Notes under the pieces: generated by a model
Databases searched by the model: none
What the model saw: the letters and a program-made list of their open reading frames with translations, nothing else
What the model was told of the DNA's origin: nothing
From: Bremia lactucae
Taxonomy: Eukaryota; Oomycota; Peronosporomycetes; Peronosporales; Peronosporaceae
Assembly (NCBI RefSeq): GCF_004359215.1
Contig: NW_027152055.1
Location: 252,775 to 316,774 of the forward strand
Direction: 5' to 3'
Length of the DNA: 64,000 nucleotides
Shown here: positions 1 to 64,000 of the stretch, piece after piece
Layout of the letters: every line of letters begins with the position of its first letter
Position numbering within the stretch: position 1 is the first letter of the stretch
Translations under genes and position numbers: made by a program

Positions 1-577
1 TCACGCCATTTAACAATTCGCGCAGGTCTTCTAGCGAAGTGTGCTTGGGACGGCTAATGAGCTTTAGCGCGACATTGCGAATCAGATACTGGTGAATTCG
101 TTCAGTAGGGCGGAGACCCATCTGCTGCATCTGCAGCGTCAGTTCCTTCGCAAGCTCGAATTGCCGCTGCTTCGAGGCAATTGCTACACCACTTTCGTAA
201 GCCTGCGTCACTTCATCGACAAGCTGGGACGGCTCGTACTGACGATGGAGCATCTGCAAGTCGCGCAGCCAGAGCGATAGCGCTTCGGTCGGCGGCACGT
301 AAGCTTCATTGTTCTGGTACAGCGCATTGCATCGATCCTTCAGAAGCAATACTACATTCTCGCGATTTGCATCTGTTAATCCATCGACTGCAGTGGCAAC
401 TCGATGCTCCACACTAGAGGAATAGGATCGATTGCGACGCAAAGTCTGTAGCGACGCCCAGCGCACTGGAAGTAGCATTCTAGTAGGGCGAGAGGAAGAC
501 GACGAAATAAGTGCCGATATCCCGCGATACGATAAGGCCGTTGACGAGGCGCGTCGTAGACGCAGCACGCGGAGCAT
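1..577 (-). CDS. Mitochondrial PPR-like protein, N-terminal part (runs off the window)
   Basis: The frame is open for 192 codons from an ATG at 577 to the window edge, so the C-terminus is missing. The first 56 residues hold 11 Arg and many Ser and no Asp or Glu (first acidic residue E57), as expected of a mitochondrial targeting peptide. The rest is predicted helical. Around residues 124-158 a helix pair ends in E-L-T-L-Q-M-Q-Q-M-G-L-R-P-T, which fits the second helix and G-x-x-P end of a pentatricopeptide repeat. PPR proteins bind organelle RNA; that role is inferred here from one visible repeat. It could also be another helical-repeat mitochondrial protein. It is divergent from the RING gene, with 197 bp between the two start codons. 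No intron or break is seen. Confidence 0.7.
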   Translation of the reverse strand, partial: MLRVLRLRRASSTALSYRGISALISSSSSRPTRMLLPVRWASLQTLRRNRSYSSSVEHRVATAVDGLTDANRENVVLLLKDRCNALYQNNEAYVPPTEALSLWLRDLQMLHRQYEPSQLVDEVTQAYESGVAIASKQRQFELAKELTLQMQQMGLRPTERIHQYLIRNVALKLISRPKHTSLEDLRELLNGV

Positions 578-774
578 TTCCGTCGTCAGCCAAACAATGA
601 ATTCGCCATGTTCACACCCTGTTCACCCTGTATAAACTGCTATTTACGCTCATTAAAGTTCGAATACCTCCATATGTAGAACTTCCCTTGTATACTATAA
701 GCTCTTGTTCGTTGATTTTATTGTGCTCCCAGTTTTGGCGGTAACGAAATATTCCGCAAGGGCAACCGCGTAAT
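578..774. promoter_or_regulatory. Shared divergent promoter region between PPR-like and RING genes
   Basis: This 197-bp spacer separates two start codons facing away from each other, so both core promoters must lie in or near it. A GCTCATT heptamer at about 648-654 resembles the oomycete initiator element. No TATA box is convincing. The assignment rests on gene arrangement, and the initiator match is weak. Confidence 0.4.
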
Positions 775-1986
775 ATGGCACTCACGCGGTCGAGGGCGTC
801 AACGACCCCAACGGCGCTGCCGGCGCCTCCTCTGGCATCTTTATCTATCCCTATTCGCTTTCAATGTCCTCTTTGTCTGGATGTGCTGCGCCATCCCATC
901 CAATTGCCGTGTTGTCATCGCTACCTATGGTAAAGCAAATAGTTTCCTCTTTTTCACGACAGGGGTCCCTAATTCGTTTTATTTAACAGTATGGAGTGCT
1001 TTGAACGTGCACTAGAGCTAACAAGTGTCAATTGCGGCTTCTGTCGCCGTCGCGTAGTCGGATTTGCGCGTACGAAGCAATACAAAGTGGACGAGGTTAT
1101 GTGGAATGCCATTCAGTCCGAGTGTCCATTTCTGGGTGATATGGTCGACGACAGAGAGCCGTTGGTGGATTTCTTTGATGAAAACGCTCCACGACTGCAC
1201 AGCAGCAGCGAAAATCGCCTCGATACGCACAATGAAAGCACTGGAGCGCTTAAAGCTTTTTATGATCAGCAGCTTCGCGAGCATCAATATCAAGTACACG
1301 AAGCGGAGCAGCGCGCGCTGGAGCAGACCATTGAATTTCTGCAGAATGACTTGGAGTTTACCGCGTCGTTTTCCTCGCCCCCAGCGTCGTCGGCCTTCTC
1401 GCCAGTATCCTCAACAGTATCCTCGGCATCGTCGCTACCAGAACCGAAGATGGCTACAGATTCGATTGTAACCAGCCGTGCTCGCCACCGACCGGTTACT
1501 CGATCGGCTTTAAACGCTGTAAATGAGTCGCAGCCGAAGTTGGATACTTTTTTTAGCTCCACACGAGCCACGTCTAGTCACGCGGGACAGAGTCTACATG
1601 GCGTGCATTCTACGAGTAGTGGCCTCTCGCCACCGCGTGTTCGAAAGCATCTAGAGATTAGTCAGCCGCATCGAAAATACTTTCTTCGCAGTGCGTCGCA
1701 CAGCCCCACTCCAATTAAAGTGCGACGGAGGCAAGCTATCAAAGGACGAAAGACGCTACGTCAGCTTACGCTCGGTACGACCGTATCCCCCATTGCATTA
1801 CACACCCGCAGCCGAGATTTGAAGCAAGTAAGTGCACGGCTCTCGGAGCCTACCAAGATGCTGACACGTCAAAGGCAACAACGAAGTTCTTGGAAGTGTG
1901 CGCATTGTACCTACACGAACACATGCTTTGACAGCCGCTGCAGCATGTGTCGGAGGTTAACTTCGTTTACGTCGCTTAGCTTCTAG
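775..1986 (+). CDS. RNF168-like RING E3 ubiquitin ligase with PIP box and C-terminal NZF finger (two exons)
   Basis: Exons are 775-929 and 990-1986, giving 383 aa. Splicing completes the codon for Cys52 and so completes a C3HC4 RING: C31, C34, C46, H48, C52, C55, C67, C70. The RING and the R-R-R-V stretch after it resemble RNF168/RNF169 ligases, which ubiquitinate histone H2A at DNA breaks. A Glu/Gln-rich helical segment lies near residues 138-175. Residues 233-240, Q-P-K-L-D-T-F-F, match the PCNA-binding PIP box (QxxLxxFF) exactly. A RanBP2-type NZF finger closes the protein: W353, C355, C358, N362, C369, C372; such fingers often bind ubiquitin. The middle is Ser/Arg-rich and disordered. Seen: the motifs and splice sites. 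Inferred: a nuclear ubiquitin ligase linked to PCNA or chromatin. Orthology to RNF168 is not proven. Confidence 0.85.
930..989 (+). other. 60-bp intron of the RING gene
   Basis: The donor is G|GTAAAG at 930 and the acceptor AACAG| at 989. Without removal the frame stops at TAA 931-933; with removal the sixth zinc-binding region of the RING (L-C-M-E-C) forms in frame. The length is typical of oomycete introns. Confidence 0.9.
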
Positions 1987-2213
1987 CAAAAAAAAATATT
2001 ATCATAATTTCCGTGTTGTTATTCGCCATCATGATGCAGTAGAGGTTCTGTGTTGCTGCGCCAAACATTACGACGCGCGCGAGATAGCGAGCATTAGCAG
2101 ATCGACAACAGTCGCACTGGCTATTACCTCTGTCCAGGACCCCAAAAAAACACGAAAAGGATGCTCTTGTCGCTCGGTCTTGATCAACAGTAAAATTTGG
2201 ATGCCTTCAAAAG

Positions 2214-2513
2214 TTAACAGCACGAAATTATATTCCGGCTTCGATCAGAGTCACAATCACCTATGCTACGTATGGGCATCTGCGCGTTTTCCATAGATAA
2301 TGACATTAGCTCGGAAAGTTCGATCATGTGTACTTCAACCCAATCGCTAGCGACGAAAATTATGGTATTATCGTGCGTTAATAAACAAAGTCTTCGCATC
2401 GCCCCGCGGTCGTGCGGTGAATACACGGTCCTGGCCGCCTGTAATGGCTCACCTAGCGCCGCCAAGCGCCACAGCTTAAATCTAAGCCCACCTGCGTAAG
2501 CAGCCTTGAGCTC
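2214..2513 (-). CDS. Possible last exon or fragment of a WD/beta-propeller-like protein
   Basis: An open minus frame of about 99 codons follows a TAA at 2514-2516 and has no ATG near its start, so it would need an upstream exon or be a fragment. It begins G-L-R-F-K-L-W-R-L and later reads T-H-D-N-T-I-I-F-V-A-S-D-W-V-E-V-H, a beta-strand pattern like the closing blade of a WD40 propeller. Several acceptor-like AGs lie just upstream, but I cannot choose one. It lies 3' of the chromatin-type gene on the same strand. It may be chance coding on the wrong strand; the identification is weak. Confidence 0.3.
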   Translation of the reverse strand, partial: ELKAAYAGGLRFKLWRLAALGEPLQAARTVYSPHDRGAMRRLCLLTHDNTIIFVASDWVEVHMIELSELMSLSMENAQMPIRSIGDCDSDRSRNIISCC

Positions 2514-2664
2514 TTATGAAGTCTAAGAACCATCTTGCGCCAAACTTGAGTTTCCGATGACTTCGTCAAACTAAAAAGAGACATTCGCAGCCATTTATGC
2601 AAAGTTTGTCAAATGTACAGCTAACCTTAATACATGTACGACACACGAACTCCGAGTCTGAGTT

Positions 2665-4233
2665 TCACTTCCTACACATTAGTCGCGTGTCGTAGATATT
2701 TCTGCCTTCGCATCCAGAACTTTGAGTATCACTTGGATTGACGCTACTGCTGTGCCGCACAGATAAGCGTCCAGTGCTCCTAGAACGATCTTGAGACAGC
2801 GAGTGGAAAGAGCTTTTTCGACTGGTTGTACTTGATGTATTAATGTGAGAAGTTGACGAGCGCTGCGGACATTGAAGAGAAGGCTTTATATCCAGCGTGC
2901 TTAAAGGAGGTCGCCAGGATGGCCGACTGGATGGGTACTTGGCAAAAGACTGCTGATTAGCTGCCGCCGCGGCGGCGCTCAGAGGAGGGTCAGCAATAGG
3001 GTTCCCTCCCTTTCGGGGGTCACCTACATCCCAGTTCGACTTTCGCTTCCTCCTTCGCTCAGCTCGCCTTTTCGCGTCTTCAGACATCGACGATTCAACG
3101 CGCTCCAGGCCGCGCTTCCTAACGAGATCAGTGCCGCCCGACGAACTCATTCGATCGCTCTCACTACCTCTGTCTACACTTCTGCTGCTACTGTTCTCTT
3201 CCAGTCGGAGTAACGGAGTTAATCTGGAAAAGTCCTTCTTCGTTGTCACAAACCTCTCGTGTTCGGAAATGGTAGGAGAAAACTTGGCCGCTGTGGCAGC
3301 AGCGGACGCTGTATTGCTGTTCTGTAGACCGCTGTCTTTAACCTTGGCCGACGGGCTAATTGATGATGTGATGGTGGGGCTACTTCGCTCCACAGGAGGA
3401 GACAAATGTGACAACTCGATGATCTTTGGAGTCTTTACACGCAGCTCCGAAGATGACGTAACTGTCGCGCAAAGTGCTTTCGGCGCGATCAATTCTTTTG
3501 AAAACGTGACGGATTTGGTAGAAGGATTTGCCTGAGGAACTTCTGCTTCTCGATTCTCTGATGGTTGTTGTAATTTGCTCACCTTACGCACACACTCCGA
3601 AAATGGGGGCTCATATTCGCCCAACCTCATAGTAACGGGAATCTGTCCCACTGACGGCATAGCATTAGTCTTATCGAATGACTTCAGTATTCCCACCTCT
3701 GGCTCAACAAGACTTGTGCGCGCTGGGGATGCACAGACGGTCGCGTTATCCACTGATACGCCTGATGACTCAGCCACAGCTGCAGAATGCGAGCGCGCTT
3801 TCCTAGCATCGCAAGGGGCCTCCAATAAATTGCTCGCGTGTTCCATCTGGGCGCTCCACAGCTGAATCCAGCGCTTTTGGGGTGTCATTTTGCACTCGAA
3901 TTGAGTCCTTGCACCCGCTACAACTGCTGCCGCTTTTGTCTTCTTGCCAGCCTTCACCTTCCCACCAAGCAATTTTCCCTTTTTGCCTTTCTTGCCACGT
4001 AAGCCTTGTTTCGCCGAATATGGCGCTTCCTGTGTCCGACTCGAGTCATCCTCCGACGCGCGCGTCTCCTGCTCCATGCGCTCGATAGTGGCGACAATCT
4101 GTGCCATCTTGCGTTCTTCACGACTCATTCTATTCCTTGAATGCACAGCGCTCGCAATTGGTACTTTTTTCGTCTCGCAATTCAAATTCCAGCGTCGGTC
4201 CTCAGTTTTGCGTCTTCTTCTGACTGAAGAGCG
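2665..4233 (-). CDS. Chromatin-type protein resembling the post-SET region of KMT2E/SETD5/Set3; 5' end missing or displaced
   Basis: The minus frame is open from a TGA just above 4233 to the stop at 2665, about 520 codons. The first ATG is at 4128. Near it is R-M-S-R-E-E-R-K-M-A-Q-I-V, then I-E-R-M-E-Q, very like the motif after the SET domain of KMT2E, SETD5 and fly UpSET. A Lys/Gly-rich stretch, Ser-rich disordered sequence, and a basic R-R-K-R-K-S-N-W-D-V segment follow; these suit a nuclear scaffold. No SET domain is visible upstream; within about 200 bp the sequence becomes LTR debris. A CTTCAG acceptor-like site near 4222 may start this exon. Either the 5' exons lie beyond the repeats or the gene was truncated by insertion. 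The family assignment rests on one motif. Confidence 0.55.
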   Translation of the reverse strand, partial: RSSVRRRRKTEDRRWNLNCETKKVPIASAVHSRNRMSREERKMAQIVATIERMEQETRASEDDSSRTQEAPYSAKQGLRGKKGKKGKLLGGKVKAGKKTKAAAVVAGARTQFECKMTPQKRWIQLWSAQMEHASNLLEAPCDARKARSHSAAVAESSGVSVDNATVCASPARTSLVEPEVGILKSFDKTNAMPSVGQIPVTMRLGEYEPPFSECVRKVSKLQQPSENREAEVPQANPSTKSVTFSKELIAPKALCATVTSSSELRVKTPKIIELSHLSPPVERSSPTITSSISPSAKVKDSGLQNSNTASAAATAAKFSPTISEHERFVTTKKDFSRLTPLLRLEENSSSRSVDRGSESDRMSSSGGTDLVRKRGLERVESSMSEDAKRRAERRRKRKSNWDVGDPRKGGNPIADPPLSAAAAAANQQSFAKYPSSRPSWRPPLSTLDIKPSLQCPQRSSTSHINTSSTTSRKSSFHSLSQDRSRSTGRLSVRHSSSVNPSDTQSSGCEGRNIYDTRLMCRK

Positions 4234-4433
4234 TCAGCAAATGCAAAGCTCAGACACTCTCCCTGAGGCGACATAAAACCTCGAGCGTCTATAAAACCTC
4301 ATACTTTTATCCCTAATGATAAAAGCACGCTTTGAAAGTTCATGTGCACCACGTCGTCTTACAACCCCTACGGACAGCTACAGGTATCAATCTCCCCAAT
4401 TTTTCAATAAAAGCAAAATAACATGTTTTTTAC
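4234..4433. other. Unassigned stretch between chromatin-type gene and LTR debris
   Basis: About 200 bp with no recognisable domain on either strand. It may hold an intron or an upstream exon of the minus-strand gene. It ends where an alpha LTR fragment begins. Confidence 0.4.
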
Positions 4434-4577
4434 CTGAATCCCTTGAACTAGAAATCCTTAAGCTTTAATAGCTTGTACGACTCCCTGATTTGCTAGACCC
4501 ATTAGTTCAATAGAACTAAGTGACTCCCTGAGTCTCAAAGTCTTCCTCTGACTTTAGGAGCGAGGTAGCTTCGCTAC
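4434..4577 (+). repeat. Alpha-family LTR fragment (3' end, plus orientation)
   Basis: This matches the last about 145 bp of the alpha LTR at 11,267-11,751, including the terminal CGCTACA. Only the 3' third is present. It lies in the opposite orientation to the alpha LTR fragment at 4718-4842, with an unrelated 140-bp spacer between, so the site was rearranged after insertion. Confidence 0.8.
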
Positions 4578-4717
4578 AAAAAGTCACTTTTTTACTTAAA
4601 ACTCGGGTGAAAAAAGGCTTTTTCTCACGCTTGGCCAAGATAGAAAAAATTGCTTGCCTCTGCGTGCTATCTGTACCTGCTTCTACACAAAGGAACGTTT
4701 GTCGTAGATTCTGATGT
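4578..4717. other. Unassigned spacer between two inverted LTR fragments
   Basis: AT-rich 140 bp rich in A and T runs. It matches nothing else that I can see in the window and has no ORF. Confidence 0.5.
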
Positions 4718-4842
4718 CATTTGTTACCCATAATAAATGGGATTTAAGTAACTAACTATTTTAAAATTAGATAAAAGGTATTTTACCCGTAAAGTCAATG
4801 TACCACAACAACGGTTCTCCAACCGATGTGTGCCCCATTACA
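4718..4842 (-). repeat. Truncated 3' LTR of element A
   Basis: Reverse complement of the first 125 bp of the alpha LTR, beginning TGTAATGGGG at 4842. It stops at 4718 in unrelated sequence. Confidence 0.85.
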
Positions 4843-4855
4843 CCCTCCCCCATCA
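4843..4855 (-). promoter_or_regulatory. Polypurine tract of element A
   Basis: On the minus strand TGATGGGGGAGGG directly precedes the LTR TG. The same tract precedes the 3' LTR of element C at 52,261-52,273. This is the expected plus-strand priming site. Confidence 0.8.
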
Positions 4856-4956
4856 GACTGTTGACACCGAGTGACAACATTCGCTTCATTTCCTCTTTAA
4901 GATTGGAACCTAAACAGCTTACCGTTCGGTTGTGTTTTTTTCTTTCCTTTGTCTAA

Positions 4957-6330
4957 TGACAATCAAGCGTGAGTCACAGATTCTGATCACCTTCCTCGAC
5001 GATGATGGAATGGTGGACCTTAAAAGTCACTCTCAATCAGAGGAGGAGGACAAGAGCGGTGTTCGCTCACGCCTTCTCCTCCGGATGAACGTCGGCGGGC
5101 CCCGAATCCGTTCCCAGAACTTGGTGCCGCTGATGTCTTGACTGCATTGAGCAGGACAAGGGACCCTGAGTCCAACATCATTACCAATCCGCTTGATGAA
5201 GAGCAAGAGCAGATAATCCTCATAGAGGAAAGAGCTCGTCGTCGAGCAGCCGAGATAGCGAAAGCTAAAGCTCATAGTGAATATAGATTCACTCCGCTTA
5301 GTGCTGACGAGCGTCTCAAAGGGATAGCGGGTCATAGCTTGGCCATCTGATCTCTGGTGACCGGGCGAGGACGCCGGAGGAGATCGCTGCCCGCGACGCT
5401 CTTCATGAGCAATCCCTTACGCCAAAGGTAATGACGCGAAGACAGTATCTGACGCGTTAACGTGATCAAGCCCGTGGGGCTTCGGTGACCTCCATGAGGG
5501 AAATTCCGATCGTTTTGTTTACAAACGAAACAAGGACTGAAAACGAAGTCTCATTTGAGAACTGGGTTTACCGGGCCCGCAAACTTCGTAATATCTGGAA
5601 TATCAGAGAGTCTGCGGATAGAGATGGTGTTCGTTTGGAACGGAAGCTTCGCTTCGACTTCGCTAAGCTCAAGGCCAAAGGCCAGTTACGTTCGGCATTT
5701 ATGCCACAAAACGAAGAAAGGCCTAGCCGATACTTCAGTGCTTCGGTTGACCGTACAACCAAAGATCGAAGCCGCACTGAGGCTTTAGCTCCACCTAATC
5801 TCACGTTTAGTGGTGGGAAGCGTCGTTTGACGCGAGTTGACCGTGATCTTGGCGCTCAAAAACGTCAACGGCGTACGGGCAATCTTGCCGAAGAGGTACC
5901 TCGAACTCACAAGAGTTTACAGAAGAGGGTTACCCTAGCCACTTCACCAGATACTGGTATTGACCCTCACGACGACATCGCTTTACAAGTTTCTCCGCAT
6001 GAAGGTTCCCCCGCGCATCAAGCAGCGCGAGAGGGGGCCGAACTTTCGGCGTAAGCATTTGATGCTCAACGGCACGAGGTGCAAATTCTTCGTGAGGTCC
6101 TTGCTCGGGTTGAGAGCTCTTTTGGGGCGGTTCGGGACCAGATTTCGACGCTGGAGTGTCAACAGCCTCGTTTAGAGGGCCAGTTGGATATCCTTGTGAG
6201 GATGCAACAATCTGCGGTACGACCGCCTGTGTCGGCGCAAGCGCCTTCAAGTCCACGTGGAAGGGTCCCGATATGGCTTAAGCAAGCCAACGTAAAACAC
6301 TGGTTGTGTACGCAGCTTGCTGAGGTTTAG
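4957..6330 (+). pseudogene. Opposite-strand ORF of element A (broken), acidic N-terminus and coiled-coil C-terminus
   Basis: An ATG at 4957, 115 bp inside the LTR edge, opens a frame with a D-D-D-G-M-V-D motif and a Glu-rich stretch. Frame changes follow. A 78-codon piece (5138-5350) carries D-P-E-S-N and a charged helix. From 5485 a 189-codon frame has a Trp- and Arg-rich central region and stops at TAA 6052-6054. The same frame then continues as a heptad-like helix (V-Q-I-L-R-E-V-L-A-R-V) to about 6240. The final half lies opposite the chromodomain end of pol. Element C carries the same protein at 52,160-50,853. The function is unknown. The TAA lies inside GTAAGC, so an intron donor is possible. 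Confidence 0.6.
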
Positions 6331-7475
6331 CGTATAAGCTAGGCCCTTCTTGGCCACGACCTTAAATGGTCCAATAAAGCGCGGGCGCAATTTGGTCTTG
6401 AAGACCGCGGAAACCAAATTGGTAGGTAGGTTTTTAGCGTTTAGTAAAACTTGGTCTTTAGGTCTTGGACCATATAAGAATTAATACAGCTTCTGCTTTT
6501 GGCATCTGCTAGTTCTTTTTGTTTGTCTTGACTATCAGCCATCGTATCGCTTACATGTCTTAAGACCCTGAATCGCGTCGCGAGAATCTCGCTTACTTGT
6601 TTCCGAACGGTAACAGGGCTGATATCAGCAAGCCTATTGGCCAATTCTCCCCCACCAAGCCCTTTATTATAGCCTGTAGAGGCATGAACCGCGTTATTTA
6701 ACGCAAACTCCACCACTGGGAGCGTTGAGCTCCAGCGCTTTGGTGTCTGAGCCCACACACTGCGTAAAACGTCTTCAATGACGCGATTGACACGTTCAGT
6801 TTGACCATTCTATTCCTTAACGAAACAATTCCAGGTCCGCAGTGGACATATCCAATCTGGTGCCAAGCACTCGGAAAATTGATTTCCGGAATTTACCCGT
6901 GAAACGGGGATTCCGGTCAGAGACAATTGCCACTGGCAAACCATGTTGTCCAAACACGCGATCGATAAACAGCTCTTAGCAGTACCCTCCCCATCAATGG
7001 AATCCGGCACGGCCGCTAAGTGAGCCATTTTTGCTTAAACGGTCAGCAAAGACCACTATACCGGAGCTACCGGCTGAATCTTTCGGTAGCCAAAAACAAA
7101 ATCCATACTAATGGACTCCCAGCAACCTATGGGGACGGGAAGACTCGCCAGTGGCGCAGCAGCATGTGCCGAGGGTTTAACCCGTTGGCACGTTTCGCAT
7201 GTGCGAACATATGTGCTGACCCATTTATAAAGTTTGGGCCACCAGTAATTCTGGCTTATGGAGCCGTAGGTCTTTTCTCTACCGAGATGACCACCAAGGA
7301 CAGTATCGTGTGCCTTATAGAGGATTCGGTACTTCAAATCCTCATCATGAGGAACAACGACACGCGGAGGGTCCGCGATGTCTGTGCAATAAAGCAACAG
7401 GTTGTTATCGATAGAAAATCGATGTAACATTGTACGCAAACGTGCCAATAATTTAATACCTAAATCCGAGTTCAT
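5930..7475 (-). pseudogene. Element A integrase and chromodomain remnant
   Basis: The integrase begins with an HHCC zinc domain (G-G-H-L-G-R-E-K; C-E-T-C-Q-R-V-K-P) in 7475-7056. The catalytic core follows in frame-shifted pieces (M-A-H-L-A-A-V-P-D; V-E-F-A-L-N-N-A-V-H). The C-terminal part ends in a chromodomain start, Y-Q-Y-L-V-K-W, cut by a stop at 5930. Chromodomains steer integration to marked chromatin in chromoviruses. Frame changes near 7060, 6810 and 6440 make it a pseudogene. Confidence 0.85.
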
Positions 7476-7492
7476 TAAAGCTCGTAGCAGAG

Positions 7493-8953
7493 CTACACAC
7501 TGTTCATCCTTGGCGTAAGCCGAACGGAATTTATCAGGAATAGGTGACGAGATAGTCGTTTAACGAGAAAGCTCATAATCCGGCCTGCGTGATAACGCAT
7601 CGGCCAAAGCATTTTCTTGCCGGGTTTATACTTCACCTCGAAGTTGTGTTCCGCAAAAAAGGATAGCCATCGGGCCATTCTCTGTGAGAGATGGGGCGAC
7701 TTAGTCGCCGTGCGGAATGACGCGTGCTCTGTAAATCATAAATGGCTTAGAGCCGAGCAGATGAACTCTGAATTTGACGAGAGCATACTTCATAGCAAGT
7801 AACTCTTTGTCGTGAACTGGGTAGTTCTTTCCGCAGCTTGAAGCTGTCTAGACTCGAACGCAATAACATGTTCGTGCTCATCAACATCTGTTTGTAACAG
7901 AGCACTGCCAATGGCAAAATCTGATGCGTCACAGACGACACTGAAAGGCCAATTTGGGTTTGGCAGTGCCAGATGCGGGGCATGGATAAGACTATCCTTA
8001 ACTGCTCGAAAAGCATTATTTTCGGTGCTAATCCAGCACCATTCTGTATCCTTTTTAAGGAGATTAGATAATGGCCTCGCCATATCAGCGTAATTTTCGC
8101 TTTCTTTTGTGTAAAAAATTGGCGAGACCCAACCACTTACGCAAATCCTTTTGGTTTTTAGGAATCGGCCAATCTATTATGGCTTTTCCCTTAGCGGGGT
8201 CCGCTCTAAGGCCTCGCTTTCCAATGAAGCATCCTAAAAAAGGAATTTCGTCTGCGCCAAAAATGCATTTAGATGCATTGGCATACAATTTGTTTGTGCG
8301 CATGCACTCGAGCACTGCTCGCAGATGGTCTAAATGGTTTTCCATATCCGACCGACCCTGCTCCGCACGACTATGGACAAAAATGTGATCGAAATAAGTC
8401 AGTGCATAACCTCGATGAGGGCGAAACAGTGTTTCACTAGACGATTAAATGTTGCCGGGGCGTTGGAAAGCCCTTGTGGCGTAACCATCCACTCCCATAA
8501 CATGCCGCTTGGCGTGCTAACCGCTGTAAGCGGGATATCGCTAGCTCGCTTGAGCAATTGGTTGTAACCATCAAATAAGTCCAATGCACTGTACATTGTA
8601 CTGCCCACCATATTATTTTGAAGAACATTCTTTGTAGGAATGGGGGTTTGTGCTGGTATAGTGACAGCATCGAGCCTGTTATAAGCATGTACAATGCGCC
8701 ATTCACCAATTGGCTTCTTGACACAAAATGTCGGTGTCGAATGAGGCGATTTGCTCTCTCGTACCAATCCAGCCTCGTACTTAGCACGGAAGAAATCGTC
8801 AATGACGTCACACTGCTCCTTTGGTAAAGGCCATTGTCTTGTGACACAGTATTTGGTTCCCGGAACCAAGTCAATTTCATCACGAACACCTCCATCCGGA
8901 GGTAAAACAGATGGTGGGTTATTACATACCACATCTTGGAATTCCTTAATCAA
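7493..8953 (-). pseudogene. Element A reverse transcriptase and RNase H
   Basis: RT runs from 8953, with Y-C-V-T-R-Q-W-P-L-P, T-F-C-V-K-K, Y-S-A-L-D-L and P-Q-G-L-S-N-A-P-A-T-F in order. A frameshift near 8400 precedes the catalytic loop, which reads F-D-H-I-F-V-H-S instead of F-D-D. RNase H follows (S-V-V-C-D-A-S-D-F-A-I-G-S, about 7970) and ends near 7590 with a tether region. A -1/+1 change and the lost Asp mean the enzyme is dead. From about 8953 down to 7750 it is identical to 15,285-14,082. Confidence 0.9.
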
Positions 8954-9950
8954 GGAATAAAAGGGATCCGTTGGATCTTTAAGGATCGATGCCCCATTTC
9001 ACATACTAAGTGCAGCTTTTGTGTCAACCAGCACAGCTTCGTCTAGAAGTGACGCTGAGTTTAACTCAACCATAGGTCGAATGACAACCATTTCAGATAA
9101 GTCACCAGCTTTTAAGGCTCGACCGCACTCATCAATAGACATTTCGTCTAGCTCTAAAAGAGCATGTAACGAAGGGATTGCCGCAAGACTAACTTCCCCT
9201 CAATGTTACAGGTTACGCCATTTACAAGCGTATCTACTTGCTCACTCGTATCACTTTGTGAGGGTATAAACGCTTCGTGTCCATCCTGTCTTGGAGTGGA
9301 GACAATACGCCTCTTAGAGGCCGGGACAATCACGTCCCCGGCTTTTCCAGCCTGTATTGGTTTTATACAAGACATGGGTCTAATTTGACATCCGGCAAGG
9401 AGTTAGGTAACTCAACTTCCTTATCCAGCGAACGTTTACGTGTCGCTTCATGTGCATTAGGAGGGTTTGACCCAAAGTGCCCTGGGGAACTGCCAATAGT
9501 GTCACTATTGACACTCAGTATGGTGCCACCTCGGCCGACCACACTCGCTGGACTTAGACGTGCCACTCCACGTATCTCAGGGATATTGCACCATTGAGGT
9601 CCTGGCGAACCGCCAACAGTGTCACTACTGACACTCACCTCGGCCGACCATACTCGGTGGACTTAGACGTACCACTCCACGTATCTCAGGGATATTAAAC
9701 CCTTGATGATTCGGCCTTAGGCCAACAATGCTTTCAGCATTTAGTGAATCGTTATTATAACGAGTGTCATTCGACGAAGTATGTGCCCTTTCACTTATTT
9801 CTGCAGAGTCGGGCTCAGAATTAATGTTTTTAACATTAGAGCTTATTAACTCAGACATGCCAATGTCTAAAACACGGACAGACTCATTCAATGATCCGCG
9901 CAAATAACGTTTTTCTTGCCTAGCAAAGGTGGGTTCATGACTCTCCAAAA
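8954..9950 (-). pseudogene. Element A protease-RT linker
   Basis: A 1-kb Ser/Pro-rich region between protease and RT encodes low-complexity sequence with repeated I-P-E-I-R-G-V-x-R-L-S-P-x-S and V-G-R-G-G-T units. Two tandem copies of this unit occur here (about 9500-9600 and 9630-9710), where element C has one. It has no recognised domain. It is in the same place in elements A, A2 and C, so it belongs to pol of this family. Confidence 0.7.
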
Positions 9951-9960
9951 CTTTGCTAGG

Positions 9961-10330
9961 AACATTGCGCGTGGTGCCTAAGGTCTTAGACCTCCAATCG
10001 ATCCATGGTCATGGTGTTCTAACCAGGCCATACCAAGAATAAGATCATGTATCGAATTCAAATCAAGGACGAGACAGCGTTCCATACTGTCAAAGTGCAG
10101 AAACTTTATACGTAAGTTCAATGGAACTTTGGGAACAGTGACACGAGTCCCAGTCGCTAAGCGAACAGTTATTGTATCACCTTCATGCGCTCTAAGCGCC
10201 TCACCGTGTTGTCGACTTCCTTCAAGGGAAAGGCGTCGAGCATAATTGCAAGACGCTCCTGAGTCAATTAAAATTGACCATGGCTTATCAAACCCTTTAC
10301 AGTCGCGTGAGCGACTAGCAAGCTAGGCTT
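9961..10330 (-). pseudogene. Element A retropepsin
   Basis: The minus frame reads W-S-I-L-I-D-S-G-A-S-C-N near 10,285, the aspartic protease active site, then V-R-L-A-T-G and the D-L-I-L-G-M-A-W-L strand near 10,040. This is the Gypsy retropepsin pattern. It follows the gag zinc knuckle and precedes the linker. Confidence 0.8.
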
Positions 10331-10443
10331 GTACTCTCGCTTCGTGCCATTGAGCACCGAGGTAATTGGGGCTAGGTTCTGTTTATTCTCACCTCCTGGA
10401 GGTTCAACAGATCCTAGGTCTTCCCCAGTAGGGCGCCCCGCAC

Positions 10444-11266
10444 CTACTGGGGATTGTCGTTTTCCCGCACCGAACCAGATCTCTGGTATAGGTCGGAGTT
10501 GGAGCTCTTTCGAGATTTACGCCAATTTCGAAGAGGGCAGGCAGGGCGTAAATGTTTTGTGCTTCCGCATATATAACATCTGCGGATGGTCTTATGCTGT
10601 TCCACACCTTTAACAGCCTCTTCTCCTTCCTCAACGAGGCTTAAATCCATGGGTTCCGCTCTATTAGACGGAACCCATGTGCTCGAAGAGCTTGTTCGGT
10701 ACGCAGGCGTGCTAACACGAGCCGACTTAAAGTCGAACTCAGCAAGTAGCGCTATGGCAACTGCCTCTTCGAAAGTAGCAGGATGAGATCGGAATAAAAT
10801 CGTCCGGGCAACGCCCTCATTGAGACACCCCATAAAGAGTGTTAATACAATTGTTTCTTGCACCGGGTCTTGATGCATAGATGCAATGAGAGTTCTTAAC
10901 TCCTGGACTAAGTCCCCTAAGATTCTTTTACCCTGTCGAGTCGCTAGGAGCCGTGCCCGCATGTGAAAAGCCTGATCAGGCGGTGCGAACATGCTGATCA
11001 TTTGCTGTTTCAGTGAATCCCATGAGGGAAAAGCGTCGTTTATGAACGTACTGCACGATAGTGCTCACTCCATGGCTCTACCTCCGAGTTTGGAAATGGC
11101 AATAGCCACATTTTGTTGTTCTGTTAAGAACAAGGCGAAGTCAATGGACACCCCCATCTGCTTAATCCAAAAAGGGAGATTTTCTCCCTCTTTTCCCTTA
11201 AATGTCTTCAGACTTACAGTTAGAGGGCGGAGCCCTGGGCTCTGAGTCAGGTACAGAGATGTACCG
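10444..11266 (-). pseudogene. Element A gag (N-terminus missing)
   Basis: Capsid-type gag: P-F-W-I-K-Q-M and L-T-E-Q-Q-N-V-A-I-A near 11,160, a second part with R-A-R-L-L-A-T-R-Q-G-K-R, and a CCHC zinc knuckle C-Y-I-C-G-S-T-K-H-L-R-P-A-C near 10,575. The knuckle binds RNA in the virus-like particle. A frame change lies near 11,030. The first about 50 residues are absent: gag is cut at 11,266 by the TG of an LTR in the opposite orientation. Confidence 0.85.
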
Positions 11267-11751
11267 TGTAATGGGGCACACATCGGTTGGAGAACCTTTG
11301 TTGTGGTACATTTACTTTATGGGTAAAATACTCTTTATCTATTTTAAAATAGTTAGTTACTTAAATCCCATTTATTATGGGTAATAAATGTGGTCGCCAC
11401 CAGGTATAAATCTGGCGGCCAAAATCTATTATTTTATTTAGCTAGGGTAAGGTTTTTAGATTTCAATAATAAAAAAAGTGCAGTTCCTCTTTTGATCATA
11501 AAGCGTTAAGTGCCTTCCTAAGGCTTGCGCATTGATCTGTAAGAGATAGAAGCCTTTCTCAGGTATATCCTCGTGGGCACTAGTTGCCACTTGGTTCTAC
11601 GAACCCCTGAATCCCTTGAACTAGGATTCCTTAAGATTTTATAGCTTGTACGACTCCCTGAGTTGTTCAACCCATTAGTTCAATAGAACTAAGTGACTCT
11701 CTGAGTCTGAAAGTCTTCCTCTGACTTTAGGAGCGAGGTAGCTCCGCTACA
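11267..11751 (+). repeat. Alpha-family LTR, 485 bp, plus orientation
   Basis: Starts TGTAATGGGG and ends CGCTACA, so TG...CA. Its first 442 bp are identical to the LTR at 17,599-18,083, and the last 43 bp differ. A primer binding site follows 2 bp downstream. It is the 5' LTR of the plus-strand half element A2. Confidence 0.9.
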
Positions 11752-11753
11752 TC

Positions 11754-11770
11754 TGGTAGCACTCGTAGTC
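11754..11770 (+). promoter_or_regulatory. Primer binding site of element A2
   Basis: TGGTAGCACTCGTAGTC starts 2 bp after the LTR, the usual place. It would pair with a tRNA ending GACTACGAGTGCTACCA. The same motif follows the alpha LTRs at 18,086 and 37,063, and a close variant lies beside element B's 5' LTR. It is not the initiator-Met type site. Confidence 0.7.
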
Positions 11771-11811
11771 AATCTACGCCTCAGTCTTTACAAGACTAAT
11801 TTCTCACGAAA

Positions 11812-12830
11812 ATGGAAGAGGTTCCAAATTGTTAGAAGCGCAACGCGCCGCTTATGACAAGCTCAAAACCTCATTCGGGCTTGAGCACGTGGAATTTATT
11901 ATCTCCCAGGGACCAGAGGCCCTGCATGCAAGGCTTGAAGCTTCATGCGGTATGAAGCCTCCCTGATCGGTCAGGTACAGGACCAATTAGCGGCATATAT
12001 GCCAACCTGGTACATCTCTGTACCTGACTCAGAGCCGAGGGCTCGCCCTTTAACTGTAAATGTGAAAACATTTGAGGAAAAAGAGGGAGAAAATCTCCCT
12101 TTTTGGATTAAGCAGATGGAAATGTTCATTGATTTCGCCTTGTTCTTAACAGAACGGCAAAAGGTGGCTATGGCCATTTCCAAACTTGGAGGTAGAGCCA
12201 TGGAATGGGCACTATTGTGCAGCACGTCCATAAACGACGCTTTTCCCTCATGGGATTCGCTGAAACAGCAAATGACCAGCATGTTTGCACCGCCTGATGA
12301 GGCTTTTCGCATGCGAGCACGGCTCCTAGCGACTCCACAGGGTAGAGAACCCTAGGGCACTTTGTCCAGGAGTTGAGAACTCTCATTGAATCTATACATC
12401 AAGACCCGGTGCAAGAAGCAATTGTAGTGACCATCTTATGGGGGGTCTTAATGAGGGCGTTTGCCGGACGAAATTGTTCCGATCTCATCCGGCTACGTTC
12501 GAAGAGGCAGTTGCCATAACGCTCCGCGCCGAGTTTCACTTTAAGTCTGCTCGCGTTAGCACGCCTATTTACCGAACAAGCTCTTAAAGCACATGGGTTC
12601 TGTCTAATAGAGCGGAACCTATGGATTTTATCCTCGTTGAAGAAGGAGAAGAGGCGCTTCAAGCTGTGGAACAGCATAAGACCATCCGTAGATGTTATAT
12701 GTGCGGAAGCACGAAACATTTACGCCCTGCCTTCCCTCTTCGAAATTTGCGTAAAGCTCGAAAGAGCTCCAACTCCGACCTAGACCAAAGATCTGGTACG
12801 GTGCGGGAAAACGTCGATACCCAGTAGGCG
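11812..12830 (+). pseudogene. Element A2 gag
   Basis: The ATG at 11,812 gives M-E-E-V-P and soon hits a stop caused by a small frame change. From 11,945 a 136-codon frame gives the capsid region (P-F-W-I-K-Q-M-E-M; L-T-E-R-Q-K-V-A-M-A). Further changes follow near 12,350 and 12,600. The CCHC knuckle C-Y-M-C-G-S-T-K-H-L-R-P-A lies near 12,700, with its last Cys changed to Phe (A-F-P). It shows the N-terminus that element A lacks. Confidence 0.85.
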
Positions 12831-12949
12831 CGGGGCGCCCTACTGGGGAAGACCTAGGCTCTGTTGAACCTCAAGGAGGTGAGAATAAACAGAACCTAGC
12901 CCCAATAAGCTCGGTGCTCAATGGCACGGGGCGAGAGTTCAAGCCTGGC

Positions 12950-13919
12950 TTGCTAGTCGCTCAAGCGACTGTAAAGGGCTTTGATAAGCCGTGGTCAATT
13001 TAAATTGACTCAGGAGCGTCTTGCAATTATGCTCGACGCCTTTCCTTTGAAGGAAGTTATCAATACGTTGAGGCGCTTAAAGCGCATGAAGATGATACAA
13101 TCACTGTTCGCTTGGCGACTGGTAATCGTGTCACTGTTCCCAAAGTTCCATTAAACTTAGGTATAATGTTTCTGGACTTTGACAGTATGGAGCGCTGTCT
13201 CGTCCTTAATTTGGATTCGAGATATGATCTCATCCTTGGTATGGCCTGGTTAGATCACCATGAGCCATAGATCGATTGGAGGTCTAAGACCTTAGGCGCC
13301 ACGCGCAATGTTCCTAGCAAAGTTTTGGAGAGTCATGAACCCACCTTTGCTAGGCATCAAAAGCGCTATTGTTGCGGATCATTGAATGCGTCTGTCAGTG
13401 TTTTAGACATTGGCATGTCTGAGTTATAAACTCTACTGTTAAAAACATTAATTCCGAGCCGACTCAGCAGAAATAAGTGGAACGGCACGTACTCCGTCGA
13501 GAGGCACTCGTTATAATAGCGATTCACTAAATACTGAAAGCATTGTTGGCCTAAGGCCAAATCAGCAAGGGTCCAATATCCCTGAGACACGTGGAGTGGC
13601 ACGTCTAAGTCCACCGAGTATGGTCGGCCGAGGTGGCACCATACCGATAGTCATTAGTGGCACTATTGGCAGTTCGCCAGGGCATTTTGGGTCAAACCCT
13701 CCGAATGGACGTGAAGCGACATTTAAACATTCGCTGAATAAGGAAGTTGAGTTACCTAACCCCTTGTCAGATGACAGATTAGACATTATGTCTTGTATAG
13801 AACCAATACAGGCTGGAAAATCCGGGGACGTGAACGTCCCGGCCTCTTAGAGGCGTATTGTTTTTATTCCAAGACAGGGTGGACACGAAGCGTGTCTACA
13901 CTCACAACGTGTTACGAGC
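12950..13919 (+). pseudogene. Element A2 protease and truncated linker
   Basis: The retropepsin region aligns with those of A and C around 12,990-13,260 (L-R-L-A-T-G; D-L-I-L-G-M-A-W-L). A TAA replaces an Ile codon just before the D-S-G-A-S active site. The linker follows with the V-A-R-L-S-P-P-S-M-V-G-R-G-G-T unit near 13,600 and ends at the head-to-head joint at 13,919. Confidence 0.75.
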
Positions 13920-15285
13920 GATAACGCATCGGCCAAAGCATTCTGCTTGTCGGGTATATACTTCACCTCGAAGTTGCATTCCGCGAAAAAGGATAGCCAT
14001 CGGGCCATTCTCTGTGAGAGAATGGGGCGACTTAGTCGCTGTTCATATGACGCGTGATCTGTATATATCACAAACGGCTTAGAGCCGAGCAGATGAACTC
14101 TGAATTTGACGAGAGCATACTTCATAGCAAGTAACTCTTTGTCGTGAACTGGGTAGTTCTTTCCGCAGCTTGAAGCTGTCTAGACTCGAACGCAATAACA
14201 TGTTCGTGCTCATCAACATCTGTTTGTAACAGAGCACTGCCAATGGCAAAATCTGATGCGTCACAGACGACACTGAAAGGCCAATTTGGGTTTGGCAGTG
14301 CCAGATGCGGGGCATGGATAAGACTATCCTTAACTGCTCGAAAAGCATTATTTTCGGTGCTAATCCAGCACCATTCTGTATCCTTTTTAAGGAGATTAGA
14401 TAATGGCCTCGCCATATCAGCGTAATTTTCGCTTTCTTTTGTGTAAAAAATTGGCGAGACCCAACCACTTACGCAAATCCTTTTGGTTTTTAGGAATCGG
14501 CCAATCTATTATGGCTTTTCCCTTAGCGGGGTCCGCTCTAAGGCCTCGCTTTCCAATGAAGCATCCTAAAAAAGGAATTTCGTCTGCGCCAAAAATGCAT
14601 TTAGATGCATTGGCATACAATTTGTTTGTGCGCATGCACTCGAGCACTGCTCGCAGATGGTCTAAATGGTTTTCCATATCCGACCGACCCTGCTCCGCAC
14701 GACTATGGACAAAAATGTGATCGAAATAAGTCAGTGCATAACCTCGATGAGGGCGAAACAGTGTTTCACTAGACGATTAAATGTTGCCGGGGCGTTGGAA
14801 AGCCCTTGTGGCGTAACCATCCACTCCCATAACATGCCGCTTGGCGTGCTAACCGCTGTAAGCGGGATATCGCTAGCTCGCTTGAGCAATTGGTTGTAAC
14901 CATCAAATAAGTCCAATGCACTGTACATTGTACTGCCCACCATATTATTTTGAAGAACATTCTTTGTAGGAATGGGGGTTTGTGCTGGTATAGTGACAGC
15001 ATCGAGCCTGTTATAAGCATGTACAATGCGCCATTCACCAATTGGCTTCTTGACACAAAATGTCGGTGTCGAATGAGGCGATTTGCTCTCTCGTACCAAT
15101 CCAGCCTCGTACTTAGCACGGAAGAAATCGTCAATGACGTCACACTGCTCCTTTGGTAAAGGCCATTGTCTTGTGACACAGTATTTGGTTCCCGGAACCA
15201 AGTCAATTTCATCACGAACACCTCCATCCGGAGGTAAAACAGATGGTGGGTTATTACATACCACATCTTGGAATTCCTTAATCAA
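13920..15285 (-). pseudogene. Element A' reverse transcriptase and RNase H
   Basis: Same RT as element A, with the same frameshift near 14,732 and the same F-D-H-I catalytic change. The RNase H end (Y-A-L-V-K-F-R-V-H-L-L-G and I-Y-T-D-H-A-S) lies near 14,060-14,125. The frame continues past it to A-L-A-D-A-L-S, then changes sequence at the joint at about 13,919. Confidence 0.9.
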
Positions 15286-16280
15286 GGAATAAAAGGGATC
15301 CGTTGGATCTTTAAGGATCGATGCCCCATTTCACATACTAAGTGCAGCTTTTGTGTCAACCAGCACAGCTTCGTCTAGAAGTGACGCTGAGTTTAACTCA
15401 ACCATAGGTCGAATGACAACCATTTCAGATAAGTCACCAGCTTTTAAGGCTCGACCGCACTCATCAATAGACATTTCGTCTAGCTCTAAAAGAGCATGTA
15501 ACGAAGGGATTGCCGCAAGACTAACTTCCCCTCAATGTTACAGGTTACGCCATTTACAAGCGTATCTACTTGCTCACTCGTATCACTTTGTGAGGGTATA
15601 AACGCTTCGTGTCCATCCTGTCTTGGAGTGGAGACAATACGCCTCTTAGAGGCCGGGACAATCACGTCCCCGGCTTTTCCAGCCTGTATTGGTTTTATAC
15701 AAGACATGGGTCTAATTTGACATCCGGCAAGGAGTTAGGTAACTCAACTTCCTTATCCAGCGAACGTTTACGTGTCGCTTCATGTGCATTAGGAGGGTTT
15801 GACCCAAAGTGCCCTGGGGAACTGCCAATAGTGTCACTATTGACACTCAGTATGGTGCCACCTCGGCCGACCACACTCGCTGGACTTAGACGTGCCACTC
15901 CACGTATCTCAGGGATATTGCACCATTGAGGTCCTGGCGAACCGCCAACAGTGTCACTACTGACACTCACCTCGGCCGACCATACTCGGTGGACTTAGAC
16001 GTACCACTCCACGTATCTCAGGGATATTAAACCCTTGATGATTCGGCCTTAGGCCAACAATGCTTTCAGCATTTAGTGAATCGTTATTATAACGAGTGTC
16101 ATTCGACGAAGTATGTGCCCTTTCACTTATTTCTGCAGAGTCGGGCTCAGAATTAATGTTTTTAACATTAGAGCTTATTAACTCAGACATGCCAATGTCT
16201 AAAACACGGACAGACTCATTCAATGATCCGCGCAAATAACGTTTTTCTTGCCTAGCAAAGGTGGGTTCATGACTCTCCAA
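15286..16280 (-). pseudogene. Element A' protease-RT linker
   Basis: Identical to the linker at 8954-9948, including the tandem duplicated I-P-E-I-R-G-V unit. It carries no independent information. Confidence 0.7.
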
Positions 16281-16289
16281 AACTTTGCT

Positions 16290-16660
16290 AGGAACATTGC
16301 GCGTGGTGCCTAAGGTCTTAGACCTCCAATCGATCCATGGTCATGGTGTTCTAACCAGGCCATACCAAGAATAAGATCATGTATCGAATTCAAATCAAGG
16401 ACGAGACAGCGTTCCATACTGTCAAAGTGCAGAAACTTTATACGTAAGTTCAATGGAACTTTGGGAACAGTGACACGAGTCCCAGTCGCTAAGCGAACAG
16501 TTATTGTATCACCTTCATGCGCTCTAAGCGCCTCACCGTGTTGTCGACTTCCTTCAAGGGAAAGGCGTCGAGCATAATTGCAAGACGCTCCTGAGTCAAT
16601 TAAAATTGACCATGGCTTATCAAACCCTTTACAGTCGCGTGAGCGACTAGCAAGCTAGGC
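16290..16660 (-). pseudogene. Element A' retropepsin
   Basis: Exact copy of the element A protease at the 6,332-bp offset, with the I-D-S-G-A-S site near 16,617. Confidence 0.8.
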
Positions 16661-16775
16661 TTGTACTCTCGCTTCGTGCCATTGAGCACCGAGGTAATTG
16701 GGGCTAGGTTCTGTTTATTCTCACCTCCTGGAGGTTCAACAGATCCTAGGTCTTCCCCAGTAGGGCGCCCCGCAC

Positions 16776-17598
16776 CTACTGGGGATTGTCGTTTTCCCGC
16801 ACCGAACCAGATCTCTGGTATAGGTCGGAGTTGGAGCTCTTTCGAGATTTACGCCAATTTCGAAGAGGGCAGGCAGGGCGTAAATGTTTTGTGCTTCCGC
16901 ATATATAACATCTGCGGATGGTCTTATGCTGTTCCACACCTTTAACAGCCTCTTCTCCTTCCTCAACGAGGCTTAAATCCATGGGTTCCGCTCTATTAGA
17001 CGGAACCCATGTGCTCGAAGAGCTTGTTCGGTACGCAGGCGTGCTAACACGAGCCGACTTAAAGTCGAACTCAGCAAGTAGCGCTATGGCAACTGCCTCT
17101 TCGAAAGTAGCAGGATGAGATCGGAATAAAATCGTCCGGGCAACGCCCTCATTGAGACACCCCATAAAGAGTGTTAATACAATTGTTTCTTGCACCGGGT
17201 CTTGATGCATAGATGCAATGAGAGTTCTTAACTCCTGGACTAAGTCCCCTAAGATTCTTTTACCCTGTCGAGTCGCTAGGAGCCGTGCCCGCATGTGAAA
17301 AGCCTGATCAGGCGGTGCGAACATGCTGATCATTTGCTGTTTCAGTGAATCCCATGAGGGAAAAGCGTCGTTTATGAACGTACTGCACGATAGTGCTCAC
17401 TCCATGGCTCTACCTCCGAGTTTGGAAATGGCAATAGCCACATTTTGTTGTTCTGTTAAGAACAAGGCGAAGTCAATGGACACCCCCATCTGCTTAATCC
17501 AAAAAGGGAGATTTTCTCCCTCTTTTCCCTTAAATGTCTTCAGACTTACAGTTAGAGGGCGGAGCCCTGGGCTCTGAGTCAGGTACAGAGATGTACCG
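16776..17598 (-). pseudogene. Element A' gag (N-terminus missing)
   Basis: Exact copy of gag at 10,444-11,266, with the same zinc knuckle and the same truncation against an LTR. The shared junction shows that the LTR beside it was duplicated together with gag. Confidence 0.85.
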
Positions 17599-18083
17599 TG
17601 TAATGGGGCACACATCGGTTGGAGAACCTTTGTTGTGGTACATTTACTTTATGGGTAAAATACTCTTTATCTATTTTAAAATAGTTAGTTACTTAAATCC
17701 CATTTATTATGGGTAATAAATGTGGTCGCCACCAGGTATAAATCTGGCGGCCAAAATCTATTATTTTATTTAGCTAGGGTAAGGTTTTTAGATTTCAATA
17801 ATAAAAAAAGTGCAGTTCCTCTTTTGATCATAAAGCGTTAAGTGCCTTCCTAAGGCTTGCGCATTGATCTGTAAGAGATAGAAGCCTTTCTCAGGTATAT
17901 CCTCGTGGGCACTAGTTGCCACTTGGTTCTACGAACCCCTGAATCCCTTGAACTAGGATTCCTTAAGATTTTATAGCTTGTACGACTCCCTGAGTTGTTC
18001 AACCCATTAGTTCAATAGAACTAAGTGACTCTCTGAGTCTAAAAGTTTTCTTCTGACTTTAGCAGCGAGGTAGCTCCGCTACA
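17599..18083 (+). repeat. Alpha-family LTR, 485 bp, plus orientation (second copy)
   Basis: TGTAATGGGG to CGCTACA. It is identical to 11,267-11,708 until 18,040, then carries several differences in the last 43 bp. A primer site (18,086-18,102) and a short leader follow. At about 18,160 the sequence changes abruptly to RT of family D. Confidence 0.9.
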
Positions 18084-18085
18084 CC

Positions 18086-18102
18086 TGGTAGCACTCGTAG
18101 TC
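18086..18102 (+). promoter_or_regulatory. Primer binding site after second alpha LTR
   Basis: TGGTAGCACTCGTAGTC, identical to the one at 11,754. The leader after it lacks the gag start and joins a D-family RT within 60 bp. Confidence 0.7.
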
Positions 18103-18159
18103 AATCTACGCCTGAGTCTTTAGGAGACTAATTTCTTACGAAATGTAAAGAGGTTCGAG

Positions 18160-18895
18160 AATGAGTTCTTCGACAAGCAAGCCAAGGCGGGACATGTGCG
18201 TGAGAGCAAATCGCCTCACTGCTGTCCGACCTTTTGTGTGCGTAGAGCCACAGGTGGATGGCGCGTGGTTCATGCTTACTATAAGCTGAACACGGCGACC
18301 ATACCGGCGCAAACGCCAATCCCGCTGAAAGATGTCATGTTGAACTCTGTGGGAAAGTCACCATCTTTTCCGCGTTGGATTTGAGGGAAGGCTACTATCA
18401 GGTCCTCATGAGAGTGTCCGATGTAGCCAAAACGGCAGTAAGCACCCCAAGCGGTATGCTTTGGGAGTGGCTTGTGATGCGCCAAGGGTTGAAAAACGCT
18501 CCAGCGATATTCAACCGAGTGCTGGCTCACGTGATGCGGCAGCACCGGGCCTACGCGCCCAATTTCTTTGACGATGAATTTGTGCATTGAGGGCCGAGGA
18601 CGGGCTGAGCGCAATAGAGCCGCACAAGCGTCTTTAGACGCTGTGTTGCAGACTTTGAAGGACGCCCAATTGTACGTTAACTTGCAAAGTGCGTCATACG
18701 GGTCCCTAGATACCTGTGCTGGGTTGCATCGGTTACACATGGCGTATGAGCAGACCCAGACAAGGTAAAATCAGTAAAGGAATGGCCAACCCCACGGCAT
18801 GTGAAGGATTTGCGCCAATTCCTAGGACTCGCTAATTACTTGCATAAATATAGCTAGAATTGTGCTGAGCAAGCTGAACCATTATCAGACTCCTT
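18160..18895 (+). pseudogene. Element D reverse transcriptase
   Basis: Motifs in order: G-H-V-R-E-S-K-S-P-H, W-R-V-V-H-A-Y, T-P-I-P-L-K-D-V, D-L-R-E-G-Y-Y-Q-V, G-L-K-N-A-P-A-I-F, and the catalytic loop N-F-F-D-D-E-F-V-H near 18,575, which keeps both Asp. A stop follows at once and frames change at 18,360 and 18,600. The end (L-R-Q-F-L-G-L-A-N-Y-L-H-K-Y) is near 18,850. Confidence 0.85.
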
Positions 18896-19517
18896 AAATA
18901 GGACGCGGAATGGGTTTGGTTAAAAGAACAAGATGATGCATTCAAATTAGTGAAGCAATCTCTTATAGAGGCACCGGTCTTGGCATTGCCAGACTCGGAT
19001 AAGCCCTTCAGCGTCGTCGGCAATGCAAGTAATTTGCAATCGGTAGCGCGCTCATGCAAAATGATGACGACGGCGTTGACCGTGTCATCTCTTTTCAGTA
19101 CCGGCTATTAAAAGCCGCGGAACATAATTACCCCGTGCATGACAAAGAGCTACTTGCAATAAAGTATGCTCTTGTCAAGTTTCGTGTGCACCTACTAGGC
19201 ACCGAACCATTTGTGGTTTATACGGATCACGCATCACTGCGGACCGCAATATATCCCCCGCACCTCTCGCCTAGAATGGCAAGATGGCTTACACTCTTCT
19301 CTGAATTTAATTTCAAAGTTAAATTCAAGCCGAGTAAGTCGAATGTCTTGGCTGACGCTTTATCGCGCAGACCAGATTTCGAGGTTAGACACCAGGAAAG
19401 TGTGTCTAGTGCGAAAGCACAATTCCAGCCGTCGACGTTGGCAGCCGTGAAGGCACACCACGTGACGAGCTCATTGGCCTCTGAAATCAAAGAGAGCTAC
19501 AGTGAGGACGACCACTG
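18896..19517 (+). pseudogene. Element D RNase H and tether
   Basis: The main frame (19,054-19,518) reads E-L-L-A-I-K-Y-A-L-V-K-F, V-V-Y-T-D-H-A-S-L and A-D-A-L-S-R-R-P-D, the Gypsy RNase H end. The N-terminal part near 18,980-19,040 (L-P-D-S-D-K-P-F-S-V-V) is out of frame. It continues into the integrase after a TGA at 19,516. Confidence 0.85.
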
Positions 19518-19527
19518 ACGCCTGCTG

Positions 19528-20345
19528 TTGGATGACTTCGGTGGACGAAAGGTTTTCTTTCCGTCGCACCTGAATGCTATGCTCAATCGCTTTAGCTACA
19601 GCGATGGCCTGTTATGGCATCAGCTGTCACCTTGTGATCCCTTGGGAATCTTTGTGCCTCATGACACAGGTCTCAAGCTGATGATTGTTCACGAGCTCCA
19701 TCATGCGCCATCTAATGGGCATCTGGGCCGTGAAAATATATTCATTCGAGTGTCAGAGGAATTTTGTGGCCACACGGGTGGCCAACTATATTCGGTCTTG
19801 CGAACAGTGTCAGCGCATTAAGCCTGCACCATCAAGTAGTGCGCCACTGAAGCCGCTACCGATTCCAACCAACTGTTGGAAGTCAGTAAGTCTAGACTTC
19901 ATGTTTGGCATGCCGCCCGATCGTAAGGGTCGGACGGGGCTCGTCGTCTTCGTAGACAGACTGAGCAAACTAGTGCATTTAGCTCCATGTAAAATAGCGA
20001 TCACATGCAAGGAGGCAGCTCTCTTGTTCCTCGATTAGCCATCACACGAAAAATCCGTGACGCGATGGCAAGCGCACAGGACATGCAAAAAGAATATCCG
20101 GACAGAAATGGTCGCAAAAATAATGAACGCTTTTAAGTGGGTGCAAAAGTACTATTTAGTACTGCTAACCTTCCTAAGAATGCAATTTCTGTACTACCTG
20201 GAGGTACTACGAACCGCGTTCCATTGGGCCCTATACGGTGGTAGAAGAGGTTGGGAACCTAAATTTAGGCTCACCCTTCCCCTGTATATGAAGATGCACT
20301 CCGTATTTTACGTGGGTCGTCTGAAACGGTATGTAGACCCAAATG
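19528..20345 (+). pseudogene. Element D integrase, core deleted
   Basis: The HHCC domain is present (N-G-H-L-G-R-E, then C-E-Q-C-Q-R-I-K-P), as is the first core strand (S-L-D-F-M-F-G-M-P). After V-D-R-L-S-K-L-V-H-L-A-P the frame ends near 20,038. The remaining DDE core is gone: the sequence resumes at the C-terminal GPY/F module (L-G-P-Y-T-V-V-E-E-V-G, about 20,228-20,260). A frame change separates the parts. Confidence 0.8.
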
Positions 20346-20348
20346 AGG

Positions 20349-21883
20349 TCAATTACCCCCATCATTAAGGAGACCGATGGTGACGCCGACTGTGAGTCGA
20401 GCGTCGTTCGGGTGAGGGAGACGGAGAAGGCGAAAACTCTTAGCCGATCGGCTTCTCCCACCACGAACAGGACTCGGAGGGCGAGGGACATCACGCAAGT
20501 AAAGCGGATTCCTTAGCATGATCAGCTCAAAAAGGCCCAAGCGAGTCTTCAGGTGTTCATAACCCTGACGAGCCTTTGCTCGGACATCACAAAGATCCGA
20601 GGTCAGTTTCGAGACTTGACCCTCGAGATCCGCAATACGGCGTTCAGCAGCGCTAGACGCGTGTGACTGAAGGGACGGAGGTAAGGCACTTGCGAGTAGG
20701 TGGGCGAGATCGCCACTCCTATCGGGCGCCACCTGCACTGATAAATGCGGGTGGGAATCAACCCTTTTTTGCTGGAAAGTTGCTTGCTTACCGCTCCGTG
20801 AGGCAAAGGTATCAGATCCTCGTCCAATGGAAAGGTTACCCGAAGGGTTTCGACTCTTGGGAACCAATCGATACCCTACGTATTGATGTTTCCGGCTTGG
20901 TGGTTGCCTATGAAAAGGAGCACCAGCTGAGGCCTTTTCGCAAGTCTCAAATGGTCTAGCAGAAGCAGCGTTGTGAGAAGAAACAGGGGGTACCACCCAT
21001 GATTTCTTTCTCACGCAAGTGGGCAAAACTAATTCGTTGCGACCGCTGTTTCATCGCACCGGAATGCAGACGAATGCGCCGCGTGAATTCCGCCTCGTAC
21101 TGGTCGGGCGTTTTATTTGAACGCAACACGACCGGATCGGGAAAATATGCCCAAGCGATTTCCCTGAGCCCTCCATGATTGAAAGACGCCATAATAATTA
21201 TGTGCGTCAACAAGAGCGCGCTCTAGGAGCGACGCTCTTGGCCCGTTTAAACGAGGCCTTTCAGTTGGAGGGGGCATCTTTGGAATGCCACCCGTCACAT
21301 AGCCACGTTTTAAACGAATGGCTTGTGACACCGACTGAGCACGTTCACGTGTTGTCGGCGGAGCTTTAGGCTCCGAATCCTCTATGTCAGAACCAATATG
21401 GATTATGGTCTGAGCATAAAGCGTTGTGGTTATACCCAACGGAGAAGCGGCTGCGCCTTTATGGGCAGCGCTCTCATTACCTGTCGCTGCGCTTTCCAGC
21501 GCAGACGACGAGACAGCATTCGTAAATGCTGCTGTCTCCATGTTGTGAGCCATGAGAGAAGTTTGGATGGGCAATCATGCGCCATCATCCTTCCTCATGA
21601 GCGCGTTGTCCGCATCACTACTATGAGGTGACGGCAACAATGTCGACTCATTGAATCGACAATGAGTGACGGATTAACATCCTCACTATTAAAGTGGGGT
21701 GGATCCTTTAGCCCCGTTGACGCGACAGCAGCAGGCTGTCGGCGTTTCGACTAAGGCATTGGACGCAGCCGGCGAATTAACGCGGCGGGTGCGCTTAGTG
21801 CGAGGTAAGGTGGGCGTCTTCGCAGACGACCCATCAACGTGGCCCCTTTTCGGTGGCATCTTTGGCGCCGTGTATATGAACAC
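20349..21883 (-). pseudogene. Opposite-strand ORF of element D (broken)
   Basis: The ATG at 21,883 (or 21,859) lies 107-131 bp inside the LTR. The first piece (to 21,689) reads M-P-P-K-R-G and is basic. Pieces 21,574-21,113, 21,213-20,956 and 21,026-20,349 continue in different frames. The last, 225 codons, contains a coiled coil (E-R-R-I-A-D-L-E-G-Q-V-S-K-L) and then a basic tail. It lies opposite the chromodomain and integrase end. Comparison with the fragment at 23,519-23,911 shows the breaks to be single-base losses. The function is unknown. Confidence 0.6.
20663..20959 (+). pseudogene. Element D chromodomain
   Basis: The frame holds R-Y-Q-I-L-V-Q-W-K-G-Y-P-K-G-F-D-S-W-E-P followed by a C-terminal helix. 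The fold-defining Tyr, Trp-Lys-Gly-Tyr and Trp-Glu-Pro positions are kept. The stop is at 20,957-20,959. In chromoviruses the domain guides integration to heterochromatin. The opposite strand of this stretch is also open (see the opposite-strand ORF). Confidence 0.85.
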
Positions 21884-21990
21884 AGGTCGCCAGAGTGATT
21901 GAGTGAACTAGCGGTGCGTTAAGCTGCTCGCATTTCCTCGCTCCTCTTTGATGAATTTGAAATGTAAATTCGTTTTTTAAGGGGTGGTGG

Positions 21991-22522
21991 TGTAACGGTC
22001 TAAAGTTGCCCTAATGTTACACAGTCCCCGTTAAGTACATTTGGTGTACTTAAGGGGATGGTCATTTACTTAAATAAAGTAATTAAACCCATTACTCGGG
22101 TGTGGTTCACATTTGTGACCAACCCTTGTGTATGTGATGCACATAGGTGCATTCACATTAGGAGGGATGACGGCTAGCGTCATCCGTTGCGCGAGGTATC
22201 TATAAAGATACGCTCGCAATACATATTAAATGATATCTATAGAGATAACATTTTAATTGGTAAAAATAGGTATTTGTTTTTAATTTATTAAATATAAATC
22301 AGTCTGAAAATTACTACCTACTTGGTTAGTGCGCATGAGGAAACGGATTACCGCTCCCGTGACGACTCTTAATCACAGTACTTAGTGTGTTGGGTGAGGC
22401 CGCCAACGCGTCCACCACAACTACCTCACTGCACGCAAGAGAAGCAGGTTAAACCGCTTCCTCGCTGTGCTAGGGCAGGTGTCTAAGTAGAGCGTGGCCG
22501 CATTACGACGTGCCCGCCTACA
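21991..22522 (+). repeat. Family D LTR, 532 bp (3' LTR of element D)
   Basis: Starts TGTAACGGTC after the purine tract AAGGGGTGGTGG (21,979-21,990) and ends CCGCCTACA. The left about 350 bp are identical to the LTR at 24,641-25,172. The right part has many differences. Confidence 0.88.
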
Positions 22523-23515
22523 TAAGTGACTTGTTAAACTTACTTAGAGGAAGGCTTTAAATTCAAACATTCGCTTAATTCTATAAGGCTTACTTAATTC
22601 TATAGAACTAAGCGATTGTTTGAGCATAAAGTCTTCCTCTGACTTCAGGAACAAGGTAGCTTCGCTGTAAAGTGACTGACCATGTATAATAATTTCTAAA
22701 GATCAATTAACATTTGCTGATTGAACCATCTGACCTGTTTCTCGTCTTTCACGATCCAGCTGACAAAAATCGTTCAGAGAGCTGTACATCTCGTAATTCT
22801 GCATGAAGAGCGGATTACCTAATACGTTTTACGCTTTCCGGTTTTGCTGAAGCTAAAGTCAGCTCATAAAAAATTATAAGAAATATACTTTAATGATTTT
22901 AAGACAGCCGCGCATGATTTTTTTAGTTGAAAGCCGCCTCAAATGACCATGTGATATGAAGATTGTCCTGTCGGCCGCCTTCATCGAGCGAAAGCCTAAG
23001 CATCCAATCGCGACAGCGCATTTATAACCCCAAGCGAGCCTACTAGACTCGTCCATGTTCTCACCTTTGCGCCAAGGTGTGCATAATTATTAACAGCACG
23101 TATAAAATGTAGTGCGCACAGCGAGCATTAGAAAGTCGCTGACAGGGTGATAATTTACAAGGAAGGCCTCCCCGTGTAAGGCTGCAAAAAAACACCATAA
23201 CGACATATTTATAGCAAAATGGTGCATTACGCCCGTTGCTCAGAAGTTATAGACGGTCCAAAATTTGCCAAATGTTATGTGAAGAATATTTTTAGCTTTA
23301 TACTCTTCCAGAGTCCATTGTGCAGGGTAGGGACACAAAGGCATCAGCTGCATCATAAAGGCAGTTTACGCTGCTAAAAGGACGTGTGAATGTGCTGCCA
23401 ACCTTATCTCCTATATATTTATGATTCAAAATCCACAGAAGATTTTAAAATTAACAATACGTTGTGTGGCTTCCTAGGCTGCATTCCACTTGTCACTAAC
23501 GACTTGCGCCGCGCT
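22523..23515. other. Unassigned stretch with an alpha-like LTR scrap
   Basis: 22,560-22,680 resembles the 3' part of an alpha LTR (TTCTATAGAACTAAG; AAGTCTTCCTCTGACTTCAGG; AGGTAGCTTCGCTGTA). The rest, about 830 bp, is AT-rich with no domain on either strand. Confidence 0.5.
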
Positions 23516-23518
23516 TGA

Positions 23519-23911
23519 GTGCCGCTAAATTTAATTTTAGATTCGTCAAAAAGGCACAAATTTGAGTGTGGGGAAAGCTCNAATGCCTTAGTCGGAACGC
23601 AGACAGCCACTGCGGCTGTCGCGTTAACAGGGCTAAAGGATCCATCCCACTTTAACAGTGAGGATGTTGATCCGTCGCTCATTGTCGACTACAATGAGTC
23701 GACACCGTTGCCGTCACCTCATAGTAGTGATGCGGACAACGAGCTCATGAGGAAGGATGATGGCGCATTATTGCCCATCCAAACTTCTCTCATGGCTCAC
23801 AACATGGAGACAGCAGCATTTACGAATGCTGTCTCGTCGTCTGCGCTAGAAAGCACAGCGACCGGTAATGAGAGCGCTGCTTATAAAGGCGCAGCCGCTT
23901 CTCCGTTGAAT
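23519..23911 (+). pseudogene. Fragment of the family D opposite-strand ORF (plus orientation)
   Basis: An open frame carries, from residue 41, D-P-S-H-F-N-S-E-D-V-D-P-S-L-I-V-D-Y then acidic Ser-rich sequence. It is the least damaged N-terminal part of this protein in the window. It holds a single ambiguous base, N, at 23,581. At about 23,911 it meets an inverted copy of itself. Confidence 0.65.
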
Positions 23912-24352
23912 AAGATGGAGGGGGCATCTTTGGTATGCCACCCGTCACATAGCCACGTTCTAAACGACTGGCTTGTGACACCGACTGAGCACGTTCACGT
24001 GTCGTCGGCGGAGCTTTAGGCTCCGAATCCTCTATGTCAGAACCATTATGGATTATGGTCTGAGCATAAGGCGTTGTGGTTATACCCAACGGAGAAGCGG
24101 CTGCGCCTTTATGGGCAGCGCTCTCATTACCTGTCGCTGCGCTTTCCAGCGCAGACGACGAGACAGCATTCGTAAATGCTGCTGTCTCCATGTTGTGAGC
24201 CATGAGAGAAGTTTGGATGGGCAATCATGCGCCATCATCCTTCCTCATGAGCGCGTTGTCCGCATCACTACTATGAGGTGACGGCAACAATGTCGACTCA
24301 TTGAATCGACAATGAGTGACGGATTAACATCCTCACTATTAAAGTGGGGTGG
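23638..24352. repeat. Imperfect inverted repeat, about 270-bp arms and 170-bp loop
   Basis: The arm 23,638-23,909 pairs with 24,080-24,352, for example GGATCCATCCCACTTTAA against TTAAAGTGGGGTGGATCC, and CATGGAGACAGCAGCATT against its complement near 24,175. Few mismatches are seen. Such a structure could fold back or arise by template switching. Confidence 0.75.
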
Positions 24353-24533
24353 ATCCTTTAGCCCCGTTGACGCGACAGCAGCAGGCTGTCGGCGTTTCGA
24401 CTAAGGCATTGGACGCAGCCGGCGAATTAACGCGGCGGGTGCGCTTAGTGCGAGGTAAGGTGGGCGTCTTCGCAGACGACCCATCAACGTGGCCCCTTTT
24501 CGGTGGCATCTTTGGCGCCGTGTATATGAACAC
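23912..24533 (-). pseudogene. Second copy of the family D opposite-strand ORF N-terminus (minus orientation)
   Basis: Same sequence as 21,262-21,883 at an offset of 2,650 bp, with the ATG at 24,533. It is identical from about 24,070 rightwards and diverges slightly to the left. With 23,638-23,909 it forms a long inverted repeat. Confidence 0.65.
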
Positions 24534-24640
24534 AGGTCGCCAGAGTGATTGAGTGAACTAGCGGTGCGTTAAGCTGCTCGCATTTCCTCGCTCCTCTTTG
24601 ATGAATTTGAAATGTAAATTCGTTTTTTAAGGGGTGGTGG

Positions 24641-25172
24641 TGTAACGGTCTAAAGTTGCCCTAATGTTACACAGTCCCCGTTAAGTACATTTGGTGTACT
24701 TAAGGGGATGGTCATTTACTTAAATAAAGTAATTAAACCCATTACTCGGGTGTGGTTCACATTTGTGACCAACCCTTGTGTATGTGATGCACATAGGTGC
24801 ATTCACATTAGGAGGGATGACGGCTAGCGTCATCCGTTGCGCGAGGTATCTATAAAGATACGCTCGCAATACATATTAAATGATATCTATAGAGATAACA
24901 TTTTAATTGGTAAAAATAGGTATTTGTTTTTAATTTATTAAATATAAATCAGTCTGAAAATTACTACCTACTTGGTTAGTTTGCACGAGGAGCCGGATAA
25001 CCGCTCTTGTGACGACACTTTACTAGAGTACTTAGTGCATTGGGTGAGGTCGCTAAGGCGCTCACCACAACTACCTCATTGCACGAAAGAGAAGCTGATT
25101 AAATTACTTCTTAGCTGTGCTAGGGTGTGTGTTTAAGTAAAGCGTGGCCGCATTACGACCTACCCGCCTACA
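24641..25172 (+). repeat. Family D LTR, 532 bp (second copy)
   Basis: TGTAACGGTC to CCGCCTACA, preceded by the same purine tract. It is identical to 21,991-22,340 over its left part and then diverges. No primer site is recognisable downstream, so it acts as another 3' or solo LTR. Confidence 0.88.
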
Positions 25173-25189
25173 TTGGCTGTGCATAGTTG

Positions 25190-25735
25190 CATATTCTCAT
25201 TCGTTGACGCTGTCGGGACACATCGTGGTCTGCCAGATTATTATCAGTAGCAAAATAAAGTTTTCGCAGTACGAAAGGAAGTTGTTCATGCTAGTTGGCA
25301 TGTATTGCTTGAGCATGTGGTAAAGCACTCTTACTGCGCGAGGTTGCAGTATGAACAAAATGCGTCATACGGTCAGCCCAAGCATCCACAAAACATCTTT
25401 TAAAGAGAATCCATGTTTCTACAATGTATTTAAAACTACCCTTCGACATGCGATTCAAAAAGCTTTTATTGTTCATCAAAGGAGCTTTCATTATTTGCAT
25501 ACATGATTACCATCCATTCCTTATCATAAAGGCTGTCCCTTTTTCTTCTTTTGAAAAATATGCTTTGCATTTTCTTACGATATTTTTTTTGCAATATGAC
25601 ATGCACAAAAGAGAATGTGGGAAAGTGGGAGTGGTTCTTGAATTTCTAAAATTAGTGCCAGCTCGCAAGCAGTAACAAAAACATTTGGAGAAGCATTGTC
25701 CTTAAAGGTCGATCGTAAGAAGTTTGTTGCTGAAG
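25190..25735 (-). pseudogene. MULE-type (FAR1-like) transposase remnant
   Basis: On the minus strand, in broken frames, are C-H-I-A-K-K-I (about 25,600), a Lys-rich helix, then Y-I-V-E-T-W-I-L-F-K and A-W-A-D-R-M-T-H-F near 25,390, and T-A-T-S-R. This order fits the C-terminal half of Mutator-like transposases (W-H-I-x-K-N; T-W-L-x-x-K; A-W-x-D-x-x-x-H-F; T-S-R-V-E). The catalytic DDE residues lie outside it. No terminal inverted repeats are seen. Confidence 0.55.
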
Positions 25736-25770
25736 ATATGAGGATTGATTCTCGTTTGTCATGAAAACAA

Positions 25771-26400
25771 ATGGGACAGAAATGTTGTAAGGCCTCAGAG
25801 TGGGCTTACTCGGCACTTGTGGCGGACAGAAAGGCGTTCCCTACATGGGCGATCTTTAATACAAAGATTCGCGCCATGTACCAGCCGCCGAACAACGAAG
25901 TGCTGCTTCAGGCGCGCTTCTTTGGAGCGCGACAGGTGAAGCGATCTCTGCAAGAGTATGTGCAAGAGATGCGCTCGCTGTCGGCATCCATAACCGTAGG
26001 TCCGATTCCGGAGCACATTAAGGTGCCCACGTTTATGAACGGACTACGGCATGGCCCATCGCGACAGGCCCTTTTCAGAAAGGTGCCGTCGACGATGGAA
26101 AAGGCAATCCAAATTGCCTTAGTTGAGGAGCAATCCTACAACAGTGCCTCGGCGACAGCTTGGTATAAGTTGTCGGCCGAAAGGACAGATGCCACTTCCA
26201 TGGAGCAGATGTAGTCTGCTTTAAATGCGGTAAGAGCGGCCATATGATCGCTCGCTGCTATGCCAGGGTCCCTGCTAAAGCAAGGATGCCCAGCAAGAGG
26301 ACCCTCTTTCCAGAGAACGATGGCAAGAACCAGCGTGCGAGACGCAAGAGTTCTGCATCGATCACTGAGGGGTCGCGAAATGCAGGAGCGTAGTAGGGGC
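25771..26400 (+). pseudogene. D-type gag (element E)
   Basis: A capsid-like frame of 147 codons (A-F-P-T-W-A-I-F-N; L-Q-E-Y-V-Q-E-M-R-S-L; V-P-T-F-M-N-G-L) ends at 26,214. A one-base shift continues it as the zinc knuckle C-F-K-C-G-K-S-G-H-M-I-A-R-C (about 26,217-26,260). The N-terminus is missing; the D' copy at 57.7 kb shows what it should look like. It is very probably gag of family D, since RT of D type follows. Confidence 0.8.
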
Positions 26401-26414
26401 GGGATGCCCTACTG

Positions 26415-27010
26415 ATGCGGACTTTAAAGCTACCTTGTGTTCAGAGTTGTGGAACAATATGTAGCATAGTTCCTGAGAACTCGAAATTTCGGACCTCAAC
26501 CCTGCTGGTCTACAGCGCTCAAGTACGATGCTATGACCAGGTAATGACCCTCCTAGTGAATTCGGGTGGATCACAAAATTTTGTAAAACTCGCGGCTCTA
26601 AGAAAGAGACCGGCGATGTTTTAGTCGCTGCGCCCGGATAGCAAGCGAGAAGAGGCGACCATTGGTTTGCGAACGGCGCGCTCGTTATCTCTGAGGGAGT
26701 TCATGTAAAACTCACCTTCAGCTTCAGTGACATATTTCGCAAAGAGAAATTTATAGTGATAAGTGTGGAGAGTCCGTATTGCCTCATCCATCCTACGCAT
26801 GCCATGGTTGGAAAAACACCAACCATGGATAGACTGGCGTACACGCACAGTTGCGAGCTCTACGCAGGACACCGGGAAGGATGTGCTCCTGCGAGAGGCA
26901 TATGCAACTGATGTCTTGTCGAACACAGTTGAAGGTGCGTTGCTGGGATGTCAAACTTCACCAATTCCTACCCAGCTCGTGGAGACTGAGGTAGTGAAAT
27001 GGGCAATGAC
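26415..27010 (+). pseudogene. D-type retropepsin (element E), catalytic Asp changed
   Basis: The frame reads V-M-T-L-L-V-N-S-G-G-S-Q-N-F-V near 26,560. Related copies at 61.1 kb read L-L-V-D-S-G-G-S, so the catalytic Asp has become Asn here. A stop at 26,622 and frame changes follow; the last strand is near 26,770-26,810 (H-P-T-H-A-M for L-G-M-P-W-L). A Gln/Ser-rich tail extends to 27,010. Confidence 0.75.
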
Positions 27011-27539
27011 AAGTAGTCATGTGTCCTAGAGTCCTGCACAGAGCCGAGAGCCTGTGGCAGTAGACAGCGAGCTGGCATGAAGTCAGGCGTTCGCATGAAC
27101 CGGCACAGTGTCTAGAGCCTGGTGTGGTTGGAAGGGGTGCGTTAGCCAGGAGAGCAACGGCACCCGTTTTCCAGTCAAAGGTCGTGGTGACTCGAAGAAC
27201 AAGTACCTGACAGATTAGGACGATCAAAGACACGTGTAAACGGGTGACCTTTCGATCAGTTCTTAGTAAAGAGGACAAGCGTTTGAACGAGGTGTTTGAG
27301 GCCGTCAAAGACAAAATTGCGGAGGCCCCCTCAGTTGAGGTGCTCCGGCAAGTCTTTAAATCTGTCGAGGAGATATTAAAATTCTCGGAGATGTCGTGGG
27401 GTTCTTGCCGCATTTAAGAAAGAAAACTTCCACAAATTAGTCGCAGCAGTTCGGGAAGAGAACTTGGTGGACTTTTGCTCGTCGTTCCACAACGGACGAG
27501 AGCGTCCTACTAACGGGCTGAAGGAACGGTTCGCTGCTT
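27011..27539 (+). other. Protease-RT linker region of element E
   Basis: Lies between the protease and RT remnants and has the charged, low-complexity look of a linker (E-D-K-R-L-N-E-V-F-E-A-V-K-D-K near 27,280). Frames are broken and no domain is recognised. Confidence 0.5.
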
Positions 27540-28145
27540 AAGGCTGGGATGCCTAAGGAGACAGTCCGCTCTTTGAGGTTCTTTGGAAACATCGCGATGT
27601 GTTCCCAGGAGAAGTGTCGAGCCGCCTACCAGCAGATAGGGGCATCACGCACAAAAAATACCTCGAAACTGGCACTAAGTGTTGTGTGACCAGGCAATGA
27701 CCGTTGCCGAAAAATAAGTCATTATATCGATGAGTCCTTCAACAAACGATCCAAAGTGGGACACGTGCGTGAGAGCAAATCGCCTCATTACAGCCCCACC
27801 TTCTGTATGCGTAAAGCCACAGGTGGATGGCCCGTGGCTCATGCTTACAATAAGTTGAACACGGCGACCATACCGGCGCAAACGCCAATTCTGCGGAAGA
27901 TGTTCTGTTAAACTCAACGGGAAAGTCAACTATCTATTCCGCGTTAGATTTAAAGGATGTTTTCTATCAGGTACCCATGAGAGAGCCCGATGTAGCCAGA
28001 ACAGCTGTAAGCACGCCAGGCGGTATGCATAAGGAGAGGCTTGTGATGCCCCAAGGTTAAAAAACGCACCAGCGACATTCAACCGAATGGTGGCTCACTT
28101 GATGCGTCAGCACCGTGCCAACGCGCTTAATTATTTTGATCGCTA
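27540..28145 (+). pseudogene. D-type reverse transcriptase, 5' part (element E)
   Basis: Short frames spell the RT order: T-K-C-C-V-T-R-Q, G-T-R-E-x-I-A-S-L, N-K-L-N-T-A-T-I-P-A-Q-T-P-I, I-Y-S-A-L-D-L-K-D-V-F-Y-Q, A-V-S-T-P-G-G-M. It ends at N-Y-F-D-R near 28,140, at the catalytic loop. Heavily mutated. Confidence 0.75.
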
Positions 28146-28363
28146 AAGGGATTGTTGTCAAGTAGAATTAGTCACTCAAGGAGTCTTACTCAACGCCTGC
28201 ATTCAATCACTGCAATAAAGACCGAGAGGGTCCCCGATCTTTCAACGGAACAGCCACCTTCAGCCACACTGGGTCCTCCAGCACTCATATCCTGGCTTAG
28301 AACAGTCCAGAGATGTTGCATATAAAATATGGAGATAGACGATCTGTTCTATTTAAGGGATCC
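28146..28363. other. Unassigned spacer
   Basis: About 220 bp between a truncated RT and the MITE-like element. No ORF or repeat match is seen. Confidence 0.4.
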
Positions 28364-29349
28364 GGTATAGCCACATACCCCTTTTGGTATTACCACACCC
28401 CCTCCCCGTCTGTGTAAGTAAACGTCATAACATATTTTCACTGTATGGCACCATTTAAAAATCAACAGTTATTTCTTTAAAATCGTCTTTAGATCGTCCT
28501 TTCGGCCTTTGGAACATCATACCCCCTTAATTAAATAATGGAATCGCTATAGCCACACGCACCCTAATTATCGACATGAAAGTAATGTAATGGGTGTGAC
28601 TACACGTAGGCACATCAAGAATTGGGTTTGGTTTGGCGATGCTAAACCTATTGCTTTTAACAGGTGAGAAAAAGGCAAGAGCGCCCGTACTTGATTGGCA
28701 AGCCATAAAAAGAGCGAAAAGAAAAAGCAGCAAATCGAGCACGAGGGGGAAATTGAGCATGAAATAAGCGACAAGGGTAGGAGGAGCGCTCTCGTGCATG
28801 CATGCTAGTTAGTCTTTGGGATGTCAAACTATGCATATATTTTTTTACTTTACTTAATCCAACTTTGCGGATGTGCATGTTTGCCTTTAAAAAGCGAATC
28901 CTGGTGGTCTTTTTTGTACCCACCATGAGTCCAAGCAAGCCACAATTTCCTTATGTTTCAGGTTTTGCGGCTTTCGCTCGTAATTTCTTTGCTAAAAAGC
29001 ATCTTGCTATTAAACGAAGAAATTACACAAATATTAAAAGTCTTTTTACAGGCCTTTTGAGCTACTGAAGCTGGGAAGGCATGCATAAAGGTTCCTCAAA
29101 TATGATTTCTAGTTATCAACAAGTTGCTACCATTACACTACTCTCATGAATACAGAAATAGATGATTAAGGGGTGTGGCTATATCGGTTCCCACATGTGG
29201 GGGTGTACCAAAGTCTTAAAGGGATCTAATTACGACTTTAAGGAGAACTTGGTAATAATGCGATAGAGCGGAATAATTAAAACGATTTATGGTGTCAGTT
29301 TTGATCTATAATTTTACTTAACAGACGGGTGGGGGGGGTGGCAATCGGT
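28364..29349. mobile_element. MITE-like element with about 180-bp terminal inverted repeats
   Basis: The left arm, about 28,390-28,566, pairs with the right arm, about 29,163-29,347. Both contain C-rich ACCCCCTCCCCGTCTGT-like sequence, then TAAGTAAA, then at the inner edge TATAGCCACAC. TATAGCCACA also recurs outside the left arm (28,366). The 600-bp core has only short ORFs and no transposase motif. The exact ends and target duplication are not clear. Confidence 0.55.
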
Positions 29350-29715
29350 TACACGTGATAGACTTAGTAGTCCGTTTAACAGCCAACAGACGTTCCATTT
29401 AACATGGACATGTTCGATCAAGAAGGATGGAGCTTTTAGCCCACCAAGAAGGCTGTCACGCAAAGTGTGAAAGGTTTATTCATTTGAGTGACCTTGAATA
29501 GCGAACGGTCGGACGCATGAGCTCCGCCGTAGGGGGGGGGGGCAGCCGTTAGCGCCATGTTGCCCACTCTTCAAAGGTATGAGCAACGTGCAGGTATAGT
29601 GGACTTCGATGAGACCAAACAAAAGGTGACCTGGCTTCACCAGCAAAGCTCTCACCACGCAAAGGTGATAAGGTAACAGGGTGCTCGACATTTAGAACTG
29701 TTGGGACAGCAGAAT
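29350..29715. other. Unassigned stretch
   Basis: No recognised domain. It contains an 11-base G run near 29,533. The sequence preceding the B-type gag may be its leader, but no LTR or primer site is seen. Confidence 0.4.
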
Positions 29716-31205
29716 TAAAATGCTGCTAACGGCCGACGCTTCTGCGTCGACCCGAAACGTAAATATCGAAATCTCTAAGTTTAAGGCAGTTGAAGGCGAC
29801 CCACCTTCGTTAAATTAGACGACGCCATTGAAGCTCGCCGCATCGATGACGATGCGACGGAAGTGAAATCTGGTATGTCCAACTTAGCCGGACGTGTCAA
29901 AACTCTGTTGGGTCGTATGAGGTCTTTAAGACCCGGCTTAGGTAATCCTTTGAGCCACCACGTTCCGTAACAGGGCTCGAGAGCGCTTCTGGATTTGAAG
30001 CAGGGTAAACGTGCTCTACACGCTTATGCCCAACACTTACATGAAACCTTGTAAGTTGCACCTATTATCAAACAAATAGAGGTGACTGTGTTCATCAAGG
30101 GTCTTGCAGACTATCCTGTCAATTCTCACCTGTTCCGGCTTGAACTAGAGACGCTCGACCAACCGATCTATGTGGCGGAACAGGAGTTTCATTCTTCACC
30201 AGGCTTTTGTCCGCTCTGGAGCTTGTCGTCTCGGAGCATGAGAAACCTCGTTCTTCAAGTTAAAAACGATTTTGAAGCGCAATTCTTGTCAATAAAAACG
30301 GGACAATACACCCATGAGTGTAGTGCTCGACGCCCAGTGCCCAGAAACACTAAGCGAAACGATTCCTCCTGCTAGAACAGCGAAAGTCGCAAATCCGACG
30401 CAGTTACATAATCGCAACGGCAGTTCGGTCCGTAAAAAAAACGGTCGGGATCAGTAGGTGCGGAGCGCCCTACTGATCCAGCAACGTCAAAAGAATTTGC
30501 AGGCCTTTGACGAAAGTTGCTCATCACAGACAAACATTGTGTTTAACTGCCCGAGGCAATAGGATTAGCCTCGTCACCTTGGAAATTATAGTGGCGAATA
30601 AATTGCCACTACAGTCCCTATTCGATTGTGGGGCGTCGGACAATTTCATTCGAAGTCAATCGCTAGATCTTAGACTCACATACATTGCGCGCGACATACC
30701 TCTTACGAGATTTACAGTGCGCTTAGCAACAGGCGTATCTGTAACAGGAAAGAATACTTGGTATCCAATGCACGTTAAGGGGGTAAGCAGTACGACGATA
30801 AAATACCATCGTACTGAACAAATTTGATGTAATCCTTGGATCACCATGGCTCAGAAGTGCGAGCTATGCATATACTGGCAGCATTATTAAGCCGTTACGA
30901 CGCCTGCCTCTCGCTCATCATTAATCATATGATGAACGTCTTGGAGCATCCACAAGCGTGTGGATGTCCTACGAGTGAGTACGATGGCCTCGCTTATGGT
31001 TCGAAAATTTGCACGACTGCACAAGACCTCATGGTAACTAGTGGAGTTAGATCGGGACGGCTGGGTATAAGCGCATGCAGCGGCAAGTTCCGCCATTATG
31101 ACGTGGACATGGTCATTGACGACTTTGCTCATGCACAGGTAGCGTCGAAGTTCGATCACTCGAATAAGTTGAGTGGTACAAAACAAGGATAAATGCTTTA
31201 AAAGC
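29716..31205 (+). pseudogene. B-type gag and retropepsin remnant
   Basis: Gag scraps at 29,740-30,360 match element B gag (I-E-I-S-K-F-K-A-V-E-G-D; V-F-I-K-G-L-A-D-Y-P-V; H-L-F-R-L-E-L-E-T-L). A protease frame at 30,507-30,827 reads L-F-D-C-G-A-S-D-N-F-I-R-S-Q-S-L. A tail at 30,905-31,190 matches element B (V-L-E-H-P-Q-A-C-G-C; S-E-Y-D-G-L). It has many stops. It is in the opposite orientation to element B. Confidence 0.8.
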
Positions 31206-31229
31206 AATATCCAAGATCATTTTGAAACG

Positions 31230-31640
31230 CCTAAAGTGCAAAATTCTGAGATCGGCTGGAGCCTCAAATTTCATCTGAGGAGAATCCTCCCCAACCGCCT
31301 CGAGCTGTGGTTGTGCAACCACAGCGAGATCCTCTACGATCGACTCCTCAACAAGAGATTGCTTCACTGATGTGAACGCATCTCCTTTTTATTTTAACCA
31401 ATCCATTCTGTGCCCATCTTAAGGAGGTCAGATGATGGTGTTGTTTGCTCAGCGTAATTCTTCCTATATTTATCCAAGTAATTAGAGATCCCTAGGAAAT
31501 TGACGCAAATCCTTCACATGCCGCAGGAATGGCCTTTCTTTTCAGAATTTACCTTGTCTGGGTCTGCTCGCTCACCATGTGTACCTACGATGCAGCTCAG
31601 CACAGGTATATCTCGGACCCTATGGCGCACTTTTAAAAGT
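31230..31640 (-). pseudogene. D-type RT end / RNase H start fragment
   Basis: The minus strand reads L-R-Q-F-L-G-I-S-N-Y-L-D-K-Y (about 31,480), matching L-R-Q-F-L-G-L-A-N-Y-L-H-K-Y of element D, followed by mutated RNase H start. It is inverted relative to the B-type remnant beside it, with the joint near 31,210-31,240. Confidence 0.65.
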
Positions 31641-31969
31641 TGACGTCTATTTCCTATACTAAAGTTGTCTAATTTGGCTCGAGTTTAAATAGCAATGGCA
31701 CTTAGAATCTTTCGATTCTGCCACGCTTCTTTGTCTAGCTCACATGCAATACATTAACATGTACATATATTATTCTATCTCATGCTTGTGTATTTCATTT
31801 GTAATACTAATGTCTCTTTATAATTTTCTATAATAAAGTTGTCTACACTTGGGCGTCCTTCAGAGCCTGCAACACTCTGCGTCTAAATGACGCTTGTGCG
31901 ATCTATTCTGCTCTGCTCATTCTCGGCCCTACTATGAACGAATACATCGCCCGGAGTTGAGGCATACTT
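31641..31969. other. Unassigned stretch, possibly LINE 3' flank
   Basis: AT-rich, with TATAATAAAGTTGTCTA-like sequence seen twice (about 31,656-31,675 and 31,830-31,848). No coding signal. Confidence 0.35.
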
Positions 31970-34140
31970 ACGTATCAGAAAACTGCTGCACTCTCTTGGA
32001 CCGATGATGTGTCCCCTCTGTATACTCCTGCCGACCTATCTTTCCAAATCTGAGTCTGGCAGGCTGTGGCTAAGATGTACCATATCTGTTTCCAGACTGT
32101 TTTTGCATGGATGACGTCGTCCTGGAATCGCGCCTCAAGAAGCTGCTGTCGGTGCTTAAGAATCACTGTGTTACGCCAAGTGGCGCACGCTCGGTGTAAC
32201 AGGCGGGCTCTCTGTGTGGTGGCCATTTCTCCAATCCAATGACTGACAAGTTGAGTCCACTTTGCTTGAGCCTGTGAACAGCTCCAGAAAGATGTTCATT
32301 TGTTTCCGGCTTGCCAGCTCGGTCTGGTGTCTGTCAGCAGCTACTGTCGATTGACTGTCGGCATGGTACAGGTTGAGTTGTCTTGTCGCTACCCGATAAC
32401 TTGTACAGATCTGGTAAGCTACTAATCCATGACTGTGGTCCCATAGCTGTGCGGGTGTTTGGTTGCCGTTGCTTGCTGCCACGGATCTTTAGCGACTTTG
32501 GCTGTGAGTCATATATGAGTATTCGTAAGGGTCTCGCGAGCTCCTTCTTGATCTCGCTCAATGCCTGACGCCCTAGGACTGTCACAATCTTGGTGTTTGC
32601 TGATAATTTCGGTACGTTCCATAGGAAATGGCGAAGCTGCGAATGCGCTTCAAGGACCACTCCTTCGTTCAAGCGTTTAAATATTCGTTGCTGACCCTGA
32701 TCCTTAGCTGTCCGTCGTTCCGGAATTCTCCCTTGAAACTTCTTATGTATCCCATCTGCTTCTTGACGCAGAGTCACCCTGTTATCTGAAGCGTTCGGTT
32801 CCTGTCGTGGCCTTCATTCAACGTGCTCGTCCCCCCGGACATTCAAAATCTTTGACGAAGCTTGGTGCGTGCCGCAGTAGGGAGTTCCGGCTTCATACCC
32901 ATCATGGATCCAACCGAAAGAGTCGGTGATGATAAGAGCAGAGCCGTCGCCCAGCTTTCGGAGCTTTCGGGGCGAGTGCCGGCTTTTGTTGCTGGTTACT
33001 GCTCGGAACTGGAATGTAAATTCTAAGGCTCCTGTCCGGTGGATGTTGAGGTCGACTATGGCACATGGGACGATTCGATTGTACTTTCGACAATCCAGCT
33101 GTCCCCATTTACATCGCATACCCATGGATCTGCGTGCCATTGAAATGTTGACTAGACTCTGTTAAGGACTGGAAAGGACGGTGATATGAGAGAACCCATT
33201 CGTCTTCCTCCCACCAACTGGCTGCGTCGTTGGTGAGGACTTCAAAGTGCGTGTTAAGCCTCTCAGTTAGCGATTTTTCCTGCTTACCTAATGATCTGAA
33301 CCATTCCCAAGTTCTTGCTGGAGCAGCTGTGGTGGCGTGGGCCCATAGGAAAATCTTATACAGATTGTGTTGTTCTTTCGCCGCCCATGGAGCTAACCTG
33401 AATACAGTAGCCGAAAAAAAAAAAACAGAATTGACGGGAGGACGATGGAATTGAAAACCAGGATCTGTTTTTGACAGCTCTTGCTACTTTTGTCGCCGTT
33501 AAGAGTCGTCGTTGGATCATCTGTAGGCAAAAAAAAAACAGTTTATGTTGACAATCTCGCCAGTCTCTACATCATAGCCGAGATAGCGTGTCGTGTGCGT
33601 TGCTTGTACGACTTCTATTCTTTTGTAGGTCCGTTGAGTGACTGATCAGTTGAAATAAAGTAGTTTACTTTGGGTAGTACATGTAGCGCTGGGAGGCTGC
33701 CGAATCGGCATACAGTCTCCAGTCTCCGTGCCACTTCAGAGGCTTGGTCGAGGAGACGGTGGAGTCGACCACAAATGCTGAAAAGATGTGTGTTTATGAC
33801 ATTGTCCCTGGTATGCGTACCCCTTGTAATTGTCGGTCTTGCTTGATTGTTGCCCAACCCGTGGCGAACGTGTCTGCTGTTGTCAGCGTTCGAGTGAACT
33901 GGTTCCTGTAACGCGCACAGACTTTTATTACTTTCTGGTCACGCTTCCAGTTGGAAATTCTTTTGTAGGACTATCGTAATCGTTCCGTTGATCGCCGTAG
34001 CTGATCTCCTTCCCCTCTATCCATTGCCTTGGCGTATTGATCCGTCTTGTCTCTTTACGAAGTACTTTGTATCGGAAGCGCTTCCGCCGCTGGCGCTCTT
34101 TTCGCTTAACACTGGTGATACATTTCCTGCATTTGGCCAC
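31970..34140 (-). mobile_element. LINE (non-LTR retrotransposon) remnant, minus strand, 5'-truncated
   Basis: Reading down the minus strand: T-R-Y-L-G-Y-D-V-E-T-G near 33,575, F-N-S-I-V-L-P-S-I-L-F near 33,445, then L-A-P-W-A-A-K-E-Q-H-N near 33,385, A-R-T-W-E-W-F, a zinc-knuckle-like L-R-H-F-L-W-N-V-P near 32,625, and I-W-K-D-R-S near 32,040. This order fits the C-terminal half of L1-like RT proteins. Homopolymer runs of A (33,416-33,424; 33,530-33,538) coincide with frame breaks. Palm-domain motifs are not preserved. Confidence 0.65.
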
Positions 34141-34823
34141 ATCGGCGTCCCACGTTCTTGATGTCGTCGGGCTCCCTTAATATATTAAGTTATTTCATTA
34201 CGATCTTCTAGCTACTGGCTTCAATATATTAATAGCTAACTATGCAATGCGCCTCCTTGCGCACCACCTAATCGTGTTTTGTAACGGTTGAATTAGACTT
34301 AAATCAACCAATGAATAGAAATAATGTCTTATGGCGTCAGTATTACAAAATTTGACAAAATTGGAATAATAAAGTCAAAATTGAAAAAAAATCTTACTTT
34401 TATAGGAAATAATATTTTTTATTAGATAATGTTTATGTGACGGCACACATGTCCTTAAGCGGAAATTCGGCTAATTTTCGTCAGTTTTACAGTCTTGTTG
34501 CTTCACCAAGACCAGAATTAGTTTCTCCAGCTTCAGATTGTATGGCGAAAATATTTCTGGCATTTGTTCCATACAACTCCCTCCCGGCCACGACAAACAA
34601 TTGCACAAGCGTCAACAGGAGCAATTTTAAACTGTGTGAGCTCTTTGGCATCTATGTGCACCAAAAGCAGCTCATTCGGCAGACTTCAAGACAAGATCCG
34701 GTGTGATCGCATCTAGTACAAAGGTGTGTTTAAGTTGCAATAGTGATGGTAAGCCAATTTCTCTTGTAACGTTCATTAATCTACACAAGATTCTAAATTT
34801 TAATACATGACATTCATTCAGCG
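34141..34823. other. Unassigned stretch, 3' side of the 374-aa gene
   Basis: Very AT-rich (34,180-34,440). On the minus strand at about 34,690-34,535 a clean 50-codon frame reads N-E-L-L-L-V-H-I-D-A-K-E-L and later V-W-N-K-C-Q-K-Y-F. It looks coding but matches nothing I know and has no start. It could be part of another broken gene. Confidence 0.35.
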
Positions 34824-36010
34824 CTACTTCAAGTGGTTTCGATCTTGCAACACCGCAAGCTCTTCCTGGAGCCCCATGACGTACTTCACCATCTCGTCTC
34901 GTGATGAACAGGAATTCATAATCATGTTGCGCAGCGCAAGGCGCGCCAAAGTAACGTTAGGTATCTCTTTCGTTAGCAAGTGCCGAGGCACAGACGGCGC
35001 AACAGGCGAGGCACTGGAACTTTTTACCAAGCAACTAGCAAAATTAGCATGTTGGAGCTTGTTTTTGTGCGGCGAGGTGGATGTCGTTGAGCTCACGTAT
35101 GAAGACACGGCAACGCCGTTCGCGAGACGGGTCCCCTTACGGCCATCACGTCAGCTTCGTGATCAGCCATGACCGAATCTGGAGCCCAGGAAGACGCACA
35201 ATTCGCCACGCAAGCCCGAAAACCCGCACGCTTGCAACCTCCCGCGCGAATATGCACGAGAACGAACTCGCCAATCTCATTCCTTCCCGTCTTGTCTGCA
35301 AGCATCACGGCGTGCATTCGAAACACCTTTTTCTTGGCAGAGACGTAGGTCGGTCGACTGAAGCACGTGGCTGTAATGTAGCGTACAATCGGCAGCTTTT
35401 TTGGCAAGCCCGTGACGAAGCTCATTTTTCGCCATTCAAAGTCCTTACTTGACTCCTTTTTGCCCTCAGTGTTGGCACCTATCGAGCGCGGAGCCATCTC
35501 ACTCGGTGCTTTTCTCTTGCGTGGAAAGCCAAATGAACCCTTGCCCAGCAGACGGGAGCACTTAAGGAAGTACATGCACGAGACGGGCTGGCTATAGATA
35601 AACTCTGGATGCAGGGGGACACCCCGTGAATCCACGCCAAAGTCATACACAGGAATCTTAAACTCGCTTTGGAGTGTCAAGAGGATGTTGAAGTACTGCT
35701 TCGCCGAGGGCCATGGCGTCTTGTCCTCCACCTCGCTCTCGTTCAGTTGTAACTGTATAGAGGCCTCTGGTTGATTTTGAATTGATGCTATCGATGGCCC
35801 GTCACTTCGCTTCTCAGTCACCACGTTTCCATGGCGCTGCCTTTGAGTCGCCAGTAACTCGGCTAGTCCAGGCAACACCATAAGGTGCGGCAATTTCTCA
35901 AAATAGCCCTGCGCTAAATTGGCATACGGCGATGCATTGCTTTCAGGCGAGCGCGGTCGTTTGCGGCGAATCAGCTGGATTGTGGGTACCCACTGCGCGT
36001 CGTTATCCAT
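34824..36010 (-). CDS. Conserved-looking protein of unknown function, 374 aa, two exons
   Basis: Exons are 36,010-35,097 and 35,034-34,824; the sum, 1,125 nt, is exactly 375 codons with the stop. Near the N-terminus is a basic R-R-K-R-P-R-S-P patch, probably nuclear. Residues about 95-150 hold a charged segment and Y-D-F-G-V-D-S-R-G-V-P-L-H-P-E-F-I-Y. The middle has G-S-F-G-F-P-R-K-R-K. The C-terminal 30 residues form a short coiled coil (V-K-Y-V-M-G-L-Q-E-E-L-A-V-L). No known domain is recognised. The long clean frame, correct splicing and lack of retroelement motifs argue for a real host gene. A 105-bp tandem duplication lies 64 bp upstream of the ATG. No neighbour suggests its role. Confidence 0.75.
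35035..35096 (-). other. 62-bp intron of the 374-aa gene
   Basis: On the minus strand the donor GTGAGC, branch-like GCTAAT and acceptor TTTGCTAG are present. Without splicing the frame ends at TGA in the donor; with it His-Thr-Cys-Leu-Val-Lys continues into the C-terminal exon in frame. Length and signals match oomycete introns. Confidence 0.8.
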
Positions 36011-36073
36011 GTCGCGTGTCAGTGAGTCGAATTTGGCAACTAGAATACTGAATAGTGCTTCTCAACGTCAATT

Positions 36074-36283
36074 GATCAATTAAAAGAGTAAGCCTCGCAG
36101 AAGTAGTACGCGAGACGACTCCTTCGGTACCGCTTCTGCTAACTTGAGCTCTGCAGAGCCGGAGAAAGCATCTCTATGGATCAATTAAAACTGTAATCCT
36201 CGCAGAAGTAGTACGCGATACGACTCCTTCGGTACCGCTTCTGCTAACTTGAGCTCTGCAGAGCCGAAGAGAGCATTTCTATG
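36074..36283. repeat. 105-bp tandem duplication upstream of the 374-aa gene
   Basis: Units 36,074-36,178 and 36,179-36,283 both start GATCAATTAAAA and contain CGCAGAAGTAGTACGCGA and ACTTGAGCTCTGCAGAGCCG. They differ at about ten positions. They lie in the promoter region of the minus-strand gene. Confidence 0.9.
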
Positions 36284-36584
36284 TATCCCCCCCCGAATTT
36301 GTATGTTTGCTGATGACTTTTCTACTTTTTTAATTCGTGCAGCGATGATGAATTACGCCGTCGGGAAGCCAAGCCGTTTTTCTGGCTTCAAAGATCAAGG
36401 AGACCGTATTTTAAGAGTCGGTGACATGCGTCATGAACGTATGGGTTTCATGTTCCAACTTAATGAGGATCTTCCTTCAGAGTTCCTAAACGCACCCCAC
36501 ACATAAACTTCCAGCCAATCATGTCTCAGATTTCCAAATAAGCTTGAAAAAGGCAATTGCAACACTATATGTGGCAACTTTTCT
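36284..36584. other. Unassigned stretch between tandem duplication and element C
   Basis: It begins with a C run and holds an 85-codon plus-strand frame (36,249-36,506) of no known family. The tail CCAGCCAATCATGTCTCAG with its neighbours recurs at about 62,740-62,775, so it is part of a dispersed repeat. Confidence 0.4.
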
Positions 36585-37060
36585 TGTAATGGGGCACACA
36601 TCGGTTGGAGAACCGTTGTTGTGTACATTGACTTTATGGGTAAAATATCCTTTTATCTAATTTAAAATAGTTAGTTACTTAAATCACATTTATTATGGGT
36701 AACAAATGTGGTCGCCGCCAGATATTAATCTGGCGGCCAAAATCTATTTTAAAATTTAGCTAGGGTAAGGTTTAAATTCAAATAATAAAAAAGTGCAGTT
36801 TTCCTTTTGATCTTAAAGCGTTAAGTGCCTTTCTAAAGCTTGCGCATTGATCTGTAAGAAATAGAGCCTTTCTAAGGTATATCCTCTTGGGCACTAGTTG
36901 CCACTTGGTCCTACGAACCCCTGAATCCCTTGAACTAGGATTGCTTAAGCTTTAATAGCTTGTACGACTCCTGAGTTGTTAAACCCATTAGTTTAATAGA
37001 ACTAAGTGGCTCTGAGTCTGAAAGTCTTCCTCTCTTTAGGAGCGAGGTAGCTCCGCTACA
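36585..37060 (+). repeat. 5' LTR of element C (alpha family, 476 bp)
   Basis: TGTAATGGGG to CCGCTACA. It is close to the LTRs at 11,267 and 17,599 but with scattered differences and small deletions, so it is an independent insertion. Confidence 0.9.
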
Positions 37061-37062
37061 CC

Positions 37063-37079
37063 TGGTAGCACTCGTAGTC
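37063..37079 (+). promoter_or_regulatory. Primer binding site of element C
   Basis: TGGTAGCACTCGTAGTC, 2 bp after the LTR. Same as in the other alpha copies. Confidence 0.7.
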
Positions 37080-37120
37080 AATCTACGCCTGAGTCTTTAC
37101 AAGACTAAACACTCACGAAG

Positions 37121-37187
37121 ATGGAAGAGGTTCCAGAGTTGAGAAAACCGCAACGTGCCGCTAATGACAAGCTCAATACCTTATTTG
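37121..37187 (+). pseudogene. Element C gag, N-terminal part before the element B insertion
   Basis: ATG at 37,121: M-E-E-V-P-E-L-R-K-P-Q-R-A-A. After 22 codons the target duplication ATTTG and the LTR of element B interrupt it. The frame resumes at 45,786 after B. It gives the true alpha gag start, which other copies have lost. Confidence 0.85.
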
Positions 37188-37642
37188 TGTAACGGGGCAC
37201 TACGACTTGTACTGCTTCAGTACAAGTCCACTTCGCACTGCTTCAGTTGCGAGTGGTCCCCTACGTTATTTCACGTACACTAGTACGCGCAGAGGAAGAC
37301 TTCTCTCTAAGGTAACTAGCTTTAAGAGGGCAGAAATGAAAACTGTAATAATATAATTAAGTATCTCTTCTATGTATCTTGTTAATGCTAACTTAATTAT
37401 AATCTAATACTAAACATGTAATTGAATTCTTATCTCTATCTTATCTGTAATTCTCTCTTTGGTTACTCCAACAGCTGATTAGTCTGCGGAATAAATAGGT
37501 ATAAATGGTCTATACCTATTCATGGATAAGAACTTTGAATATTACTACATAAAGTAATAGCCTCCAAATACTATGTACCTTTTCGAATATATTAATAATA
37601 ATCTTTAAGTGTTAATTTCATGTAGCGATACACCCCGTTACA
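37188..37642 (-). repeat. 3' LTR of element B (455 bp)
   Basis: On the plus strand TGTAACGGGG...CCCCGTTACA; its inverted ends are imperfectly palindromic. The minus-strand purine tract TTAAGGGAGGGG borders it at 37,643-37,656. Confidence 0.92.
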
Positions 37643-37762
37643 TCACCCCTCCCTTAAACGACAATCACTCTGAGTGTCATTGAATGGGGTGGTTGTCATG
37701 TGACCACTTAAATTTTAAAAAGATGTTGATTGGTCAGATCCATCATTTTAAATTTCCATCGC

Positions 37763-39393
37763 ATGAAGAATCAGCTCATGCGGGGTGCCGATAGTGCTGC
37801 GCCTTCGGCTGCGGTTCGTGCAGCCGCGCCGCGGGTGATGCACTGTTATCTCTTGCGGCAGACGGAACGTCTGCTGTAGTGTCTTCCACTCGCACAACAC
37901 TAGATGTTGCGAGTGCACGTGGTGATTCACCACGTAAATACGACCCCTCTTTGGAGGTCGACTACGAATGCGAGTCGGATGGAATGGCCGACTCGGGGAG
38001 AAAGGAACAGTCGCCTGATAGACGTCAGGCGGCTGGCTATGAGCCTTCGAATGAGAGGGCTCATTCTGATACACGAGTAAATAGTCTATTTGGATCCGAC
38101 GATGAGGATGATCCCTCATCGCCCGTACGATCTCCCATACGGTCACCTGCACGTGTTTCTGTGCAAGGTGACGACGATGGCGAAAGCCATTGTAAGAAAA
38201 GTTCTTGTGGTACCCCTGCTTCATTGGGTGCCACTCAGGGGAGTGAAGACAGTAAAATGTCTAATCTCGCCCCTGTAAAGAAGTCTTGGCTTTTGCCAGA
38301 ACGGCTTATCAATAGCTTGTCTGGAGAAACTACTCCTCACAACAAATAACCTTTTTTTATTGCGACAAAGCTACATGGCCTTGAACCCAGCGCGAAGAAC
38401 TTTTGCGCTGAGGAAGATTTTTATCTCGATGTTTTTCTTAAGCATCGATGGTTTAGTGGTAACAATAAGCGAGATAAAGGCTCGCTTATGCAAGCCTGGA
38501 GCGCGTTCATTCGCAATGTCAAAGACATTGGACGCAAAGCCTGGCTTCAAAAACTTAACGCGAATTGCGTTAAACTTGAGAAAAGAACTCCAACCGGTGC
38601 AAAGTATAAATTGCATCGGTTGTCACGTGAGCCTGGGCTTCCATGCCTCACGTGGGGTGATCCCTGTCCGTGTTGTGTAGACAACTCGAAGAGGGTAAAA
38701 GGGGATGTCTATTCCCTTTCTTCGCCCTGGGGAAGGGCTCGCATCTCGATTGGGATGCGTGACGCGATTGACGTTTTGCAATCGATTTACATGCGCCAGG
38801 GGCGCGTGTTTACCGATGGGCCTTCTGAACCATCGGATGGGTCTCGTCATACTGACGGACGAGGCCCTCAACTTCAGCAATCAGCTGGGAACGAGGCTCC
38901 CAGCTGTCATGTGAAGGTGGATAACCACGCCAGCGAACAAGATAATTCGTTCGCTGCCCCTTCACATCCCGGTGGTTCTAGATACGTTCCACAAAGAAAC
39001 GCTGACCCTCGTGGGAATCCACCAATAATTGTGGTGGAGGAGGGAAAATTAGATCCGAACCGTATGTCAGATCTAATGTCGAGGATCGACAAAATCGATT
39101 ACTTCCTCCATGATTTGGAGGAGGGACTCGACCACGAGCGCGGCAAGCGTCGCTCGTTGGAGCAGACGGTGCAGGCTCACCATATCGAGCGGTTGGAAGA
39201 CCGTTCGAAGAGTGCGTACTCCATGTTGGAGTACGAACGGAAGTATCATGCTGTTCGCGATGAGCTGTCGTCAGCTCATCGTAGTTTCGAGGATATTCGG
39301 AACCGGCATGAGAAACTTCAGGTTCAACATGAGAATCTGGTTCGCGATCACAAGAATCTGTTCGGGATACTTGAAAAGGGTGGTCAGATCTGA
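37763..39393 (+). pseudogene. Opposite-strand ORF of element B, about 540 codons with one frameshift and one stop
   Basis: The ATG at 37,763 is 121 bp inside the LTR. After about 25 codons a one-base shift leads into a frame open to 39,393, apart from one TAA at 38,347-38,349. Regions: Ala-rich start; acidic Ser-rich part with Y-D-P-S-L-E-V-D-Y at 37,942 and D-D-E-D-D-P-S-S; a central Trp-containing segment (D-F-Y-L-D-V-F-L-K-H-R-W; L-M-Q-A-W-S-A-F) near 38,430-38,500; a C-P-C-C pair; and a long coiled coil from about 39,080 to 39,380. The last 580 bp lie opposite the integrase end and chromodomain of pol. It has no known family and no retroelement enzyme motif. Families A/C and D carry counterparts. 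Confidence 0.7.
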
Positions 39394-39787
39394 CCTCGGA
39401 AAAAGCCGCGCACTGATGGTACGGGTGGAGCCGACCAACGTAAAACGTAGGATGCGTTCGCATCCTGCGTGGCAATTCTATTGTGTACGCATTGCCTCTG
39501 CGATGTAGTACACGGAAAGGACCAATGAACTTGGTAGTAGTTTTCTGCTTCTCACATTAGTGGCTAATCGCTTAGGTACGTTTACCGTAGAGAGTAGCAC
39601 TAGATCATTAATTTTAATTGAATGAACATTTGCTCTTCCATGTTTGTTTGCATTCCGTTTCTGTCGGTCCACTGCGTTAGCAATGGAATTCTGAACGAAA
39701 CGGATTATTGATTCTCGAGTTAGCAGCAATTCTTCTGCTGACTGATTTGTTTTGTCTTTTTTAGTACGCTTTGTGCGTACTGCCATG
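38810..39787 (-). pseudogene. Element B integrase C-terminus and chromodomain
   Basis: 39,787-39,478 carries the integrase end (I-N-D-L-V-L-L-S-T), then a shift into R-M-R-T-H-P-T-F-Y-V-G-R-L and a Pro-rich linker. The chromodomain reads R-F-F-V-E-R-I, an in-frame TAG, then N-H-R-D-V-K-G-Q-R-T-N-Y-L-V-R-W-R-G-Y-P and S-W-E-P, complete apart from the stop. The frame ends at TAA 38,812-38,810. Confidence 0.85.
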
Positions 39788-39957
39788 AGATTATTCTCAT
39801 CTTCGATGTCGATTTCTTCGACATCGACATTACTCGCGTCGTTGTTAACTTTGGCGCGTGATTAGCATGAGCCAGAATTGGTTTTTCTCGTGCGAGTCCC
39901 CCCCTTTAATAGAGGATCCCTTTAATTGGGTGGGTATGCGAGGATGGCGTGAGCCAT

Positions 39958-40690
39958 TCACGAAGAACGGTGTATGCGTTGTAGACGCATGCACCGAATT
40001 CTTGATGGCGCATTTACCGTCTGTTTGACTATCCGTTTCGGGTACGATTTGACGTAGTCTGCCGTGTTCTTCGAGGTCGGATTACGAATTGTTTGACTCC
40101 GTTTTGGTTGTTGGATGTTTACCTGGACGAATTCATGGGGTAACCTATGGAGTTTGAATACTGTGTCGATCAAGACACGGGCACAACCCGGAGTCGTAAT
40201 TGACTCTGGTACTGCAGCAAGATGTACCATGAATCTGTCTACAAAAACAAGGATTCATTGTTTTTGTGGTCGTCTTCGGGATCGAAGACGAAGTTCATCG
40301 ATACGGACTGTTAACACTCTGCCGGTAGTGGTAGAGATTGTAGAGGTGCATGGGTTGAAGAGCTAGCTTTTCCCGTTGATATACCTCGCAAGCACGAATG
40401 TACTTGCGCACGAACTGATACTGGCGGGGCCAGTAAAAGTCGCGACTTACTGTGAGGTAAGTCTTTTTACTTCCACGATGTCCATTTGTTGGAGCATCGT
40501 GACACTCATACATGATGCGCAAGCGCAAATCATTGTGAGTTGGGACGACGACACGTGGGGTGTCGCCGGTAACGGCTGTGTAATACAATAAGCCGTTACG
40601 TGTTGTGTATCGATCGGATGACGATCGATATAAAGCTGGTAGATCTTTACAAGATTTATCGGATGGATTCATTAATTGTCCATCAGACAT
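39958..40690 (-). pseudogene. Element B integrase N-terminal and core remnant
   Basis: HHCC domain with N-G-H-R-G-S-K-K-T-Y and C-E-V-Y-Q-R-E-K: the second zinc Cys is Tyr. The core is reduced to M-V-H-L-A-A-V-P-E-S-I-T near 40,230, followed by unrelated frames, so most of the DDE core is lost. Confidence 0.8.
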
Positions 40691-41250
40691 AGAAGGTCCT
40701 TATCTTCTTTGTAGGCTTTCTTTATGTCATCAACTAAGGTTGATGACGGAACACTCGTAGTGAGTGTTTTTACAGTGGGATTATTTTGACTGTTGGGGTG
40801 CACTGCTGTCTCGGAATCGGGTCGGCGTGATAGCGCATTAGCGACGACATTAAGTCGTCCTGGTTTATTTTCGACGGAGAAGTTATACTTCGCGACGAAG
40901 GATAGCCACCTCGCCATTTTTTGCGAGAGGTGTGGGCTGTTTACGGCCGTGCGTAATGATGCATGGTCCGTATATACGATGAACGGTCTATCTCCTCGGA
41001 GGTAGACCCTAAATTTGGCCAATGCATATTTCATGGCAAGGAGTTTCTTGTCTTGCACTGGGTAATTGCGTTCAGCTGGTTGCAGCTGACGCGATTGTTA
41101 ACAGACGACGCGCTTCGTGCCGTCTGTATCGTATTGCATTAACGCGCGGCCGATTGCGAAATCGCTGGCGTCACGGACCACATGGAATGGTCTGTCTTGA
41201 TCTGCAATCGCCAAGATGGGCGGTTGCGTCAAGCTTTGGTTGATATTTTC
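40672..41250 (-). pseudogene. Element B RNase H and tether
   Basis: A frame of 128 codons with K-K-L-L-A-M-K-Y-A-L-A-K-F, I-V-Y-T-D-H-A-S-L and V-A-N-A-L-S-R-R-P-D; the usual A-D-A-L-S is A-N-A-L-S. The N-terminal RNase H part is out of frame at 41,060-41,240. Confidence 0.85.
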
Positions 41251-41280
41251 AATCGAACGCTGACAATCAGCGTTCCATAA

Positions 41281-42300
41281 TCATTTCTCGTCTTTTTTCA
41301 AGAGGCGAGAGAGATGAACTGTCATCTCTGTATAATTGCGAGAGTACTTGTGCAAGTACGCCGCTAAACCAAGGAACTTTCTTAGTCCCTTGACATCGAC
41401 TGGACTTGGCCAGTCGGTGATTGCCTTGATCTTTTCGGGATCAGGGCGCACGCCACGTTCACCGACGATGCACCCAAGAAGTGGTATTTCGCTTGCAGCG
41501 AATATACACTTCTTGAAATATGCATACACCTTATGCTTTCGCATATGTGTAAGAACCTGACGAACGTGAGTTTTATGAACTTTCACTTCCGTCTTACCGT
41601 CCATGTCCCGGCTATGGACGAATACTTCGTCAGAAAAACTCGGTGCGAATCTTCGCACCGGTCTCAACAGATTTGTTACACATCTGTTGAATGTTGCAGG
41701 GGCGTTACTAAGCCCCTGAGGCATCACTAGCCATTCCCAGAGCATCCCACTGAGGGTGCTCACTGCTGTCTACGGGATGTCCCGCTCACGCATAAGGATT
41801 TAAAAGAGCCCATCCAACAGATCCATAGAAAAAAGATCGTACTCTTAGACATACCATCTATGATTACATCTTTCTCGGTATCGGCGTTTGAGCCGGTACT
41901 GTTGCAGCATTCAATTTGTTGAATGCGTGCACTATCCGCCACCCTCCTGTGGCCTGTCGCAAACAGAAGGTCGGAGAGCTATGTGGGGAGGTTGACTCCC
42001 TCACATGGCCCGCTTTTACTCGATCGGTAATAAATTATCGATCGCAATTACTTGTTCACGAGGCAGTGGCCACTGCTTCATGACACAGTACTTCGAGCCC
42101 GGTTTGAGCTCGATCACATGTCGAGTGCCTTTATCCTTAAGCAACTCGCACGGGACTGCTTCAGGGAATACATCCCATAATTCTTTTAAATTTTCGTATA
42201 GAGGATTTCCCTTGAGTGACTCCCAAGATTGAGTACTGTATCTTTTAATCCGAGTCTTCACATCGAGGACACTTTGGTCCATCGATGAGCTGCTGAGAAC
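41281..42300 (-). pseudogene. Element B reverse transcriptase
   Basis: Pieces 42,282-42,016 (Y-C-V-M-K-Q-W-P-L-P-R-E-Q), 41,942-41,760 and 41,763-41,281 (M-P-Q-G-L-S-N-A-P-A-T-F; F-S-D-E-V-F-V-H-S-R; L-R-K-F-L-G-L-A-A-Y-L-H-K-Y) cover the domain. The catalytic loop is changed from F-D-D to S-D-E. Frame breaks lie near 42,010 and 41,760. Confidence 0.85.
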
Positions 42301-43403
42301 CCGTTCGTTCTCTGCAAAAAAATTACAGCTGACCTAATGTCGGTTACGTAATCGTCCGCTGTGACGAGTACGCAGATCTGCTTGATTTTGCCACCATGCA
42401 GATCCCTCAAGAACCGCTTAGGATCTAGGTTGGTAATTGAGTTATCTCCGTAGGTAACTTCGGAGGCGCATACAGAGTTAGAGTATAAGCGCCTACTCTT
42501 TACCGTTATTAACCGAGACATTTATTGTCTCGGTTTCTTCCTGGGATATATCCACAGGCTGTCGAGGAATTATTTCCTCGGCATCTTGAAGTCTAGTTAC
42601 TCCAACCTGGCCCCTCCATCTCAATGGCCTCGTTTCAACGGACCAACCACAAATTGCAACAAGGTCCAGTCGAGCTCATTGCAGAAGTCGAGGCTTGAAA
42701 GATAAGCATAAGAGCGGTATTTTTATTAGCTTCGTTAAGAAAGATAGTTACGTGGATGGCAAGAAGCTGACATGCTCCACGTCTTGTAAAACGGTTGGCA
42801 AAATTCAAATGTGATTGCCGATTACAGTACGAGGTAAACGTGGATGCACTATGCACCACAGGTGTTCGATGTCGATTTCTTTGACATCGATATCACTCGC
42901 GTCGTTGTTAACTTCGACGCGTGATGAGCATTAAGGAATATTTATTGTGAGGAGTAGACTTTTCAGACAATATAAACCAGGGCGACTTAATATCGTCGCT
43001 GATGCGAGCTTTCCTTTTGGGCAAGACCAGGCGGAAACCATGATTGATGATGCCATCCGTCATGTCGTTCCGCATAATGCAGGAACCACCTTATTCTAAA
43101 GAAGAATAAATACTATCAATTTTCACACGCGCTGTAAGAAACAATCTCAGTCCAATGCGTAAGACTGTGATGGAGATCGCTTTTTAAGATCAAAACTGAC
43201 TTCTAGTATACTGTCTTAATAAAACGAATATGGCACCTGGCCGTGCCGAAGGCGCCGCACTACTCGCACACCGTTCACGCATACGGATCTGATAAAATCC
43301 ATCCAAATTAACTATTTGAGGAGATTTCTCATCAAGTACGTGGGACTTATTCCCTCAACGTCTTCCGACTGAGATTGCGCTATCTCAGTCGGGTCCTCTC
43401 GAT
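42301..43403 (-). other. Element B protease-RT linker and unassigned insert
   Basis: The part near RT (42,521-42,300) is open but unrecognised. 42,600-43,380 has no retroelement domain. It contains GATGTCGATTTCTTTGACAT-like sequence at 42,868, a near repeat of 39,808-39,860 within the same element, which points to an internal rearrangement. Confidence 0.5.
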
Positions 43404-44060
43404 CTACTCTCTACTCGGCCTAGAATCATCGTGTTGTCCCTTTGGGGCAACCGGCATACTACTTGAATGTCGCCCGCTAGGCGTACATTCATGTCTCAAT
43501 CCACTCGACTTCTTCGAGTGGTGGAACTTCGGCGCTGCCTGTGCATTCGCACAGCCGCCGGCAGCTGACTCCACAGGGTGATAAGTAATCACACTGTGAT
43601 CTTGTGCAGTCGTACTAACGACCGAACCACAAGTGATGCCATCGCACTCACTCGTAGTACATCCACACGTTTGTGGACGCTCTAAGACGTTCATCAGATG
43701 GCCATCTGATAAACAAGTGGCAGGCATCTTCACGGATCGATGCTGCCAGCTGATCCTTGGCTCATAGTTTCTGAGCCAAGGTAGACCTAGGATGACATCA
43801 AATTTGACATCCAAATCCAGTACGATGAAACCATCATCGTATTGTATATCTTTTAACGTGTAGTGAAATTTCACTACGCGTTTCATTACTGTTATCGATG
43901 CGCCTGTCGCTAGACGCACCGTCATCCTCGTTGGAGTGATGTCGCGCTCAACATATTTGAGCGTACGACCCTCTAGTGACTGGCGACGAATAAAGTTATT
44001 CGACACTCCGCAGTCCACTAGGGCTCTAAGTGAAAAATCATTTGTCACTTTTAACTTCAA
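43404..44060 (-). pseudogene. Element B retropepsin
   Basis: A frame of 218 codons: L-R-A-L-V-D-C-G-V-S-N-N-F-I-R active site, V-R-L-A-T-G-A-S, F-D-V-I-L-G-L-P-W-L, then a Cys/Ser-rich tail. The catalytic Asp is kept. It overlaps the end of gag by 4 bp (44,057-44,060) in another frame. Confidence 0.85.
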
Positions 44061-45279
44061 GGTGATGAGGTATCCTCATCACCAGGTGCAGAGACACATA
44101 ATGATTGTGTGTCTGGAGCAACTTTAGTCAAGAGATTTACAAATTCTCTTGAGGTTGCTGGATCAGTAGGGCGTTGCGCCCTTCCTGACCCCGACCGTTT
44201 TTTGGCGGTCCGCCTCGCTGTTGCGATTTCGCAACAACGTCGGACCCGCGACCGCTGCACTTTTAAGCATACGGTCCAAAAATTACGTTCAGTACCTTTC
44301 GGTACTGGGCGTGGGGCATTACACTCATGAGCGTAGTGTCCTAACTTTTGGCAGCGATGGCATTTCTGCAATCGCTTATTGCTCGAAAAGCGAGGTCTCT
44401 CGCTTTCGACGTAAGATAGGTCCATAGGTTCTGGACCTAGCTCGTGACGAACTAGCTTGCGCCTCTCTCAAGCTAAAGTCATCCTGTTCCGCAACGGATA
44501 TTGCTTCTTCAAGCGTATCCAGTTCCAAGCGGAACAGGTGGGTCTTTACGGGACCACCCGTAAGACCTTGCATGAACACCGTAATCAACGTGTGTTCATG
44601 GACTGGGTTATTTGTAATACAACTCGCTAAGAGTCGTATGTGCTGTACATATGCGTGAACATCACGCTTGCCTTGCTTGAATTCCAGAAGCTCTGAACGA
44701 GCTCTGAACTCAGCCTTAGGCGGTTCAAACGTCTGTTTGAGCCGGGCTTTAAAAGCCTCTAGCGACCCAGACATATGGGTCGCGCAACTTAAGGCCCAAT
44801 GCCCAAGTTTTGGCACGACCTGCCAAATTTGATTGAGCGAATGCGACTTGCATTTGCTCGTCGATGATGTGACGTGCCCTTGTGGCATCGTCCAACTCGA
44901 CAAACCATCTAAAGGGGGAGTCTTCTTCGACTCCCCTATACTTAGAGATATCAATCTTTAGGGTTTCGGGACGACGCGTATGCGTCATCCCAGGTACAGG
45001 GATCTGTACATGTTGTAACCTCAACATTTCTGCCTGTTGAAAGCCTTGCTGATTCAGCAAGGCTACCTTCTCCTTCACCTAGTCAAGTTCATGTTGTATG
45101 AACTTGGCGATGGCTGAATGGAGGGCATCTCTGTCCAAACCGGACAGCATGGCCAAGATGGCATTGCTTCCTACGGTCGAACTCATTCGTTCAACCGCAC
45201 TCCTTTCTATGTCACTTAGAAAGGAGTAGCTTTCAGGGGAAACGTGATGCGTATTCCCACTATCATCTAATATGTCCAT
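44057..45279 (-). pseudogene. Element B gag
   Basis: ATG at 45,279 (M-D-I-L-D-D-S-G-N), an in-frame TAG at 45,081-45,079, then the capsid region (I-D-I-S-K-Y-R-G-V-E-E-D-S; L-A-G-R-A-K-T-W-A-L-G). A frame change near 44,780 leads to F-K-A-R-L-K-Q-T-F-E-P-P and V-F-M-Q-G-L-T-G-G-P-V. Another change near 44,410 leads to the knuckle C-H-R-C-Q-K-L-G-H-Y-A-H-E-C. Apart from one stop and two shifts it is complete. Confidence 0.88.
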
Positions 45280-45309
45280 GTTAGATGTGGTAAATGTGGT
45301 CCTTGGACG

Positions 45310-45327
45310 GACTACAAAGTGCTACCA
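45310..45327 (-). promoter_or_regulatory. Primer binding site of element B
   Basis: On the minus strand TGGTAGCACTTTGTAGTC begins 2 bp inside the 5' LTR. It differs from the alpha site in the middle only, so both families may use related tRNA primers. Confidence 0.65.
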
Positions 45328-45329
45328 GG

Positions 45330-45785
45330 TGTAACGGGGCACGACGACTTGAACTGCTTCAGTACAAGTCACTTAGCACTGCTTCAGTTGCGAGTGGTGT
45401 CTAACGTTATTTCACATACACTTGTACGTGCAGAGGAAGGCTTCTCCTTAAGGTAACAAGCTTAAAGAGGGTTAAATATAAATTGTATTAATATAATTAA
45501 GTATCTCTTTTTCTATCTTTGTAAATGCTAACTAAATTAGAATCTAATACTAACATGTAATTCAATTCTTATCTATATCTGATCTGTAACTCTCTCTCTT
45601 TGATTACTCGTACAGCTGATTAGCCTGCGGAATAAATAGGTAGAATGGTCTATACCTATTTATGGATAAGAATTCTGAATATTACTATATAAAGTAATAT
45701 CCTGCAAATATTATGTACCTTTTAGATAATGTATTAATTAACAACCTTTAAGTGTTAATTTCATGTAACAATACACCCAGTTACA
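45330..45785 (-). repeat. 5' LTR of element B (456 bp)
   Basis: Partner of 37,188-37,642, with the same ends and many substitutions. The right target duplication ATTTG follows at 45,786. Confidence 0.92.
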
Positions 45786-46780
45786 ATTTGAGCTTGAGCA
45801 CGTGGAATTTATATCTTCCAGGGACCAGAGGTCCTGCATGCAAGGCTTGAGGCCTTCATGCGGTACAAAGCCACCCTGATCGGTCAGGTACAGGACCACT
45901 TAGCGGCATCTATGTCAACCCGGTACATCACTGTGCCTGAGTCAGAGCCGAGTGCTCGCCCTCTAACTGTAAGGCTGAAGACATTTGAGGGAAAAGAGGG
46001 AGAAAATCTCCCTTTTTGGATTAAGCAGATGGAAATGTCCATTGATTCCGCCTTGTTCTTAACAGAACGGCAAAAGGTGGCTATGGCCATTTCCAATCTT
46101 GGAGGTAGAGCCATGGAGTGGGCACTATCGTGCAGCACGTCCATAAACGACGCTTTACCCTCATGGGATTCGCTGAAGCAGCAAATGACCAGCATCGCCT
46201 GATCAGGCTTCTCGTAAGCGAGCATGGCTCCTAGCGACTCGACAGGTTAAAATAACCCTAGGGGGCTTTGTCCAGGAGCTGAGAACTCTCATTGCATCTA
46301 TGCATCAAGACCCAGTACAAGAAGCAATTGTAGTAACCATCTTTATGAGGGGGCTCTTAATGAGGGCGTTGCCCGGACGGAAATATTCCAATCTCATCCG
46401 GCTACTTTCGAAGAGGCAGTTGCCATAGCGTTACGCGCCGAGTTCGACTTTAAGTCTGCTCGCGTTAGCACGCCTGTGTACCGAACAAGCTCTTCGAGCA
46501 CATGAGTTCCGTCTAATAGAGCGGAACATATGGATCTAAGCCTCGTTGTGGAAGGGGAAGAGACTCTTCAAGCTGTGAAACAGCATAAGACCATCCGTAG
46601 ATGTTATATGTGCGGAAGCACGAAACATTTACGCCCGGCCTGCCCTCTCCGAAATTCGCGTAAAGCTCAAAAGAGCTCCAACCCTCCGACCTATGCCAGA
46701 GATCCAGTACGGTGCGGGAAAACGTCGATACCCAGTAGGTGCGAGGCGCCCTACTGGGGAAGACCTAGGTTCTGTTGAAC
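45786..46780 (+). pseudogene. Element C gag, main part after element B
   Basis: It resumes the frame cut at 37,187. 45,858-46,202 codes the capsid region (P-F-W-I-K-Q-M-E-M-S-I). Small changes near 46,195 and 46,350 break it. 46,530-46,778 holds M-D-L-S-L and the knuckle C-Y-M-C-G-S-T-K-H-L-R-P-A-C, intact. Confidence 0.85.
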
Positions 46781-47230
46781 CTCTAGGAGGTGAGAATAAA
46801 CAGAACTTAGCCCCAATTAGCTCGGTGCTTAATGGCACGGGGCGAGAGTACAAGCCTGGCTTGCTTGTCGGTCAAGCGACTGTAAAGGGCTTTGATAAGC
46901 CGTGGTCAATTTTAATTGACTCAGGAGCGTCTTGCAATGATGCTCGACGCTTTTCCCTTGAAGGAAGTCGACAATACATTGAGGCGCTTAAAGCGTATTA
47001 AGGTGATACAATCACTGTTCGCTTACCGACTGGGACTCGTGTTACTGTTTCCAAAGTTCCATTGAGCTTAGGTATAACGTTTCTGGATTTTTTCAGTATG
47101 GAACGCTGTCTCGTCCTTGATTTGGATTCGAGATATGATCTCATCCTTGATATGGCCTGGTTACAACACCATGAGCCATGACTCGATTGGAGGTCCAAGA
47201 CCTTAGGCGCCACGCGCAACGTTCCTAGCA
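46781..47230 (+). pseudogene. Element C retropepsin
   Basis: W-S-I-L-I-D-S-G-A-S-C-N with the catalytic Asp at 46,918-46,920. A TAA at 46,999 interrupts; then V-S-K-V-P-L-S-L-G and D-L-I-L-D-M-A-W-L near 47,145. It aligns with the protease of A. Confidence 0.8.
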
Positions 47231-48115
47231 AAGATTTGGAGAGTCATGAACCCACCTTTGCTAGGCAACAAAAGTGCTATTGGCGCGGATCATTGACTGA
47301 GTCTGTCAGTGTTTTAGGCATTGGAATGTCTGACTTAATAAACCCCAATGCTTAAGCATTAATTCTGAGCCCGACTCCGAACAAGAAAGTGGAACGGCAC
47401 GTACTCCGTCGAGTGACACTCGTTATAATAACGATTCACTAAATACTGAAAGCATTTTTGGCTTAAGGCCGAATCATCAAGGGTGCAATATCCCTGAGAT
47501 ACGTGAAGTGGCACGTCTAAGTCCACCGAGTGTGGTCAGCCGAGGTGGTACCATTTAAGTGCCAATTGTGACACTATTGCGGTTCGCCAGTGCATTTCGG
47601 GTCAAGCCCTTCTAATGAACGTGAAGCGACACGTAAACGGTCGCTGGATAAGGAAGTTGAGTTACCGAACTCCTTGTCGGATGTCAAATTAGACACCATG
47701 TCTTGTATAGAACCAATACAGGCTGGAAAACCCGGGGATGCGAATGTCTCGGCCTCTAAGAGGCGTATTGTTTCCACCCCAAGACAGGATGGACACAAAG
47801 CGTGTATACCCTCACACAGTGACACGAGTGAGCAATCGCATACGCTTGTAAATGGTGTAACCGGTAACATTGAGGGTAAGTTAGTGTTGCGGCAAATCCC
47901 TTCGTTACATGCTCTTTTAGAGCTAGACGAGATGTCTATTGATGAGTGCGGCCGAACTTCAAAGGCTGGCGACTTTTCTGAAATGGTGGTCATTCGACCT
48001 ATGGTTGAGTTAAACTCATCGTCACTACTAGACGAAGCTTTCCTCGATGACACAAAAGCTGCACTTAGTGCGCGAAATGGGTCATCGATCCTTAAAGATC
48101 CAACAAATCCCTTTT
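47231..48115 (+). pseudogene. Element C protease-RT linker
   Basis: The second part is open from 47,590 and runs into RT. It has K-R-R-I-V-S-T-P-R-Q-D-G-H and an acidic region I-D-E-C-G-R-T. No domain is recognised. It is the best preserved linker of this family in the window. Confidence 0.7.
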
Positions 48116-48990
48116 GTTCCTTGATCAAGGAATTCCAAGATGTGGAATGTAATAGCCCACCATCTGTTTTACCTCCCGATAGAGGTGTTCGTCATGAAAT
48201 TGACTTGATTCCGGGAACCAAATACTGTGTCACAAGACAATGGCCTTTACCAAGGAGCAGTGTGACGCCATGAACGATTTCTTTCGTGCTAATCACGAGG
48301 CTGGAATGGTACGAGAGAGTAAATCTACTCATTCGACACCGACATTTTGCGTCAAAAAGCCAAATGGTAAATGGCGCATTGTACATGCTTATAATTAGCT
48401 CAATGTTGTCACTATACCAGCACAAACCCCCATTCCTAGAAAGGATGTTCTTCAGTATAATATGGTGGGATTTACAATGTACAGTGCATTGGACTTAGTT
48501 GATGGTTACTACCAATCGCTCATGCGAGCTAGCGATATCCCGCTTACAGCGGCTAGTACCCCAAGCGGCATGTTATGGGAGTGGATGGTTATGCCACAAG
48601 GGCTTTCCAGCGCCCCGGCAACATTTAATCGTCTAGTGACGCAACTGTTTGCCCTCATCGAGGTTATGCACAGCCTTGTTTCGATGACATATTTGTCCAT
48701 AGTCTTGCGGATCAGGGTCGGTCGGATATGGAAAACCATTTAGACCATTTGCGAGGAGTGCTCGAGTGCATGCGCACAAACAAATTGTATGCCAATGCAT
48801 CTAAATGCATTTTTGGCGCAGATGAAATTCTTTTTTTAGAAGGCTTAATTCAGAAGCGAGGCCTTAGAGCGGATCCCGCTAAGGTAAAAGCCATAGTAGA
48901 TTGGCCAGTTCCTGAAAACCAAAACGATTTGCGTAAGTGGTTGGGTCTCGCCAATTATTTACACAAAAGAAAGCGAAAATTACGCTGATA
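48116..48990 (+). pseudogene. Element C reverse transcriptase
   Basis: Y-C-V-T-R-Q-W-P-L-P, shift at 48,250, I-V-H-A-Y, M-Y-S-A-L-D-L-V-D-G-Y-Y-Q, M-P-Q-G-L-S-S-A-P-A-T-F, shift near 48,660 just before the catalytic loop (F-D-D-I-F-V-H-S in a third frame), then C-I-F-G-A-D-E-I and L-R-K-W-L-G-L-A-N-Y-L-H-K. Both catalytic Asp appear kept, unlike element A. Confidence 0.88.
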
Positions 48991-49500
48991 TGGCTAGGCC
49001 ATTATCTAATCTCCTTTAAAAGGATACAGAATGGTGCTAGACTAGCACCGAAAATAATGCTTTTCGAGCAATTAAGGATAGTCTTATCCATACCCCGATT
49101 CTGGCACTGCCAAACCCAAATTGGCCTTTCAGTGTTGTCTATGACGCATCAGATTTTGCCATTGGCAGTGCTCTGCTACAAACAGATGTTAATAAGCACG
49201 AACATGTTATTGCGTTCGAGTCTCGACAGCTTAAAGCTGCGGAAAGGAATAACCCAATTCAGACAAAGAGTTACTTGCTATGAAGTATGCTCTCGTCAAA
49301 TTCAGAGCTCATCTGCTCGGCTATAAGCCGTTTGTGATTTACAGATCACGCGTCATTACTCACGGCGACTAAGTCGCCCCATCTCTCACAGAGAATGGCC
49401 CGATGGCTATCCTTTTCTGCAGAATACAACTTCGAGGTGAAGTATAAACCCGGAAAGCAAAATGCTTTGGCCGATGCGTTACCACGCAGGCCGGATTATG
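48991..49500 (+). pseudogene. Element C RNase H
   Basis: Broken frames with N-P-N-W-P-F-S-V-V-Y-D-A-S-D-F-A-I-G-S near 49,125, L-L-A-M-K-Y-A-L-V-K-F near 49,275 and A-L-A-D-A-L-P-R-R-P-D near 49,480. It joins the integrase in one frame from 49,395. Confidence 0.85.
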
Positions 49501-50850
49501 AGTTTTCTAATTCAACGACTATCTCGTTACCTATTCTTGAATTAATCCGTTCGGCTTACGCCAAGGATGAACAGTGTGTAGCTCTGCTACGAGCTCCAAA
49601 GAACTCGGATTCAGGTATCAAATTACCGGCACGTTTGCGCGCAAGGTTACATCGATTTTCTATCGATAATAACCTGTTGCTTTATTGCACAGACATCGCG
49701 GACCCTCCGCGTGTCGTTGTTCCTCATGATGAGGATTTGAAGTACCACATCCTTTATAAGGCACACGATACTGTCCTTGGTGGTCATCTCGGCAGAGAAA
49801 AGACCTACGGCTCTATAAGCCAGAGTTATTGATGGCCCAAACTTTATAAAGGGGTCAGCACATATGTTCGCACATGCGAAACGTGCCAACGGGTTTTACC
49901 CTCGGCACATGCTACTGCGCCACTGGCGAGTCTTCCCGTCCCCATAGGTTCCGGGAGTCCACTACTATGGATTTTGCTTTTGGGCTACCGAAAGATTCAG
50001 CCGGTAACTCCGGTATAGTGGTCTTTGCGACCGTTTGAGCAAAACGGCTCACTTAGCGGCCGATCTGGATTCCATTGATGGAGCGGGTACAGCTAAGCTG
50101 TTTATCGATCGCGTGTTTCAACAACATGGTTTGCCAGTGGCAATTGTCTCTGATCGGGATCCCCGTTTCACGGGTAAATTCTAGAAACCAATTTTCCGAG
50201 TGCTTCGCACTAGATTAGATATGTGCACTGCGGGCCATCCGCAGACCGATGGTCAAATTGAATGTGTCAATCGCGTCATTGAAGACGTTTTACGCAGCTT
50301 GTGTGCCCAAACATCAAAGCGCTGGAGCTCAATGCTCTCAGCAGTGGAGTTTGCGTTAAATAACGCGGTTCATGCCTCTACAGGCTATACTCCGTTATAT
50401 GTAGCGGTCTTACCCACCCGCGCGTTCCATTAACGATACCACTGCGTGGTTCAGGGCTTGGTGGGGTTGCATTGGCCGGTAGGCTTGCTGATATCAGCCC
50501 TGTTAACGTTCGGAAACAAGTAAGCGAGTTTCTCGCGACGCGATTCAGTGTCTTAAGACATGTAAGGGACACGCTGGCTGATAGCCAAGACAAACAAAAA
50601 GAACTAGCAGATGCCAAAGGCAGAAGCTGTATTAATTCCTATATATGGTCGGAGACCGAGTTTTAGTAAACGCTAAGAGCCTACCTACCAACTTGGTTTC
50701 CGCGATCTTGAAGACCAAATTGCGCCCGCGCTTTTTTGGACCATTTATCGTGGCCAAGAAGGGCATAGCTTATACGCTAAACCTCCCTAGCAATCTTCGT
50801 ACACACCCAGTGTCTTACGTTGGCTGCTTAAGCCATATCGGGACCCTTCC
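49501..50850 (+). pseudogene. Element C integrase
   Basis: HHCC domain (G-G-H-L-G-R-E-K-T-Y; C-E-T-C-Q-R-V), core strand with T-M-D-F-A-F-G, V-S-D-R-D-P-R-F-T near 50,155, P-Q-T-D-G-Q-I-E-C-V-N-R near 50,240, and the GPY/F end (F-F-G-P-F-I-V-A-K-K-G). All three catalytic positions can be found, though in several frames. Confidence 0.88.
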
Positions 50851-50852
50851 GC

Positions 50853-51200
50853 GTGGACTGGAAGGCGCTTGCGCCGAGACAGGCGGTCGTGCCGCAGATT
50901 GTTGCATCCTCACCAGAAGATCCAACTGGCCCTCTAAACGAGGCTGCTGACACTACAGCGTCGAAATACGGTCCCGAACCGCTCCAAAAGAGCTCTCAAC
51001 CCGAGCGAGAACCTCACGAAGAAGTTGCACCTCTTGCCGTAGAGCATCAAATGCTTACGCCGAAATTTCGGCCCCCTGCCGCGCTGCTTGATGCGCGGGG
51101 GGACCTTCAGTTTCGCGTGGAGAAACTTATAAAGCGACGTCGTCGTGAGGATCAATAACAGTATCTGGTGAAGTGACTAAGGTAACCCTCTTCTGAAAAC
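50853..51200 (+). pseudogene. Element C pol tail and chromodomain remnant
   Basis: A Pro/Glu-rich tail frame (50,853-51,158) ends R-V-E-K-L-I-K-R-R-R-R-E-D-Q and a stop; Q-Y-L-V-K-W follows directly and then decays. It is the counterpart of 6256-5930 in element A. Confidence 0.7.
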
Positions 51201-52158
51201 TTTTAAGAGTAGGAGGAACCTCTTCGGCAAGATTGCCCGTACGCCGTTGACGTTTTTGAGCGCCAAGCTCAGGGTCAACTCTCGTCAAACGACGATTCCC
51301 ACCACTAAACGTGGAATTAGGTGGATCAAAAGCCTCAGTGCGGCTCCGATCCTTGGTTGTAAGGTTAACCGAAGCACTGAAATATCGGCTAGGCCTTTCT
51401 TCGTTTTGTGGCATAAATGCCGAACGTAACTGGCCTTTGGCCTTAAGCTTAGCGAAGTCGAAGCGAAGCTTCCTTCCCAATCGAACATCACCTCTATCCG
51501 CAGACTCTCTGATATTCCAGATATCACGAAGTTTGCGGGCCCGGTGAACCCAGTGATGAGACTTCGTTTTCAGTCCTTGTTTCGTTTGTAAGCAAAACGA
51601 TCGGAATTTCCCTCATGGAGGTCACCGAAGCTCCACGGGCTTGATCACGTTAACGCGTCAGATACTGGCTTCGCGTCATTACCTTTGGCGTAAAAGTATT
51701 GCTCATGAAGAGCGCGTCGCGGGCAGCGATCTCCATCGGCTTCCTCGCCCGGTCACCCAGAGATCTAGATGGCCAAGCTATGACCCGCTATCTCTTTGAG
51801 ACGCTCGTCAGCACTAAGCGGAGTGAATTTATAGTTACTATGAGCTTTCGCTTTCGCTATCTCAGCAGCTCGACGACGAGCTCTTTCCTCTATGAGAATT
51901 ATCTGCTCTTGCTCTTCATCGAGCGGATTCGTAATGATGTTGGACTCAGGGTCCCGTGTCCGGCTCAATGCAGTTACGACAACAGCGGCCACGTCCTGGG
52001 AACGGATTCGGAACCCGCCGACGTTCATCCGGGGGAGAAGGCGTGAGCGAGCGCCGCTCTTTTTCTTCCTCCTCTGATTGAGAGTGACTTTCAAATTCCA
52101 CCATTCCCCCATCGTCGAGGAAGGTGCTTAGAGTCTATTAGTCACGCTTGATTGTCAT
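50853..52158 (-). pseudogene. Opposite-strand ORF of element C (broken)
   Basis: The minus strand carries the same protein as 4957-6330: D-D-G-G-M-V-E-F-E and Glu-rich part near 52,110-52,050, D-P-E-S-N-I-I near 51,940, the Arg-rich central part (K-L-R-F-D-F-A-K-L-K-A-K-G, 51,480-51,430), then TAA at 51,057-51,055, at the same place as in element A. The coiled coil (V-Q-L-L-R-E-V-L-A-R-V-E-S-S) follows in the same frame. The ATG counterpart near 52,158 is followed after five codons by a TAA. Confidence 0.6.
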
Positions 52159-52260
52159 TAGACAAAGGAATGAAAAAAAACAACAACCGAACGGTTAGCT
52201 GTTTAGGTTCCAATCTCAAAGAGGAAATGAAGCGAATGTTGTCACTCGATGTCAACAGTC

Positions 52261-52314
52261 TGATGGGGGAGGGTGTAATGGGGCACACATCGGTTGGAGA
52301 ACCGTTGTTGTGTA
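52261..52314 (+). repeat. Purine tract and truncated 3' LTR of element C
   Basis: TGATGGGGGAGGG (52,261-52,273), then 41 bp of alpha LTR start, ending at GTTGTTGTGT. Beyond it, D-type LTR sequence begins. Confidence 0.85.
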
Positions 52315-52439
52315 AAAATAACGGGATTGTCAACTACATCATGTGAAGTACTTAGACCTGACACTCAGGTGTGGTGCACATAGTGACCCACCTTCTTGTA
52401 TGTGACATTAATGGGTGCATTCTTATTGAAAGAAATGAT

Positions 52440-52664
52440 TGTAGAACAGACAAGCTTGACACAGAGATGGCTCTCAGACCGCCGGTAGTTATCAATGGTA
52501 AAATAGGGAGTGTATTAAAGAAAAAAAAGGAAGAGTCCTCCAATAGGTCTAGCATAAGCACTTGCATGATCATGCTCCTCAAAAGGTGGGAAACACGGCG
52601 CGCATCGCACTAAGAAATCTCCTCCAGTCTCGACACGCACCATCTTCGATGTCAATTTCCAACA
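52440..52664 (-). repeat. 3' LTR of the Copia element
   Basis: TGTAGAACAGAC...TTTCCAACA; the direct-repeat partner is 57,057-57,279. Confidence 0.92.
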
Positions 52665-52699
52665 CTCCTTCATCGTGCATGTTTACGTTTTCCACGTGC

Positions 52700-54060
52700 T
52701 CGTTCCGATTGTGACACTCCTTATCCATTGTAATGCAGACAGATTAAAGTCTTTAACTCTCCAACCTCGGTGCCTGAAGTGCCTCTGTCATCGCGGCAGC
52801 TGGCATGCAGGAGACCCTTCGCAACACTCGGTCTTGAGAATCAAACGCTTGGCATATGAGCCTACAACTTTGATTCTCACATCAATGTGATTTGCCTTTG
52901 ACGAAAATTCTCCGGCTTGTTGCTTTAGAGCTGCTTGATTGTCGGCATCACACAATCGATTTCTATTCTCCGAGCAATTCTTTGATGCCAATCATGTCTG
53001 CAAACACGACCGACGCTGCGGTAAACTCGGGATCCACAATAGAGATAGAAACCCCACCTTCTTAGTGTGGAAACCATGCAACTGGCATGCCCGCCACCTC
53101 AACATATATCTCGATGACGGATTTTTGTAAGGTCATTCTTATCTGCAGCAAAGTCTGCATCCCTCTATCCCACCAAAGTGAGCGGTGCATTCAAAACATT
53201 TTTTCCTTACATTCGCAAATAAACCTCTTTCGACCCTTGTAAGTGTCTGCCTACCTTCCCGGCAAGTTTCCAATCGCCTTCCGTCGTGCAATGCGTGCGT
53301 TTGGTCGCACGATGAACCGAGAATGATATATCAAGACGAGTGCACCGCGGTATCCATAGCAGCCCTACCCACCAGCGCTTACCCCATGACGAATGGGATC
53401 AATATCAGAGCCAATGTTGGCATCCGCAGTGGCTGTTGAGAAGCAGCACTGCTTTTGTGCCATTTGAATTGCGCACGATATCTCATCCGGTGTAGCATAA
53501 CCAGGGAGCACGTTATCATTGTCGACAACGTCATAAGTAGTATCATCGATGGAGATCGCGTTCAACTAGCATTCTCCAGACTCATGTCCTTGAGCATGTC
53601 CATTTTTCACAGATAAATTTTCAAAATCGGCAAAAAAATGTTGATCGGTGATGAGGTTGTAGCCGTTACCAGAAGGTCTTCAACGTATACACCCACGACA
53701 ATAAGCCGTGTATCATCTCGTTTGCAGTATACAACATGTCCGTAAGACACTGTGTGAACTCTAGCGACATTAACTCCTTATGCAGCAATTCAGACCAAAG
53801 TTTTCCAGCTTGTACTAACCCACACAGCGCCTTCTTCAGTTCAAACGACAGTTCATCTTTCATCTCGACCTTAAACGACTGAAGTGTGGCGTGATCCACG
53901 TTCATTCCTTGCGGAATTTCTAACAGAATGTTGAGCTCAGATTCTTTGTCGGCCTTGACATATGCGTCTGGGATGTCGCCGAGTTGTGACGAGACTCTCC
54001 ATACTGTCTCCAAAGCCAAAATGAGGTTTACGCTGGACATTTCCATCACAGCTGCGAAAG
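52700..54060 (-). pseudogene. Copia reverse transcriptase and RNase H
   Basis: RT: D-I-P-D-A-Y-V-K-A-D, F-E-L-K-K-A-L-C-G-L-V-Q-A-G-K-L-W (54,049-53,790) and the catalytic strand V-G-V-Y-V-E-D-L-L-V near 53,680, where the usual Y-V-D-D reads Y-V-E-D. RNase H: C-D-A-D-N-Q-A-A-L and S-S-K-A-N-H-I-D-V-R near 52,900. Part of RNase H between 53,100 and 53,500 is hard to read. Confidence 0.85.
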
Positions 54061-54099
54061 TGACGTTATAGGCGCGACCAAAAACTTGTTCATTTTCTC

Positions 54100-55420
54100 A
54101 CGCGATCAAGCGTGATTTGTATAGCTTCAAATTCATATCTGCGTCACGCTTTGTCTAGTACACCCATGTTAAATGTAGACAAATTCATTTGGAGGTGGCA
54201 CGAACATGTTCCACACGTGGTTATTCTTTATTGCTTGAATTTTTCATGCATCGCGGCTTCCCATTTAGAATTTTTAACGCTTTGAATTGCTTTGCAATAG
54301 TTCGACGGATCCGTATCCGTCACGTTGTTCACCATACAAATATCAACATTTCACCGCCTGACACACTTGGAAATTGTCATCTGACCCAGCATGCATAGAT
54401 ATTGTCACTATACGCCCCCTAGCCAAAACTGGGTTGTCTGAACGTCGGCGAGTATTCGACGGATTTTTCTCGGCCTCATTGCACGTAATACCTTTGGCTT
54501 CTATACCACGAGCGATGATTTAAAGCAAGAGTAATTCATTCTGCTCTTTATCGAGCATCTCGATGTCGCGTTTATGTTGCGTTGTGATGACAGTGCGATC
54601 CTTGGGCAAAAATACTTGATATCATCACTAATCCCAAAAATAAGACCACGTTGTGCACGCTTCGCCAAATTGTATTTTTTTCGGGTCTCGGTACACCGCG
54701 TTCAAGGCTGGTGGAATATTTGTCAGTATCTCGATCGAAGTGGTTTTACCAGTAGTAGCATTAGTCGGCGACCGATTTAGCATGTATGGAGCGTATCAAA
54801 CTGCATATCTCCAAGAACTAAGCGGCCAACCGCTTGAAAAACCGTGCACCGTGCCATATTTTTAATGGTACGGTGCATACATTCCGCGTTCCCGTTGCTA
54901 GCTTGGTTTCTTGCCTCACTATGCTGACGAGCCACACCAGACTTTTGACATAATAAAATTGACATTCGAGTATTCACCACCCGAGTCGGTACGCAAATCG
55001 TGAACCCGACAATTAAGTCGGTTCTCGAAGATCACCAGAAAAAGCTCTCAAATGATTTAGCCGCTTGATCCCAGTGCGGGCGAGAAAAATCTTCACGTAG
55101 TTCATTTTGTGATCCACAAAGTTGGTCATGTAGTGATTTCCGAGTCTGTCTCTTGGCATCATGGGACCGTTAAGATCTGAGCAAAAAAAAACGCCAATTC
55201 GGTTGATGGGAGAGTTTGCCCCAGTACCTTGAGTAGGCTGTCGTTTTTGTTCTGTTTGCCAAGTGCACATGTCAAGCAGTTTACACGTGTGCGATCAGTG
55301 AGAGTAATCCTCGACGCCGAATTTTGAGTATGTGTCTTGATGGCACCATAATGCAGGTGCCTAAGTGTAGATGAAAATCATAAAGCGTACCCCGTTGAGG
55401 TTCGTCGTGGGTGACAGAAT
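54100..55420 (-). pseudogene. Copia integrase
   Basis: The zinc domain and start of the core are in 55,270-55,013 (C-S-D-L-N-G-P-M; Y-M-T-N-F-V-D-H-K-M-N-Y). A frame change leads to 54,980-54,777 with the final catalytic part (A-R-Q-H-S-E-A-R-N-Q-A-S-N-G-N-A-E, expected P-x-x-N-G-x-x-E). The C-terminal part to 54,100 is degenerate. Confidence 0.8.
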
Positions 55421-56560
55421 GTGACTATACACTTTTTCAAGTGCCGCTAAGATTATATCACGAGGTTGCTGCCGTGTTTGTATACCAGTGACCTGAACGA
55501 TAATCACGCTGACCTAGTAAATACCCTTTAGCATCTAATTTTCCATACCATATCAAACTGTGAGCAAGTCCGACCGCGTAAGAATCTTCTGTAAGCCTTA
55601 CAGTGTGTGTCTTGCCACCTGCAGATACTTGCAGTGTCACATTTCCCGCTCGCTGATCATAAGCTCTTCTCCATTAGGCTGAATGCACACGCTGCATAAA
55701 TGACGGCTTGATCCACATCCAGTATCCAGCAGTCATTAGGAGAAACTCCCTGTTATAATATAAGTTTGCGTTACCTGTTAAAACCTCACTGTTGCGATTA
55801 GGACACATCTGTCTTAAAAGTCCAATCTCGCTACATATATGACACCTTCGAGTCTCACGAAATCGCGGCTCTGGAGCGACATTCGCAACACTTCTCGACA
55901 CTTGTTTTTTTTGTCACAAACTCCCAAGCTTGGGCAATATGGGCCAGCTCTTAAGCTTGCTGCAAAAATCCGTCCTTCGGCCTCCTACCTTCGCCATCAA
56001 CACTACCCTCATGTCTTCTGACGCGTATTGCACTATGTTATTAAGGACCAGGTGTTCTACAGCTCCTTCCAACACTTCCGCCACAGACATCATACAGGGA
56101 AAATGTTCAGTCCATGATTCCTTCGGGTTCTTCGGCTTTGTACACAGTCTCATCGATTGTGTCGGAGTGATGTGTGTTTGAATGCTTCAAGCATTTTCTC
56201 CATTGCGTATTTAAGGGTGAGCATCTGATTCCACCAAGTTTCCAGTTGTTTATGATAGTAACGCTCGGCCATGCCTTGGATATAGTGTCCTAATAAAACA
56301 CTTAGACATCTTTCGACCATAGAAAACCACAGGCTGATTAAGCCAAATTGACCTGTCTTTCGAGACGACGCCCCACTCCAAAAACCAGAGCCAATACCTT
56401 TGTACAATTCCGCTCCATTAAACATTCGAATTGCAAGCTTTTTCTCTCTTGCGTTAGGGTACCTCTCAACCTGCTCCATATGCTGTGCTGGTCTTCAAGC
56501 ATCGTTCATGCGGTGGTGATACACTGGTGGAACGCCTGGTGATCGTTATTGGCGGCGGCG
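55421..56560 (-). pseudogene. Copia gag and protease
   Basis: Gag pieces 56,479-56,150 (L-Y-K-G-I-G-S-G-F; E-R-Y-Y-H-K-Q-L-E-T-W-W) and 56,153-55,914. The zinc knuckle at 55,840 reads C-H-I-C-S-E-I-G-L-L-R-Q-M-C, with the zinc His replaced. Protease/GAG-pre-integrase pieces follow (W-M-W-I-K-P-S near 55,700; V-S-A-G-G-K-T-H-T-V near 55,625). Confidence 0.8.
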
Positions 56561-57056
56561 TTAACTCTTTGCAACCGCGACAGTAATAATTCATGATCGT
56601 GTCGCCGGTGTACAATGTATCCTGGCGGCTCTGCAGACCTATCCCCCTTGTTTTTTGAGGTGACCCACATAGCGCATCGATATACAATCGTAATTCACGT
56701 CCCAGTCCTGATGTAAGAAAATTATCTATTAATGACATCTGAACTTCTTCCACAATCTTGTTTACACATGGCCTTCTAGAAAGCTGTATTTAAATCTTGC
56801 TTTGCGATTCTTCCAAGCGATTCAATCATCTCATTTACCCACGCATGAGCTGTAACATTTTACTGTCTTCAAGCGTCGCTCCTTGACTACCATGCCCACC
56901 AAATATTCATCTCCGTTGCCCACAGCAACGTATGCAACCTTTTCCTCGTATTCTGGTACCTCACCAAATCGCCCGCGCCTCAGCTCAGCAATTGGCGATG
57001 AATCTTGACCTCGGGCGACAGTGTCACCATCATCCGAGCCTCTTGGGGTCATAAGT
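56561..57056 (-). other. Copia 5' leader region
   Basis: Lies between the gag start and the 5' LTR. Short minus-strand frames (56,753-56,466; 57,112-56,831) have no known domain. A primer site beside the LTR is not clear. Confidence 0.45.
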
Positions 57057-57279
57057 TGTAGAGCAGACAAGCTTGACGCAAAGACGGCCCTCGGACCACC
57101 GGTAGTTATCAAAGGTAAAAGGAGACTGTATTAAAGAAAAGGTGAAAGAGTCCACCAATCGTTCAAGTCTAAGCACTTGCATGATCATGCTCCTCAAAAG
57201 GTCGAAACACGGCGCGCATTGCACTTAAAAAATCTCTTCCAGTCTCGACATGCACCAACTTCAGTGTCATTTTCCAACA
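57057..57279 (-). repeat. 5' LTR of the Copia element
   Basis: TGTAGAGCAGAC...TTTCCAACA, followed by target duplication ATGAT. Confidence 0.92.
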
Positions 57280-57645
57280 ATGATGGCTAGGATCATCCGT
57301 AATCCGAGGCATTCAGAATAATACGCTCGCAATGTAGAGTTGCACATTTACATAGGTGGCATCTATTGATTAAAAAAAAGGTTTTATATTTAATTCGATT
57401 AAAATATAAATCAGTCTTTAAACTACTTTCTTGTTAGCAAGTGCGCACGTTAACCCGGATTTCTCCTTCGGGACGACACTTGTCCTAAGGTACTTGTTTC
57501 GTTGGATGAGGTCGCTCAGACGCCCATAGTCTACCTCACTGCACGTGCGAGAAGACGGTCAAGCGCATCCTCACTGTGCTTGAAGGTCTGTGCTTCAGTA
57601 CAGCGTGGCTGCTATTGTAGCGCCCACCTACATTTAAAGCACTCG

Positions 57646-58356
57646 TAGTCCTTCCTAAGACCCGTCTCTATGAGCGTGTCAGTGAGGATGAGCTCAAATA
57701 TCGATCGGGCTCATTTCCGGTTTCCGAACACCATCGAGAGCACTTGGCGCAAAGACTTGGTGAGCAAGCCCTACAGAATAGCTTGAGCAGCCCTCCTGAG
57801 CAATATGTTGCTCAATTGAGGCAGCTTAAGGCATTCGTGCTCGGACAGCGAAGAGCCGTGTCCGAGGCACAGAGCCATGCTGCGGCGAAGTCGGTCACTA
57901 AGAATCGGGATGAGCTTAGGCGAGAGCAGGCTCGGTGCGAGGCCATCAACAGGACTGTTGAGATGCTCTCCTTCCGGCTCCATCCAACGAGGCCCATTTG
58001 GATGGACCCGCCAAGTTCGATAGAACTGCAGCTCACACGATTGCCCACTGGCTGTTAGCCGTGGAGCAATACTTCGTGTCGCAGCTCATCGAGGACGACA
58101 CCCGGATGTTGTCGTACGCCATGGCGCTTAGAGGCTTACTCGGCGCTTCTGGAGGGGGGGGTAAGGCGTTCCCAGTATGGGCGATATTTAAGACAAAGAT
58201 TCGCACCATGCATCAGCCGCCGAACAACGAAGTGTTGCTTCAGGCGCGCTTGTTTGGAGCGCAACAGGTGAAGCGATCCCGGCAAGAATATGTACAGGAG
58301 ATGCGCTAGCGGTCGGCATTCATTACTGTAAGTCCAATACCGGAACACATTAAGGT
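57646..58356 (+). pseudogene. D-type gag N-terminal part, cut by an inversion breakpoint
   Basis: From about 57,670 an open frame gives a charged helical N-terminus (E-H-L-A-Q-R-L-G-E-Q-A-L; R-E-Q-A-R-C-E-A-I-N-R-T-V). A shift near 58,010 leads to A-H-W-L-L-A-V-E-Q-Y-F and then N-N-E-V-L-L-Q-A-R-L-F-G-A, as in element E. It ends at I-P-E-H-I-K-V (58,356), where pogo sequence begins. The missing continuation, P-T-F-M-N-G-L, lies inverted at 61,582. Confidence 0.85.
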
Positions 58357-59243
58357 TCTTGGAGAATTGGAAATCTCTAATGTTGAACTGATCCTGCTCC
58401 CACCAAATACAACATCAACAATTCAGCCTTTAGATAGTGGAATCATTGCAGCTTTTAAACGTATTTATCACCGCTATCAGCTACTGGACGCGCTCGATCA
58501 GGTCGAACAAGGCGCTACCAATAATCACAACGTTGAGCAGCTTGCAGCAATGCGGTGGAACCATACTGGATGGTAAGAGCTACCAGAATCGGCCATCGCT
58601 GATTGCTTTATAGACATTGGACTTTTCCACAAATAAATTCAAGGGCGCAATGAAGCGGGCCTCGACAGAGCGGAAGAAGCATTCGAAAATGGGCTTTAAG
58701 ATGCGATCGACACACTCCATATTCGCTATCCCATGTCAGTCGCAAATCTTCTCTAAAATTAAACGAGGAAGCACAGGAGGCGCACGTTGGGGGGGGGGGT
58801 TGACGGACAACTATCCAGTAAAGTTGGTGTTTAGGCAACGCAGATTAAGCAATCCCGAGGTTTCTGACGATGGCGACGAGTCAGACAAAGAAAGTTTGCC
58901 GATTTCAGTGCAGCTGAAATAAAGGTAAACCTACACAAGAAAAAATAATGCTGTGAGCGTCGTGGATAAAATGCTCAACGTCGATAACAAAGATTACAGA
59001 TCAGCGCTGAAGGTCCTGCGTGATCTATAACGCAAAATTCGCGCACAAAAACACGCCAGGCAAGCCTAAGTGATTGGCTTACATGAGACACAAAGACCGT
59101 TTCCAAAATGATATCATGATAAAAAAATTCAAGTATCAGATCCATAGGATATCGGTTACGGCCATAAGAACGGTATTGGTAGACATAAAAAGTATTGATT
59201 ACGGCAATTTTTTCTTAAGGATCATTTATCGGAGGTTAGACTG
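58357..59243 (+). mobile_element. pogo/Tigger element, part 1: transposase C-terminus and one terminal repeat
   Basis: The plus strand reads L-G-E-L-E-I-S-N-V-E-L-I-L-L-P-P-N-T-T-S and Q-P-L-D-S-G-I-I-A-A-F-K, the DDE_1 end of pogo/Tigger transposases. Broken frames continue to about 59,060 (V-V-D-K-M-L-N-V-D-N-K-D-Y). The terminal sequence GGAGGTTAGACTG ends at 59,243, followed by TA. It is the inverted other half of 61,583-62,687. Confidence 0.8.
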
Positions 59244-59748
59244 TAATAAATAACATTCATTGTTCAAATGACATATTCGTTATTTGCTTCTGAATAAGTT
59301 GCACTTTCATCGGTGCGTGAAGTGTTCAAAGCATTTCTAAATTTCTTATTTATGGACTTTGTCTAAATGGTCTACTACGAAATAACAAAATAGTCTTGTT
59401 TTGCTCAAATTGTAAAATTGAAATTATCTATTTTGTTGCACACTTCCTCCGTGCTTGAGAGCTGTGAAACTCTATGGCACTTGCTTATACTTCGTCGTCC
59501 GTTCGCGAGTAGTGAGTATTTAAACTGGGAATGTCTAGTTTCACCTCGAATTCTTTCAAATTCACCTCAGTACAGTTGGAGGTATTTTGATTGGATAAAA
59601 AAATCCCGTTTGCTGCTGGGATGGGTCTCGAAATTTCTTATAATGAAATGCTTATAAACAGTCTCATTCACGCAGGTTGCAAGTAATTTTGTCTTCCCCT
59701 TAGCATTAAACAGCAGATAATGATAGGTACACCCAAGTGCAGTACTAA
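59244..59748. other. Unassigned stretch beside the pogo terminus
   Basis: AT-rich, with short ORFs only (one of 79 codons, no known domain). It was the flank of the pogo element before the inversion. Confidence 0.4.
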
Positions 59749-60220
59749 TATAATGGGGGCACACTTCGGTTGCTTAACCGTTGTTGTGATACATTTACTT
59801 TATGGGTAAAATAACTTGTTCGATTAAAATCAGCTAATCACTAAAATTCCATAAAGTATGGGTGACATATTTATTAGCCGCCAGATATACATGTGGTGGC
59901 CGAATCTATTTTAATTTAATAAGGGTAAGTTTTTAAAATTAAATGAAGCTCAGTTCGTTTTCTTATCTTACAGCGTCTAGTGGCTTCCTAAGGCTTGCGC
60001 ATTGATCTACAAGAGAAAGAGACCTTTATACGGCACATACTCTCGGGCACTAGTTGCCACTTGATTCTCCGAACCCCTGAACCCCTCAAACTAAGATTTT
60101 TTAAAAATCTTTAAGCTTGTACAGCTCACTGATTTGTTGACCTATTATATCGATGTGACTAAGTGACTCCTAAGTTTAGAAGCCTTCCTCTGACTTAAGG
60201 AGCGAGGTAGTTCCGCTACA
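59749..60220 (+). repeat. Diverged alpha-like LTR
   Basis: TATAATGGGGG to TTCCGCTACA, alignable with the alpha LTR over its full length with many substitutions; TG at the start is mutated to TA. A primer-site relic (TAGAAGCACTTGTAGTC) lies at 60,223-60,239. It is an old insertion or a sister family. Confidence 0.8.
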
Positions 60221-60278
60221 CTTAGAAGCACTTGTAGTCAGCCTACGCCTGAGTTTTTCTTACTTATTCTCTTCGAGG

Positions 60279-60984
60279 ATGGAGCACTTTTCTGAACTTT
60301 CTGGGCCGCGACGTGTTGCTTTTGACAAGCTAAAATCCTTGTTTGTGCCGAATCAAATCGATCACATTATATCCCATGGCCAGAGTTCTGGAAGCCAGGC
60401 TTAAAACCTTTCTGTAATATGCGGCTTCCTCTTAGAGCAAGTCCAAGACCACTTGGCGGCATCTATGCCAACTAGCTACATCCCTGTACCTGACTCCGAG
60501 TCCAAGGCTCGCCCTCTTATTGTCAATATCCGTACATATGAGGGCAAAGAAGGATCAAGTCTCCTTCTTTAGATCACGGTAGATGAACTCGCTCATAACT
60601 TCGGCCATGGTCCAAATCGAGTAGCAAAAGGTGGCCTTAGCTATCTTTGTTTAGGGTTGTTACTCTTTTTGATGAAAAAATAAACAAAGTTCCGGCAACT
60701 ATTGTTCAAAATTCAATTACATAGGATTCTAAATTTATAATATTATATAAAATATCAAGCTCGATGGTAGAGCCAGTGAGTGGGCTTTCACATGTGGCAC
60801 TTCCATAATTGCCGCTTTTCCCACATGGGTATCGCTAAAACGAGAGTTAACATGCATGTTTGCTTCGCCAATCCAGGCTTTTCTCGTACGATCTCAAATT
60901 TTAGCGTCTCTTCAGGGTAAACGTACTCTAGCGAACTATGTCCAGGACTTAAGAACTCGGATGCTGTCATGCACCAAGCCTTTT
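60279..60984 (+). pseudogene. Alpha-like gag with a small insertion, cut at its 3' side
   Basis: ATG at 60,279: M-E-H-F-S-E-L-S-G-P-R-R-V-A-F-D-K-L-K. Broken capsid region follows; then a 110-bp AT-rich insertion at about 60,647-60,757; then G-R-A-S-E-W-A-F and a clean piece M-F-A-S-P-I-Q-A-F-L-V-R-S-Q-I-L. At about 60,984 it joins D-type protease. Confidence 0.75.
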
Positions 60985-61281
60985 ACGCGGACACTGAAGC
61001 TACCCTTAAGCCAAGAGTTATTAAACAAAATGAGTAGCATTGTCTCTGAGGTCTCGAAATTTCGGGCCTCAACCCTGCTATTCTATAGCGCTCGAGTACG
61101 AGGCTATGACAATGTGATCATCCTTCTCGTGGATTCAGGTGGATCGCCAAATGTTGTGACACTTACAGGTTTAAGAAAAAGGCCGGCGATGTATGATTCG
61201 CTTCGCCAGAATGGCAAGCGAAAAGAGGTGACCTTTCGTTTAGCAAACGGCGCGTAAAGTCTGAGAGAGTCTGGTTCTTGC
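60985..61281 (+). pseudogene. D-type retropepsin fragment
   Basis: The frame reads S-T-L-L-F-Y-S-A-R-V-R-G-Y, I-I-L-L-V-D-S-G-G-S-P-N-V-V and R-L-A-N-G-A, with the catalytic Asp kept. It ends at 61,281 against inverted D-type gag. Confidence 0.75.
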
Positions 61282-61582
61282 CATCGCACTTCGGATAGGA
61301 AGTTCTCTTGCTGGGCGTCTTAGCCCCAGCAGGGACTCGGGAATCGTAGCGAGTCATCGTATGGCCGTGCCTGCCGCACTTGTAGCAGACTACGTCTGCA
61401 TTGCCAACGCCATAGGAGTGGCATTCGAACTCTTGGCCAACGGCTTTTACCAAGCAGTCGCATTGTTGAAGGGTTTTTCCTCAATTAAGGCAATTTTGAT
61501 TGCTCTTGCATCAGCAGCGGCTACTTTTTAAAAAGGACTTATCGCGATGGGCGTTGCGGCAGTCCATTCATAAACGTGGGCA
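61282..61582 (-). pseudogene. D-type gag C-terminal part, inverted
   Basis: The minus strand starts P-T-F-M-N-G-L at 61,582 and runs through I-K-I-A-L-I-E-E-K-P to the knuckle C-Y-K-C-G-R-H-G-H-T-M-T-R-Y (last Cys lost) and A-G-A-K-T-P-S-K-R-T. It continues exactly the gag broken at 58,356. Confidence 0.85.
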
Positions 61583-62687
61583 TGTGCGAAGGTGCATTCT
61601 CGTGCAGAAGTGCGGCTTGTCGATTCTTTGTTTTTAATTCATTGTCAAAGCCCTTCAGCCACTCTTAAAAAAGTTCGCTTGTCATCAAGCTTCCTTATTC
61701 CAGCGATCCAAGGAGTCAAGCTCTTCGCCAGATTATTATCGAGGTTTTGCGCTTGACCGATGATGAACGATTTGAGCTGATGTTAGCCATTTGCATTTGC
61801 ATTGAAGACAAGAGTTAATCTTGTTGCGTCTTTCTTTGACCTTTCAATTTGCATGCGCGCAAATATTTTGTCCGAAGCCATTCGTTGGAATTGACCAGGC
61901 TCATCAAATTATCGATGTCGCGTAGCTCGTTTTTTTCTATCAGATCAGCAGATCCGCTCTCGCCATGCGACCTGAAGCCTTAAAGCCATGGCGAGACTTT
62001 TTCTTCTCAATTCACCCATTTGAGAAGGATGGCGCGTTATCGATATATAGGTGCACTGCAAACCTTGGAGCTTTTGGCTCGATAGGCTCTTTTGTGATAC
62101 ATACACGTCGGGCTATGCATTGACGATTCCACTCCGCAGAAACTTGATTTAGATCGGGGTGTTTCGCAGTGCAAGAACGCTATAAAGTTCATGTACAATA
62201 TAAGTAGCCATTTGTGTAAGGAAGAAGATTTCCGAGAAGCATTTACCTTTGCCTCGAGGCTGGTTGAATACATAGCTTCATATTCGTGTCACTTTTTTAA
62301 AATGGAACTTATTGTGCTTTAAGTAGGAGACTTTGGTAGGTTGAATTATTGCTTTGCCCAAGCGCAAAAAGCAGCTTGACTCAAGCGTGGCAACTCACAT
62401 GCTTTTGGCATATTTAAAGCTTTGTTTGTCGTGAGGTTCCGAGAGCTACCTTACTCTGGGAGTTTAGGGTATTGGGATGTTATTTGTTGTGTTTTTGTCG
62501 GAAGGAAGAAGAGCAGTTGGACTCTTGCTTTGATTTTGTGGCACATGGCACTTCTATCTACTCAGAGTGCGAACCTCTTTTATTCAATAAATTATCAACT
62601 ATGAAAGGTACATCGCGTATCTGATATCCTCCGATACTTGATATTTTCGTTGTCCACGGAACATATCAATGGACAGAGGCTAGACTG
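61583..62687 (-). mobile_element. pogo/Tigger element, part 2: transposase N-terminal and catalytic part and other terminal repeat
   Basis: The minus strand carries helix-turn-helix-like scraps (62,270-61,950), the first catalytic strand N-F-D-E-P-G-Q-F near 61,905, S-K-K-D-A-T-R-L-T-L-V-F-N-A-N-A-N-G near 61,820, F-I-I-G-Q-A-Q, and E-W-L-K-G-F-D-N-E-L ... L-L-H-E-N-A-P-S-H ending at 61,583. The second catalytic Asp is Glu (H-E-N). The outer end CAGTCTAGCCTCTGTCC begins at 62,687 beside TA, a pogo-like terminus. Several frames. Confidence 0.8.
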
Positions 62688-62689
62688 TA

Positions 62690-63098
62690 TATATATACAT
62701 AGATAGAGAATTCCTATACGCGCCCCCCCTATTTTCTTAAACGCATCCTACTAGCCAATCATGTCTCAGCTTTTCAAATAAATTGGCAAACAGGTCAAAC
62801 AATCGAGCACGCACTTTAACTTTACATCGTGCATCTTTACATGCTATAAGCCGTGCATCTTTACATACTTTAAGTTCCAGCTGAAATGTAATTTACAGCC
62901 TTTCAACCGAAACATGGGACTCCATAGAATCCGGTGAGCAAGTTTGAAGGCTGTCGTGCTTGAGGACGGATCTCTTCCAAAAGTAGCACAGTCAAAGAAA
63001 GTGGGCAACCGTCCGGAAAATGCAGTTAAGTGAAAGGTGTTTCAGTGCGATTATGCAGGTAGTCGCCACGATCCTAAACGTCCTGAGAATGCAAGAAA
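62690..63098. other. Unassigned stretch with dispersed repeat
   Basis: 62,740-62,775 (ACTAGCCAATCATGTCTCAG) resembles 36,510-36,540. The rest has no ORF or domain. Confidence 0.4.
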
Positions 63099-63446
63099 TG
63101 TAGCGGAGCTACCTCGCTCCTAAAGTCAGAGGAAGACTTTCATACTCAAAGAGTCACTTAATTCTATTAAACTAATGGGTTTAACAACTCAGGGAGTCGT
63201 ACAAGCTATTAAAGCTTAAGGAATCCTAGTTCAAGGGATTCAGGGGTTCGGAGAACCAAGTGGCAACTAGTGCCCAAGAAAGTATACCTTAAAAAGGCTT
63301 CTATCTCTTAGAGATCAATGCGCAAGCCTAAGGAAGACACTTAACGCTTTCAGATCAAAAGGGGGAACTGCACTTTTTCTAATTTTTTAAATCTACCCTA
63401 GCTAATTAAATATAGATTTTGGCCGCCAGATTTATATCTGGCGGCG
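63099..63446 (-). repeat. Alpha LTR fragment, minus orientation, truncated
   Basis: Reverse complement of the last 348 bp of the alpha LTR, starting TGTAGCGGAG. It ends at GGCGG (63,446), joined directly to D-type protease sequence. Confidence 0.88.
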
Positions 63447-64000
63447 GGTGCATCACAAAATTTTGTGAAACTCGCGAGACCGGCGATGTTTGAGTCGCTT
63501 TGCCAGGATGGCAAGCGAGAAGAGGCGACCGTTCGTTTAGCGAACGGCGCGCTCGTTAAGTCTGAGGGAGTTCAGGTAGAACTCGCCTTCAGCTTTAGTG
63601 ACTTCTTTTGTAAAGAGAAGTTCACAGTGCTAGGAATGGAGAGTCCGTATGACCTCATCCTAGGCATGCCATGGTTGGCAAAAACATCAACCATGGATAA
63701 ATTGGAGTACTCCCACAGTTGCGAACTCTACGCAGGACACCGGAAAGGATGTCCTCCTGCGAGATTATGTAACTGATGTCACATCGAACCCAGTTGAGGG
63801 TGGGTAGACAAGATGTCAAACGTCACCAATTCCTTCCTAGCTCGTGGAGACTGAGGTAGTGAATAGGACGATGACAAGTAGTCATGCGTCCGAATCTCCT
63901 ACACAGAGCCGAGAGCCTGTGGCAGTAGACGGCGAGATGACAGGAAGTCATGCGTCGCATAAACCGGCACAGTGCCAAGAGCCTGGTGCGGTTGGAAGGG
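63447..64000 (+). pseudogene. D-type retropepsin and linker, running off the window
   Basis: Matches 26,565-27,120: remains of G-G-S-Q-N-F-V, a deletion, then R-P-A-M-F-E-S-L and R-L-A-N-G-A-L-V-K-S-E-G-V in a clean 103-codon frame with Y-D-L-I-L-G-M-P-W-L. The stop is at 63,776; linker sequence continues to the edge. The active-site Asp lies left of the LTR joint and is lost. Confidence 0.8.

What the first reader, a model, noticed from the sequence alone, without database searches (positions are those of the whole stretch)
37763..39393. A large opposite-strand ORF shared by three Gypsy families
Elements A/C, B and D each carry, between the 3' LTR and the integrase/chromodomain, a long frame on the strand opposite gag-pol. 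B's is about 540 codons with one shift and one stop. The proteins are too different to be explained by shared DNA, yet share a layout: basic or Ala-rich start, acidic Ser-rich region, central Trp/Arg-rich segment, C-terminal coiled coil. B (D-P-S-L-E-V-D-Y, 37,942) and D (D-P-S-L-I-V-D-Y, 23,669) share a motif; A and B share D-G-M-x-D. This suggests a real accessory gene in oomycete chromoviruses. Opposite-strand extra ORFs are known in some plant Gypsy elements; I know of none described with this layout in oomycetes.
Basis: partly seen in the sequence, partly recalled or inferred. Interest (0 to 1): 0.88.

Follow-up and report, generated by a model that had tools for sequence, protein, structure and literature searches.

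The report
Antisense accessory gene in downy-mildew retrotransposons
Jumping genes of the gypsy kind in a downy-mildew-like microbe carry, on the strand opposite their normal genes, a second large protein gene that evolution has kept intact across several species and that no known family explains.

Summary
The opposite-strand frame is real. In element B (LTRs 37187-37642 and 45329-45785) it runs on the + strand from about 37778 to 39450. This old copy is broken by one frame change and two in-frame stops. At least 117 family copies were scored in the genome. Relatives covering the whole B query are predicted proteins (up to 552 aa) of Peronospora matthiolae; a 463-aa one comes from Hyaloperonospora arabidopsidis. 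Across 43 copies the antisense frame is under purifying selection: omega 0.45 (0.34-0.60) beyond pol, and 0.54 over the pol linker, where pol itself has 0.99. Nineteen of 22 invariant residues lie outside pol. Elements A/C and D have antisense genes at the same site. A and D are homologous (E 1.3e-9); B is not detectably so, and the motif said to link B and D is not kept in B's relatives. Layout: disordered N-terminus, compact core, long C-terminal coiled coil. No Pfam match above cut-off. The closest known kind is the plant antisense additional ORF (Grande gene23, Retand TRP28), alike in position, not in sequence. I infer a nuclear regulatory accessory protein. Expression was not testable here.

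The parts
37778..39450 (+).
   Evidence: tblastn of P0001 (559 aa) 16-559 to 37828-39447 at 88%
38266..38745 (+). Conserved central helical core of the antisense protein, in DNA beyond the end of intact pol
   Evidence: identity of P0001 residues 166-250: 0.68 to H. arabidopsidis P0006, 0.51 to 20 P. matthiolae proteins; residues 251-325: 0.60 and 0.65; 19 of 22 invariant columns within residues 254-305; omega 0.45 for 38350-38746
38986..39447 (+). C-terminal coiled coil of the antisense protein, lying opposite the pol SH3-chromodomain linker
   Evidence: single helix at P0001 residues 429-536, pLDDT 73-93 in the ten-residue blocks from 431; omega antisense 0.54 against pol frame 0.99 for 38986-39390
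38747..39556 (-). 3' end of B pol: SH3_Tf2-1 domain, linker, chromodomain; convergent with the antisense gene; the pol frame of this copy also has stops
   Evidence: Chromo E 5.2e-14 in the relative L011; pol frame omega 0.66 over 38747-38985
37187..37642 (-). 3' LTR of element B; the antisense gene starts about 135 bp inside it
   Evidence: blastn pair with 45329-45785, 87% identity
45329..45785 (-). 5' LTR of element B
4956..6321 (+). Element A antisense accessory gene (broken by frame changes in this copy)
   Evidence: tblastn of P0121 and of an A-copy frame; omega 0.52 antisense-only, 0.58 overlap
50782..52333 (-). Element C (same family as A) antisense gene, fragmented
   Evidence: tblastn
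20463..21859 (-). Element D antisense accessory gene (frame changes); convergent with pol, whose last codon ends at 20956
   Evidence: tblastn of P0157; pol end and chromodomain read from the translation
23597..24509 (.). Second, rearranged partial D copy holding N-terminal parts on both strands, including DPSLIVDY at 23669 (+)

Best explanation
Shown by sequence: chromodomain-bearing Ty3/Gypsy elements in this genome carry a protein-coding accessory gene between the 3' LTR and pol, on the strand opposite gag-pol. Its 3' part is overprinted on the end of pol (chromodomain and linker). In B and A, purifying selection has maintained it. Inferred: it is transcribed from an antisense promoter in or next to the 3' LTR and makes a roughly 450-560 residue protein. 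The N-terminus is disordered and mostly acidic; the core is compact and largely helical, in a mostly basic region; a long coiled coil makes oligomers; basic clusters suggest nuclear import. The most likely job is a nuclear regulatory or chromatin-contacting factor that tunes the element's own transcription, silencing or integration, working like plant Grande GENE23/Retand antisense ORFs or deltaretroviral HBZ. Separate estimates: coding gene under selection about 0.93; nuclear regulatory role about 0.4.
For: Open frame beyond chance: 0 of 1000 shuffles. 117 B candidates scored, giving 120 match rows; 10 of 120 rows cover at least 343 of 347 residues with no stop, the window's own included. Relatives: P. 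matthiolae proteins at 42-44% identity over about 100% of the query among the best, including clusters of 1335 and 524 member sequences; H. arabidopsidis 54% over 77%. Relatives of A in H. arabidopsidis, P. farinosa and P. matthiolae; of D in P. effusa and P. farinosa. All-pairs omega over 43 rows: antisense-only 0.45 (CI 0.34-0.60); linker 0.54 (0.42-0.72) against pol 0.99 (0.74-1.32); chromodomain 0.81 (0.53-1.28) against pol 0.66 (0.45-0.98). Shared against singleton variants: N/S ratio reduced, OR 0.58, p 7e-4, the strongest of six frames. A: omega 0.52/0.58, against 0.66-1.11 in the other frames, and 0 of 434 codon columns mostly stop, against 12-37 in each of the five other frames. Architecture: disordered N-terminus plus coiled coil; confident A core, block pLDDT 75-86.
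Against: No transcript or peptide evidence was available. D gives omega 0.84/0.78, no lower than its other frames. Some control frames in B also look low: the minus frame sharing third positions 0.56-0.66, and minus phase 0 at 0.61 in the close-copy antisense-only comparison; that sharing frame has OR 0.64, p 0.006. Against H. arabidopsidis the chromodomain-overlap part (0.69) is as conserved as the core. A copies were picked for long open frames, which favours the stop count. A promoter match upstream of B is private to this copy: Inr-like in 16 of 27 rows, FPR in 1, both in 0. No domain, fold or sequence match names a function. Copies are related, so codon-bootstrap intervals understate uncertainty. 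Nuclear localisation and DNA/chromatin contact rest on composition only.
Confidence: 0.6

Rival explanations
1. One fast-evolving ancestral antisense gene in the whole element clade: B's protein is a remote homologue of A/D and only looks unrelated because it evolves faster than pol.
For: Same position, strand, convergent overlap and similar layout in A, B and D. In RT, the homologous pair A-D is the closer one (57-67%, against A-B 41-53% for most of RT and B-D 44%). Short VDY motif in the window's B and D copies.
Against: No detectable B-A or B-D profile similarity in the antisense-only part (0.16, 0.32); RNase H and integrase pieces do not rank the families consistently; VDY/VDF absent from 89 of 90 B relatives tested; B has a conserved Cys cluster not seen in the A and D alignments.
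Confidence: 0.45
2. Independent captures: B acquired an unrelated gene at the same antisense site as A/D, so the site, not the gene, is what is shared.
For: No profile similarity; different conserved motifs.
Against: Identical placement, orientation and layout make independent capture less economical; no host homologue was recognised among the 120 rows listed, though that search reaches only relatives sharing short exact words.
Confidence: 0.35
3. The open frame is a by-product of pol coding or chance, with no protein made.
For: Opposite-strand frames of up to 246 codons exist in eight Copia loci here, so length inside a coding overlap proves little.
Against: Nineteen of 22 invariant residues lie beyond pol; omega 0.45 there; over the linker the constraint follows the antisense frame and not pol; conservation between species.
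Confidence: 0.04
4. What matters is an antisense RNA (for example feeding small-RNA silencing or attenuating gag-pol), with the protein secondary.
For: Antisense transcripts with regulatory roles are discussed for plant elements (PMC7264820, passages).
Against: An RNA-only role predicts no preference for synonymous change in one frame, contrary to (A; B).
Confidence: 0.08
5. The protein acts in particle or integration steps, for example its coiled coil binds integrase/chromodomain and steers target choice, rather than in transcription.
For: It is encoded opposite the integrase linker and chromodomain in all three families.
Against: Position on the DNA says nothing direct about binding; no informative fold match.
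Confidence: 0.25

Closest known systems
Plant antisense additional ORFs between pol and 3' LTR (maize Grande gene23, rice RIRE2, Silene Retand, PvRetro13; 'aORF-3R')
   Same: Position next to the 3' LTR, antisense orientation, family-wide conservation, no recognised cellular homologue, suspected nuclear role (PMC7264820 passages and section 7; PMC11963269 abstract and Discussion)
   Different: Oomycete host; chromodomain elements whereas Retand is described as a non-chromovirus lineage; ORF overprints the pol linker and chromodomain; no TRP28/Transposase_28 or SMC match in Pfam
HTLV-1 HBZ (antisense-encoded bZIP factor)
   Same: Antisense gene of an LTR element, regulator with leucine zipper (PMC7412551 passages); analogous order of acidic N-terminus, basic centre, coiled coil (HBZ order recalled)
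   Different: No bZIP match; no sequence relation found; HBZ splicing not testable here
Chronos elements of oomycetes (chromodomain plus archaeal-type RNase H)
   Same: Oomycete Gypsy elements with a chromodomain (PMC5348765 passages)
   Different: Our Pfam scan of B, A and D pol pieces showed only RT_RNaseH-type RNase H, no second RNase H (pieces only); 'antisense' occurs 0 times in the main text of that paper

Membership tests
Plant Retand-type antisense TRP28 ORF | Antisense ORF between pol and 3' LTR | tested here: met
   (and it also overlaps pol)
Plant Retand-type antisense TRP28 ORF | TRP28 / Transposase_28 (PF04195) domain | tested here: not met
   not among matches at E up to 10 for 10 proteins of the three families nor at E up to 1 for window pieces
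Plant Retand-type antisense TRP28 ORF | Element is a non-chromovirus lineage | tested here: not met
   chromodomain found in A- and B-family pol and read by eye in D pol
HBZ-like antisense bZIP factor | bZIP domain | tested here: not met
   no bZIP Pfam match
HBZ-like antisense bZIP factor | Antisense transcription from the 3' LTR | not testable with these tools
   no RNA data; promoter-motif scan inconclusive
Chromodomain Ty3/Gypsy (chromovirus-like) element as host of the ORF | gag, RT, RNase H, integrase, SH3 and chromodomain in order between LTRs | tested here: met
   B: gag, RT, SH3, RNase H and integrase zinc domain, chromodomain in relative L011 and read in B, LTRs
Chronos | Second, archaeal-type RNase H domain | tested here: inconclusive
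   not seen in the pieces scanned, but the pol frames in the window are broken
Tyrosine recombinase core-binding domain (name given to relative P0006) | Match of the central region to that domain | tested here: inconclusive
   no Pfam match for P0006; PDB fold comparison without significant match on a low-confidence model

The most novel reading that the evidence does not exclude
A single, fast-evolving antisense regulatory gene is ancestral to this clade of oomycete chromodomain elements. It is a third, independent invention of an antisense accessory gene by LTR elements besides those of plants and deltaretroviruses. By overprinting, it has taken over the evolution of the pol linker, which is left without protein-level constraint of its own.
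Probability: 0.35. Interest if true: 0.82.

Novelty: new variant of a known kind. Interest (0 to 1): 0.68.

Why it matters
Antisense accessory genes of LTR elements are documented in plants and a few retroviruses, with function unknown in plants. A conserved, overprinted example in oomycetes shows that the strategy recurs in another eukaryotic lineage. It gives a clean case in which selection can be assigned to one of two overlapping frames. It also names a protein family that sits in downy-mildew proteomes as 'uncharacterized' entries (two P. matthiolae clusters alone stand for 1335 and 524 sequences). Such entries inflate gene counts and can be mistaken for host or secreted proteins: one relative is labelled an RxLR candidate (P0116).

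Full report
What was checked. The window is part of a 115.9 Mb, 220-contig assembly; no organism is named. The named species among its protein relatives are downy mildews: Peronospora and Hyaloperonospora; P. matthiolae belongs to Peronosporaceae. The finding concerns the strand opposite gag-pol in three Gypsy families.

The frame. In element B, gag-pol is on the minus strand between LTRs 45329-45785 and 37187-37642, which are 87% identical, so the insertion is old. On the plus strand, 184 codons (37795-38346) and 347 codons (38350-39390) are open in one register with one stop between. The start (ATG 37763 or 37778) lies in another register, so there is one shift. The 559-aa relative P0001 aligns from 37828 to 39447 at 88%, which shows that 39391 is a second premature stop. 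In 1000 shuffles of the region none reached 347 open codons. 347 is the second longest open stretch of the window, after 522 at 2668-4233.

Geometry. B pol ends with SH3_Tf2-1, a linker and a chromodomain. Its last stop is at 38810 in this copy and at the place of about 38747 in a relative (L011; derived). The antisense gene therefore starts about 135 bp inside the 3' LTR, crosses the pol-LTR spacer, and then runs opposite the chromodomain and linker up to the SH3 motif. D and A have the same plan: D gene 21859-20463 with pol ending at 20956, A gene 4956-6321 with pol ending near 5807.

Relatives. Within the genome, one search scored 117 candidates for the 347-aa piece and gave 120 rows at 71-100% identity (a lower bound). 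Ten rows cover at least 343 residues with no stop, counting the window's own. One search, with a P. matthiolae protein as query, gave 83 rows, one of them spanning 1-528 with no stop. The A and D pieces each gave 150 scored matches (capped). In the protein database, B has 121 relatives with E up to 0.001 (120 listed). The best whole-query matches are 498-552 aa P. matthiolae proteins at 42-44% identity; two of them stand for 1335 and 524 sequences. H. arabidopsidis gives 54% over 77%. A has 35 (best named species 42% over 67%) and D has 19 (P. farinosa 54% over 81%, P. effusa 53% over 74%). For A and D only the 8000 candidates sharing most words were scored. DNA of those species was not available. 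C-terminal tails of three P. matthiolae proteins (P0020, P0029, P0108) match window frames opposite B's SH3, and the tail of a P. farinosa protein matches D copies of this genome. This indicates the same antisense position there.

Selection. The B set is the window plus 42 copies: L010-L038 (the best-scoring rows; L035, nearly identical to L034, dropped) and 14 more diverged ones picked from the remaining rows. All-pairs Nei-Gojobori, bootstrapped over codons. Antisense-only 38350-38746: omega 0.45 (0.34-0.60). Linker overlap 38986-39390: antisense 0.54 (0.42-0.72), pol frame 0.99 (0.74-1.32). Chromodomain overlap 38747-38985: antisense 0.81 (0.53-1.28), pol frame 0.66 (0.45-0.98). Constraint thus follows pol in the chromodomain and the antisense gene elsewhere. 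Comparing each copy with the window gave 0.53-0.61 for the antisense frame. The minus frame that shares its third positions is also low (0.56-0.66), as expected; less expected, minus phase 0 is 0.61 in the close-copy antisense-only set. Variants shared by three or more copies have fewer non-synonymous changes than singletons (OR 0.58, p 7e-4). The third-position-sharing frame has 0.64, p 0.006; the other four are 0.72-1.13 with p above 0.05. The pol frame shows the effect only in the chromodomain (OR 0.36, p 0.004). For A (five copies chosen from 150 for long open frames, plus window A and C) omega is 0.52 and 0.58, against 0.66-1.11 elsewhere. No codon column is mostly stop in 283+151, against 12-37 in each of the other five frames; the choice of copies favours that count. 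For D (30 loci, some duplicates) no column is mostly stop in 229+182, against 10-27, but omega 0.84/0.78 is no lower than in other frames. So D's case rests on openness and conservation between species, not on within-genome omega.

Conservation along B. Residues 166-250 and 251-325, beyond pol, are 0.68/0.60 identical to H. arabidopsidis and 0.51/0.65 to P. matthiolae. Residues 326-405, opposite the chromodomain, are 0.69 and 0.37, and 406-559 are 0.33 and 0.33. So against H. arabidopsidis the chromodomain overlap is as conserved as the core. Of 22 invariant columns, 19 lie in residues 254-305 (about 38530-38685), and three lie opposite the linker.

Homology between families. Profile comparison links A and D (E 1.3e-9, probability 96%). 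The link persists in antisense-only DNA (3.9e-6) and in the cores alone (7.8e-7), with reversed controls null. B matches neither there (0.16 and 0.32). RT identities rank A-D above A-B and B-D, but RNase H and integrase pieces are mixed, so one fast gene or a separate acquisition in B both remain possible. VDY/VDF is in 7 of 8 D, 3 of 5 A and 1 of 90 B relatives of at least 350 aa.

Protein architecture. B: residues 1-202 unstructured, helices 198-342 at low confidence, one helix 429-536 at high confidence (mean pLDDT 48). A conserved C-x6-C-x-C-C cluster (C292, C299, C301, C302) lies in the core. A: compact core 141-250 with block pLDDT 75-86, and a coiled-coil helix 375-430 (mean 57). The first 60 residues are acidic in the two B and two A proteins profiled. 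In D they are basic in P0157 and near neutral in P0164; the block around the core is mostly basic.

Mechanism. Shown: a coding gene, antisense, overprinted on pol, under selection in B and A. Inferred: transcription from the 3' LTR side, nuclear import by basic clusters, oligomerisation by the coiled coil, and regulation of the element or its chromatin target. Plant antisense ORFs are the closest in kind; GENE23 is nuclear and Retand's TRP28 is suspected to bind DNA (PMC7264820 section 7; PMC11963269 Discussion). These proteins fail the TRP28 and bZIP membership tests, so they are filed as works-like, not members. Seven library searches listed no report of such a gene in oomycetes (the last three lists were partial); the library lacks most subscription papers.

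Limits. No RNA or protein data; the copies are old and related; codon-bootstrap intervals are approximate; alignments are shallow.

Noticed in passing
window 4433-18158: A block of about 6,332 bp of element A is repeated in tandem, with most of the compared stretches 98-100% identical and others about 90%, and identical ORFs 8402-8998 and 14734-15330: recent tandem duplication sharing LTRs, or an assembly artefact.
   Followed up: no
window 35096-36061 (-): 322-codon open frame without any Pfam match at E up to 0.01.
   Followed up: partly
window 2668-4233 (-) and 973-1983 (+): Longest and third longest open stretches of the window (522 and 337 codons), probably host genes; no Pfam match; the second ends in a paired-cysteine motif.
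   Followed up: partly
window 36068-36277: Two tandem 105-bp units at 91%.
   Followed up: no
L001-L008: Copia pol frames of the same genome, several long and open, with antisense open frames of up to 246 codons that overlap coding sequence.
   Followed up: partly
P0116, P0006 (relatives): Relatives of the antisense protein are labelled 'RxLR effector candidate' and 'Core-binding (CB) domain' in UniRef; P0006 has no Pfam match, P0116's label was not tested.
   Followed up: partly
window 37743-37757: Adjacent Inr-like and FPR-like oomycete promoter motifs 20 nt before ATG 37763; the pair is private to this copy among 27 rows compared.
   Followed up: yes
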